Assembly (NCBI RefSeq): GCF_029962835.1
Contig: NC_080588.1
Span: forward strand, 18,246,001 to 18,310,000
Origin: Magnolia sinica
Lineage: Eukaryota > Streptophyta > Magnoliopsida > Magnoliales > Magnoliaceae
Direction: 5' to 3'
Length of the DNA stretch: 64,000 nt
Positions 1 through 64,000 of the stretch are shown here, one piece after another. The notes under the pieces are model-generated. The model saw nothing but the letters and a program-made list of their open reading frames with translations, searched no databases and was not told where the DNA came from. Numbering within the stretch: the first letter of the stretch is position 1; each line of letters opens with the position of its first letter. A program made the position numbers and the translations under genes.

Positions 1-1128
1 TGTGCAATCCACACCATCCATTGGCCTTGGGGGTCTCAGGAAGTGCTCTTGACCAAAAATCAGGCAGATCTAAAGTTTAGGTGGGCCATGCTAATCGATT
101 GGAGGGTCCAGTTATGGATCTACCTTGATCTGAGGGTCGGATTATTCTGAAATCGGACGTCAACGGTGAAAAGGGTCCTAGGGACCACTCAATTAGGAAT
201 TAGTGGTTGAATTAGGAATTAGATGACCTGACATGTGTTTTAGAGTAACTAGTCAAATACTTTTAATCGATACATGTACTTAAACAAACTAGCCAAATAT
301 TTTAATAAATCCAAGACATGTATTTAAGTTAACCAATCAAGTATTCTAATCTGTTCTAAGACATTTGTTAAGTAAAAATTATCAAGTGTTCTAACTAACT
401 CTAGACATTTGTTTAAGTAACTAACCAATCCCAAGACACTTGTTAAAGCAACTAAGCAAGTATTCTAACTAATCAAATCAATTCTAAAACATGTGTTTAA
501 GAAAGCTAAACAGATGATCTAATCCCGTCTAAGATATAAGTTCAAGTAAGCTATCGAATGATTAACCCTTTAAGGATCATCGTTCGTAGTTATAATAAGA
601 ACTATCCTTAGTCTATTACTGGATTAAAATCCTAAAAATAGGTATCTTTGGTGGCATGGTGATCCACCTTTGGAAATTGACGGATGGACAACTTGATATG
701 ATAAATCAGTGGGTTAGCTAGCAATGCTTCATAACTGAGACAAATGGTTGACTTAGATCTAATTCATACAATAGTGGCCTTAGAAACTGCTCATGTGGAA
801 GTCAATGGTGATCTCAATGATTCAAACCCTTAAGACCCATCTAAAGGGACTTTAGTGCTAGTGGCTAATCAAGACGTTTCATGTTCCAAAGTGAATGATT
901 GGATGGTCGATCTTTCGATTGCATAGGTGTATAATCTAAACCTATGATTGCTCTTATAATCGTGTGGTTGGATTGTTAATGATCATGGCATAAGTCGAAC
1001 AATTAGTGGTCATGTGGTCTAAGGCCTACGATAACTAACGTGAAATTCAAGTGTCTAGCAAGGTTATTAAAATCCTAAATTAGGCTTCCATCCTAACACC
1101 CGAGTACTAAAAGTACAAGGTGTTACAG
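1..1128 (+). repeat. LTR-like fragment ending in GGTGTTACA
   Basis: No open frame of note is present. The stretch ends at about 1,081-1,128 with 'aacacccgagtactaaaag' followed by 'ggtgttaca'. This resembles the 3' ends of the LTRs at 7,984 and 10,372, which also have an AACACCCG block and finish in TGTTACA. I infer the 3' end of a chromovirus-like LTR, possibly solo. No PBS follows and the 5' end lies outside the window, so the call is weak. Confidence 0.3.
228..545. repeat. Degenerate tandem repeat of about 50-60 bp
   Basis: A block containing 'agacatgtgtttaag', 'aactaaccaa' and 'gtattctaa' recurs at irregular spacing with many substitutions (for example 'aagacatgtatttaagtt', 'agacatttgtttaagtaac', 'aaacatgtgtttaagaaag'). 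It is an AT-rich decayed minisatellite inside the LTR-like fragment. Copy number is about five to six by eye. Confidence 0.4.
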
Positions 1129-1192
1129 GAACAGTACGGGCTAGGATACAGGCCTCACAATTTTACGCTTTGATAACACGAATATTAACAAG

Positions 1193-1522
1193 ATGAACTT
1201 GAAGTACCTCCCCGGTAAGCGAGATGAGGATGATATAGAAGAAGAGGAAGCACCATTACATGCAGATACGACTATGGATGATATATTCACTAAGATAGAA
1301 TCAGACGATGAAGTTGACCCTGATTTTCAACTCTCTCAGGTTAATGATCGGCTTCGATCCTTAGAGGAGAAGGTTGTTGAATTGAAGGTATCCCAAGACA
1401 ATCTGGCAGAAAGTCATAAATCCTCAATGAAGTATATGTGTAAATACTTCCATCACATTACTAAAGGACTACACCAGATTGACCCATCGATACCTCCTCC
1501 ATCCTCCTCTGGTCCTGATTAG
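1193..1522 (+). CDS. Unrecognised 109-residue ORF with coiled-coil centre
   Basis: I do not recognise this protein. It starts at an ATG and has an acidic N-terminal third (a run of Asp/Glu at residues 10-19). A heptad-like segment follows around residues 48-72 (Leu-x-x-Val-x-x-Arg-Leu, then LEEKVVELK), and the tail is Pro/Ser rich. An A/G-rich tract resembling a retrotransposon polypurine tract lies about 200 bp downstream at 1,726-1,740. I infer a small structural (gag-like) or accessory ORF of a plant LTR element, but nothing proves it. It has no stops or frameshifts, unlike the other coding stretches here. Confidence 0.35.
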   Translation: MNLKYLPGKRDEDDIEEEEAPLHADTTMDDIFTKIESDDEVDPDFQLSQVNDRLRSLEEKVVELKVSQDNLAESHKSSMKYMCKYFHHITKGLHQIDPSIPPPSSSGPD

Positions 1523-1725
1523 TCTAATTTGATCTTATTTCATTTTGGGGTTGTATAGCTTTTATTTTTGTTGGGATGTTTAAATTGTTACACTTTTAGA
1601 AAATATTCTCTTTTATGCTTTGGTTATATGCTACACTTGTTGAACTTTATTATAATATCTATCTCATAGTTCAGTTATATTCATCTAGTTCTTGTTCTAT
1701 TAATGCATATATTTGTCAATTTGTG

Positions 1726-1740
1726 ATAAAAAGGGGGAGA
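1726..1740 (+). other. Candidate polypurine tract
   Basis: 'ataaaaagggggaga' is an uninterrupted A/G run after the leading 'at', in the style of plant Copia and Gypsy plus-strand primer tracts, which precede the 3' LTR. The following sequence does not start with a clear TG LTR terminus that I can define, so it is only suggestive. Confidence 0.35.
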
Positions 1741-1835
1741 ATTTAGTATATTGATTTGATGGTATGGTTGTTATGGTTTGGTATGGTTGATCTGTTAAGC
1801 ATGATATTTGTTGGAATTGGAATTGTGCATTGCAT

Positions 1836-2681
1836 TGGGACATGTGAACCTTTCTTTTTCCTAATCTTCAAGGGCTATCTCTATCTGATTGTAGCCCGAA
1901 TACCCGTCAAGGAAGCAGTAGTAAGAATGACCAACTAGCCTTTCCAAAATTTGATCAATGAAGAGTAAAGGGAAGTGGTCCTTCCTTGTGATGGTATTCA
2001 ACTTTCTGTCGTTAATGCACATTCTCCAACCAGTAGTAACTCTAGTTGGCACGAGTTCATTCTCGGCATTGGCTACAATGGTGATTTCGAACTTCTTAGG
2101 AACCACCCGAGTTGGACTCACCCATTAGTTACTAGATATGGGGTATATGATACCCACATCTAATAACTTAAGTACCTCAGCCTTAACCACTTTCTTCATG
2201 TTTGGATTTAATCTACGTTGTGGTTGCCGAGAGGTTTTTGCATTATCCTCAAGATGAATGCAGTGAGTACAAATAAAAGGGCCAATTCCCTTAAGGTCCG
2301 CAATTGACCATTTAAGGGCTCCTTTGTGTTTAATGAGAGTAGAAATAAGCATACACTCCTTTTCTTTCTCAAGTTGGGATGAAATCACCACCGGGTATGT
2401 TTCATTTTGACCTAAGTAGACATATTTGAGATCAACAAGTAAAGGTTTTAGGTTAAGTTTTAGCACTTTGAGTCTAGACGGTAGACGCACTACATCAGCT
2501 TAGGGCAAAATTTCAAATTGTGACCTCCACCGATTAACTTCAAGTACTGACACAGATCAAGCATGACACCCATCTCCCTATTCGTGTCATCATCTAAATC
2601 ATGGGGGTGGGCCAAACACGCCTCTAGAGGGTCATAGTATAGAGTCAGAAGAGCTCTATCTTCCACGAAAGAGTTAATCAT
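1836..2681 (-). pseudogene. Athila pol fragment: pre-RT linker and RT N-terminus
   Basis: Minus strand, 2,681 to about 1,836. The linker contains KWSIADLKGIGPFIC and RLNPNMKKVVKAEVLKLLD, which leads to GIIYPISSN just before the RT fold. The RT then shows the RKLNTITRKDHFPLLFIDQ block and HSYYCFLDGYSGYNQI, whose Asp at 'FLDGYSGYNQI' is the first catalytic carboxylate of motif A. Frame is lost between the segments. An in-frame TAG follows 'ALED', then EKERFTCP can still be read before the match ends near 1,836. The YVDD box, RNase H and integrase are absent. The residues after the break match nothing expected for RT, so the truncation is real rather than a frame change. Confidence 0.85.
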
Positions 2682-3019
2682 GTTAATGTCGTGGGCATCG
2701 TCATCATCCTTTACCTATTTGTTCATATTGAAAAAAATATTGAGCTCCAATGTCATATTTCCAAAAGACAAATTCATGACCCCATTCCTACAATCGATGA
2801 TAGCATTGGATTTAGCAAGGAATGAGCGGCCAAGGATGAGAGGATTTAAGTGCTCATGGTTGCGATGGGCTGAGTATCCAGGATGATAAAATCTACTAGA
2901 TAGTATAATTTATCAACTTAGACCAATACATCCTTAATCATCCCTCTTGGTACCCGAACTGAGCGATCAGTAAGTTGTAATGTGGTCCGGGAGGATTTTA
3001 GTTCACTTAGACCCAATTG

Positions 3020-3223
3020 TTAGTAAATCGAGTAAGGGATCAGATTTACGCTCGCCCCCAAGTCAAGAAGTGCATTCTCAATTTGGTGATTTCCAATTAT
3101 ACAGGTGATAGTTGGGCTACCAAGATCTTTACATTTTTGTGGCACATTTTGCTTGAGGATGTTACTCACTTTTCTGTCAGGTAAATTTTCTTTTTGATAG
3201 TTTGCCGCGTCTTGGTTGTGCAT
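3020..3223 (-). pseudogene. Athila aspartic protease fragment
   Basis: The 67-residue stretch ends in NALLDLGASVNLIPYSIY, the retropepsin active-site region. The usual D-T/S-G triad appears here as D-L-G-A, which is the common variant in Athila-type elements. Upstream is a VPQKCKDLGSPTITC segment typical of this family. The corresponding segment of the right-hand copy is just entering at 63,940-64,000, where the window ends. The frame is broken on both sides, so it would not be made as part of a polyprotein. Confidence 0.75.
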
Positions 3224-3354
3224 AAGTCTTTTAGAAATTTAGCATATGAAAGAATTTATTTCACAGCATCCAAAAGAGGGATTTTAACCTTCACTTGTTT
3301 CAACACCTCTAAAATGTCCTGTGAGTTGACTAGAGGTTTTGGTGCAATCAACCA

Positions 3355-5568
3355 TTAGGGGAATGGAGTAATCGGTTTACTGTGAGGTTCCGATTCTAAC
3401 CCATGTGAGGCAATGCTAGGTCTATCATCCGTGTCTTCTTCCAGGTCCTTAGACTTTTCAGCCCTTACCGAAATAGATTTGTCAATTGTCTTTCCACTCT
3501 TAAGAGTAGTGATAGACTTAGCTTGCTCAATCTGATTTAAAGAGCTTGGGTCACTAATTTTACATTGCGGTTTTGGATTGGGGAGAGGTTGGGCTGGAAG
3601 CATCCCTTTCTCTCGCTAAGTGTGTCTCAATCCTTTGAATGGATTTGTTAAGGTCTTGGAAAGCCTGTAATGTGTTTTAATTGAAAAGCTCTTTATTTTG
3701 AACATGTTTTAAAACCGGATCCTCCTGAGGCTTCTTTTGATTTAAAAGTTGAGATAAAGCTCCTTGAGGGTTAGCTGTTTGTCCATTCCTCCAACTGAAA
3801 TTGGGATGGTTCCTCCAGCTGGGATTGTATGTATTTGAGGTGGGTCCACTGAAAGGTCTTTGGTAGTTGTTCATGGCATTTGATTGCTCATTCAATACCT
3901 CTTGAAAAGCAGGTATGGTTGGACAATTTTCAGTTGTATGTATGTTACAAGCAGAGATACCGCAAACAACTTCCTTAACCTTATCCTTCTTAAGTTTCAT
4001 GGCCTCTATTTTCCTTGTGAGGTTAGTCACTTTAGCATTTATGTCATCTTCCTCTTTCAAAATATATATTCCACCCCTCTCCTTTAATTGAGTAGGCTTA
4101 GAAGTGGTGCTAGGTCTTTAGGAGATATCCCATGATTATGTGTTTTTAACAAGTTTGTCAAAGTAATCTCACACATCATCAACATCTTTGTTCATGAATT
4201 TGCCATTACACATTGTCTTGACCAATTGGCGCATAGAAGATGACAGTCCATCGTAGAAGAAATTTGTTATGCGCCACGTTTAGGGCTATACACGAGCAGA
4301 GTTAGCTTGGTAGCTCGCTCGACTCAACTCGAAAAAGCTCGATTTGACTCAGTTTGAAATTGAGTTTGAGTCGAGTCGAGCTGATTTCTCGAGCTTAAAA
4401 AAATTTCGAACCAAGTTCGAGCTTGCCCGAGCTCGACTCGACTCGGATCGAACCCAACTTGAATAGAACTCGGATCAATTTAGTTCGATGACTTGGTTAC
4501 TTTGATATTATTGTTAGTCACCAAGTGTTTAATGAAATGACTCAATGAAGTGTGGCTGGTGGCAAGGAAGGTACGTATATGAAATAAATACCCTTTTTTC
4601 TTTATTTTTTGTTGCTTACTAGGTGTTTGATAAAATACCTGTAAAACCATTGTTGTTGTTCTATATATAGTGAGATTTTGAAGGTGTAGACCATGTGTTT
4701 GTGAAAATGCCGCACAGGCGAACTCGGCTTGATCTTGGCTCGAACTCAGCTCGAACTGGCCCGAGTTGCTGACTGAACTGAGCTGAGCCGGCCAGTCAAG
4801 CTCGAGGACCAAATCGAGCTGAGTTCGAGCTAGGGTCAGCAAGTGGCCAAGCCGAGTCGAGCTGTGCCAAGCTCGACTCGTGTACACCTCTCCTGATAAG
4901 ATCCTTGAATCGATCCCAACATTGGAAGAATGTCTCATCTTCCTTTTGGGTGAAGTTCATGATCGATTTCTAATGGTGTTTGTCTTATGGTATGAGAAGA
5001 ATTTCTTTATGAACTCCCTTATCATGTCGTTCCATCTGCCAATGGATCATGGATGTAGTGAATACAACCACGTCTTAGCCTTTTCTTTTAAGGAGAAAGG
5101 AAAAAGTTTCAGCCTGATTGTGTCTTCAAACACATTAGAAAAGTATAAAGTGGTTATTATCTCATCAAACTCTTTCATGTGTAGATATGGACTTTCAAAT
5201 TTAAGTCCATGGAACTTTGGAAGGAGTTGGATTACCCCTGGCTTAATATCCGTATTCCCTGTATTTTCTAAAAAAATCATACAAGAAGGTGTACTCGCCC
5301 CCGCCGGTTGTAAATAATCTCATAGAGTACGAGGCAGGGGTGCGTTATGCACCTCGTTTTCATCCTGAATTTCCTCAACTGGAGGTTGAGGTTGATTTAT
5401 AGCCATCGCTTCTATTGACTCTAATGATCTCAGGTGTTGTCCAATCCAGTGATGAATAGGCAGTCCTTCGACTGGAGATTGAGGTTGATTTGTGGCCATC
5501 ACTTCTATTGACTCTGATGATCTTAGGTGGTGTCTAATCCGTTGATGAATAGGCAACCCTTCGACCAA
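3355..5568 (-). pseudogene. Athila-like gag, interrupted
   Basis: Segments on the minus strand: a leader at 5,568-5,320; the gag core at 5,280-5,047 (LPKFHGLKFESPYLHMKEF, then FPFSLKEKAKTWLYSL); remnants around 4,900-4,980; then 4,060-3,677 with the nucleocapsid-like region CGISACNIHTTENCP (spacing C-x4-C-x2-H-x4-C, a degenerate zinc knuckle) and FQEVLNEQSNAMNNYQRPF; and 3,603-3,355, a Lys/Ser/Pro-rich spacer. Leader and core are in the same frame but separated by a TGA at 5,320-5,322. The leader contains a 93-nt in-frame tandem duplication (repeat at 5,402 and 5,495). By comparison with the right-hand copy the natural start is the ATG at 5,499. A 610-bp TIR element splits the gene at 4,282-4,891. 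Confidence 0.85.
4282..4891. mobile_element. Non-autonomous TIR element (hAT-like MITE) in gag
   Basis: The ends are inverted: 'agggctatacacgag' on the left and the complement of 'ctcgtgtacacctct' on the right. The flanks inside are full of short 'gagctcgactcg' palindromic blocks, as in a common family of plant hAT-like MITEs. There is no transposase; the 152-codon minus-strand ORF across it is incidental. Against the right-hand Athila copy, about 22-27 nt of gag are missing at the insertion site and no 8-bp target duplication is visible. I infer a flank deletion after insertion. Confidence 0.65.
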
Positions 5569-5898
5569 TCCTCCTTTACTTAAGAGACGTCAAGTGTTGT
5601 CACAAACCCACTTAGGCATGAAACACTCACAACTCTTAAGTAATTAACAATTTAACCTTTAAAAAAAAGAAATGTAAGGAAACTAAAACAAATAAGAGAT
5701 CTAGAAAAGATAAAAGAGAGAGAATTAGAAAGAGGTTACCGGATCGAAGATTGCTATGTTAGAATCCTATAAAACAGAAAACCAAGTTAGATTCTAAAAA
5801 TAAGTTCAGAAAAATCCTAACATAAAAACAAAATAGAAAGTTAATCCTAATCTTAATCTAATTCTAATACTAATTAAATTTAAAAAAGCGTAGTCGTA

Positions 5899-5917
5899 GT
5901 CCCCGACAATGTTGCCA
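5899..5917 (-). other. Primer binding site (tRNA-Asp type), degenerate
   Basis: On the minus strand the site reads 'tggcaacattgtcggggac'. The same position in the right-hand copy reads 'tggcaccgttgccggggac'. The latter is near-complementary to the 3' end of plant tRNA-Asp, the usual primer of Athila elements. It lies a few bases inside the LTR end. Confidence 0.75.
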
Positions 5918-5923
5918 AAAACT

Positions 5924-6209
5924 TGTTCACAACCTAAGCGTAGGGTCATGTTGTAGTAATAATCTCAATGAGACCGAGGTAGAATCCATAGGGACTAATC
6001 TTGTATGTTTCTAAAAGTAATTAGAACTAGAAGAAGAAAATCTAATTTAGAAATCTAGAATAGAGGGAGCAATTGTGAATATTGTAGACTGAAACTTATG
6101 AATTTAAAGGGGGGAACTAGGGTGCTAAGGATTCACTTGTAACTATTAAGATTCTACCCTACTTGATTCAAGAGATCCAACTGGAATCAGAGTCTTATTT
6201 TATCCACTT

Positions 6210-6251
<42 letters not shown>

Positions 6252-7392
6252 TTAAATCTTTAAACTTCTCATTGATCCAGCCTCAATGGAGGAGAATTGT
6301 GAAGATTTGGAAGGGATTCTGTCACCCAACCATGCCCAGGAGACGATGACAAACAATAGGATTTACTAATCCCACTATCTCAAATAGGAAAAGAAGATAT
6401 TCAAAGCTATCGCAGCGTCTATTGTAATTTGAGTCACAATAAACCATAAGAAACTGAAAATATTCCTTAAAATCAATTAGAAATCAATGAAGTTCAATAT
6501 AAACAAGAATCAAAGCAAGATAAACATCCCAATTACGCTACAAGCTTCACCTCTTAGCCCTAGCTAAGAGGTTTAGTTAACCATAGACATGATTAAACCA
6601 AAATCTCTTAAGGATAAAAACAAACTAAGGAAGAAGAAGAACTCTTGGCGGCGGCTCTCCACCCTTTTACTCTATTCCTTAAACCCTAGAAGATACCTAG
6701 GAACGTCTTAGGGACTCCAATTTATAGTTGTGAAGCCCCATCTTACGCACCTCGAAGTTTTCAAAAACCGTCTTAAATTTACGCACTCCGCATAAGTCCT
6801 GCGTTACGCTTCGGTCGGACTGAAGTTGGGTTCAGTCGGACCGAATTAAGGTTGAAAATCGCACTTTCTCGCTGGACAATTCTGTCCGACTTCGGTCGGA
6901 CCAAAGTTGATGCTGAAAAATCTTGTGTAGAAAATCTTTCAAATTTAGGTTGAACCGACTCCAACTGAAATCTCCAACCGAAGCTTTTATCAGATCGAAG
7001 TTGGCTCAGGTCAGACTAAATTAAGCCTGAAAATCTTGATTTCTTGCTAGACAGTTTTCTACGATTTCGGTCGAACCGAAGTTGTCTCAGGTCGGACTGA
7101 TCTGTCCTATTTTCTACTGCAGCTTCTGCATTCTTTCAAGTCATTTCTTTATCTTTTGTACTTGGTTTCCTTGGATATTTGGCATGTGAATTCTTCATTC
7201 TTAGTCTCCTAATTCCATCTTTTGCCTTGGTGATTCTTGAGCATTAAATCCATTCTTTTGGCATTCTTTTCAATAAAAGCTCTCAGATTCACCTTGCAAC
7301 ACAAACATGTATAAAATATACCATTAAGCCTTATCTTGTTCATAAAACCAAGATATAAATAGGGAAAAATATGCAATATTTGACACTCAACA
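5924..7392 (-). repeat. 5' LTR of Athila-like element (1.47 kb)
   Basis: On the minus strand the LTR begins TGTTGAGTGTC at 7,392 and ends TGAACA at 5,924, giving the TGTT...AACA terminal inverted repeat. A TATA-like 'ctataaat' lies on the minus strand at about 6,720-6,727. A (GA)n run occupies 6,212-6,248. The stretch 6,790-7,090 contains repeated 'ggtcggac' motifs. Several hundred bases match the partial LTR at 61,225-61,709. Confidence 0.8.
6212..6248. repeat. (GA)n microsatellite
   Basis: A pure GA dinucleotide run inside the Athila LTR. Confidence 0.95.
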
Positions 7393-7984
7393 CAGGGCGA
7401 GCCGGATAATAAATCATTGTCCACATTTTGGTGATCGTTAAGTGTGATGAACCGCATATACTTTACTAGGCATGCATCTCATATAGGTTGCTTATGCATA
7501 TTAATATCTCTCGTAGTTGTGGAGTACGGGATGTACCAGAACCCTTGCATTACTTTTATGAATCTCTTGAATTATTATTAATTTTAAAGGATAACCATCA
7601 CTATGAGTAGGGCATTGATCCTCTCCAACCGGACAGATGATGCAGGTGATGTCTAGATTGAAGACCCGGAGGACCATCTCCTATGGAAGTTTATACTGAA
7701 TGAATAAGAAGATAGTTTTATATTTCTGTTACAAACTCGATAATGTAATAAGCTCCCATTGAGAGGAGCATTTGATAATTTATTGAATTCTTTTACTCTA
7801 ATGAAATAATAAATACAGTTAATTTTATTCTCGTGAATGGTTACCTTCAAGAACGTAACTGAATGTGATGTAAATGGAAAAAAATATTGTGTGATTTTTA
7901 AAGCATCTAATTTATACATTATTAACACCCAAAATTCTCAGGCACGAGTATGTGATCGAGCCACAGAAATTTCAAGATGTTACA
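7393..7984 (+). repeat. Partial 5' LTR of Tekay-like remnant
   Basis: It is homologous to about 9,733-10,372 and ends 'gatgttaca' immediately before the PBS. The left boundary is the junction with the Athila LTR, not a natural LTR start. Confidence 0.75.
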
Positions 7985-7986
7985 GT

Positions 7987-7998
7987 TGGTATTAGAGC
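7987..7998 (+). other. Primer binding site, tRNA-iMet type
   Basis: 'tggtattagagc' differs at one base from TGGTATCAGAGC, the complement of the plant initiator tRNA-Met 3' end. It lies two bases after the LTR end, the usual spacing. Confidence 0.8.
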
Positions 7999-9113
7999 AT
8001 GAGAATGAGATTAACTGGGCCTGAGAGCATGGACCATCATAAGCTTTACGCAGTTATGATAGGTTTACGAATTATATACATATACTTAGTTTAGTTCCCA
8101 AAGAGGTTAGGAAGTTGAAATATTAGAAACTCACATTCAGGCTCCCCAGTGAGAATGTTAAGTTAGATGAGGAATGTAGAGACTACGAATCTAGGTACCT
8201 TTAGATAAATTCTCAAAATCTCAAATAAAATTATTATAAACTAAAATTCATCCTTAAATGAATTTCCAAGAAAGAAAATAAGTTTCCCAAACCGGAATTG
8301 GATATTTTCTAATTTTTCTAAATTTTGTTGTCGTTTCGAAGAAAACCGACACGTTAGGAAACTTTCGTTGATCTTGGTAGGTATACTTATCAGAAAATTT
8401 TAAAAATTACCTGGTACCTCACTTAGGTCCCCAGAAATCTCCTTCAAAAATTTTAATTGAATAGTATCTATACAAAATTCTATAAAAATCCGACAATAAC
8501 AAAAAATAGGTAGGAATTGCTGCTGGACAGCAAGCTTTTATACACTTCACAAGCGCGAAACAACCCCCAAACCATTGAATATTTTCCCAGGAATTTTTAT
8601 GTACTTCGGGAATAAGTGAAGGACTTAATCTCCAAATTTTGAATAAATTGGACGCATGGATCAGAAATTAAAATTTTAGGATTGACAGGCTATCCATATG
8701 AAATGATCTTTGAAATTTAAAACCTTTCATATAAAGGCTGACACCAAAACTTAGGTGTAACGGGGAGTAGATAATTTGGCCTATCCTTTATGAAACCTAT
8801 GATACTTTTATGGTAAAAATGAAAAATTGTGTCTTATTCCCCAAGGATTTAGAATGATTGGGACTATGAATTTACAAACCATATTCAAGTAAGGCACAAG
8901 CAGTTTAATCCAAATACCAAATCTCGAGGTCGAGATTTTCATTTAAGTGGGGTAGATTGTAGCGTCCAAATTTTTGGTAGCCGATTAAACGCATGCCTAG
9001 ACATACATACCTATCTAATAAAGAATACAGTGAAAACTTAAACACAATAAATCAATATAAATAGTATAAGTAATTAAATTTTGGGGACAAAATTTTATTT
9101 AAAGGGGGCAGAT
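7999..9113 (+). other. Non-coding interior of Tekay-like remnant
   Basis: This is AT-rich with no ORF or recognisable domain. A polypurine tract, 'aaagggggcaga', lies at 9,101-9,112. A second tract-like sequence, 'aagtggggtagattgtag', lies at about 8,944-8,961 and is followed by 'cgtccaaatttttgg'. It may mark a second, degraded LTR start within the interior. Confidence 0.5.
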
Positions 9114-10372
9114 TATAACACCCCAAACTTTTCAATACCCAATTATTAAAAGTTTTCGAGTGTTACCATAAAATTTAACTTAATATGTACATGTGTACGA
9201 TACTAATCTACCTATCCTAACCATACATCTATTCTCCAACGCGAAAATGACCGTTGGGAATAATCTCCGTCCATAGATCAAGTCATCCGACCATTGATTT
9301 TAAAACAAGATCATCCATCATGTGGTTTGATATATGTGTTGTTTCTTAATTAAATTGGTGACTAACTTTTTATCCATAATGATTTAGATGCAAGTTCTTT
9401 CGTAATAATTGTTTAAAAATAGGCATATAACCATGTAGAACCATTAGATTTCACAAAACTCCTAGATCCGCAATAATTACGAAAATATCATTAACTTAGA
9501 CCCTCTTGGTCGACGTGTAATTCCTTGGGTTTAGGTATTGGTGCACAAATAGATGTAAGCAATTCGCAATGCGTGTTACATTACTTCCAGGATTAGATGT
9601 TACAAATAGTCACTCCATGAATAAATCGTGTCACGTAATTCATCCAAGTCATGTGTAGTGTCGTATTAGGATAACCGCGTAAATCCATGTTAACGTGGGA
9701 CACGCCAGCGAATCTCTGTAGAATGGGATGCGGGGCGAGCTGGATAATTCTAAACCATTTTTCACATTGTGGTGATCGTTAAGTGTGATGAACCACATAT
9801 ATACTTTGCAGGCATGCATCTCATGTAAGTTGTTTGCGCATATTGACACATTTCGTACTTGTGGAGTACGGGACATATCAGAACCCTTTCATTACTTTTA
9901 TAAATATCTTGAATTATTGTTAATCTTAAAGGATAACCATCACCATGAGTAGGACATTGACCCTCTCCAACCATACAGATGATGCAAGTGATGTACAGAT
10001 TGAAAACCTAGATGACCATCTCCCTATGGAAGTTTATACTGAATGAATAGGGAGTTTATATTGAATGAATAAGAAGATAATTTTATAATTTGGTTTTATA
10101 ATTTCGCTGCAAACTCGATAATGTAATAGGCTCCCATTGAGAGGGGTATTTGATAATTTGTTGAATTCTTTTACTTTAATAAAATGATAAATACAGCCGA
10201 TTTTATTCTCATGAATGATTACCTTTAAGAACATAACTGGATGTAATCTAAATGAATATATATATATATATATATAGTGCGATTTTTAAAACATCCAATT
10301 TATACATTATTAACACCCGAAATTCTTGTGCACAAGTATGCACTCGGGCCGCGGAAATTTCGGAATGTTACA
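9114..10372 (+). repeat. 3' LTR of Tekay-like remnant (1.26 kb)
   Basis: It begins 'tataacacccc', with G to A in the usual TG terminus, and ends 'gaatgttaca'. The first ~380 bp resemble the start of the solo LTR at 55,510. An (AT)n run occurs near 10,256-10,276. Confidence 0.75.
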
Positions 10373-10697
10373 AACGGAAAAAGCAAATATTGGCTAGATC
10401 CAAAACTTTTGTAGCCCATGAGAAGTTTCCAACGGTGGGCGTTCATTACCACTGTTTCCTATTGTGCGGTTGAGTTGAGATTTGGATCTACCTTATTTTT
10501 AGGCTCCTACCTTGAGATGATTTGTAAAGTTGAATGGATGGTGGGGATTAGTTACATATATAGTAGAGGGGCTTAGAATAACCGTATGCAATCCGCATCG
10601 GTTCGATATGGTAGGAATTTTCCTCATTTTAGGAAAACTCGTACTTTAAATGGATTGACGATAGAGAAAGCTAAACTAATGGTATCGAGGTGAAAAT
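10373..10697 (+). repeat. Partial copy of dispersed family A
   Basis: About 10,410-10,540 contains the family-A landmarks 'gcccatgagaagtttccaac', 'ggtgggcgttcattacc' and 'gatttggatctacctt'. These recur at 11.8-12.0, 24.4 and 30.7 kb. I see nothing else in this gap. Confidence 0.5.
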
Positions 10698-10708
10698 AAC
10701 TTTATTAA

Positions 10709-10882
10709 TGGGTCCTTACTCTTGCTCGGGTGGTAGACTCTTGGGAGTTTCAACTCCCAGTCAAGGGTTCGGGTACCCATAGCTGGTGAAATTCCCCTAG
10801 TGTGAGTGTGTGGGGTGTGTGTGCGTGTGTAAAAATAAAAAATAAAAAAATTAAAATAAAAAAATAAAAATAAAAAATAAAA
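10709..10882 (+). mobile_element. tRNA-derived SINE with 11-bp target duplication
   Basis: The 5' part carries RNA polymerase III box-like sequences: an A-box-like 'gctcgggtggtag' and a B-box-like 'agggttcgggtaccc' about 40 bp apart. The 3' part is a GT-rich body ('gtgtgtggggtgtgtgtgcg') and an A-rich tail of aaaaata units. The perfect duplication 'aactttattaa' is present at 10,698-10,708 and 10,883-10,893. These are hallmarks of a tRNA-headed SINE moved by a LINE. No cloverleaf tRNA gene can be folded from it with confidence. Confidence 0.8.
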
Positions 10883-11009
10883 AACTTTATTAACAAGGCA
10901 TCTTAATGAAACTTTAATTAGGAAAGATACAGGAACGTAAACATCATATTAATCAAATATTATTTTGCAAAATTCCCTCTTAAAAAAAATAAATTATTGT
11001 AGGTTTATG

Positions 11010-11533
11010 GGAAATCGGATTGGCTACTCCCCTGCAGCCTGCCAATGCCTAGTGGTCGGTGCTCTTTGGGCCCAACCATGACGTATGTGTTTCATACATG
11101 CTGTTCATCTATGTTTCCAGATCATTTTATGGTATGAGACCAAAAATAAGGTATATCCTAATCTAAAGTGGACCACATCACACCAAACGTGGACCATTAA
11201 AAACTTTTTGGGGGCCATAAAAGTTTGGATCAATCTTATCTTTGTTTTTTCCCTTCATCTGGGTCTGTATGACCTAATCAATAGATTGGATGTCAACTAA
11301 ACAGTACAGTGGGCCTTAGGAGGATTTTAATGCTGGATATCCAATCACTCTTGTTTTCCAATGGTGTGATCCACCTGAGATTTATATCCCTTCATTTTTT
11401 TTGGATAAAGCCCTAAAATAATCTGTAAAAATGGATGAACGGAATGGATGAAACGCATACATCATGGTGGGGCCCACCGAGCACTCACCACTAGCCACCG
11501 GCCTGGTGGCAGGGGAGTAGCAAATCCGTTCTC
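11010..11533. mobile_element. Mutator-type MITE with 9-bp target duplication
   Basis: The terminal inverted repeats share 'gctactcccctgc' and flanking bases over about 26 bp on each side (left 'cggattggctactcccctgc', right the complement of 'gcaggggagtagcaaatccg'). The pairing continues more loosely for about 55 bp. The perfect 9-bp duplication 'aggtttatg' lies at 11,001-11,009 and 11,534-11,542; 9 bp is the Mutator hallmark. The interior is a full copy of dispersed family A. No transposase is present. Confidence 0.8.
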
Positions 11534-11625
11534 AGGTTTATGATCCTGCAATTTTACGTTAATGAAGGGGACGCGCGGGCTTTTAAATCAACTTCAAAAA
11601 TCACAGCTGACTTTCCCAGAAAGTA

Positions 11626-12081
11626 GGGAAGCGGATTGCGTCCTGCCTACACGGGCACGGTCTCGGATAGGGCTCTGTGGGGCCTGCCGTGATGTCATGG
11701 GTACGCCGTCCACCATTTTTTCCGGAGCATTTTACGGCATGAGCTGAAAAACGAGGCAGACCTAGGGATCAAGTAGACCATACAATGGGATTGCATGCAC
11801 ACCCTTCATCCACGTCTACGTGACCTTATGAACGGGTTGGATGAAAAATAAATATCAGAGTAGGCAACAGGAATGTTTCAACAGTGGGTGTTATTATCAC
11901 TACTTCTTGTTGTGTAGTCCACTTGAGCCTTGAATCTGCCTCAGTCTTGGGCTCATACGATACAATGCTCTGAAAAATGAATGGACGTTGTGAATAAATT
12001 CCATACATCACGGTGGGGCCCACAGAGGCCGTGCCTGTAAGGAGTCCGTCTAGGTGGGGGGAGGATGCAGTTGGCTTTTCG
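11626..12081. mobile_element. Second, more decayed MITE-like copy
   Basis: It contains the same family-A interior ('cattttacggcatgagctg' to 'catcacggtggggcccac'). It is flanked by 'gaaagta' at 11,619-11,625 and 12,082-12,088. The ends are only weakly inverted (blocks such as 'cacgggcacggtctc' against 'ggccgtgcctgtaagg'), so the exact limits are uncertain. Confidence 0.45.
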
Positions 12082-12309
12082 GAAAGTACGACCACGTAAA
12101 GCTAAACTCATGGTTCCGGTGTTTTGCTGTTAGAAATCACGTGGAAGGTAGCTCTCCACACCCATGTATGTGACCGTCGGTTGCGCACGCGGCAGACCCG
12201 CATCTTTCTGATTTACCTTCTGGAAGCTGGCTGCCTGAGTAACGCAGTGTAGCGTATTGAATAAACCCTATGGGCCCACGGTGGATGCATCCATTTTATC
12301 CGTTACATC

Positions 12310-12862
12310 TGGTGATGCAAAAATCTGGTTCACCCTCGCCGAATTTTGAACACTCGATTCGATCTCTATAAGCCTACACAAGAGAAGGATAAAGGAGACC
12401 CTAATTAGAGCAGGAGACCCTCCGGTGCTAAAGTCAGGCTAGGAATCTAGGTCTAAGTAGTGTAGCTGGGTGTAGGGTGTGAGATCTTGCATCCCTGTTC
12501 CTGTGTATTCAATGGCTATTTATACCTTGCAACCGGAGTGGACGTGCCCGTATTTCTCAACACAATCTTAGCCACTAGCCACGAATGACGAACGTGCAGA
12601 TATCGGTGGTTGTGCAGTTATTCCAAGATCATGTGTTACTGGGATGATATGCTAGTCACGTCTCCATTCAGACTGACTTGTCAGTTCTCGCGCCTATACT
12701 TTTTCTACTAAACTCAACGAACGACACCGACGTTGTGCCTCGGAACTGAGTCGGAGCTGACTTCAAGCGGACGGAATGCGGTCGAGCTGAGTATAATCCC
12801 GCCTATTCTTGCTACTCGGAGGTTTCTCCCAGATAGGATATGCTCTAAATTTTCCCATAACA
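12310..12862 (-). repeat. 3' LTR of Tat element (553 bp)
   Basis: It matches 60,447-60,998 over its whole length at roughly 88-90% identity by eye, mostly with transitions. On the minus strand it starts TGTTATGGG. The 3' end, TTTTTGCATCACCA, has lost the AACA seen in the partner. A TATAAATA box lies at 12,517-12,524 on the minus strand. A purine tract, 'gtaaggggc', precedes it as a possible PPT. Confidence 0.85.
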
Positions 12863-13111
12863 GAAGCCCCTTACTCTCTGAGTACGAAATCAGACTCAGG
12901 GAGAGTCGATTCAGTTAAAGCGTATGGTCGCAATTATGGTTCCACGCTATCAGGATGGCGTGTTGCCGCGACTCTTCAACTACGAGCTCGTAGCTAATGA
13001 ACACGTGGTGACAGTTGTAGATTCGAATCATCTGAGTAGTTGTGGAGCTGCCGGGTGGATTCCAAAGGACGGAATGACATCGTTACAGTTACTTGATGTT
13101 AGTAGCGCATT
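12863..13111 (-). other. 3' internal tail of the Tat element
   Basis: A short non-coding stretch between the 3' LTR and the nested solo LTR. The sequence resumes at 47,888 on the other side of the nested insertion. No ORF can be assigned. Confidence 0.5.
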
Positions 13112-13984
13112 TGTAACGCCCTGAAATGGGGAGTCGAGCATATCTCAGCTCCCGAGTTCTAAAACATCACTTATGCAACATATGTAATGATGAATGTATG
13201 TTGTCTGTATTAGTGCATAAAATATGAAGTAGATAAAGCCAAAACTGCAAACATAATCCATGGACCGGTAAAATATGCAAGCGGAAGACTAAAGGAATAT
13301 ATATATATATATATATATATATATCAATATAAGTTCCTGAGATATGTATGCTCTGCTAGGTCATAATTATAAGTGTTTGTTTCAAAATATAAGTATTAAA
13401 ATGAAATAAACCATTATAAAATAAGCCCTGAATCCCCATAGCCCAGGACACGGCTCACATGAACCTACCTGAGAACTGCATAAAGGAGAACGCCTCCTCA
13501 TCATCCTCAAACTCCTGCTCTGCCTCGTGGGTTGCATCATCATCTGCATCTAAGACAGAGTCTGGTTGGTGTTTAAACACTATCCTAGAACATGGGAGTG
13601 AGTGATCAACTCAATGGAACTGTACAGTAAAAGTTAACATGTTATCAATTCGATCAAGTAGTAATGATAAAGCAGTACAATCAAACATGTCCTAATTACT
13701 CTTGTTAATGTAAGGATGTATGTAGAAGTGATGCATGCCCTCGCCTGCACTCCCTCAGCATCTTCATCTTACGGTACGCATGACAACCTCCCGCAGTGCT
13801 CCACAACACCAAGGCACATGCAATGCAGTGCATGAACATGATTACCAAGTTGTTATTAGTCATTTTCATACAGCAGGATTTGGGAAGCTAAGGTACATTC
13901 CTTATATCGATTCCCAAACAGTAATCCATTCTAGGGTCGTCAGTCTTAGACAATCTCATACGATCATATGGTTCTAGGTCGCTG

Positions 13985-14225
13985 CAAAGGGCTCGTCACC
14001 AATCAATGCATTCCTAATCATACCTTAGTTGCTACACTAAGGCTCGTCACCTCAATGCAGTATCAAGGTATGCTTGAGATCACTGCAAAGGGCTCGTCAC
14101 CAATCAATGTAGGCCGACAGCACGAATATAGTGTCCCATACCACTATAATCGGCTCACGAGTCTGGTTTGCTCATTAGTCACTACGGGGAGGCTCGTCAC
14201 CCCAGCGTAGGTCGACAGTTCGACC
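13985..14225. repeat. Irregular internal repeat with GGCTCGTCACC
   Basis: 'ggctcgtcacc' recurs four times with associated 'aatcaatg' and 'gcaaag' blocks. The complementary motif 'ggtgacgagc' occurs at about 59.16-59.46 kb in the other solo LTR, so it is a feature of this LTR family. Confidence 0.5.
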
Positions 14226-14911
14226 ACGGTGTCCTATACCACCATGCCCGTCTCATGAGTCTTAGCGGATCGAGGTATCATGGTTAACGGGATTTGCACT
14301 AGTAAGTTTGGTACCCTAGATTCAAACAGTAGCGTCCATACATGATGAACAAACATCGGGCCAATCGGGTTACTTGAAGAGCTCGACTAGCATGAGCGCA
14401 CGTTGAGTTAAACGACATGAAGTACGCAAACACTCCATGTGGCCAAACCACTGCTGACAACCCTAATACGACTCGGGTTCGTCAAATACGTCCTACGTGG
14501 CGAATGAATCTCAGCCACGATTTCAAAGCTGTTATCGATTGCCTGGACCATAACGTGGCCCCATACACATTCAACCATAATAGTAAACATATTATAAGAT
14601 ACAGGATAACGAGAATCCATACACATGCATTTCATAAGTAAAACGGTAAAAGTAACAACTTGCATGGAGGAAATCATACAAATAGTTAACATGGATAATT
14701 AGACTAAGCAATTCATGGAGGAAAAAGTATACATAAGTAAGGTAATTGGGATTTCATATCTCAACTGCCTCATGGTTCATACCTTACTAAATACGAACTC
14801 ATTCAGACATTTTCACAAACACTTAGACTACACTTGGCAACATACATCACATATGTCGGCCATAGTACATATTAGGGCAAATCCTTTTGACAAGTAGTTG
14901 TCGCATAAATA

Positions 14912-14923
14912 CACTACAAGAAA
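14912..14923 (+). repeat. CACTA left terminal inverted repeat
   Basis: CACTACAAGAAA, preceded by target duplication ATA. Confidence 0.95.
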
Positions 14924-14929
14924 GAGTGT

Positions 14930-15692
14930 TTTTAGCGACGAAAGTTTTAGCGACGAAACACATTTTCGTCGCCAAAAGTCACTTTTAGCGACGAAATAAT
15001 TTTTCGTCGCCAAAAGTGTACTTTTACCCATGAGACTTTTAGCGACAAAAATTTTCGTATCTAAAAATCATGGATAAGGCTGTTACTAAAAATCGAATGG
15101 ATTACTTTTAGCTACGAAAATTTTCGTAGCTACAAATGGTGTGTGAGACTTTTAGCGATGAAAATTTTCACCGCGAAAGGGTGCAAACGATTTACTTTTA
15201 GCTACGAAACTTTTCGTAGCTAAATATCGTAGATGAGATTTTTAGCGACGAAAATTTTCATCGCCAAAGGCTACAAACAATTTCGCAACCAATTTTTGAA
15301 GCCGCTTGAATGGAGTACTTTTTGCTATGAAACTTTTCGTAGCTAAAATTTGTGAATGAGATTTTTAGCGACGAAAATTTTCGTTGCCAAAGGCTGCAAA
15401 CAATTTTTCAAAAAATTGAATGAATTACTTTTAGCTACGCAACTATTCGTATCTAAAAATCATTGAATAAACTTTTAGCGACGAAAACCTTCGTCGCTAA
15501 AAGCTGCAATAAGGATTTAAATTACTTTTAGCTACGAAACGTTTCGTAGCTAAAAAAACCTGGATGTGACTTTTAACGACGAAAATTTTCGTCGCTAAAG
15601 GCTGCAACAATTTTAAAAATGTGTATAAGACTTTTAGCGAGGAAAATATTCGTTGCTAAATACTTTTACGTACGAAATATTTCATAGGTAAA
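14930..15692. repeat. Left subterminal palindromic repeats
   Basis: About a dozen modules of the form 'cttttagcgacgaaa' - 'ttttcgtcgctaaaag', each a short palindrome, spaced about 55-70 bp apart. Two classes alternate: GCGACG...CGTCGC and GCTACG...CGTAGC. In En/Spm such repeats are the binding sites of TNPA; that role is inferred here. Confidence 0.85.
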
Positions 15693-15699
15693 AGCCTTT

Positions 15700-15905
15700 T
15701 TTTTATTATATACACCTGTTAGAATATAATTCATCATATTCTTCCTGATATACACCTGTTATATAATATATTTCATCATATTCACATTCACATCCATCTA
15801 AACCCAAACTATGTAAATTCATCCAACCATAAACTACATTCATCTAAACATAAACTGCATCCATCTAAACACAAACAATCTTATGGAAAAAAATAATTGA
15901 AAAGA
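15700..15905. repeat. Left half of extended inverted repeat
   Basis: It is the inverted counterpart of about 44,520-44,705 (for example 'gatatacacctgttat' here against 'ataggtgtatatcagg' there, and 'cacatccatctaa' against 'ttagatggatgtg'). The terminal inverted structure therefore extends almost 1 kb into the element. Confidence 0.7.
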
Positions 15906-15949
15906 GAGAGAACATATGAGAGGTGATCCAGACAAATGAAAAGAAATCA

Positions 15950-18900
15950 GGTTTAGGTTATAGGTTATAGGTTATAGCTTTAGGGAATTAAGAATAGGTT
16001 AAGGTTTAGGTTTAAGAAATCAGGTTCTAGTTCGGGTTTGGTATCGGGTTTAGGTTTGGGTTTTCAAATTTAGGTTTAAGTTTAGGTTAGGGAGTTGACA
16101 TTAAGATTAGGTGTAGATTTAGGTTTAAGTATTTGAGATTACATTTAGGTTTTAGGTTTAGGTTATATGTTTAGGTTTAAGTTAGGTTATAGGTTAAGGT
16201 TTAGGGAATTGAGAATAGGTTAAGGTTTATGTTTAAGTTAGGTTATAGGTTAAAGTTTAGGGAATTGAGAATAGGTTAAGGTTTAGGTTTACGAAATCGG
16301 GTTCGGGTTCGGGTTCGGGTTTAGGTTTGGGGTTTCAAGTTTAGGTTTAGGTTAAGGAGTTGAGATTAGGATTAGGTGTAGGTGTAGGTTTAGGAATTTG
16401 AGAATACATTTAGGTTATAGGTTTAGGTTTAGGTTATAAGTGTCGGTTATATGTTATAGCTTTAGGGATTTGAGAATAGGTTAAGGTCTAGGTTTAGGAA
16501 ATCGGGTTCGGGTTCAGGATCGGGTTTAGGTTTGGGTTTTCAAGTTTAGGTTTAGGTTTAGGTTAGGGAGTTGAGATTAGGATTAGGTATAGGTTTAGGT
16601 TTGGGGATTTAAGAATACATTTAGGTTTTAGGTTTAGGTTTGGGTTTAGGTTTAGGTTTAGGTTTTAGGTTTTAAGTTTAGGTTAAGGTTATAGGTTTAG
16701 GTTAGGTTTAGGATATAGGTTATAGGTTATAGGTTATAGCTTTAGGAAATTGAGAATAGGTTAAGGTTTAGGTTTAGTTTTAGGAAATCGGGTTTGGGAT
16801 TGGGTTTAGGTTTGGGTTTTCAAGTCTAGGTTTATGTTTAGGTTAGGGAGTTGATATTAGGATTAGGTGTAGGTTTAGGTTTAGGGATTTGAGAATACAT
16901 TTAGGTTTTAAGTTTAAGTTTTGGTTTAGGTTATAGGTTTAGGTTTTGGTTTTAGGTTTAGGTTAAGGTTATAAGTTTAGGTTATTGGGTTATAGGTTAT
17001 AGGTTAAGGTTTAGGTTAAGGTTATATGTTTTGGTTTAGGTTTAGGTTTAGGTTTAGGTTTAGGTTAAGGTTATAGGTTTAGGTTAAGTTTAGATTTAGG
17101 TTATAGGTTATAGGTTTTAGGTTTAGGGAATTGAGAATAGGTTAAGGTTTAGGTTTAGGAAATTGGGTTCGGGTTCGGGTTTAGGTTTGGGTTTTGAAGT
17201 TTATATTTAGGCTAAGGAGTTGAGATTAGGATTGGGTGTAGGTTTAGGTTTAACGATTTGAGAATACATTTAGGTTTTAGGTTTAGGTTTAGGTTTAGGT
17301 TTTAGTTTATAGGTTTAGGTTTAGGTTTAGGTTTTAAGTTTAGGTTAAGGTTAAGGTCAGGTTTTAGGTTATAAGTTTAGGTTATAGGTTTTGGTTATAG
17401 GTTATAGGTTATAGCTTTAGGGATTTGAGAATGCATTTAGGTTTAGGGATTTGAGAATACATTTAGGTTTTAGGTTGTAAGTGTAAGTTATAGGTTTAGG
17501 TTTAAGTTAGGTTATAGGTTAAGGTTTAGGGAATTGAGAATAGGTTAAGGTTTAGGTTTAGGGATTTGAGAATACATTTAGGTTTTAGGTTTAGGTTTAG
17601 GTTTTTTGGCTTAGGTTTAGGTATAGGTTATAGGTTATAGGTTATAGGTTATAGCTTTAGGGAATTGAGAATAGGTTAAGGTTTAGGTTTAGGTTTAGGT
17701 TATAGGTTTTGGTTTAGGTTTAAGTTTAAGTTTAAGTTTAGGTTATAGGTTATAGGTTTTGGTTTAGTTTAAGGTTATAGGTTTTGGTTTAGGTTTAAAT
17801 CTAGGTTTTAGGTTTAGGTTAAGGTTATAGGTTTAAGTTATAGGTTTTGGTTTAAGTTATAGGTTTTAGCTTAGGTTATAGGTTTAAGTCATAGGTTTAG
17901 GTTAGATTTAGGTTTAGGTTATAGGTTGTAGCTTTAGGGAATTGAGAATAAGTTAAGGTTTAGGTTTAGGACATCGGGTTGGGGTTCGGGATTGGGTTTA
18001 GGTTTGGGTTTTCAAGTTTAGGTTTAGGTTTAGGTTAGGGAGTTGAGATTAGGATTAGGTGTAGGTTTACGTTTAGGGATTTGAGAATACATTTAGGTTT
18101 TAGGTTTTGGTTTAGGTTTTAGTTTATAGGTTTAGGTTTAGGTTTTAGGTTTAGGTTTTAGGTTTTAAGTTTAGGTTAAGGTTATAAGTTTAGGTTAGGT
18201 TTAGGTTATAGGTTATAGCTTTAGGGAATTGAGAATAGGTTAAGGTTTAGTTTTAGTTTTAGGAAATTGGGTTCAGGATTGGGTTTAGGTTTGGATTTTC
18301 AAGTCTAGGTTTATGTTTAGGTTAGAGAGTTGAGATTAGGATTAGGTGTAGGTTTAGGTTTAGGGATTTGAGAATACATTTAGGTTTTAAGTTTAGGTTT
18401 TGGTTTAGGTTATAGGTTTAGGTTAAGGTTATAAGTTTAGGTTATTGGGTTATAGGTTATAGGTTAAGGTTTAGGTTAAGGTTATATGTTTTGGTTTAGG
18501 TTTAGGTTTAGGTTTAGGTTTAGGTTTTAGGTTTAGGTTATGGTTATAGGTTTAGGTTAAGTTTAGATTTAGGTTATAGGTTATGGGTTGTAGGTTTAGG
18601 GAATTGAGAGTAGGTTAAGGTTTAGGTTTAGGAAATTGGGTTTGGGTTCGGGTTTAGGTTTGGGTTTTGAAGTTTATATTTAGGCTAAGGAGTTGAGATT
18701 AGGATTGGGTGTAGGTTTAGGTTTAACGATTTGAGAATACATTTAGGTTTTAGGTTTAGGTTTAGGTTTAGGTTTTAGGTTTAGGTTAAGGTTAAGGTCA
18801 GGTTATAGGTTATAAGTTTAGGTTATAGGTTTAGGTTTAGGTTATAGGTTTAGGTTATAGGTTATAGGTTATAGGTTATAGCTTTAGGGATTTGAGAATA

Positions 18901-21900
18901 CATTTAGGTTTTAGGTTGTAAGTGTAAGTTATGGGTTTAGGTTTAAGTTAGGTTATAGGTTAAGGTTTAGGGAATTGAAAATAGGTTAAGGTTTAGGTTT
19001 AGGGATTTGAGAATACATTTAGGTTTTAGGTTTAGGTTTAGGTTTTAGGCTTAGGTTTAGGTATAGGTTATAGGTTATAGGTTTTAGGTTATAGCTTTAG
19101 GGAATTGAGAATAGGTTAAGGTTTAGGTTTAGGTTTAGGTTATAGGTTTTGGTTTAGGTTTAAGTTTAGGTTTAAGTTTAGGTTATAGGTTATAGGTTTG
19201 GTTTAGTTTAAGGTTATAGGTTTTGGTTTAGGTTTAAGTTTAGGTTTTAGGTTTAGGTTAAGGTTATAGGTTTAAGTTATAGGTTTTGGTTTAGGTTATA
19301 GGTTTTGGTTTAGGTTATAGGTTTAAGTCATAGGTTTAGGTTAGGTTTAGGTTTAGGTTATAGGTTGTAGCTTTAGGGAATTGAGAATAGGTTAAGGTTT
19401 AGGTTTAGGACATCGGGTTGGGGTTCGGGATCGGGTTTAGGTTTGGGTTTTCAAGTTTAGGTTTAGGTTTAGGTTTAGGTTAGGGAGTTGAGATTAGGAT
19501 TAGGTGTAGGTTTACGTTTAGGGATTTGAGAATACATTTAGGTTTTAGGTTTTGGTTTAGGTTTTAGTTTATAGGTTTAGGTTTAGGTTTTAGGTTTAGG
19601 TTTGAGGTTATAAGTTTAGGTTACAGGTTATAGGTTATAGGTTAAGGTTTAGGTTATAGGTTTTGGTTTAGGTTAAGGTTATAGGTTTTGCTTTAGGTTT
19701 AGGTTTAGGTTTTAAGTTTAAGTTAAGGTTATAGGTTTAAGTTTCGGTTATAGGTATAGGTATTGGGATTTGAGAATAGGTTTAGGTTAAGGTTATGAGT
19801 CTAGGTTTAGGTTATAGGTTATGGTTTAAGTTTAGGCTATAGGTATAAGTTTAGGTTATAGGTTAAGGTTTAGTTTTAGGAAATCGGGTTCGGGTTTAGG
19901 TTTGGGTTATAAGTATAGGTTATAGGTTATGAGAATAGGTTTAGTTAAGGTTATGAGTCTAGGTTTAGGTAATAGGTTTTGTTTTAGGTTTAGGCTATAG
20001 GTATAGGTTTAGGTTATAGGTTTAGGGAATGGTTTAGGAAACCGAGTTCGGGTTTGAGATTGGGTTTAGGTTTGGGTTATAGGTATAGGTTTTGGGATTT
20101 GAGAATAGGTTTAGGTTAAGGCTGTAAGTATAGGTTATAGGTTAAGGTTAAGGTTTAGGTTTCAGCTATAAGTATAGGTTTTAGGATTTGAGAATAGGTT
20201 TAGGTTAAGGTTATAAGTCTAGGTTTAGGTTATAGGTTAAGGTTTAGGTTTAGGTTATAGGTTAAGGTTTAGGTTTAGGTTATATGTATAGGTTTGGGTT
20301 ATAGGTTAAGGTTTAGGTTTAGGAAATCGGGTTCGGGTTCGGGATCGGCTTTAGGTTTGGGTTATAGGTATAGGTTTTGGTATTTGAGAATAGGTTTAGG
20401 TTAAGGTTATGAGTCTTGGTTTAGGTTATAGGTTAAGGTTGAGGTTTAGGCTATAGGTATAGGTTTAGGTTATAGGTATAGGTTTAGGTTTAGGAAACCA
20501 GGTTCGGGTTCGGGATCGAGTTTAAGTTTGGGTTATAGGTGTGGGTTTTGGGATTTGAGAATAGGTTTAGGTTAAGGTTGTAAGTATAGGTTATAGGTTA
20601 TAGGTTAAGGTTAAGGTTCAGGTTTCGGCTATATGTATAGGTTTAGGGATTTGAGAATAGGTTTAGGTTTAGGTTTAGATTAAGGTTATAAGTCTAGGTT
20701 TAGGTTATAGGTTAAGGTTTAGGTTTAGGTTATACGTTAAGGTTTAGGTTTTGGAAATCGGGTTAGGGTTCGGGATCGGGTTTAGGTTTGGGTTATAGGT
20801 ATAGGTTTTGGGATTTGAGAATAGGTTTAGGTTAAGGTTATGAGTCTAGGTTTAGGTTATAGGTTATGGTTTAGGTTTAGGCTATAGGTATAAGTTTAAG
20901 TTATAGGTTAAGGTTTAGTTTTAGGAAATCGGGTTCGGGTTCGGGATCGGGTTTAGGTTTGGGTTATAGGTATGGGTTTTGGGATTTGAGAATAGGTTTA
21001 GGTTAAGGTTGTTAGTATAGGATATAGGTTAAGCTTAAGGTTTAGGTTTCCGCTATAAGTATAGGTTTTGGGATTTGAGAATAGGTTTAGGTTAAGATTA
21101 TGAGTCTAGGTTTAGGTTATAAGTTAAGGTATACGTTTAGGCTATAGGTATAGGTTAAGGTTATAGGTTAAGGTTTAAGTTTAGGAAATCGGGTTCGATT
21201 TCGGGATCGGGTTTAGGTTTGGGTTATATGTATAGGTTTTGGGATTTGAGAATAGGTTTAGGTTAAGGTTGTAAGTATAGGTTATAGGTTAAGGTTAAGG
21301 TTTATGTTTCGGCTATAAGTATAGGTTTTGGGATTTAAGAATAGGTTTAGGTTAAGGCTATAAGTCTAGGTTTAGGTTATAGGTTAAGGTTTAGGTTTAG
21401 GTTATAGGTATAGGTTTAGGTTATAGGTTAGGGTTTAGGTTTAGGAAATCGGGTTAGGGTTCGGGATCAGGTTTACGTTTGGATTATAGGTATAGGTATT
21501 GGGATTTGAGAATAGGTTTAGGTTAAGGTTATGAATCTAGGTTAAGGTTATAGGTTAAGGTTTAGGTTTAGGCTATAGGTATAGGTTTTGGGATTTGAGA
21601 ATAGGTTTAGGTTAAGGTTATGAGTCTAGGTTTAGGTTTAGGCTATAGGTTTAGATTTAGGTTATAGGTATAGGTTTTGGAATTTGAGAATACATTTAGG
21701 TTTTAGGTTTAGGTTATAGGTAAAGGTTTTAGGTCATAGGTTTTGGTTTAGGTTAAGGTTATAGGTATAGGTTAAGGTTATAAGATATAGGTTTAGGGAA
21801 TTGAGAATAGGTTAAGGTTTAGGTTTAGGAAATCGGGTTCGGGTTTATGTTTGGGTTTTCAAGTTTAGGTATAGGTTTAGGTTAAAGAGTTAAGATTTGG

Positions 21901-22064
21901 ATTAGGTGTAGGTTTAGGTTTAGGGATTTGAGAATACATTTAGGTTTTAGGTTTAGGTTTAGGTTTTAAGTTTTAGGTTAAGGTTTAGGTTTAGGTTAAG
22001 GTTGAGGTTTAGGTTATAGGTTAAGGTTTTAGGTCATAGGTTTTGGTTTAGGTTAAGGGTATAG
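15950..22064 (+). repeat. Telomere-like TTTAGG array, left (6.1 kb)
   Basis: Continuous degenerate repeats of GGTTTA/GGTTATA/GGTTAA units on the G-rich strand. They are mostly 6-7 nt and mostly TTTAGG rather than the plant telomere unit TTTAGGG. Recurrent landmark sentences break the monotony: 'gaattgagaataggttaagg', 'gggatttgagaatacattt', 'aaatcgggttcgggttcggg' and 'gagttgagattaggattagg'. They show higher-order repetition of about 1.45 kb in the first half and about 430 bp in the second. There are no long ORFs. The array lies wholly inside the CACTA element. Confidence 0.9.
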
Positions 22065-22413
22065 TCCTTGCAAATACAGATATAAACACGGCCATCCGGT
22101 ACAAATGGCCAGGCCCTTCCAAGCTGTCCATAAAAAATGGACAGCTTCATCATGGTCATAATAGCGGTTCCCTCTTTCTAGGGAACCCCACTCTTCCGAA
22201 TAGCTCCTATGTACATCCGGGTCTGCTCCATTAATTTCGATCAAATACATAAACACGGCCTGTCCAAATGGCTAGGCCCCTCCAATGCTGTCCATAAGAA
22301 ATGGACAGCTTCATCATAGTTATAACAGCGGTTCCCACCTTCCAGGGACCCCCGCTCATCCGGATAGCTCCGACGCACATCCGAGTCTGCTCCATTAATT
22401 TTGAGCAAATACA
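22065..22413 (-). repeat. ~172-bp satellite, two inverted copies
   Basis: Two tandem copies (about 22,065-22,241 and 22,242-22,413, spacing 164-172 bp) that are the reverse complement of the units at 33,692-34,207. A further partial start ('gagcaaatacatagg') follows. The satellite sits exactly at the inner edge of the left telomere-like array. ORFs here are incidental. Confidence 0.85.
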
Positions 22414-23249
22414 TAGGCTTTCCTTACCTTCCATTGTATGCTTTCAAGGTGCAGATGGCCATTGAAACACACATACATCTTGGGAATCGCTTCTCAAATC
22501 CGCAGACTGTTTTGTTTTGAAACTCGTTCATCTCACCTGAAAACCTGTCACATAATGAATAACTATAACCACAATGATAACTATTATGAATGCACTATAA
22601 TGAACAAATTATTATTATTATTATAGATAACTGTAATTACAACATGGATGTTGGAGTCACTTATGATGGGTAGAATGGCATATAAAGATTATGATCGACC
22701 TTAGAAATATAAATGCCATTATAGATAACTGTAATTACAACATGGATGCTGTGTGTGTCTATTTCATATGCACCTCAACATATATGTCTGCGTGCATGTG
22801 CAGGTGTGTGTGTCCATATATTTTATTAGAGAAGGGAAGGGATTATTTAAATCATTAATAAAAGAAATATATGAATATTAAAAGATGTTGACTTCTTCAT
22901 AAAATGCTCAGGCCTATAAAGAAATGGAACCAATGTCCACACCACCTGATTGATTTGCATATAAAACAACCATATTACAACGAACTATTTCAATCTCAAT
23001 CCAAACCATCCATGGTGGGATGTGGATGATCACATATTTAATAGCGACCCGCGTGGCTTTGAAGTGGATTGAATCAGACCTCTCTAAACACAAAGGCCTT
23101 GACATGGTGGGATTTGACTGGGTCATGTGTGGCTCCCTTAAGTAGTGGCACAAAACCATATTTGGAAGTGGTTGGTGAAATACCTATTTGACACACTTCT
23201 GAACCCCAAACACTAATTTGTTGCCACGTGGGGGATTGCCAAGAAATAC

Positions 23250-23600
23250 ACCATGTTTATCGGAAGCAGATTGCATGCTGAGGTTCACCATGATTTATGT
23301 ATTTTATCCACTATGTCTAGCCATTTCAATAGATAATTTTAGGGCTTGAGCTCAAAAATGAAGCATATCAAACGCTCAAATGGACTACACCATAGGAAAA
23401 AGTGTGAATTGAACATCTACTATAGAGAATTTCTTAAGGGCCATAGAAGTTTTGGATCAAGCTTATTTTGATGTGTCCCCTTTGCCCATGCCCGTATGAT
23501 CTTATGAATAGGTTGCATGACAAATAAACATCACCAGGGAGCCTAGCAAGGTTTCAACAATGGAAAACCCATTAATTAATTACCATGTTACTAGAAAAAA
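23250..23600. repeat. Dispersed family A copy
   Basis: It contains family landmarks in order: 'tgtattttatccactatg', 'gggcttgagctcaaaaatga', 'ggactacaccatagg', 'ccgtatgatcttatgaatag' and 'ggtttcaacaatgg'. Other copies are at 11.0-11.5, 11.6-12.1, 24.3-24.6, 28.9-29.2 and 61.0-61.2 kb. Confidence 0.6.
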
Positions 23601-23639
23601 ATTTTCAAGCTCAGGTGCATGTGGATGATCAATTTCAAT

Positions 23640-23960
23640 CCAAACCATCCATTAGATTCCTTCTTTTTGAAGTGGGCCACATATAATGGATGGGCTGGAT
23701 TTGTGAACCACATCTTGTTGAGCCCAACAAATGATCATGAATATTTTAATGGAGGGTAACCCCTCTCAACTTTTGTACGTGGTGTGGCCCAAAAAAGCCA
23801 CAGATTGACTTGATTTTTAAGCCCCAGGCCCAAAATAGAATGGTGCATTTGACTGATTAGGTAGATGTTCGACACCCATCACGGCAACACAATAGTAGGT
23901 GTTACCCTTGTCGTGGGCCCACCTTGATGATGTGTTATATATCCACTCTGCCCAACCATT
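23640..23960. repeat. Dispersed family B copy 1
   Basis: It shares 'taatggagggtaacccctct', 'caacttttgtacgtggtgtg' and 'gactgattaggtagatg' with copies at 30.3-30.6, 30.8-31.0 and 32.6-32.9 kb. It is non-coding. No termini were defined. Confidence 0.6.
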
Positions 23961-24279
23961 TTGCCATCGGGATCTTAGACCCACCATGTTTGTGTTGCCG
24001 AGTTTTTCACTGAAGAAGTTTATTCTTAATGTTTAAATTGAGTTATTTGTCCATATTATAGATATTTTGAATTTGTAAGCCCACTTTTATAGCCCACTTG
24101 ATGATTGGTTTAGCTTAATAAATATCTCAAATATTCATCTTGATGGGCTTAACAAAATAACATAAATTGAGTTATTACTCCATACCTGTAAGTAACTTTC
24201 ACTTGTAAGTGACTTACGGGTAAGTCACTTACAACTTAAAAGAACTTACAGGCATCTAAATAGGCCCACCAATATTTAT

Positions 24280-24640
24280 ATACCTCTCATTTTTGGAATA
24301 AATCCCTTATTTCATGTATTTTTTACTTTTGGACTGGTTGGATTTCAAATAGACATTGCGATGGGCCTTAAGATAGTTTCAACGGTGGTAATCACTCTGC
24401 CCGCTGTTTTCTGTGGTGGGGTCCACTATATAGTTTTTATCTGCCTCATTCTTTGGCACATGACTTAAAATGATATCTCAAAATGGATGGACGGTGTGGA
24501 TATAACAAATACATTGTAGTGTTTCCACACCATAGGAAACAATGGACCACACCATAGGAAACAATGGACTTGAACTTATACCATTGAAAATTTCTTAGGG
24601 CCACACCAAGTTTTAGATCGAACTTACTCATGTCCTAAAA
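24280..24640. repeat. Dispersed family A copy
   Basis: Landmarks 'gtttcaacggtggtaatcac', 'tggggtccactata' and 'tggatggacggtgtgga', with two short direct repeats of 'caccataggaaacaatgga'. Confidence 0.5.
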
Positions 24641-25522
24641 TACTATAATGCTATAGTGAAATAGGTGAATTGCATGAATAAGTCACATATATCAAGGTGG
24701 ATCTTAAGAATTTAAGTAAACTTTTTTGGAATTGATTTTTGAGGGAATATTCTCAACAAACAGGTGTTAGAAATCATAATTGGTTATTTGCTATAAAAAA
24801 TAAGGTAATTCAAAAAATCAAACACACCTAGAAAAATAAATAAATAAATAAATAATTTTGAATTGTGAGTAGTAAAACCAAAAGCATTTGAATTTGTAAA
24901 CGTTAAACAGGCCCATCCCATCCATTCACTTAGATATTATGATCTAAGCCATTGATCATATATGGTGGGTCATCCTGCTTGTGAATCAGAGGGGTGATTC
25001 TAATAAATTTCCACTCTACTAGTTGATTAGATGGGCAAATAGAAGTAGACTTGCAACATTCATCTGTAAAATGTGAACAACAAAACCAAACGATGCATTT
25101 TACAGGTGTTTACAGCAACATAAAATATTTTTCCACTAGTGTAATGACTTAGGGTGTGATGCATTAGACTTGTGTGGAGCAAGCCCTAGACATTATCCTT
25201 TCTTTTGTGATTATCCATGACTCTAGATCTGACACATAAAACTTCAGGTTCCAGTGATTTCCTTCTTTCAACTCTAGTTGCATCGGCCTACTTGGCTCGA
25301 CTCCCATTCAACTCTTTTTATACAAGAACAAAGCTGAATGGTGATTTCAAACTGGTTTGCCGGATAGAAAAAATACATCAGGCGAACTGTCCATTGTACA
25401 TGGTCCTTCAATTTTGGAGCTTTCCAAACACAAACTAATTATTGCAACTCAGTTCAGTAGTGCATCCAAAAGCAGCCTGAAACTTTTATGTTCAAATAGA
25501 GATTTATCAATGAGAATATAAC

Positions 25523-25625
25523 TCACAGCTCTAGGTGCCTCCTTCACTACAAGTTTCCCCTTGTGCCGGTCTATCTCTTCTGTGCAAGCTTTAATTGCAT
25601 CATTTAGAACTGATATGCCTTGTTC
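25523..25625 (-). pseudogene. Captured exon of translation initiation factor eIF2-alpha
   Basis: Minus strand. After an acceptor-like '...ttttggcag' the exon reads EQGISVLNDAIKACTEEID, then RHKGKLVVKEAPRAVS. It ends near a possible donor ('gtgagtta'). In plants, this segment lies in the C-terminal half of the eIF2 alpha subunit, the GTP-dependent Met-tRNA carrier that is regulated by phosphorylation. Only this one ~103-nt exon is recognisable. Upstream and downstream codons in the same frame look intronic. The open frame is intact within the exon and the splice sites look genuine, so it was taken as genomic DNA rather than as a retrocopy. This is gene capture by the CACTA element. The identification is from family knowledge, not from a search. 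Confidence 0.75.
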
Positions 25626-27256
25626 CTGCCAAAATGGAAAAAAAAAATTAAAAATTAAAAAAATGGCAAATTTTGAAGAACAATGGACATCGGGAAATAA
25701 TAAAACTGATCCACAACCAAAATATAGCATTTTTCTTTTATTGGCAACATACAAAAAAGGAATCCCCATCCATCAGCTAAAACATTGGTGATTGTGTTGG
25801 CCACTTGTATGAATACCGATAGGTTGCTTCTTTAGAATACGCGAGATATCTAGAGAATAATGAAGAATTACAATGGATGACAACAAAGGAATCCAATAAT
25901 ATGATAGACACTACAGATAAGCATTGCAACTCCGCCTACTAGTGACACTCTAGCTGGTCCCAAGCCCAGGCAAAGGAGAGTTGATGTTAGGTGGACAGCC
26001 AGTGGTAAAACCTTTGCAAAGCAAATCATGAGAAACCGACCTCGAATAGCTGGGACAAGGTTATGATAAGGATGATGACGATGATGGCACCATAGATAAG
26101 TAAATGGTTAGAAGGTTTTATGTTCAAAGGAATATATTTCTAAATGGAAAACAGATGCAGGAAAGGAAACACAATCCATTAAGATCATGAATAAATGAAT
26201 CCGGTAATCAAAAAAGGTCTAAGTTCCATCCCTTAGCTAACACATCAACGAGCATGTTGCCCTCTTATAGAGAACATCTGAGGGGCTAGTTCTCCAAAGC
26301 ATACAAGATTGTAGAGATCATAGAAGAATTACATAATAAAATATTAGAGGAATCCAAATGGTATGATAGACATTAGTTAAGCATTGTAATTCCACATGGT
26401 AGCAACAGGCCAACCATTCCCAAGGTAGGGTAAAGTGGGGTTGATGCCAGATTGGCAGCAAATAATCAAACTCGGTCAAACAAATCAAGGTAATCCAACA
26501 AACCTTGATTTTATGGAGAATTTGTAGAGATTCTCGTATTTTTCTATTACGGTCCTCTCTATTTGGCTAACATAATTAGGAAGAAGAAATTCAAACTCTC
26601 TGTTTGTAATTAGAGAACTGGGTATACCCAATTAGGACTACAACTTGGGTTTGAGACAACCTGAGTTTGGGTCATTTTGGCTGAGGTTGTCAAGGTCCTT
26701 GAGTTGGTTCGGTTTGAAAACAATAATCCAATTTGAATTCAGGTTGTGTTTGGTTGAGCAAATGCAGGTTGAGTAAGGTCAAGTTCGGAATAATCCATGG
26801 AACTTGGGGCATTCAAACATTGGAAATCTCAAGTTCCAAGGAATTCAACAGAGGATTCAACACATCCCAACAATGAGTAAGTGAAGAAAAAATAGCCAAA
26901 TTCCCCATTGATGGTCCTTGACCGGATACAGAAGATGGCCAAACAACAACACCAACATTTTTGCATAAAACACATGCATGGAAAATCTTTGAGTGAATCC
27001 AAACTGCACAACTTGAGACCAAAGTTGCTCTTTCAAATTTGGAAGGTGAAATCCCTAATTCTAAAAATTCTCAGATTCCCAAAATCCTAAAACCCCCAAA
27101 TGCCCAATTTATAAAATCAGAAAAACTCAAATTCAGGGTTCAAATTCAAATCTGTAAGCCCTAAAATCTGCAAATCCCTAAATGAGGGTACACATTCGAA
27201 TTGCAAATCCACAAATTTCCAAATCCCCAAATTCATAAATTAACATTGAGATTGAG

Positions 27257-27267
27257 AGAGATTGAGA

Positions 27268-27312
<45 letters not shown>

Positions 27313-27370
27313 CACGTTCGTGGGTAGGGCTGGCGGCAATGGTGGGGTGGAGAGAGAAAGAGAGAGAGGA

Positions 27371-27422
<52 letters not shown>
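27257..27422. repeat. Two (GA)n microsatellite runs
   Basis: Pure or near-pure GA runs at about 27,270-27,310 and 27,352-27,422, separated by 'ctcacgttcgtgggtagggc'. The Arg/Glu and Leu/Ser ORFs over them are artefacts of the repeat. Confidence 0.9.
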
Positions 27423-27425
<3 letters not shown>

Positions 27426-28302
27426 GGAGAGATGAACTCATTAAGGAGCAAGAACATACCTCTTGCAAGCTCAAGAAGAGAGATTCAATCAATCAAAAAT
27501 CTAAAAATTGCAATTTCATAGCCGTATGTATGCGGAAAGGGGGAAATCTGATTTTCTCCTTCATTTCAACTCCAATGCTCTTGAAAAAAAACAACAAATG
27601 GACCCTCTTGCAAGCTCTAATGATCGGCCGAAATCTCCCCTTCAATGTCCTTGTGGATTGAGAGAATCAAAGAAGTGGAGGAGAGCTTACATCGCATGCT
27701 AGGGTTCAAAAAAGGGGTTTTCGAAAACCCCTTTTCAAGACTCTTTTCTTTTAACATGAGTTTTCTAGTTTGTTTATGGTGTGAGTTCAACACCAACTTT
27801 AACAAAGAAACACCACCATTTTAAGTTAAAATCAATAAAGAAATATTCAGTGTCAACTTTACATTTTAAGGTTTTTAAAAATATGAGTTTTCAACCATTT
27901 AACATAAAGTTTTTTTCTGTCATTTACTACTACCATTGGATTTTCTGTTTTAGATTTGTTTTCTTCATGAAATACATGCGACAACAATTTATCTCCCTGC
28001 CATTCTCAAGGTTCCATTTTGGATCGGTTTCCATCTTGTAACTTAAACATTAGTATTGCAGTATTTACATCTGTCACCATCATTACCATAACCTTAGTAA
28101 CATGAATCTTCTAAGGTGCTCGGTCTATTTGGTATTCTGCTTCTATATCTTGCGATCTATCTCCCACACTGCATATCATGTGTCTGCTTCAAATCCACCT
28201 TTGTTTTCGTAAAGTGCAGTTATTGTTGGATGTTAAGTGTTTTATTAATCAAATTCTTGAAGATATATCAAATTAAAATTTTTTTTTTTTTAAAAAAATT
28301 TT

Positions 28303-28342
28303 AAAAAGAAGAAGAAGAAGAAGAAGAAGAAAGAAAGAAAGA
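28303..28342. repeat. (GAA)n-rich microsatellite
   Basis: A GAA trinucleotide run next to a poly-T/poly-A stretch at 28,277-28,305. Confidence 0.85.
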
Positions 28343-28849
28343 TAAGAAAATCAATTCCATCTTAAAAGGCTCCCCTTTCCATCTCAACCAAAATAGTAGA
28401 TATAAGGGCTGACCTCTACCATACCGGTGGCTCAGTAAGAACTGTCTTTGTGCTGCTTTTCGGACACTGGATATTTTATCAGGCCAATTCCTAGAGATCT
28501 ATCTAATTGGCATCTACACAAGAAAAGAAAATTAAAAGAATTCAAATTACAGGGCTCCCATTTTGATAGGAATAATGGGCATACTTGGCCCAATCAAGAT
28601 GGTTGATATTGGGTTCTCTCTTCCATACATGTAGCTCATGTGTATGTCTGACAATATCATTGTGTTGGTTCCATAATGATTAGTTCTTACTTCTTAGCTA
28701 AACATTACATTGATTTATGATCCAAACTGTCTGAACAAGGGGCTCTAAATGGATGATTAAAAAGTATGGGCAAAATTACACATTCAATATGTGTAAGTCC
28801 ATCAATCAGTCTACTAGGATCATTTGATCATATCATTTTTCAGGTTATG

Positions 28850-29240
28850 ACCCATCCAAGGTGGGATCCAACTCTTGGACTGTCCGGGTTCATGTACACA
28901 TGTATGAATGTAGGGGAGATGGCATGGGTATCAACTGTCATACTCATGCTGAGCTTGTTGAATTTCCTATCAATATTGTTGCATGAACCTAAAAATGAAT
29001 AAATCTAATTCTTAGGTGGACCACACAAATGAGATTGACTGCCTACTGTTGAATACTTCTTAGGCCCACAACAGTTTAGATCAAGCTGATATTTGTTTTT
29101 TTTTATTTTTATTTTTATTTTTCCCTCCATCCGAGTCTATATGACTTTATAAACAAGTTGGATGACAAATAAACATTATGGTGGGTCCTAAGAAAGTTTC
29201 AACAGTATAGTGTGGTCTACTTGAGTGTTGGATCTACCTC
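28850..29240. repeat. Dispersed family A copy
   Basis: Landmarks 'taggtggaccacacaaatga', 'cttaggcccacaacag', 'gagtctatatgactttataa' and 'aagtttcaacagta'. It is non-coding. Confidence 0.5.
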
Positions 29241-30058
29241 ATTTTTTTATTTATAATCTAAAATTATATGACAAAATGTTGATGGGTTGCTTCCTACCAC
29301 TATGACTTTTGTACTTGCTCCATTTAAAGTCCTATAAGACTATCTCCTATAGTGCTTGCCTGGTAACTTGCTCCATCTAAAGTACTATACGACTATCTCA
29401 TATCGCTCCTCAATTGTTGTGGGACAATGATTTGGATGGTGTGAACTTATATACATGTATGGCATGTGTAATGGATGGTTGCCACACCATATGAAAACCG
29501 TAACCTTGGATATCCATCATTAATAATTCATAGATACTTTCAAAATCTTATCCATTTAATGGCCCACAGTCTTATCAAAGACGAGCGGATTCCGTTAGGT
29601 ATTTGTGAGTTCTGACTGTGATTGTGGGGCCCACCTTGATGTATGTTCATGTTGTCTATACGTTTTGCTAGCTTATTTTAAGTGTATGAGCTTAAAAATA
29701 AAGCAAATTCAAATCTTAAGTAGACCATACCATATGAAACTCTGTAAGGCCCACAAAGCACGTGCTATTCACTCTGATCATGAGGTCCTCATGTTCATCA
29801 CCCCTGAAAACTAGTATGACCCAAAATTCAGGTCCCGATGAGGGCCACCTGATGAACAGCTTGGATGTGGTATTCTTGATGGACACTGGTGCAGCACAAA
29901 AACATGGTGGACCATGGAGCTTTGATGTACGATGTGAATTGTTAAGGATTCAAAAACTGGTTATGTTGGTTATGTGTGGCAACTACGAATGATTCCATTT
30001 TCATTCAGGGATTCATTTTCTGCTATACCTCGTTGTTGATTCTTTTTCTCTCCTGCAG

Positions 30059-30127
30059 GGGTTGGGTACAAGTACAGCTAATAATTTGATGTGTTGGGAA
30101 CTTCTACGGAAGTTACAAAACAAATTG
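30059..30127 (+). pseudogene. Exon-like captured fragment, unrecognised
   Basis: A 69-nt stretch bounded by a strong acceptor ('ttctctcctgcag') and donor ('gtaaga'). It is open in one frame as 23 codons ending in [13 protein letters not shown]. The polypyrimidine tract is convincing. I do not recognise the protein. An overlapping 66-codon ORF from 30,091 in another frame runs through the donor and is less likely to be the biological frame. Confidence 0.4.
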
Positions 30128-30284
30128 GTAAGACGATGTATAAACTAACTGCAAAAGTTGATGAGTATGCTCGTGGAATGATCAGTGGGTTTGGTTCAAC
30201 CCTGTTTGAGGAGCTCATGGGAACTCCCCATGACGTTGAGCTGTGTTGGCCCCACCATGATGTGTGTCAAACATCAACACCGTG

Positions 30285-30570
30285 CATTTGATGGGTCCCT
30301 TTAAATTATGGGATATCCCAAAAATCAATCGTGCACTTAGTAAGGCCCCAACTAAAATTTGGATGCGTCTGAAACTTGGTATGACCCCTCATCCAAGGGG
30401 CACACACATAATGGATGCACTGGATTTGTGAACCTAAACCAATATGGGCCCAAAAAATAATTATGAATGTCTTAATGGAGGGTAACCCCTCTCAACTTTT
30501 GTATGTGGTGTGGCGCGCCATCGGATGGTGCATCCGATTGATGGGGTAGATGTTTTACACGCATCACGAT
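30285..30570. repeat. Dispersed family B copy 2
   Basis: It shares 'gatgggtccctttaaatta', 'tatgacccctcatcc' and 'ggagggtaacccctctcaac' with the copy at 32,590-32,900. Confidence 0.6.
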
Positions 30571-30599
30571 GAGGCCCACAGAGCCATACCAGATGTCAA

Positions 30600-30990
30600 C
30601 TGAATTTAGGGCATGAGCCAAAAAATGAGCTAGATTTAAAGTTCAAGTGGACCACACCACAGAATCGAACAGCCGCCGTTAAAAACTTCTTGGGCCACTG
30701 TTTACTTTGGTGTGGGCCACTTCAACGTTCAATCTGCCTCATTTTTTGGCTCATGCCTCAAAATTCCATGGTAAAGTAGATGGCCGACACGGATATGTCT
30801 TATACATCATGGTGGGCCCACAAATAATTATAAATGTTTTAATGGAGGGTAACCCCTCTCAACTTTTGTATGTGGTGTGGCCCACACAAGTGATAGATTG
30901 ATTTAATTTTTAATCCCTAGGCCCACCATGGGATGGTGCATCTGACTGATGGGGTAGATGTTTGACATGCATCATGGTGGGGCCCACAGA
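30600..30990. repeat. Dispersed families A and B, adjacent copies
   Basis: A family-A piece ('gggcatgagccaaaaaatga', 'caagtggaccacaccac') runs into a family-B piece ('ggagggtaacccctctcaac', 'gactgatggggtagatg'). Confidence 0.5.
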
Positions 30991-30999
30991 GCCATACCA

Positions 31000-31099
31000 C
31001 ACCCACATAAAAAATCGGGCGCGCCCGCTTAAAATTGGGCGCCCAAAAAAATCCCCAAAATTAGGCGCTCTCTCACCCAAACCCCTCTCCCCTCTCTCT

Positions 31100-31148
<49 letters not shown>

Positions 31149-31260
31149 GCGGCTGCCTTCGGCTCTCTCCAGCCGCAGCAACGAGATAACCCATCAGGTA
31201 TCTCGATCTCTACGCTTTGCGAGTTATTATCATTATTTTTTTTACTGGTTATGGTGGGGA
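31000..31260 (+). promoter_or_regulatory. CT-rich leader-like segment with possible first intron donor
   Basis: A GC-richer stretch with a (CT)n run at about 31,100-31,146, then 'gcggctgccttcggctc' and 'aacccatcag|gtatctcg', which resembles a 5' UTR followed by an intron donor. CT-rich leaders upstream of a long first intron are common in plant housekeeping genes. Pyrimidine-rich, intron-like DNA continues to about 32,190, where an acceptor and exon-like stretch occur. I infer a captured 5' gene end. There is no TATA box that I trust. Confidence 0.35.
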
Positions 31261-32190
31261 TTTACTAGATTTATAGCATAGCTTTTTACGCATTTTTTTT
31301 GGTTGGGTTGCATACATGCTTTAGCTTTTGAATTTCTCACGGTTTCACCCCCAAAATCTGATACAACAACCCAAATTTTCTGATTTTTGAGCAAATATCC
31401 TCCTTGGATTTCATTTCTCCACTCCTCCAGATTTCATTTCCGAGCAGAAAATATACGCAGTTCTCTCCATCTCTGTCTTGCTTTCTAGGGTTTCCGAGGT
31501 TTTTCTTCTAGGGCTTTATGAGATTTTCTCCATCAGATAATTTCCCTATCTAATTTCATACTTTTTTTCTTCAAATTTCAATTTATAGATTGAATTCCTC
31601 TATTTTTCTAAATTTTTGTAGATCTTTTTTTGAGCAGATTTATACACGTTTTCTCCATCTATGTGTTTTGTCTCTACGGTTCGAAAATTGAATTCACAGA
31701 TTCTTGAGGTTTCTTAGGTTTTCAATTAGAGAGATATACAGCGTTTTCTCGGTGGATATCCCTTCTCTTTCACTTCGAGCTTGAATTTACAGACTGATAC
31801 AGTTTTTATTTTAATATATCGTTTCTTTGTATTTGCCTGTTCAAGCTCGAAATCAGAGGTTTTTGTTTTTTTTATTTTTTATTTTGTATTTGCCTGTTCA
31901 AGCTCGAATTGGGTTTTGGTTTTCTTAGTGAGCTTAGTTGAAACTAGATTTTCGCTTAGTTGGGATTGTGGTTGCTTTGAATTGGAATTGGGATTGGAGT
32001 TTCATGCCCCTCACAATGTAATTAACGGCCTATGCCAGACCACTGCCCGAAATGTATTTGTTTCCTTGATCAATAAATGCCCCTTAACAGGGCATATTAG
32101 GGTTAATTTAATGGAGTCAATAAACCTTATAAAAAATTAGACATTCTTGTAAGCAAGATGTTTATTGTTCATTCACTTCTATTTATTAGG

Positions 32191-32273
32191 TGACCAGTAA
32201 GAAGGCAGCTCTCATAGACTCCTTCAGTCAGATGAAGGATAAGGTTGGACATCAGTGCATCCATTTCTCGAGG
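32191..32273 (+). pseudogene. Exon-like captured fragment after the CT-rich leader
   Basis: It is bounded by an acceptor ('tctatttattag') and donor ('gtaatt'). It is open in one frame, including KKAALIDSFSQMKDKVG and ending HFSR. It could be the second exon of a gene whose leader is at 31.1 kb. I cannot name the family. Codon use and the open frame look protein-coding, and the flanks look intronic. Confidence 0.4.
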
Positions 32274-32589
32274 TAATTACCTCTCTAGATTGTAGTCCTT
32301 TTAAGAATTTTTTTTTATATATATGTGGACCAGTTGATCAACAAGTAGATTAGGAACTACTTCCTGTAGAGGCGCACCATGCATGTGCCTTATCCTAAAA
32401 AATGAGGCCGGCCCAATCATCTTTAAATGTAGACATGCCATGTTGTTTCGTTTCATGCTGTCCATTTGTTGGATCATGTTTCTAGCCACTTGATAAATGC
32501 ACTATCTAGAATTTTTGCCTAAGCCAACTTGTGACTATTTCAGATCTGTTCATTGCTGATTTTTAGCACCTCAAGACACTGATTTTTAG

Positions 32590-32900
32590 CATTTGATGGG
32601 TCCCCTTTAAATTATGGGATAATCCAAAAATCAGCTGTATACGGAACTCTGGTGGGCCATACCATCTAAAATCATGTGAAGACACACCTAAAACATATAA
32701 AAGCACTTGGTGGGCCCCACCTGAAATTTGGATGCGTCTTAAACTTGGTATGACCCCTCATCCCAGTGGCACACACATAATGGATGGGCTGGATTTGTGG
32801 ACCACATCTCTGTGGGCCCAAAAAATAATTTGGAATCTTTTGATGGAGGGTAACCCCTCTCAACTTTTGTATGTGGTGTGGCCCACACAAGTCATAGCCC
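32590..32900. repeat. Dispersed family B copy 4
   Basis: The most complete copy: 'gatgggtcccctttaaatta', 'cttggtatgacccctcatcc', 'gatgggctggatttgtgg' and 'ggagggtaacccctctcaac', in that order. Confidence 0.6.
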
Positions 32901-33113
32901 ACCATGATTTTGGATTTATAGTTATGTCAATTTTGTCAAAGTTTTATACATTGTTCCCCTCCTTTTTCTGGAAATTTACAGTAAATAAGTTGTGGCCCAC
33001 ACAGTGTTTATGATGCTTAAATAAATCGACCTGGATGTGTGGTAATGATGTTAAGATCAGCCCCCTAGAACATTTGCTTATGATGCTTAAATCAATCCAC
33101 TTGATCATTTTAT

Positions 33114-33263
33114 GAATGATGCTTGACTTAGTTCACTTGAACATGTGTGAATGATGCTCAACTTGGTTCACTTGAAAATGTGCGAATGATGCTTGACTTG
33201 GTTCACTTGAACACGTGTGAATAATGCTCGACTTGGTTCACTTGAGCATGGGTGTATGATGCC
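33114..33263. repeat. 35-bp minisatellite, four copies
   Basis: Units begin at 33,114, 33,149, 33,184 and 33,219, each like 'gaatgatgcttgacttggtt' plus 'cacttgaacatgtgt', followed by a partial fifth. Less regular relatives lie upstream from about 33,009. Confidence 0.85.
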
Positions 33264-33691
33264 TATGTTGTAATTTATAGATTTGTAAGTTAGATAATTA
33301 GTTACTCGTTTGAGGATTTTTATGGGGCCATACATAGATATGGTGTGTTTTTGGTGGCATAGAAATTGCTCAAATTGTCCCATTTTGGACAGTTCAATGT
33401 TAGATGGATAGTATGCTTTCATATAATCTATTTAAATGTTCATGCCTGATCCGCGGTTCATCTCCTCACTTCTCTCTAGATATGTTTCTTCCGTTCTATA
33501 TCCAATGTCAAATATCTTTACGTTGTTTTAGATATTTGGCATCGGAATGTAATGTAAGATCAACTTATCTGGAGAGGCATCGGGAGATGCTGCCGGATTT
33601 TCGACGTGGACGTTTAAGTGGGAATATGAAAGTATTACAATCTATCCAACCTTGGATGAGTAACTAATTTAGGATTTAATTGTATTATCTC

Positions 33692-34207
33692 GAAATTGAT
33701 GGAGTAGACCCGGATGTGCGTCGGAGCTATCCGGATGTTAAGCGGGGGTCCCCGAAAGATGGGAACCGCTGTTATGACCATGATGAAGCTGTCCATTTCC
33801 TATGGACAGCATTGGAGGGGCCTGACAAATTGGAGACGGCCGTGTTTATATCTGTATTTGCTTGAAATTAATGGAGTAGACCCGGATGTGCGTCGGAGCT
33901 ATCCGAATCTTGAGCGGGGGTCCCTGGAAGATGGGAACCGCTGTTATGACTATGATGAAGCTGTCCATTTCCTATGGACAGCATTGGAAGGGCCTGACAA
34001 ATTGGAGACGGCCGTGTTTATATCTGTATTTGCTTGAAATTAATGGAGTAGACCCGGATGTGCGTCGGAGCTATTCGGATCTTGAGCGGGGGTCCCTAGA
34101 AGATGGGAACCGCTGTTATGACTATGATGAAGCTGTACATTTCCTATGGACAGCATTGGAAGGGCCTGACAAATTGGAGACAGCCGTGTTTATATCTGTT
34201 TTTGCAG
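33692..34207 (+). repeat. 172-bp satellite, three tandem copies
   Basis: Units begin at 33,692, 33,864 and 34,036, exactly 172 bp apart, each starting 'gaaattaatggagtagaccc' or a close variant. The last unit runs directly into the right telomere-like array. They are the inverted counterpart of 22,065-22,413. The long ORFs in two frames exist only because the copies are nearly identical; I assign no protein. Confidence 0.92.
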
Positions 34208-37200
34208 GGACCACAACCTAAACCTATTCTCAAATCCCTAAACCTAAACCTAAACCTTAACATTTTCTCAAATCCCTAAACCTAAACCTACACCTAATCC
34301 TAATCTCAGCTCTCTAGCCTAAACCTAAACCTAAACTTGAAAACCCAAACCTAAACCCAGACCCGAACCCGAACCCGATTTCCTAAACCTAAACCTTAAC
34401 TTATTCTCAATTCCCTAAAGCTATAACCTAACCTAAACCTATACTTATAACCTAAACCTATTCTCAAATCCCAAAACCTATAACTATAACCTAAACCTTA
34501 ACCAAAAACCTATAACCTAACCTAAGCTAAACCTATAAACTTCCCCTAAACCTAAACCTATAACCTTAACTTAAACCTAAACCTATAACCTAAACCTATT
34601 CTCAAATCTCTATCCCTAAACCTAAACTTATAACTTAAACCTATCCTCAAATCCCAAAACCTATAACTATAACCTAAACCTAAACCTATAACCTATAACC
34701 TAATCTAAACCTAAACCTATAAACTTAACCTAAACCTAAACCTAAACCTATAACCGTAACCTTAACATATAACCTTAACCTAAACCTAAACTTATAACCT
34801 AAACCTATTCTCAAATCCCTAAACATAAACCTAAACCTATAACCTATACTTATTCTCAAATCCCAAAACCTAAATCTAAACCTTAATGTATTCTCAAATA
34901 CCTAAACCTAAACCTACACTTAATCCTAATCTCAACTCCCTAGTATAAACCTAAACCCGGTCCCGAACCCGAACCCGATTTCCTAAACTTAAACCTTGAC
35001 CTATTCTCATTTCTCTAAAGCTATAACCTATAACCTAACCTAAACCTATAACTATAACTCAAACCTATTCTCAAATCCCTAAACCTAAACCTACACCTAT
35101 AACCTAAACCTATAACCTATAACCTAACCTAAACCTAAACCTATAAACTTAACCTAAACCTAAACCTATAACCTTAACCTTAACATATAACCTTAACCTA
35201 AACCTATAACTATAACCCAAACCTATTCTCAAATCCCTAAACCTAAACCTATAACCTATACCTATTCTCAAATTCCTAAACCTAAACCTAAACCTTAATG
35301 TATTCTCAAATGCCTAAACCTAAACCTACACCTAATCCTAATCTCAACTCCCTAGCCTAAACCTAAGCCTAAACTTGAAAACCCAAACCTAAACCCGGTC
35401 CCGAACCCAACCTTGACCTATTCTCAATTCCCTAAAGCTATAACCTATAACCTAACCTAAACCTATAACTATAACCCAAACCTATTCTCAAATCCCTAAA
35501 CCCAAACCTAAACCTATAACCTATACCTATTCTCAAATCCCTAAACCTAAACCTACACCTAATCCTAATCTCAACTCCCTAACCTAAACTTAAACCTAAA
35601 CTTGAAAACCCAAACCTAAACCCAGTCCCGAACCCGAACCCGATTTCCTAAACCGAAACCTTGACCTATTCTCAATGCCCTAAAGCGATAACCTATAACC
35701 TAACCTAAACTTATACTTATAACCTAAACCTATTCTATCCTAGAACCTATAACTATAACCTAAACCTTAACCAAAAACCTATAACATAACCTAAACCTAA
35801 ACCTATAAACTTAACCTAAACCTAAACCTATAACCGTAACCTTAACATATAACCTTAACCTAAACCTAAACTTATAACCCAAACCTATTCTCAAATCCCT
35901 AAACATAAACCTAAACCTATAACCTATACCTATTCTCAAATCCCAAAACCTATAACCTAAACCTTAATGTATTCTTAAATGCCTAAACCTAAACCTACAC
36001 CTAATCCTAATCTCAACTCCCTAGCCTAAACCTAAACCTAAACTTGAAAACCCAAACCTAAACCCGGTCCCAAACCCGAACCCGATTTCCTAAACCTAAA
36101 CCTTGACCTATTCTCATTTCCCTAAAGCTATAACCTATAACCTAACCTAAACCTATAATTATAACCTAAACCTAAACCTATAACCTTAAGCCTAACATAT
36201 AACCTTAACCTAAACCTAAACCTATAACCTAAACCTATTCTCAAATCCCTAAACCTAAACCTAAACCTAAACCTATAACCTAAACCTAAACCTAAACATA
36301 TAACCTATAACCTAACCTAAACCTAAACCTATAAACTTAACCTAAACCTAAACCTATAACCTTAACCTTAACATATAACCTTAACCTAAACCTATAACTA
36401 TAACCCAAACTTATTCTCAAATCCTTAAACCTAAACCTAAACTTATAACCTATGACTATTCTCAAATCCCAAAACCTATAACCTAAACCTTAATGTATTC
36501 TCAAATGCCTAAACCTAAACATACACCTAATCCTAATCTCAACTCCCTAGTATAAACCTAAACCTAAACATGAAAATCCAAACCTAAACCCGGTCCCAAA
36601 CCCGAACTCGATTTTCTAAACTTAAACCTTGACCTATTCTCATTTCCCTAAAGCTATAACCTATAACCTAACCTAAACCTATAACTATAACCCAAACCTA
36701 TTCTCAAATCCCTAAACCTAAACCTAAACTTATAACCTATACCTATTCTCAAATCCCCAAACCTAAACCTACACCTATAACCTAAACCTATTCTCAAATC
36801 CCAAAATCTATAGCTATAACCTAAACCTAAACCTATAACCTATAACCTAACCTAAACCTAAACCTATAACCTATAACCTAACCTAAACTTAAACCTATAA
36901 ACTTAACCTAAACCTAAACCTATAAACTTAACTTAAACCTAAACCTATAACCTTAACCTTAACATATAACCTTAACCTAAACCTATAACTATAACCCAAA
37001 CTTATTCTCAAATCCTTAAACCTAAACCTAAACTTATAACCTATACCTATTCTCAAATCTCAAAACCTATAACCTAAACCTTAATGTATTCTCAAATGCC
37101 TAAACCTAAACCTACACCTAATCCTAATCTCAACTCCCTAGTATAAACCTAAACCTAAACATGAAAACCCAAACCTAAACCCGGTCCCGAACCCGAACCC

Positions 37201-38218
37201 GATTTCCTAAACTTAAACCTTGACCTATTCTCATTTCCCTAAAGCTATAACCTATAACCTAACCTAAACCTATAACTATAACCCAAACCTATTCTTAAAT
37301 CCCTAAACCTAAATCTACACCTATAACCTAAACCTATTCTCAAATCCCTAAACCTAAACCTACACCTATAACCTAAACCTATTCTCAAATCCCAAAATCT
37401 ATAACTATAACCTAAACCTAAACCTATAACCTATAACCTAACCTAAACCTAAACCTATAAACTTAACCTAAACCTAAACCTATAACCTTAACCTTAACAT
37501 ATAACCTTAACCTAAACCTATGACTATAACCCAAACCTATTCTCAAATCCCTAAACCTAAACCTAAACCTATAACCTATACCTATTCTCAAATTCCTAAA
37601 CCTAAACCTAAACCTTAATGTATTCTCAAATGCTTAAACCTAAACCTAAACCTTAATGTATTCTCAAATGCCTATACCTAAACCTACACCTAATCCTAAT
37701 CTCAACTCCCTAGCCTAAACCTAAACCTAAACTTGAAAACCCAAACCTAAACCCAGTCTCGAACCCGAACCCGATTTCCTAAACCTAAACCTATAACTAT
37801 AACCAATTCCCTAAAGCTATAACCTATAACCTAACCTAAACCTATACTTATAACCTAAACATATTCTCAAATCCCAAAACCTATAACTATAACCTAAACC
37901 TATACCTATAACCTTAACCTAAACCTAAACCTATAACCTAAACCTATTCTCAAATCCCTAAACGTAAACCTAAACCTATAACCTAAACCTATTCTCAAAT
38001 CCCTAAACCTAAACCTAAACCTTAATGTATTCTCAAATACTAAACCTAAACCTAAACCTATAACCTATAACCTATAATCTATAACCTAAACTCAAATCCC
38101 TAAACCTAAACCTACACCTAATCCTAATCTCAACTCCAATTCCCTAAACTTAGACCTAAACTTATACCTAGTCTCTATTCCCTAAACCTAAACATATAAC
38201 CTAAACCTATAACCTAGC
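34208..38218 (-). repeat. Telomere-like CCTAAA array, right (4.0 kb)
   Basis: The same repeat language as 15,950-22,064 but in inverse orientation: CCTAAA/TATAACC/CCTTAA units with landmarks 'cctattctcaaatccc', 'cccgaacccgatttcc', 'ctaatcctaatctcaactcc' and 'ccctaaagctataacc'. Landmark spacing suggests higher-order units of about 530-590 bp. The transposase gene begins only ~66 bp after its end. Confidence 0.9.
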
Positions 38219-38284
38219 CCAATCTTAAAGCTATTTTCGTAAACTGATTTTAGTCATTTCATTGTAGACACGGATAAGAGTTGG

Positions 38285-41200
38285 ATGCGAGCTAAGAACA
38301 GGTTTGGCCCAGAGTATAAGCAAGGGGTTCAAGAGTTTATGGAATTTGTGCGAAATCGGGCAGATTCAAGGAATAGGATTAGGTGTCCATGTCGAAAATG
38401 CAAGAACATGATATATAAGACTTTAGACAAAGTAGAGGATGATTTGTTCATAGTTAGGATTGACCAGGGTTACACTTGGTGGATCTATCATGGTGAAGAT
38501 ATGACCCATAGAGTTGAGCCCTCCAAAGTCCTTGCTGACCCGATTGTGCCGGATGACGAGGATGAAGATGTTGACGAAATGCAAGATATCATAAGGGATG
38601 TGTTCAGGGGAACAGCTGCGGATACTGATTTTGCAGCGACAAGTAGTAGCCAAGATATTCCTCCAATGGGTGATGTCGAATCAGAAAAGTTTAGTAGGTT
38701 GTTGAGGGATGCACAACGTCCACTTTATCCGGGGTGTGAGAACTTCTCCAAGTTAAATTTTCTTACAAAGTTACTTCATTTGAAGACAATAAATCGTTGG
38801 AGTAACAAATCGTTTGACATGTTGCTTGAGTTGTTGAAAGAAGCGTTACCGGACGGTGAGACATTGCCAAAGTCTCATTACGAGGCAAAAATATTGATGC
38901 AAGACTTGGGCCTTGGTTATGAACTCATACATGCATGTATAAATGATTATTTATTATATTGGAAAAAGTACGATAAGGCTGAAGAGTGTCAAGAATGTGG
39001 AGAGTGTAGGTGGAAGAATGACAGAGCCAGGGGTAAGAAAATCCCGCGAAAGGTGTTAAGGTACTTCCCATTAAAACCCAGATTGCAAAGATTGTTTATG
39101 TCTCGTAAGATGGCTGAAGATATGAGGTGGCATAAGGAGAAACGCGTTCATGATGATAGTACACTGAGGCACCCTGCGGACGCTGAAGCCTGGTAAAATT
39201 TTGACAAGCAACATGGCTGGTTTGCAGAAGACTCTCGCAATGTTCGACTAGGCCTTGCAAGTGATGGTTTTAATCCATTTGGTAATATGAGTAGCTTGTA
39301 CAGTATGTGGCCAGTGGTACTTATGCCATACAATTTACCTCCTTGGTTGTGTATGAAGGAGTCATTTTTCATGATGTCATTGCTTATTCCTGGACTCAAG
39401 TCACCTGAGAATAACATTGATGTGTATTTACGACCGTTAGTAGACGAGTTAAACGAGTTGTGGAGTCAAAGTGTATAAACGTATGATACATTTGTAGGAC
39501 AGACATTTCGATTGCATGCAGCGGTCTTGTGGACAATAAATGACTTTCCCGCATACGGAAATTTGTCTGGGTGGTACACGAAGGGCAAGTTGGCTTGTCC
39601 TACATGTGGTATTGAAACTTGTTCATTGTCATTGAAGCATGGTAGGAAAACATGTTATATGGGCCATCGTCGCTTCCTTACGAGCGATCATAGTTGGCGT
39701 AGGAAGACGATGATCTTTGATGGCAAACAAGATCATAGGCCACCTCCGAAAGAGCTATTTGAAGAAGACGTGATGCAACAACTAAGTAACATTGGAGAGG
39801 TTAGATTTGGTAAGACATCGCACTTGAAGAAAAGGAAACGTACAGTATTGGACTATAATTGGAGAAAGAAGAACATCTTTTTTGAGTTGCCCTATTGGAG
39901 TGATCTGAAATTGTGACACAATTTGGATGTCATGCATTTTGAGAAAAATATATGTGACAATGTCTTTGGAACATTGATGAACATAGAGAAGAAAATAAAA
40001 GACAGTTTTAATACTCGATTGGATATACAAGAAATGAGTTTAAGGAAAGAGTTGCACTTGCAACCACATGGAAATTCGTATACTATACCAGCAGCCTGCT
40101 ACACGTTGACAAAACTAGAGAGAAAGCGTTTATGTGAATGGTTGAGATCAGTGAAGTTTCCCGATGGGTATGCGTCAAACATATCTCGGCGCGTAAACGT
40201 TACGGACTGTAAGGTAACAGGAATGAAAAGTCATGATTGTTATGTCCTTCTGCAACGCTTACTGCCGGTTGCGATTCGTGGATTCTTGAGCAAGGATATC
40301 AGTGCGGTACTGATTAAGTTGGGGATATTCTTTAAGGATTTGTGTTCGAGATCGTTGAATATAGATGTTATTAAACGACTAGAGAGGGACATTGCCGTAA
40401 TCCTTTGCAAACTTGAAAGAATATTTTCACCTGCATTTTTCGATGTCATGGTACACCTAGCGATTCACTTACCGCACGAGGCGAAGCTTGCAGGCCCAGT
40501 AGAATATCGTTGGATGTATCCAATCGAAAGGTGGTACCAATATGTTAAAATTTTTATTCATTCCATAAACTACATATATCCATGTTTTCATACGTATAAC
40601 ATAGTAGTTTTTTGTATAGATACCTTCACACTGAAACAATTTGTGAGGAATAAGGCACGACCGGAGGGGTCGATAGCTGAAGCGTACATTGATAATGAGT
40701 GTCTTACATTTTGCTCCATGTATCTTCGTGGCATAGAGACTAGATTCAACCGAGAAGATCAGAATGCTGATGAAGGGCAGGAGCATGAACAAGGACCCAT
40801 ATCTGTATTTGCACATATCGTTCGTCCTTTAGGATCCCCGACGTTTCAGGATATGGACCTTGGGGATCTAGCAAAGGCGCGGTGGTATGTATTGCATAAT
40901 TGTGAAGAAATAGAGTCATACTTGGAGTAAGTCTTTCGTCGATTATTATTTTCTCTACATACGATGATCTTAGTGTTTCTTGCTAATGACGTGCCATTTA
41001 TGTGTAGCGAACACATAGACGAGATGAAGTCCAAATTTCCCACAAATTATGATCGAATGAATCAGGATCATTTTTCAGAATGATTCACCAACCGTGTAAG
41101 ATTTCACATTGCATCTCACCACACTTAGCATTTTCGTTGTATTGCACATTATTTTAACTCATGAAAATCCCTAAACAATTATATTCTGTACATGATAATA

Positions 41201-41990
41201 GATGAAGATGTTGTGCACAAGCAACTCTGCGGAGGCGTCTGATGCATTATACTTACTGGCATGTGGCTCTGATAGACGTGTATCTAGATATACAGGTTGT
41301 ATTGTAAACGGGATTCGATTCCACACCGAAGAACGTGAGAAGTACAAGACCACACAAAATAGTGGGGTGGTTGTGAAGGGAACAAATGAGGAGGATGAAA
41401 TTGACTTTTATGGCATTTTGACAGATATTATTGAGCTGAGTTATTGTATGAGAAAGCGGGTGTACTTATTTAGATGTGATTGGTGGGACATTGGAAATAA
41501 GAAGTTGGGAATACAGACTGACAACTACTTTACTAACGTAAATTTATCTCGGAAGTGGTTTAAGGACGACCCATTTGTCCTCGCCAGCCACGCCGAACAA
41601 GTATTTTATCTCGCTGATACTAAGTTAGGCGGCTCTTGGCACGTGGTGCAGAAAATAAAGCCCAGGAACGTATTTGACGTTCCTGTACTAGAAGTTGAAG
41701 ATAGCGAGGACAGGAGAAATGACACGTTTAGGGTTGAAGAAGCATATCAAGAAGACATGCTATCTAGGGATACAGGGACTGATTCAAATGTTGATATTGA
41801 TGTGGTGCAATTAGATAGAAATGATGTGCCACCTGATCATGTTGATGCCTCAATAATACATGATATTGTTACAGATGATAGCGGTTTCATTGATGATGAT
41901 GTTACGGACAATGAGGATGAAATACTGATCAGTGATAGTGATGGTGAAGAAATAACTCTAAGCGATAGTGATACAGACGACGATTATTAA
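38285..41990 (+). pseudogene. TNP2-like CACTA transposase, four in-frame stops
   Basis: The catalytic transposase of CACTA elements, acting on the TIRs in the nucleus. The order is: Transpos_assoc domain (GPEYKQGVQEFMEF, then the Cys cluster RCPCRKCKN); Transposase_21 core (RNVRLGLASDGFNPFGNMSS, TFRLHAAVLWTINDFPAYGN, GKLACPTC, HNLDVMHFEKNICDN); DUF4218-type region (HLPHEAKLAGPVEYRWMYPI, RNKARPEGSIAEAY); and C-terminal DUF4216-type region (FYGILTDIIELSY) with an acidic tail. Likely introns are 40,531-40,619, 40,927-41,007 and 41,096-41,201, all GT-AG. Stops interrupt conserved positions at 39,194 (TAA), 39,476 (TAA), 39,914 (TGA) and 41,081 (TGA). Reading frame is otherwise kept to 40,530. Upstream codons DKSWM suggest the start lies slightly before 38,285, in another exon. 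Confidence 0.9.
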
Positions 41991-42129
41991 ATGTACACAT
42001 GATTTACATGTCATTTTTCAATTCGAATAATTTATGTATTCCATGTATACGTGAAAATTACAAGTCATGATTAATTCTTTTTATTGACTTGTTTATAATC
42101 CACATTTGCAGTTAAGTCAATTTCTGATC

Positions 42130-42516
42130 ATGTCCTCCTTAAACCGGAGCGTAGCAGAATCACGCAACATACTTCATTAGCTGTTGCAGATTGATATTTC
42201 AGTCCTATCTTCTTCTGGTAGGGCCATAGAGATACTCGGTCTGGTCGATGAGTGTAGAGTGGAATATATCGAAGATGACTTAGATGAAAGATTATGCTAT
42301 CTCAAAGAAATTTCAGGGCTAATGGAGATATATAATCGCGGGAAACGAGATATGAAAGATGCGACTCTGTCACTTGCACATCTGAATGGAGTCCCAAGAG
42401 ACCAGATATCTCCTATTGTGACTGGCATGTTGGCTGTAAATATGTCGAGTGCTTCGCACGAAATGACATATGCTTCTGAAGTATACGATAGCTTACGCAG
42501 GGAGTACTTCGGATAG
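42130..42516 (+). pseudogene. Small unrecognised ORF between the transposase genes
   Basis: From an ATG at 42,130 the frame reads MSSLNRSVAESRNILH, meets a TAG at 42,178-42,180, then stays open to 42,516 (about 128 codons in all). The body is acidic (VEYIEDDLDERLCYL) and ends MTYASEVYDSLRREYFG. I do not recognise it. Its position between TNP2 and TNPA, its orientation and its decay by a single stop suggest a third gene of the element, or a 5' exon of the TNPA-like gene; the frame-intact length argues against chance. Confidence 0.5.
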
Positions 42517-42782
42517 TTTATCTCAAAGTTGTTTTGTATTACAACGAAATATGTGTATTTAATATAGAATGACAATTTATAATGGAATTTTTAATGATTA
42601 TAAATTAAAGCTTATAATTTTATTATATTCTGCTTGCATTATAGTGTAATGGTCTAATCATATTTTAATCATCTCTCTAAGCATAAACACATGCATTGTA
42701 CCGTCAACACTACTTGTACAATGTTTTAGTATATTCCACTTGTATTGACATTGTTTAAATTTATAAGTTCATAGCTCGCACA

Positions 42783-44484
42783 TATTCAGTGATAACACCA
42801 GGTGGGAGAGTACGTCGTTCGCGCACTGGATCTACCCCTTCTACTCGTGAAGTGACGGAGCCAGCATCGCCGTCACATGTTGCATCGCAGGCGTCTGATC
42901 CCTCAGTCGCGCATACACAGGACACTGCATGTAAGTCTAGGCGTATATTTCTTTTAATGATTTCTGTTTATGTTTAAAGTTACATATTTCTTTTGCAACA
43001 GTGTCGTCGACCAGCCAACGTGGACGTGGACCCACGCGTGGGTTGCTTTTAGAGCGACTTACGCGTAAGGGTAGGGTGACGTAGAGTTCCCACAGGACTG
43101 CATTAGACCTGTTGGGAACAATGCCATGTTGTTTACGTCGGAGGTCGGTGTCTTATGTTGATCTTTGATCCCCCCACCACTCCTCGTTGGGGGGACGTGA
43201 CAGATGATGTGCGGCAGCTCATCCGTCAGCGCCTTCAGGTAAATTTTAGAAAATTAAAATTTATTTTATAAAAGTTTATTTACAGTTAAGTTATTTTCTT
43301 AATAAGTTTATTATCTTAATCTATTATTTACGAAACTGCAGGATAAATTTGACTTGGATTTGAGTGTTCCGCACATCTCCCATGCCGTCGACGACATGAT
43401 GAAGGAGCGGTTTAAGGATTACCGCAGTAAGTTACACCCGCAATACAAGCAGTGCATGAGCCACGAGGAGGCCGTACAGTCCGCACCGTTGTACGTGACC
43501 GATGAGGATTGGCGGATACTCTGCGATAGGTTTTCGTCTGATTCTTTTTAGGTAATATTTACATATTTATGATATCTTAACATAATAATTAAATTCGTAA
43601 TTAATAACAATGTATTATGAATAACGTGTTCAGAAGAGGAGCAAAATAAATTCTGACAATAGAGGAAAGTTAGAAGTGAACCACATAGCTGGTTCAAAGT
43701 CATTTGTACGACTTCGTCACAACATGGTAAGAAGATACTGGTAATTATTACGTTTATATATTCTTTCCATGCATTTATATTAATTCTATTGTCTTTTCGA
43801 CTGCGCAGCGAGATTCCATCACTGGCCAGGAGCCCGGACCAGTAGACTTTTACAAAGGGACTCACTGTCGGCAGGCGACAGGATCTTGGGTACATCCTAG
43901 AGCCAGCGAGATTTGGGTAAAGATCCTTACATTGTAAAATTTATTTGCATTAAATTATAATAATGTCATTTATTATGAAAATTCATATGTTTTCATTACA
44001 GGAGGAGATGAACACCTTACGCAGTCAGCCCACTCCCGATGGTACTCAGCGGAGTGAGCCAGAGATCCTGAGTCAGGTGCTTGGTACCCGTTCTGGATAT
44101 GTGCGTGGGTTTGGCCATGGTGCCAAGCTCATGGCACCCGCTAGAGCTGCCTCCAGCCGATCCATCGTCGTTGGCGACAGCGCCGTACGCCGAGCTGATA
44201 CTGCAGAGAGAGAGGTTCAGCAGCTACGGGTCATCGTCGATGACATCAAAGATCAGCTGGATAGACAGAGGGAGGAGCAGGCGAGGCAGAGGGAGGAGCA
44301 GGAGAGGAGGATGGAGGAGTAGGAGAGGAAGATGGACGATCAGCTGGCGAGGCAGAGGGAGGAGCAAGAGAGGAGGATGGAGGAGATGCAGGTGGAGCAT
44401 GAGCGACGGATGATGGAGATGTTTCAGGTTATCGCTGCACGCTTATCCACTGATGCCCCAGCGCCTCCGCCTTCATCTGTATAA
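42783..44484 (+). pseudogene. TNPA-like (Transposase_24 family) CACTA gene, broken
   Basis: Six exon-like pieces with GT-AG borders: to 42,930; 43,002-43,238; 43,342-43,551; 43,634-43,726; 43,809-43,916; 44,002-44,484. Order of motifs: Ser/Thr-rich N-terminus; RGRGPTRGLLLERL; after a frameshift IRPVGNNAMLFTSEVGV and RWGDVTDDVRQLIRQRL; DKFDLDLSVPHISHAVDD; NRGKLEVNHIAGSKSFV; GPVDFYKGTHCRQATGSWV; and a long coiled coil of RQREEQ units. This is the plant Ptta/En/Spm Transposase_24 pattern, whose members bind subterminal repeats. Defects: the frameshift near 43,078, a TGA near 43,156, a TAG where a Gln codon should end exon 3 (43,549-43,551) and a TAG at 44,320. No convincing start codon is seen. 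Confidence 0.8.
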
Positions 44485-44519
44485 TTTTTTTATATATTTA
44501 TTTATTATGTTAAGTTTTG

Positions 44520-44705
44520 AATGAATGTGATGCGGATAAGATTGTTTGTGTTTGGATGAATGTAGTTTATATTTGGGTTTGGGTTTGGGTTAATTTAATT
44601 AGATGGATGTGAATATGAATATGATGAAATATATATATATAATAGGTGTATATCAGGATGAATATGATGAAATATATTGTTAACAGGTGTATCTCAGGAA
44701 TTTTG
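44520..44705. repeat. Right half of extended inverted repeat
   Basis: Inverted relative of 15,700-15,905. It lies just after the TNPA stop codon. Confidence 0.7.
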
Positions 44706-44740
44706 TGCGGAATTTCAAGAGGTATATTTAAAAAAAAAAA

Positions 44741-45664
44741 AAGACTTTTAGCAACGAAAATTTTTGTAGCTAAAAGTATTGTAAATTTATTTTTAGCAAC
44801 GAAAATCTTCACTGCTAAAAAGGCTTCTAAAGTTTTTTAGCAACGAATATTTTCGTTGCTAAAGGTGTAACGAATTTTTTGGCAGCGAAAACTTTCGCTG
44901 CTAAAGGTCATGTAAAGGTTCTTTATCGACGAAAATTATCGTTGCTAGAAAGGAACGAATTTTTAGCAGCGAATATTTTCGCTGCTAAAAAGTCTTGTAT
45001 AGTTTTTTTGCGATGAAAATATTCGTCGCTAAAAACTGAACAACTTTTAGCAGCGAAAATTTTCGCTGCTAAAAGTTTTGTATAGTTTTTTTATGACGAA
45101 ACTATTCATCGCTAAAAACTGAACTACTTTTATCGCTGCTAAAAGCCTTGTATAGTTTTTTTTACGACGAAACTATTCGGCGCTAAAAACTGAACTGCTT
45201 TTAGAAGCGAAAATTTTCGCTGCTAAAAGCCTTGTACAGTTGTTTTTGCCATGAAAATTATCGTCGCTACAAGTAATGAATTTTTTAGCAGCGAAAATTA
45301 TCGTTGTTAAAAGTCTGTATATGTTTTTGGCGACGAAACCATTCGTCGCTAAAAAGTGAATAATACTTTTAGCAGCGAAAATTTTCGCTGTTAAAAGTCT
45401 GGTACAGTTTTTGTGGCGACGAAATTTTTCGTCGCTAAAAGTAACAAATTTTTAGCAGCAAAAATTTCGCTGCTAAAAGTCTTGTATAGTTTTTTTAGCG
45501 ACAAAAATTTTCGTCGCTAAAAGCCTTGCTTTGGCGACGATTTCAATTTTTCGCCGTTAAAATCCATGCACGTCGGTCTTTTGGCGACGAAAATTTTCGT
45601 CGCTAAATATATTTAGCTACGAAAATCTGACTTTTAGCGACGCAAATTTTTGTCGCTAAAAGGG
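44741..45664. repeat. Right subterminal palindromic repeats
   Basis: About fifteen modules like 'cttttagcagcgaaaatttt' and its complement. They alternate between GCAGCG...CGCTGC and GCGACG...CGTCGC classes. The left end alternates GCTACG with GCGACG, so one class is shared and one is end-specific. Confidence 0.85.
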
Positions 45665-45667
45665 GTA

Positions 45668-45679
45668 TTTCTTGTAGTG
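45668..45679 (-). repeat. CACTA right terminal inverted repeat
   Basis: TTTCTTGTAGTG, followed by target duplication ATA. Confidence 0.95.
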
Positions 45680-48001
45680 ATAACAATCATATTCCTACGA
45701 CAATTAATCATGGCAAGCACAACGCCAAATTCCAAATGCATACAAACATTTCAACAAACACATGAATCACACTACTTACAACATAGACTATCGATATACG
45801 TAAAATGAAACAGATATCGCATTTGACATGTGAAATGGCACCCATGTCAGTAATAAATCATTAACTAACATTGAAAGCTTTGAAAACCATAACCTATACG
45901 AATATAGTCCGCACCTTAAACTAGAAAGTGCGCAACGGATCTGATTTGGACGATAAGTCTTCGTCAACGGCGACTAGATAACCTAAGGCATGAATTAAAT
46001 TAGCTACATCAATACTTAGACTATCTTAAGCTCCAAAACAGGTTAGGGTTTAATTGACTTACCCAAAAATGAGATTAGAATTGTCGAGATAACGATTCAA
46101 AAGCGATGGGTTAGGTACGCAGAGTAACTGGAAGGAATTTCAAGATGATTCACCAACTTCTCTCTCTCTTCCTCTCTCTTTTCTCTTAGCTAGGGTTTGA
46201 AAATTTCGTATGGAATTAGAGAGTGAGGGTTTAAGGTCTTTATATAGGCCTAAAATTGATGGAATTAGCCCCAGGGCCAAGGCATACTTAGGTTATAACC
46301 AAATCGGGTCTATTTCGAACCAATGGAACATTTCTGGAGGTCCTTTTACTGAATGCGGTCGGACTTAAGCTCACTGATAATGGATCTTAAGTAAGTTAAG
46401 TTTTCAGTCCGATCGGGTTTCCAGATCGTCCATGGCAGACCAATTTCAGTTCAACGGTCACCGAAACTCGATCAGGGCCACAAGCACTTTGACACGTGTG
46501 GGCCATCTTCCCTAATTCGAGGGTGAATTTGGGTCAGATTGCTTATAAATAGCGCGCAAGCGATATGACTGAGATTACTTAAATTCATATTTATTTTCTA
46601 AATAAATTCACCTTTCTCACACTCTTCACTCCGAACTCAAGCAAATCGTCTCAGGACATCATCTGGACTTAATTTTTGAGGTGATTTTCAAGTCTAACTA
46701 GGTGGTCATAATTGTCTAAGTTCATCACTATCGGACTTTTGACGTACGGTCCAGTCCAATACGAAGTTTTAAAGTACTCCCGAGAGCAACAGTGTTTAGA
46801 GTTGAATCCTAGGTTTCTAAGTAACGTAGCATTAGCGGTCCTACTCATTTTGGGTCTTGTAGTTCATATTTAAAGTGGTTCAAGCTAATTCTACCGAGTA
46901 TTCAGTTTAGTACTTAACCAAATTCTACCACAATTATGGCAGAATACGGTCCTAGGGCCATTCTATGCCCCATTTTTGGTTCTTTTAGTTATTATATTAT
47001 TTTAATTATTTTTCCAGTATTTCATCATCAAGTTTACCCTATCTCCATAAAATTTTATGAGATTTCATATTGTAGAAAAATTCTAAAAATTTCAGAAGCA
47101 GCAGCTGTCCAACAAGTGATTTTTGGATAGTTGTTACAACAACTTACTTTAAACTATATTAAATATTTTATTATATTTTTCATATATTTTTATATAAAAC
47201 TAGACTTATTTAGCTTTAATATGGTTTTTGAATCACCTAAATCAAAGTTATAACGAGAGAAATATGATTTTTCAAAATTGGACAAAATGCGCAGAAAAAT
47301 TGCAGAAAACGGGCTGCCCAATCCGCTGTACGAACGAGGCATCGCCAAACCAGCGAGCCCCTCGCCGGTCACTGGACATATGGGCAAGGACTCACCCCAG
47401 GGGCGATGTCCCCCCCCCCCCCTAGGGTTGCTGGAAACATGTGGGACCCACCCCGGGTCCCCCCGAATTGAGTCGTTTGGGCCCACGAGTCCGTCGAGGC
47501 ATTATCGGGTCTAATTTGCAAACGGAAATGGATTATGCAACATACAATATATGATTTTGGGGTAGGAGAAGCTAATCTATCCAATTAAACTATCTATTTT
47601 GTTAGATTCCAAAAGGTTAAGGGTTAAAAACTCATTTTATCCATTTAGTTACTATTTATGGTAAGTTTTAGTTTCGGTATTGTTCTTCATCATTTATACC
47701 CTAGGATTGGTGTATATTATGAATGTGCTTAGAAAAATTTGAAGGATAGGATGGTGAAAGGTGAGATCTCGAAGGAAAAGGGTTAAAAAGGAACTTTACG
47801 CTTTGGGATTGAGCTTTGAGAGTGTTATGGTTAACCCATTGCCTAAGGACGTCTAACTCTAGGTTGGCAAAAATCAGGGGTGTTACAGCGTTGCTCGTCA
47901 TTCCTTGGCTAATGGCCCATCGCCACATGTCTCGCAGGCTTGGCTCGAGATGGTTCGGCTCCGGGGATGACGGTTCGTCATGATTGCGGATGGCAACCTT
48001 G

Positions 48002-48012
48002 GGCTATATAAA
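48002..48012 (+). promoter_or_regulatory. TATA box of the antisense ORF
   Basis: 'ctatataaacc' lies about 150 bp upstream of the ATG at 48,158, on the strand opposite to the Tat gag-pol. It is followed by a pyrimidine-rich leader. It is a plausible promoter for antisense transcription. Confidence 0.55.
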
Positions 48013-48157
48013 CCTCTATACCCCTCCCTAGAGCAACTTTATTTTCAATTTTCTATGAAGGTGCTTGCTACAGAAGTTCCATGGAGCAGGCAATTTTCGA
48101 TGAGTCTTTCCTCCTCCCGGCCTTCTTTTAGTTTTTTCTTTTTACTTTCAATCTGCA

Positions 48158-49961
48158 ATGTCGAACGGATCGGTTGAGATTCGGGAGGGATACGCGTATG
48201 AAGGTGACTCTGGGCAGGGGAGTTTGGACTCCAGGCTCGAGGCCTCTGAGGGTCCTTTGGAAGCGATACCTCTCTATTCCCAGCCCAAAAAGGGTAAGGG
48301 CTTCAAGGCCAGTGCATCCCAAGGGCACAAAAAGAATACCCTGAGACCCGATGGGGAGGGTTATCGGCACAAAAAGAATACCCTGAGACCCGATGGGGGG
48401 GTTATCGCTAGGCCTTCAGGTGGACGAGCTGTGAAGCTCTTCCTTAGGGGCTTAGTGCTCGTCGAGTTCCAAATAGCTTGGGTTCGTGACGAATTTCAGA
48501 TCCCTAACTCTGTCCACATACGAGCCCATGCTCCCCATGATGCCCTGGCGAATCTGCTGAGGGTGACATCGCCATCTTCATCTGTGCTCTGTAATGTGGG
48601 CTTCAGCTTTCGTTGCACCCCTTCTTGCGCGCCTTGACAGCACCCCTAAAGTCAGCCCTCTGCCAACTCGTCCCCAACGCCTGGAGAATCTTGATGATGT
48701 CATATATGATATGGCACCAAGCTAAGAACCAGGAGCTAACGCCTGACGAGTTCCTGTCGCTATACCAGGCCAAACACGACCGTACCGAGCCATGCTGGTA
48801 CTACTTCGCTGCCCGGGCCCATCAACGTTCAGGCCTCATTCTCAGACTTCCTTCTTCTAACAAAGATTGGAAGAACAAGTGGTTCTGAGCTTCAGGGGAA
48901 TGGGAAGCACCTGCGGCTGAGCTCAGAAATCTGCAGGTCCGAGTGCCCACCAAATTCTTCACCATAGGTCTGATCCCGAGAGATGCTTGTCTCTTCCTTG
49001 ATTTTTAGACCTGAACCATTTTGACCGATCCTTATTCTTTTTTGTAGAATACCCAAAGGGAGCCCCCCCAGCTCTCCTCTCTTTTAAAGGCTCATGTTGC
49101 CAGAGCAAGATTGCGCACGGAAGAGTATCGCGTCTGGCACTATGTAATCACCCCGGATAATCTTCACCAGTCCGGGCTCTGTAAACTCAAGCCCCTCCCT
49201 TCTGCTCTAAGTCAGTATCACTTCATCACATTAAAGTTTTATAGACTCGGAGGTTTCCTTATCTTCTATTGCTTGTGCAAGTACGGCCGAAGCTTTCGGA
49301 TTAAGAAAGAGGAAGCCCCCACCCCTCAAAGAGATGCTGCTTACCGAACCTCGAGTAAAGATCACCGCTGGGAAGAGGAAGGAGACTCCTCAGACCGAGG
49401 TTTCTGTCGTTGTGGTTCTTGTCGCCATTATGTAGGTTAAAACTACAGCTGCATCTAGGGCAGAGGTTACCCTTACCCCAGCCATCCAACTAAACGCTAC
49501 CTCCCCTTGAGCCCCCGAGGCGCCCCCAACTACTTCCAAACATCCTCCCATTGCAATCCCTTCTTCCTCTGAGCACGAGGGGGTTAGTTAAGCTGCTGGA
49601 GGGATGCTCTTCCCCCCTGTAGATTAATGCTGTTGCGAAGCTAGAGCTCGAGGTCAGGAAAGCTAAGGCGGCCCAACGGGTTGATTTTGAGGCCTCGGTT
49701 GCCTCAATGATCGATGCTACCATTGAAGAGTACAAGTCTTCAGCGGAAAGAACCGTCGAGGCCAACAAGTTCTACTACTGCGGCTACAATGCTTGTATAG
49801 ACGATGTCCTGGAGTTATATCCAGACCTCGGCCTCGACGCCCTCGCTGTTGATGACGCCGGGGAGGAACCGGCCGAAGGCGCTCCTTCTAGCCGGGTTCC
49901 TGACTCCGAGGTTCCTCCTGCCTCTCAACCCCTTGGCACTGACCTTCTTCCTGCTAAGTAG
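48158..49961 (+). pseudogene. Antisense ORF of Tat element (Transposase_28-type domain)
   Basis: It lies opposite to gag-pol and downstream of integrase, where Tat-clade elements such as Grande and Retand carry an antisense ORF. The first exon-like piece starts at ATG 48,158. The conserved domain continues in another frame from about 48,610: LHPFLRAL, then LVPNAWRILMMSYMIWHQAK, LTPDEFLSLYQAKH and DWKNKWF. A 1-nt frameshift lies near 48,611. A TGA at 48,886 sits before ASGEWE. A GT-AG intron is likely at 48,967-49,046. The C-terminal part (49,707-49,961) has FYYCGYNACIDDVLELYPDL and an acidic, Pro-rich tail. The function of this family in the elements is unknown. A 42-bp tandem duplication lies at 48,325-48,407. 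Confidence 0.75.
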
Positions 49962-50626
49962 CTTTTAACCCTCTTTTTATGGTTGATTTCAAAGGATATT
50001 GTGACGCCTTGGCGTTATTTTGCATGCTTTTGGATGATGATGGTTGGATGATGATTTTTTTTTAATGTTGGTGGTTGAATGATGTTTTTAAATAGTCGAT
50101 TGAATGGTGATTGATGATTGTCGATTTGTTGAATATTAATTTGTCAAATGACGAGCCGACCTCTTCTATAAGAGTCTGCCTGCCGAAGGATTTCATCTCT
50201 ATACATGAGAGACGGTCCCTCGTAGCATATTCGGAAAATGAGTCGATCGGTCTGGTCAGATGGCCGACTCTTCTGCAGGACCTTATTCCTTATGGGGGTC
50301 CCCTGTAGATTACGTAGAACTGGACAGTTTTCTGTAAAAAGACGTGAATTTTATTGAAATAGTAGACTTATGACAAGGTGAGCCGATCGTTACATTGTTC
50401 CCTTTAGGAGTAGTAGACTTTCAAGTGGTCAGCATTCCACGGGTGCAGCAGGGGGCGCCCTTCCAAGCTGTCGAGTCGGTAGGAACCATATTTAGCCAAA
50501 CTGACAAGTCAGTAGGGACCTTCCTAATTAGGTCCCAAAGACCCTACCCCGGGTTTCGACTTGTTTTGGAACACGTGATGCAAGACTTAGTCACCTGGTC
50601 AGAAATGCCTTTTTTTGGTCTTGGAG
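49962..50626. other. Spacer between antisense ORF and pol
   Basis: The 3' region of the antisense ORF. It contains short 'tggttggatgatgat' repeats and a T9 run at 50,055. I see no gene. Confidence 0.4.
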
Positions 50627-51420
50627 TTATAGAAGTGGGCGACATGCTAATGCCGAGCTGCTATTCATAATCTGGTGGTATCCCTCAATTCTTCGAGTAG
50701 GCCAAGGCTCATCGCTATTTGGTTGACATTCTCCTTGTAGCGATATGACTGTACTTGGGCGGTAGGGAGTCCTATCATGACCAGAATGACTACTTCGGCA
50801 CCATAGGAAAGAGAGAATGATGTTTCCCCTGTTGCTGTCCGAGCTGTGGTCCTGTATGCCCACAACATGAGTGGGAGCTCATTGGCCCACGCACAGCCTT
50901 TTCCAACTTCATTTTAAGATGATCTTTTATTATTTTATTCACCGCCTTCGCCTGGCCATTTGATTTGGGATGTCGAGGTGATGAGTAGGCGTTCTTAATG
51001 CCGAGCCTTTGACACATGCTTGTAAACCTATCATTGTCGAACTGTTTCCCTTTGTCTGAGATAATGGTATCCGAGATACCAAATCAGCATACAATATTCT
51101 TCCAGATGAAATCGGTTACTTTCTACTCGGTGATCTTGGCAACAGGCTCTGCTTCGGCCCACTTGGTAAAATAATCTACTGTCACGATCGCATACTTGGT
51201 CTGACCCTTGCCCTGGGGTAGGGGGCTGATGATATCGATTCCCCACTGAGCGAAGGGCCAGGGTCCACTCATGGGGGTCAACTCTTTCGTCTGCTGCCTA
51301 GGGACGATTGCGAATCTTTAACACTTATCACACTTCTAGGTAAAATCTCTGGAGTCAGCCTGAATCATCGGCCAAAAGTATCACCTGACGAATGATCTTT
51401 TGTGTCAAAGGTCTGGCACC
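50627..51420 (-). pseudogene. Tat integrase, catalytic Glu replaced by Lys
   Basis: Minus strand. The core begins near 51,190 with DYFTKWAEAEPVAKITE, whose Asp is the first of the DDE triad. ISDKGKQFDN carries the second Asp. PRHPKSNGQAKAVNKIIKDH should carry Glu in SNGQAEAVN but has Lys. The C-terminal part has LWAYRTTARTATGETSFSL and VQSYRYKENVN. Several frameshifts and stops (after AKITE, among others) mean that no single frame covers it. A Zn-binding region is expected upstream at about 51.3-51.5 kb but is too decayed to show the His/Cys set clearly. Confidence 0.85.
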
Positions 51421-51539
51421 AGAATGGTTTTCGCATATTCCTTCGTGAATCTCTCTAATTACATACTCACCCTCGTCCGGTCGCAGGTACCTTAGATACA
51501 GTTAGGAAAATCCTTTCTTGTATAAAATATCTCCGATGA

Positions 51540-52120
51540 TAACATATCATGCCGATCTAACCCTCAGGCGTCGAGCCTCTAACCTGTCCTCAGGAACCTT
51601 CCCGTCCTCGAGGAACTTGACTATCGAGTCCATGCAACTCTTAATTACCTGCACAGGTTGGATGACTTCGTGACTGTCGATGCTTGGCCTACATAAGAAC
51701 TCCACCGGGATAAACCTCAAAATTCTCTCTTTAGCCACCAAAGCTAGTTTGGCAAGTGCGTCTGCGCAAGAATTCTCAGCCTTTAGTATTTGGCTGATGC
51801 AGTACTCCTGGAATTTCCCCATTAGCCTTTGAGCTTCGTTCAGGTAGGCTACCATTCTATATTCTTTTACCTCATACTCTGATGATATCTAATTTACAAC
51901 AAGCTGTGAGTCGCACTTGACGTTCAGAGCTCGGACTCCAAGGGCGGATGCCCGTCTGAGTTTGGCCTGCAAGGCTTTATATTCTGCTTCATTGTTGGAG
52001 GCTCAGAATTCGAGCCTCATTGCGTACTGAACTGTCATTGTGTCGGGAGCGACTAGAACGATCCTTGCTCCCCCTCGCTTTGAGTTTGATGAACCATCCA
52101 CAAACAATGACCACTTGTCC
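51540..52120 (-). pseudogene. Second (archaeal-type) RNase H of the Tat pol
   Basis: Minus strand. It reads FVDGSSNSKRGGARIVLVAP, ASNNEAEYKALQAKLRRAS and NVKCDSQLVVN, then SCADALAKLA. These supply the D...E...D...D pattern of an RNase H fold. A second RNase H downstream of the usual one is a known Tat-lineage trait. In-frame stops occur after RLEF and after VVN. The linker to integrase follows. Confidence 0.75.
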
Positions 52121-52257
52121 TCTGCCTCGGTCTCCTCGGCACACTAAGGGACATGAGTGACCGTAAGATTCCTTACCGAGCTCACGGGTGCATCTGAGCT
52201 AGATGCGTCTACCTCATTATTCTGAGTAGTGAATTTTGCTATGAAGTCAGCCACTGC

Positions 52258-53540
52258 CTAAACTTTGATCGCTGTCCTCGGCTGATATTCGATATCAAAC
52301 TCACTGAGCTCAACTACCCACTTGGTCAACCGTCCAGACACTTCGGGCTTCTGCAGCACTTGCCAGAGGGGTTGATCTGTGAGGACAATTATGTGGTGTG
52401 CTTGGATGTATGGACGTAGCCATCGAGCTGAAACGATTAGAGCTAAGGAAAGTTTTTCCATATCTAGATATCCCTTTTCTGCTGGGATCAATGCCTTGCT
52501 AACCTAGTAGACCGGGTATTACTTTTTCCCAAACTCTCTGACGAGAGCTGAGCCGACGACCACGGAAGACACGACTTAGTAGAGGAACAACAATTCTCAT
52601 TTCTCTGGCTTAGACAGCAACTGGGGTGATCCCAAATACTGCTTTAGTTGTTGGAACGCTTACTCGCACTTAGGAGTCCACTCTACCTTCTTACTACCCT
52701 TCAATTGTTGGAAAAAAGGGAGGCACTTATTTATGCCTCTGGAGATGAAGCAGTTGAGCACAGATACCTTTCCTATAAGACATTGGATTTCCTTCAAATT
52801 TTGAGGCGAGCTCATATCTAGGAGAGCCCTTATCTTTTCCAGATTGGCCTCGATTCCCCTCTGACTGACTTGAAAACTGAGGAACTTACCCAAACCTACA
52901 CTGAACACGCATTTGGTTGGGTTTAGCTCCATCCGATACTTCCAAATTATGGAGAAAGCCTTGGCCAGATCTGAGATATGGTCAACTAACTTGACACTTT
53001 TCACCAACATGTCATCGACATAAACCTCCATGGTCTTACCGATTTGCTGAGCGAACATCTTGTTCACTAGTCATTAATAGGTAGCCCCTGCATTCTTCAA
53101 CCCGAATGGCATGACCCGGTAGTAGTAGAGTCCCTTGTCTGTGATGAAAGCCATTTTTGTTTATCTGAGGAATGCATAACTATCTGATTATAGCCAGAAT
53201 ATGCATCCATGAATGTTAGGAGCTTGTGCCCGGCTGTGCTATCAACCAGTTGGTCAATCCTTAGGAGGGGGAAGCTATCCTTGGGGCAAGTCTTGTTAAG
53301 GTCAGAATAATCTATGCAGACCTGCCATTTTTCGTTGGTTTTTTTGACGAGCACAACGTTGGCGATCCAGTCGGGGTAGTGGACCTCTTCTATGAAGCCG
53401 ACATTGAGGAGTTTGGCAACCTCCTCAGCAATCGCCGTGTACTTCTCGGGCTCAAAAGCCCTCCTTTTTTGCTTAACTGGTTTATGCTTCAGATCTACTT
53501 TCAGTCTATGGACCATGACTTCTAAGGTGATGCTCAGCAT
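52258..53540 (-). pseudogene. Tat reverse transcriptase with first RNase H
   Basis: Minus strand. The N-terminal part, 53,540-53,097, has HYPDWIANVVLVKKTNEKWQ, VCIDYSDLNKTCPKDSFPL, IDQLVDSTAGHKLLTFMDAY (motif A Asp) and SGYNQI. The frame is lost before the MPFGL region. 53,067-52,660 has MEVYVDDMLVKS (the catalytic YVDD) and the thumb and connection. 52,491-52,258 has the RNase H part with HHIIVLTDQPL and GRLTKWVVELSEFDIEYQPR. The order and spacing are normal for a Gypsy pol. The catalytic YVDD is intact, but at least two frame changes and several stops make it inactive. Confidence 0.9.
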
Positions 53541-53543
53541 GTC

Positions 53544-54281
53544 CTAGTGGGACCATGCGAAGACATCTTTATGTTGTTGTAGAAAATTCAGCATCTGGTC
53601 CCGCTGCTCGGCACTCAATGATGATCCGAGCTGGACTGTTCTGGTCGAATCGACACCATCGAGCGAGAAGGTCAGGAGGTCCTCTATGGGGGAACTCTCC
53701 GCTGAGATGTTCTCTTTAGGGTCGAGCATATTGATTGTGAAGGCTTGCTTTGTCGAGCCCTTTCTAACCACTATGGAATAACATCGCTGAGCCTCTCACT
53801 GATCACCTCTGACATAGCCCACTCCCCTGACAGTAGGAAACTTCATCATCATGTGGTACGTGGACACTACTACTCTCATGGCGTTAAGAGATGGTTGCCT
53901 AATGATAACGTTATGAGTTAACGGTGCATTTACAACGAAGGAGTCTACCAGTAAAGTAACTTAGTTCTGACCTTCTCCAGCGGTGATCAGGAGAGAAATC
54001 GCTCCCTCTGAGATAACTTTGTCGCTTACGAAGCCATGCAGCAGGGTTTTTATAGGTCGGAGGCGTGACATGTCGATACCCATCTTATCGAATGCCTCGG
54101 AGTATAGGATGTCAGACGAGCTCCCAGTGTCGACTAGGATGCAGTATACTTTATGATTGGCTATCGTCATCACGACTACCAAAGCATCATCATGAGGATG
54201 TTGAATCCCATGCGCATCATCCTCTATAAATGTAAGACTACATTGGCTTACCCGAAGCTCCTTTCTCGGCCTATTAGCCAA
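53544..54281 (-). pseudogene. Tat aspartic protease and pre-RT linker
   Basis: Minus strand. 54,281-53,961 contains ALVVVMTIANHKVYCILVDT followed by GSSSDILYSEAF. Asp-Thr-Gly of the retropepsin site is intact. The spacer leads to 53,771-53,544, ending LNFLQQHKDVFAWSH, the segment that normally precedes RT in these elements. Frame is broken between the two. Confidence 0.85.
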
Positions 54282-54634
54282 GTGAATTGGTGTTCGGGGT
54301 CGGTACTCCGAGCATGGGCTTTACGGGCCTGGTTCGAGTCACCACCTCCGGACGGAACACCGTATATCATCCAAATTTCGATACCATCGAGTCTGCTTCT
54401 CTTCTTTTATGTACTAACGTAAGTGACCCTTGTGGATAAGGGTCTCGATTTCTTCCTTTAGGTCGACACAATCCCTGGTATTATGCCCATGGTCACGATG
54501 AAAGCAACAATATTTGCATTTATCTTTCTGACCTGCTTCCTTCTTCATGAAGTAGGCCAAAGTAATAGCCTTCTATCTTGGATATCCAATAGGATCTGCT
54601 CTGGAGATGTGTTGAGAGGAGTATACAAACTGAA

Positions 54635-55505
54635 TCAACTTTCAAGCTTTCTCCTCTGCCTTTGGGTGTGAGACAAATCCTCACATGCTCTCTTCCTGCT
54701 CATACCAGGTTGAGGTGGGACATCCTTATGCTTCTTATCCTTGAAAGGGTGCTTTGAGCTTTGGGCATTTTTTCGCAAGCTGAAGAATTCTTCAGCATTG
54801 GTATATTTCCGAGCTCGACTTATGAGTTCACTCAGGGTGGTTGGGGGATTCTTCCCTATCGAGAAGAGGAATCTCTCGTCTCTAAGCCCGCTGATCATGG
54901 CAGTCAGAGCCATCTTATCGGAATAATCGTCCACTTACAAAGCCTCCTCGTTAAACCAAGAAATGTAATCCTTCAATGGTTCTCCGCTTTTCTTCTTTAG
55001 GGTGAGCAGGTGAGTCGACGGCTTCTGACTCTTCTTCCCGACAATAAACTGCGTCCAGAAGGCCTTACTGAGTTCAGCGAATGTACTAATCGACTTTGTC
55101 TTGAGCTGCTGGTACTAGTTTCTCGTAGCCCCCATGAGGGTTATAGCGAATCCTCTACACATCATTGCTTTCGATATTGACTGATCTGCATCCAGGAGCG
55201 ATAAGACTCCATGTGTTCAGTCGGGTCCCTAGAACCTAAATATTGGATGGCAAGGGGCATCTTGAACCTCAAAGGCACTGTTGCGCCAATAATTTCACTA
55301 GTAAATGGAGGCTCGGTCTCCTCCATCATTGCTTCTACCGCAGTTGGAGCCTACGCATATTGATCTCGTTGCATGCTCTCGATCTGGTTTCGAAGCTCAT
55401 CAAGCTAAGATTTCCATGGATCTTTGTTCTCAGCAACTATTTTGTGAGGAGCATTGACCTCAGGCATCCTGTCCCTTCTTCTCCTTTCTAATTCATGGTG
55501 GAGGT
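54635..55505 (-). pseudogene. Tat gag, C-terminal two-thirds
   Basis: Minus strand. About 55,490-54,940 is the capsid-like part (RRRRDRMPEVNAPHKIV, EETEPPFTSEI, RDPTEHMESYRSW), in which the usual order of gag residues can be followed across stops. 54,934-54,635 reads MALTAMISGLRDERFLFSIG, PTTLSELISRARKYTNAEEF and a Lys/Arg-rich tail. A nucleocapsid Zn knuckle is not evident. The N-terminal part lies beyond the nested LTR at 59,997-60,391. Confidence 0.8.
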
Positions 55506-55509
55506 TAGT

Positions 55510-58500
55510 TGTAACACCCCGAACTTTTCAATACCCAAGTATTGGAAGTCCTTGAGTGTTACCATGAATTTAACCTATTATGTACACATATATGGTACCT
55601 ATGCAGCCAACCTAACCCTACATCTATCCTCCAATATGAATCAGACCAATTAAGAATGATCTCCATCCATAAATCAAGTCATCTGACCATTGATCATGTG
55701 GTCTGATATACATACCTTCTCTTAACTAAATTGGTGAATAACTCTTTATCTATAATGATTTAGATGTAAGTACTTTTATAAAAATTATTTAAAAATGGAT
55801 ATAGGACCATGTAGAACCATTAGATTTCACCAAACTCTTAGATCAGCAATAATTACAAAAATGCCATTAACATAGACCCCTAAATTCTAGATCACATAGT
55901 TCCCATGATCCATTTCATGTGAAATTTTATACCAAGCCTAATTGTCATAAATTAACCATACACATCAAATTTTAGCCCTTAAATCATAGTAAATTAGCTA
56001 CTTGGCCTCTACATCTGTCCGTACACTTATCAAATCAAGATTCCGACTCGTTCATCTTGTTCACCTTACATGAATATGCTTAACCCACCATTAAAATTAC
56101 AATCTGAGGAACTTATACACGTGAACAAGTCACTCGAATCTAACAGTATACGTGTCATACCCCTAAACACTCCAGAAACACACCTTATGACCATCCATTT
56201 ATGAAACTGACCGTACATCCACTGACATATATGGCCAAAGTGTTAACTATCAAGTGTCCTTATTTTTAACAAGTCATCTGTCCATCTGTCATATTTGGAT
56301 CCGCCAAACAGGCCATGTAAACATCATGGTAAACCGATCATCATGAAGATCTTAGGGTTTAAGTCCAAACTGCTCGGTAACTTGTCAATCAAAGGTGTAC
56401 AAATATTATTTTAGAATTTTGAAATATATTAGCCATTAAAAGAGAATCTTAGTCATCCTTGAGAGATCAGGGCTCAAATTTGGGTGACAGAAAGAGCATG
56501 TAGAATAACGATCACCCGTCAAATTTCACTTCGTTTAGAGGGTGAGGTTGTGGAGTACGGACGACAGAAGTCTGGACTAGAGAAAAGGGTAAGATTGTAA
56601 GTAAAAAACTAACCTCATGTATAACTCTTAAGCAATCTGTTTACGTAAGTTTCCTTTCATAATGAATTATCACTAATACATGGTTATAAAGTGTGGCCCG
56701 CCTGTGACTTAAAATTTCCCCATATGCTGGCCCCTGCCTTAACATGACCCCGCCAAACCAATGAATGGAGTAGATCTCACAAAGGGCATCATGAGTAGAC
56801 CCCACATGATATCATAGTCAAACACGATATCCCATGACATGGTTTCAGAAATGTTTTCACGTTAGACAGTTCCCACCTTTCCAAACGTGTTGTGGCGCAC
56901 TAAAACCTCAGATCTACTCCATACTTTGACTCATGGGCCAACACAATACGAGAGATCTGATGAAGGGAGTGGATTTATCAAGAGGCCATCCTAAGTGGAT
57001 CCATCAATGCCGTACAAACGAGCTGAAAGCAACATTCCCGTTGGTTATAACAGCAGACAAAAAAAATGGACGGGATAATGAATTAGACACCACGGTTCTC
57101 TGATTAGCATCCACTACACCAATCTAAACCGTCCGACTATAAGCCATTCCAAAACTGACCACTGCCACATGGTCAGTAAAGGAAGGAAGGAATCCGATGG
57201 AATTTACATTCCCCTGTTTCCAAACGAAGCTACCATAGAATGGAAGCTCCATCCGATCAGACCTCTTTACGGGGCCACAGATTAAGCGTTCTTACACCCA
57301 AGAACGTAGCTAGGACTTCCTTCTATGAGCCCCAGCTAATGGACGTCTCGGATCCGACCGGGGGAGAGAAGAAAAGATGTTTTGAAACCGGGTGCCGCAA
57401 GCGTTTTGCATGCCGATTTCAGCAACACTACAAATCATTCGGATAACCCAACCAAAACTCCAGCCTCTCTCCCAAATTAGAAAGAGAAACCACCATAAAT
57501 CCTCCGCATTGTCTCAATGACGGTGCTGTTGTTACGCATGACGTTACACAATCAAGGTGCGTAGCCGACTCTCTAGAAGCTTCAAAGCCATCTATAAAAG
57601 ACTACCATCAGATGCGCTATGAAACAAAACAGAGAGGAAAGAAAAGGGAAAAGAGAGAGGAGAAGAAAAGAGAGAAAGAAAAGAGAGGAGGATAGTGTGG
57701 GTACGCGGGTTTCTATGCTCCAACTCTAACCCGATTGAGTCAAGTAAGCTCGTTTCCTCCCCCTAATTAAAACTTCAACCCAAGCTAAAAATGGCTTCGA
57801 ACAGAGCCTCTAAAGGCACCCTGAAGTGAACTAAAAACCCAGGATTCACCAAGTCATGTGGGATCGGTAATGGGGCCCACAAACTAATTCAAAGTCAGGC
57901 CTTTTTCAAGCTCTAAGATAGACTGAAAATAGCCTAAAAATAGGCCATGGTTGGAGCTAGAGTCAGGCCTTAACGGGCCCTGATTCGAGTTAGGATTTCA
58001 AGACTCAGATGGACCATACTAGGAGCCGAGATCTGGCACCCATCAGGCCATGAAAATTACTAGAATCAGGCGCTCATCAAGCCTTGGATCGGACTAAAAA
58101 CCAGCCTCCTGCTGGTATAAATAAATGGGCTGAAGACGGTCCTTAGTTGGATTGAAGACGGGCTTTCCCCAGGCCATGTAATGCAGGTCTCAGCTGGGCC
58201 TTGAATCCAGCTGAAAACGGGCTGCACGTATCAAATAGGCCATGCCACATAACGGAGGGCCTCACCATAAAATCTGGTGAGCCTGGTCAAGTTTTGGGCC
58301 ACCCTTTGGACCACCTGGCTAGGCCGAACCAGGCCCAGTTCGGGCCTCAAATGTTGGGCCAATTTGGGCCTGAACTTGGAGTAAATCCCAGGCCCAATCT
58401 GGGCCATTTGAAGAATAAAATCTGGTGGGCCCAGCCGCTTTAAAGTGAGCCCAAGTGATTCTATTCATGGGCCATTCAAACCTTTAGTATGTTTAGAAGT

Positions 58501-59996
58501 TATTATCTAATGCAATCGAATCCTCGAGGAAGCTACTTGTGTAACTTGGGGCCATTAGTTGCATACGGGGATTCAGATCAAGGGCAGGACTATGACGACT
58601 CAATGATGATTTTTTCCTTGGGCTTTCCATCTCTAAGTTAGCTAAAAATAGTATACATCAAATTGCTACCACTAGTTTAAGGTCCTAATACTCGTCATAA
58701 ATTTCTAAGTTCTATTAACTGCCCTATCTCAAATTCATGATTGATGTATTATCTTCATATTACATGTTAGGTTCATATGCTAGTTAATGAGTACCATTCA
58801 TGAATAATGATCGTTATTCTTATGTTTAGTATTATATAGATTGGTAGTTGGTACTATAGTCTCACGATGACACATTAAAATTTTTTCCTCCATTATGTAA
58901 TTCTATGCACCTCATATAAGAACTTATGGTTGTGAGTCGCCTTAATATCTAAGTCACAACACTACATGTGGAGAACTCCACAATTATATGTGAGCCACAC
59001 TTGGGGTGTAACTAGACGGATTTTGTGTGGAAAATAGGGCCCTTGACCTAGTGTCATTTTGATTAAAGGGTTTTATTTAACATCCCTAGGTGGAAAACCT
59101 CATGAGCCGGGGATGGTGGTCATGGGGCACCATGTCCGAGTTGTCGGCCTACGCTGGGTGACGAGCCCCCTGCAGTGACCATTGAGTTACTTAAAATGGC
59201 TAATTATAATTGGAATAATAACAGTTTGACTAATCATACATCCATAGCATATTGGCAATAATGGGTGGCTAATTCTAGATGCTGTAGCACGTGTCCTTAG
59301 GATCATTGGGGTATCATTTTGCTAGCTCCCAGACCACCGACTATTGACCTATTTGTCTGACTGAAAGAGCATTCCCAGGTCGATGATTGCATGGGTGACG
59401 AGCTCAAGTCCGACTGGATACATCCCCAGGTCAACGATTACATAGGTGACGAGCCTAAGTCCAACTGGATGAGCACCCTAAGTTGATGTGCATTCATACA
59501 CCCATGCATTTTAATAAGACTGCATCTTGCCTGTTTTGGATTATTTTCTTATTTTTTTAAACTATGTCTACTAAGGCGGCAGTGTGAAATCTTGAGGGGA
59601 ATTCACACTTAGTTGGCCACTCATTCATCAAATATCCAACCGTACAGAGTATGCAGGTGTAAATGAAGAGGATGGTAACACTGACCTTGATAGTATGATG
59701 GTGGAGCCTAAAGACGGATATTACAAAGATAAGCAGCAGCAAGAAGCAGCCGGTTGCTTCTATTTTAATTAGTAGTAGTAGTACTCTTGTGTTTGATTTG
59801 ATACATTGATACTTTCAAAATTTTGTAATAAGGCCTCCAGCTGAGTGGGCCAAATATTTGGGTTTATATGATATAATTCATGCTTGCTTATGCTATCGTA
59901 CTCTGACTTTAATCTTTCTGCTAGATCTCTGATTTGTTAACTCTCAGGCTTCCAGAACGAGTCTCGTACTCGGGTTATGGAAACCGGGGCATTACA
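55510..59996 (+). mobile_element. Large solo LTR (4.5 kb) inserted in Tat gag
   Basis: It begins TGTAACACCCCG and ends CCGGGGCATTACA, with imperfect inverted termini. The 5-bp target duplication TTAGT (55,505-55,509 and 59,997-60,001) is perfect. A TATA-like 'tctataaaag' lies at 57,591-57,600 and is followed by a purine-rich leader. No PBS, PPT, gag or pol is inside, so I call a solo LTR left by LTR-LTR recombination. The first ~380 bp resemble the LTR at 9,114, and shared motifs link it to the LTR at 13,112-47,887. Short ORFs are incidental. Confidence 0.8.
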
Positions 59997-60391
59997 TTAG
60001 TAGGGGCCAAGGCCGAGGTCTCAGACACATAAGTCAGAACCTGGACAACTGCTTCTCATACATGAGTTAGAGCACGGGCCGACATGCTCCGAGATACTCC
60101 CGCTTGTGAACCTACGAGGACAAGTCGCTCTATTGAAGGACGAGCAGCCTCTCCTTGGTCGGGGGGTGGATATTGACTTGTCGCCTGTTGCCACTTCATC
60201 TGATTAATCTCATCGACCAACGCCTGCACTTGATTTTATAGTGCTCGATACTTACCTCCGCGGCTCTGAGTCCGTTGAGACAGTCTCGTTAGGGTTGACT
60301 CAGCATGGAGTATCAAGGACGAGTGTCGTTGTCCAACGGGCTCGGGCTCCGCCGCTAGTGCTAGAAGTGCTCTCCATTTTCCCTTAGCCAT
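59997..60391 (-). pseudogene. Tat gag, N-terminal part
   Basis: Minus strand, with a likely start at ATG 60,391 (MAKGKWRALLALAAEPEP). A TAA stop follows KYRAL at 60,236; beyond it the frame continues as NQVQALVDEINQMKWQQ and onward to the solo LTR boundary. It begins about 35 bp after the PBS, the normal distance. Confidence 0.7.
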
Positions 60392-60425
60392 TTCTAGTAA
60401 AGCTACAAAGACTCTTTCGTCTCGT

Positions 60426-60443
60426 TTCTCATAGACGGCACCA
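60426..60443 (-). other. Tat primer binding site
   Basis: On the minus strand 'tggtgccgtctatgagaa' lies three bases after the LTR end. It is like the TGGCGCCGTCTGTGGGAA sites of Tat-clade elements, with several substitutions. Confidence 0.65.
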
Positions 60444-60446
60444 AGA

Positions 60447-60998
60447 TGTTGATGCAAAAATCTAGTTCACCCTTACCGAGCTCCGAACACTCGCTCCGAG
60501 CTCTATAAGCCTACACAAGAGAAGGACAAAGGAGACCCTAGCTAGAGCAGGGGACCCTCCGATGCCAACGTTAGGCTAGGAATCTAGGTCTAAGTAGTGT
60601 AGCTAGGTGTAGGGTGTGAGATCTTACGTCCCTATTCTTGTGTAGTCAATGGCTATTTATACCTTGCAACTGGAGTGGATTGCCCATATTTCTCGGCACA
60701 ATCTTAGCCACTAGCCACGAATGGCGAACGTGCAGATATCAGCAGTTGTGTAGTTATTTCAAGATCGTGTGTTACCGGGACGATATGCTAGTCATGCCTC
60801 CATTTAGACTGACTTGTCGGTTCTCGCGCCCATACTTTTTCTACTAAACTCGATGGAAGACACCAACATTGTGCCTCGGAACTGAGTCTGAGCTAACTTC
60901 AAGCGGACGGAATGCGGCCGAGCTAAGTATAATCCCGCCTAGTCTCGCTACTTGGAGGTTTCTCCTAGATAGGATATGCTCTAGATTTTCCCATAACA
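60447..60998 (-). repeat. 5' LTR of Tat element (552 bp)
   Basis: On the minus strand it begins TGTTATGGG at 60,998 and ends GCATCAACA at 60,447 (TGTT...AACA). TATAAATA lies at 60,654-60,661. It is the partner of 12,310-12,862. Confidence 0.9.
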
Positions 60999-61224
60999 CT
61001 GTCCATTTGATTTTTCAAATCATTTTAAGGCATGAGCTTAAAATCGAAGCATATCCACAGCAGATTTTCCAAATCATTTTAAGGCATGAGCTCAAAATGA
61101 AAACATATTCATAGCTCAAGTGAACTAAACCAGAGAAAACAACCGAGATAATGACATGCACGGTTGAAACCTTCCTAAGGCTGTAGTGATGTTTATTTGT
61201 CATCTAGCCTATTCATAATTGGGC
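60999..61224. repeat. Dispersed family A, right half interrupted by the Tat element
   Basis: It begins 'ctgtccatttgatttttc' and 'aaatcattttaaggcatgag', landmarks that in other copies directly follow the 'cattttatccgtt' block. That block here lies at 12,290, on the other side of the Tat element. A local duplication of 'ttccaaatcattttaaggca' occurs at about 61,016 and 61,070. Confidence 0.6.
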
Positions 61225-61709
61225 ATGGCTAGGTGATGGAATCTCTTCTAACCTTCACAATTCTCCTATGTTTGGTTGTGGGATTGGTATATCCTATTGT
61301 TTGCCATTGCCTTCTGGGCATAGTTAGATGATGGAATCACTTCCAATCCTCACAACTCTCATTCATTAAGAATTAGGTCAATGGAAGTTTAGATATGATC
61401 TTATTGATATATCTTCCAATTGGATAGGATAGGACTCCAATTCCAATTGGGTTCCTTGAATCAAATAAGGAAACATTCTAATAGCTGTAAGTGGATCCTT
61501 GGGCACCCTAGTTCCCACCTTTGAATTTTTAAGTTTCTAATTAAATACTACATAATTACTTCCTTTTATTCCCAATTTAGATTTAGATCTTCTTCTAGTT
61601 TTGATTCTAGTTACTTTTAGAATACACATGAGATTTGTCCTTGTGGATTCGACCTCAGTCTTACCGAGATTATTCCTACCTCGCGACCCTACACTTGGGG
61701 TTGTGAACA
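61225..61709 (+). repeat. Partial 5' LTR of right Athila copy
   Basis: It ends 'gttgtgaaca' before the PBS. It matches the inner part of the LTR at 5,924-7,392 (for example 'tcctattgtttgccattgcc' and 'gtggatccttgggcacccta'). A segment starting 'gggcat' is duplicated at about 61,223 and 61,316. Confidence 0.75.
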
Positions 61710-61715
61710 AGTTTT

Positions 61716-61734
61716 TGGCACCGTTGCCGGGGAC
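61716..61734 (+). other. Primer binding site, tRNA-Asp type
   Basis: 'tggcaccgttgccggggac' differs at one position from the complement of the plant tRNA-Asp 3' end (TGGCGCC...). It is preceded by the LTR end and a short T-rich spacer. Confidence 0.85.
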
Positions 61735-62208
61735 TAATAGTGGCATTTTTCTGAGATTAATTAATTTTGAAATTAGGTTAAGATTAAGGTTTATTTACTT
61801 TCTATTTTTAGGTTAGGATTTTTTTGAATTATTTTTTAGAAACTAACTTATCTTTTTATTTTTAGGTTAGGAACTTTCCTAATTTGCTTTTAAAAACTAA
61901 CTTACTTTCCTAAGTTGTTTTTAGAAACTAACTTGCTTTTCTGTTTTGCAGGATCTTAATATAGAAACTTCTAATTTGGTAACTTCTTTCTAAATCTCTC
62001 ACTTTCTATTTCTAGATTTCTTAATTGCTTTAGTTTTCTCTCTCTTAGTTTTAGGTTAGCTTAGTTACTTAAGGGCTAAGGGTGTTTCATGCCCAAGTGG
62101 GTCTGTGATAACACTTGACGTCTCTTGAGTGAAAGAGAATTTGTTGAGGGGTTATCTATCCATCATAGGATTAGACACCACTAGAGATCCTCAGAGTTAA
62201 CTGAAGTT

Positions 62209-64000
62209 ATGGTTATCAATCAACCGGCAAATCAACCTCTAAATCTACCTCAACCTAGGGTTGAGGAAATCAAGGATGAAAACGAGGTACATCAAGCACC
62301 CCCGCCTCATACTTTATGAGATTATTTAAAACCGACGGGGGTGAACACACGTTCCTGTATGGTTTTTCTAAAAAATACAGGACATATGGATATTAAGCTA
62401 GGGGTGATCCAACTCCTTCCAAAATTCCATGGACTTAAATCTGAAAATCCATATTTACACATGAAAGAGTTTGATGAGATTATAAGCCACTTTATATTTT
62501 CCAAACGTGTCTGAGGACACAGTCAGGTTGAAAATCTTTCTCTTCTCCTTGAAAGAGAAAGCTAAGACGTGGCTGCATTTACTACATCTATGATCTATTA
62601 GCAGATGGAACGACATGACAAGGGAGTTCATTAAGAAAAATTTCCCATATCATAAAACGAACACCCTTAGAAAATCAATCATGAATTTCACCCAAAAGGA
62701 AGATGAAACATTCTTCCAATGTTGGGAGCGGTTCACAGATCTGGTCAATTCATGCCCACAACATGGTTTTGAAACTTGGAGAATAATAAGTTTTTTTTAT
62801 AATGGGCTGAGTTCTTCCATGCTCCAAATGGTCGAGATAATGTGCAATGGGGAATTCATGAACAAAAAGGTTGATGATGTGTGAGATTATTTTGATAAGC
62901 TTATTGAACACACACAATTATGGGACATTTCTCCAAAATCTAGCCCCACTTCTAGGCCTACTCAATCAAAGGAGATGGGCGGAATTTATCTTATGAAAGA
63001 AGATGATGATATAAATGCTAAAGTGGATAATCTCACAAGAAAACTCGTGGCCATGGAACTAAAGAAGGATAAGGCTAAGGAAACGCCATGGAACTAAAGA
63101 AGGATAAGGCTAAGGAAACTGTTTGCGGTATTTATGCTTGCAACATTCACACAAAAGAAAATTATCCAACAATACCTGCTTTTCAAGAGGTACTGAATGA
63201 GCAATCTAATGCCGTAAATAATTACCAAAGACCTTTCAATGGATCCACTTCCAATACATACAATCCTAGTTGGAGAAATCATCCAAACTTCAGTTGGAGG
63301 AGTGGACAAACTACTTCTCCTTAAGGATTCCCTAGTCAAATTCTAAATCAAGGGAAACCTCAAGAGGATCTAGTTCTAAAGCATCTTCAAAATCAAGAGT
63401 GTTTCAATCAGGGTATGCTACAAACTTTTCAAGACCTTACAAAGGCCATATAAGGGCTTGAAACAAAAAATGTGATTGGGGAAAAAAGAAGCCTTTCAGC
63501 TCAACCTCTTCCCAATCCAAAACTACAATATGAAGTCAGCGACCCGAGCTCTTCAAATCAAATGGAGCAAGCTAAATCTATCACCACTCTTAAGAGTGGG
63601 AAGATCATTGACAAAACCATTTTGGTTATGGCTGAAAAGCCTAAGGACCCGGAAGAGAACAACAACGATAGATCTAGCACGACTCCACAAGATTTAGAAC
63701 TGAAACCTCAAGGCTAGCCGATTGGTCCATTTCCCCAACGGTTGGTTGCATCAAAACTTTTCTCTAACTCTCAGGATATTCTAGAGGTGCTGAAACAAGT
63801 AAAGGTCAACATTCCTCTACTAGATGTCATTAAACAAATACCTTCATATGCCAAATTTATGAAAGACTTATGTACGACCAAAAGACAGTAAAATATTCAA
63901 AAGAAAATCTATTAAACAAAAAAATGAGTGCCATCCTAAAGTAAGATGTGCCACAAAAGTACAAAGAGCCTGGTAGTCTAACCATCACTTGTGTACTTGG
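62209..64000 (+). pseudogene. Athila-like gag, right copy
   Basis: The ATG at 62,209 (MVINQP) starts the leader, which stops at TGA 62,317-62,319. The core then reads LPKFHGLKSENPYLHMKEF. A 1-nt frameshift lies near 62,490. 62,615-62,884 has FTQKEDETFFQCWERFTDLV, CPQHGFETWRIISFFYNGL and CNGEFMNKKVDDV. A 35-nt tandem duplication at 63,050-63,119 shifts the frame. After it comes CGIYACNIHTKENYPTIPAF, where the last Cys of the Zn-knuckle-like motif is Tyr. 63,472-63,717 is the Lys/Ser-rich spacer. The window ends in VPQKYKEPGSLTITCVLG, just before the protease site. Confidence 0.85.

Follow-up and report, generated by a model that had tools for sequence, protein, structure and literature searches.

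Telomere-like tandem arrays as a recurrent internal part of CACTA transposons in Magnolia sinica

A CACTA element in the 64,000-nucleotide stretch of Magnolia sinica DNA analysed here (the window) carries two telomere-like tandem arrays, one behind its left subterminal repeats and the other directly before its TNP2 transposase gene, and similar arrays lie in corresponding positions at many other loci of the genome. The arrays are probably an old module that was inherited within a CACTA clade, spread by transposition, and is most likely a passenger. The position of the right array directly before TNP2 and the presence of the same array in at least two other CACTA families go beyond an earlier note on this DNA, which had been made from its letters alone.

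Structure of the CACTA element in the window

The element has CACTA terminal inverted repeats at 14,912 and 45,679, a 3-bp duplication (TSD, ATA/ATA), short direct and inverted subterminal repeats, and a TNP2-type transposase with four Pfam domains, which are the characteristics of CACTA (En/Spm) transposons. The end sequence CACTACAAGAAA gave 2 matches, compared with 0.55 expected by chance. The parts are as follows.

14,912-45,679, plus strand: whole CACTA element, 30,768 bp, with CACTACAAGAAA at either end and TSD ATA/ATA
14,912-15,948, plus strand: left terminal and subterminal repeats (TTTTAGCGACGAAAA type), then a tail (TATACACCTGTTATATAATATATTTC...)
15,949-22,064, plus strand: left telomere-like array, G-rich strand on plus (TRF)
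22,065-22,415, minus strand: array/unit junction with two 164-172-bp units (units at 22,102-22,415)
22,416-33,680, no strand: inner region of gene-like and dispersed-repeat DNA, 94-98% to a subset of relatives
33,004-33,670, plus strand: piece adjoining the 172-bp units, present in many other family copies
33,681-34,207, plus strand: three 172-bp units, opposite in orientation to those on the left
34,208-38,218, minus strand: right telomere-like array, G-rich strand on minus
38,219-38,284, plus strand: conserved leader from the array to the TNP2 frame, with CTRAY and TGTAG motifs
38,285-41,990, plus strand: TNP2 transposase gene in several open pieces (PF13963, PF02992, PF13960, PF13952)
42,181-44,482, plus strand: more open pieces, possibly a second CACTA gene
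44,590-45,679, plus strand: right tail and subterminal repeats

The TNP2 frame of this copy is broken, and a Pfam scan of one of the open pieces downstream (43,954-44,319) yielded no match. As in foldback transposons, the element has inverted arms, with an array and 172-bp units on both sides. However, these arms are not the ends of the element: 1,037 bp separate the left end from the start of the left arm, and the right arm sits upstream of TNP2. On its outer side, the right array is bordered by the TNP2 gene and by no terminal region. Outside the element, reverse transcriptase pieces (PF00078) were observed on the minus strand at 52,663-53,540, of which 52,663-53,067 scored over the Pfam cutoff and 53,100-53,540 under it.

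The 172-bp unit occurs in 7,017 copies genome-wide (searched with a 26-base stretch, at most 3 mismatches; control 0). When six frames were examined, one frame of each unit at 33,681-34,205 proved to stay open for about 50 codons, even though the unit length is not a multiple of three. The inner DNA at 25,400-27,750 and 31,000-33,670 is gene-like and recurs at 94-98% in a subset of family-A elements (families are defined below); inner pieces with such relatives are partly found elsewhere in the genome as well. No Pfam match was obtained for two inner open frames, and no clear single host gene emerged as the source of the inner region among the first-look candidates scored (40 of 6,768 and 40 of 1,783).

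Composition and relationship of the two arrays

TRF placed the arrays at 15,949-22,064 and 34,215-38,216, and the right array was judged by eye to start at about 34,208. Both arrays are strand-pure: TTTAGG was counted 302 times in the left array and 193 times in the reverse-complemented right array, with 0 on the reverse strand of each. These counts are about 5-fold over those in dinucleotide shuffles (means of 64.5 and 38.8, respectively). The commonest AGG-to-AGG spacing was 6 nt (275 in the left and 191 in the right array), followed by 7 nt (117 and 50), and the C content of the G-rich strand was 2.4% and 2.3%, respectively. The doubled telomeric heptamer TTTAGGGTTTAGGG was searched for in both window arrays and found 0 times; together with the spacing of mainly 6 nt, its absence distinguishes them from the tandem TTTAGGG of plant telomeric repeats. 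Two-quartet G-rich patterns were more frequent in the arrays than in shuffles (122 vs 44 and 66 vs 28) because the repeat contains GG. True TTTAGGG 21-mers are separate from the TTTAGG landmark arrays; 1,196 of them (166 + 1,030) were counted genome-wide, some by contig ends and others interstitial (e.g. C2:44.76 Mb).

The earlier note had described two inverted TTTAGG-type arrays of 6.1 and 4.0 kb within CACTA ends, composed mainly of 6-mers with landmark sentences of their own. TRF, the CACTACAAGAAA ends and the TSD agree with the first part of this description, and the spacing counts and the copies of the landmark TTTAGGAAATCGGGTTCGGGTT agree with the second. Its picture of a mirror image holds as far as the inversion is concerned and extends to the 172-bp units at the inner edge of each array, but the left and right arrays align in inverse orientation at only about 75%, in many registers. 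The arrays are thus inverted without recent common copying. The distance between left and right landmark units in the window was 0.176, similar to that between families (0.15-0.17), which indicates that both window arrays are old. A recent inverted duplication of one array was ruled out by this distance and by the alignment of about 75%.

The note had also proposed binding of telomere proteins. According to this explanation, the arrays would be a platform for TRB/TRF-like proteins, and their general likeness to telomeric repeats speaks for it. TRB proteins require the telobox, however, and teloboxes were depleted: TAGGGTTT occurred 1, 0, and 0 times in the left, right, and family-B arrays, against shuffle means of 11.3, 6.6, and 10.8, and TTAGGGTT occurred 3, 0, and 0 times, against 13.7, 6.3, and 10.5, respectively. 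A genuine TTTAGGG tract of the same genome (L001) contained 18 teloboxes per 3 kb, and TTTAGGGTTTAGGG is missing from the window arrays as described above. Binding of the TRB/telobox type is therefore unsupported, and we regard a role as a protein platform as very improbable.

Array upstream of the transposase gene

The right array of the window ends 67 bp upstream of the first TNP2 frame at 38,285. Among the 20 TNP2 copies next in identity to that of the window (the next best from 36 of 998 candidates scored), all 20 had a C-rich array ending just before the TNP2 start. A second sample, composed against selection bias of 15 exact starts without a listed exact junction and 5 variant starts, had the array before the start in 19 of 20 copies, giving 39 of 40 sampled copies overall. 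In the exception (L110, C4:42518126-42518857), the array was gone and a 172-bp unit stood in its place. Genome-wide, the array/TNP2 junction was found 286 times (control 1) and the TNP2 start 369 times (control 0), each with at most 3 mismatches; the 83 additional starts may represent diverged junctions, as in most of the second sample, or real losses.

Upstream of TNP2, an acceptor-like TGTAG site was present in 39 of 40 copies; for the CTRAY motif, the figure was 37 of 40. Both are raw counts over related copies. These motifs suggest the 3' end of a putative TNP2 leader intron. The length of the right arm (array and units) ranged from 2.6 to 13.2 kb, with a median of 4.5 kb, in 25 elements whose two edges were paired by hand from listings.

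Left ends of three CACTA families

Arrays with the landmark sentences were found behind the left ends of at least three CACTA families, which differ in their subterminal repeats: TTTTAGCGACGAAAA in family A, CACTACCAAAAA and GGCTACGGAT in family B, and CACTACGCCAAAA and GGACGGTC in family C. Exact end patterns were counted 359, 397, and 406 times, respectively (controls 0). BLAST of the subterminal regions, with one example per family, gave 0 cross-family hits at E 1e-3. The tail between the subterminal repeats and the array was 88-93% identical between families A and C. An array also stands behind a CACTATAAGAAA end with GGCTACGG-like repeats that are weakly similar to those of family B (L079, C1:11546774-11549773); judging from these repeats, this may be a fourth CACTA family that carries the array. 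Pairs of CACTA ends that face each other, each being of the left (GAGGGT) type, were observed at C3:76995507-77031028 and C4:66259888-66301963; they may be chimeric elements or two neighbours.

For family A, the first 20 GAGGGT-type ends listed were inspected; 12 had an array and 8 had none within 4 kb. One end (L060) carried 1 subterminal motif only and was excluded as a genuine A end, hence 12 of 19 genuine ends had the array and 7 of 19 lacked it over their first 4 kb. A different inner stretch is common to five of the ends without an array. One left end without an array in its first 4 kb (L078) lies 19.4 kb from a TNP2 copy (L053) that keeps its right array. The family-B left junction was found in 499 copies (control 0), and 20 of the 45 exact B junctions on C1 and C2 had an exact B end 726-938 bp outside. 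One family-B element, on C4, was read whole; it is 12,303 bp long with TSD ATT/ATT and contains a single array, about 5.8 kb in length, with a 172-bp unit after it. No TNP2 was detected in this element by tblastn, for which a positive control was run. About 270 bp of its inner part matched the inner region of the window at 88% (the 273-bp piece 27,011-27,283). The array on the TNP2 side is thus the constant part, and the mirror pair is common and not universal.

These observations bear on a functional RNA or intron module, in which transcripts of the G-rich left and C-rich right arrays would pair, looping out the cargo and joining splice sites, or would form dsRNA for silencing. The right array is nearly invariant before TNP2, and a soybean CACTA element has a 14.6-kb gene with a large, alternatively spliced precursor transcript (PMC2613891). 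Sense copies of the two arrays can pair (mean duplex energy of -127.9 kcal/mol for 12 random 150-nt pairs, compared with -60.7 for base-composition shuffles), but such pairing is expected of any inverted repeat. Moreover, the left array is missing from the first 4 kb of 7 of the 19 genuine A ends, including L078 with its TNP2 copy, and the whole-read family-B element has one array only. The same observations weaken the paired-arm role suggested in the earlier note, and we consider the RNA module unlikely.

Genome-wide distribution of the arrays

The 22-base landmark TTTAGGAAATCGGGTTCGGGTT had 14,580 exact copies in the 1.84-Gb genome (reversed control 0), and long tandem arrays were present at many loci, as in satellite DNA. 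By linear scaling, there may be roughly 3,000 array loci, on the order of 1% of the genome. The landmark undercounts the arrays, as a 5.8-kb family-B array had no exact copy.

The first 100 landmark matches formed 23 clusters in 22.6 Mb of contig C1; these are the first part of an ordered list, a non-random sample from one end of one chromosome. A CACTA link was found in 21 of the 23 clusters, by flanking sequence in 17, by position in 2, and by the 172-bp unit only in 2. Family-A flanks were present in 3 clusters, family-B or B-like flanks were recognized by sequence in 8, including two weak B-like cases with a short match and a CACTA-like end (11542193 and 13872004), and family-C flanks were present in 5. 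The latter had 7-16 C motifs each, and 4 of the 5 had a C end within 1 mismatch. A further cluster, 9051291, has a C flank in common at 95%, which completes the 17. Cluster 11321268 is linked by its position between a pair of B ends, and 22641376 by a C end 7.6 kb outside as well as a 172-bp unit. Clusters 8409683 and 22490607 are linked solely through the 172-bp unit. For clusters 5964179 and 18508270, no CACTA sign was found in the flanking sequence examined. At C1:18508690-18511689 (L085), an array adjoins gene-like coding sequence, with no CACTA sign within 3 kb. An exact 172-bp unit was listed within 12 kb of 10 of the 23 clusters; its strand was opposite to that of the landmark in 10 of 10, and the unit lay inward of the cluster in 7 cases and inside the cluster limits in the other 3.

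The exact family-A end pattern had one match in the stretch with the 23 clusters, which had pointed to arrays outside CACTA elements. This reading was dropped because the A pattern is too strict and the flanks showed that other families carry arrays. The earlier claims that the arrays belong to the interior of a CACTA element and were spread by it are borne out by the ends and TSD in the window, by the recurrent junctions, and by the links in 21 of 23 clusters, so that the arrays do not lie mainly outside CACTA ends. Interstitial telomeric repeats are common in plants, and the two arrays might accordingly be telomere relics that arrived in separate events, one per side, as when telomerase takes part in repairing a break. 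The junctions recur at 286 and 499 places, however, which argues against independent insertion; in addition, the repeats are hexamers instead of TTTAGGG, and the landmark sentences are common to many loci. We consider such an origin extremely improbable.

Divergence of the arrays

Arrays and their flanks diverge alike at aligned positions in copies close to that of the window, and the arrays are gap-rich. Identity to C1:4806848 was 97.2% in the array (4,713 aligned positions) and 94.6% in the flank. Right-array comparisons with 20 copies gave array identities of 92-97% and flank identities of 91-97% in 19 of them; the outlier (L058) gave 86% and 91%, respectively. For ten left ends, the values were 85-96% and 83-94%.

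Distances between landmark units were 0.227 (A-B), 0.221 (A-C), and 0.211 (B-C) between families and about as large within families (0.221, 0.207, and 0.195). The landmark units of A-left, B, C, and orphan loci intermix, and those of the TNP2 side form a more distant set (0.25-0.29). Of the left units of the window, 3 of 4 were closest to family-A left units.

That the distances between families are about as small as those within them would be expected if the array and tail were a tract of shared homology through which CACTA families swap ends, the body thereby gaining new subterminal repeats. Families A and C, with similar tails and arrays and no detectable subterminal similarity, fit this explanation. 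Nevertheless, fast divergence of subterminal motifs in an unbroken lineage gives the same picture, and the closeness of the window left units to A left units is what plain descent predicts. The swap is hypothetical and seems to us improbable.

Discussion

We favour, as the probable explanation, a module of a large-CACTA clade that consists of the telomere-like array and the 172-bp units. One copy lies just behind the left subterminal repeats, and a second, inverted copy directly before TNP2, probably inside a putative 5' leader intron. The modules would be inherited along with the element, and every transposition would take them to a new site, while slippage or unequal exchange between repeats would change the array length. 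Smaller elements without TNP2 would have kept the left module with other DNA behind it. The array may be tolerated because its location allows a spliced or untranslated stretch to be long. In our view it is most likely a passenger and not a working part; in this scheme, we infer the leader intron, the slippage and the absence of function.

The near-fixation of the array upstream of TNP2 and its strand purity are striking, and a pure passenger would not need to be as constant as this array, which is present in 39 of 40 TNP2 copies and across families whose ends are unrelated. The array could instead be a selected working part of the transposase transcription unit, namely a strand-pure leader intron that sets the processing or silencing of TNP2 RNA and has been carried across families with replaced ends, the left array being an optional partner. 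We regard this as rather unlikely, although slightly less so than the RNA module or the exchange of ends. As the array is nearly fixed and the ends differ, RNA data offer a direct test of whether it is a passenger or a working part.

Telomere-like DNA at interstitial sites is usually interpreted as a scar left when chromosomes fused or a break was repaired. In this genome, one transposon module would explain thousands of such sites, and telomere-probe signals and counts of interstitial repeats in such genomes can mirror CACTA anatomy. The elements also provide a rare case of a multi-kilobase tandem array that is nearly fixed beside a transposase gene, with ends wholly different between families.

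The arrays resemble plant interstitial telomeric repeats in having a telomere-like motif away from chromosome ends, and differ from them in not being TTTAGGG, in their landmark sentences, and in their fixed position in a transposon. Searches of the open-licence literature, outside which most subscription journals lie, showed no CACTA elements with a telomere-like array as a constant part, and searches of it for tandem or telomeric repeats of Magnolia showed nothing describing these arrays. Tandem repeats inside transposons are listed in a review (PMC9659126). The soybean CACTA element Tgmt* has family-specific subterminal repeats, a large precursor transcript, and alternative splicing (PMC2613891), and shares with the window element the CACTA ends, a 3-bp ATA duplication, structured subterminal repeats that differ between families, TNP2, and a length of more than 20 kb; unlike Tgmt* as described there, the window element has a kilobase tandem array. 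In the foldback transposon Tetris of Drosophila virilis, the inverted arms hold tandem repeats that supply satellite-like arrays (PMC4079207). Tandem repeats in inverted arms of a DNA transposon are common to both, but the Tetris repeats, according to that account, are about 220 bp long and form part of the terminal inverted repeats, in an element that appears to be non-autonomous. The arrays of the window, by contrast, are set back about 1 kb from CACTA ends and adjoin a TNP2 gene. Another counterpart is Jozin, a CACTA transposon of Chenopodium quinoa that captured satellite DNA and has a 5,550-bp tandem array within its ends (PMC8978399); in both cases, the array lies inside CACTA ends in several elements of one genome. 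Jozin, as reported from C. quinoa elements, has a 171-bp monomer and one array close to its 3' end, whereas degenerate telomere-like hexamers are found here, inverted on two sides, directly before TNP2, and in at least three CACTA families. A satellite within a CACTA transposon has thus already been published with Jozin, and what appears to be new is that a telomere-like array keeps a fixed place next to TNP2 across families.
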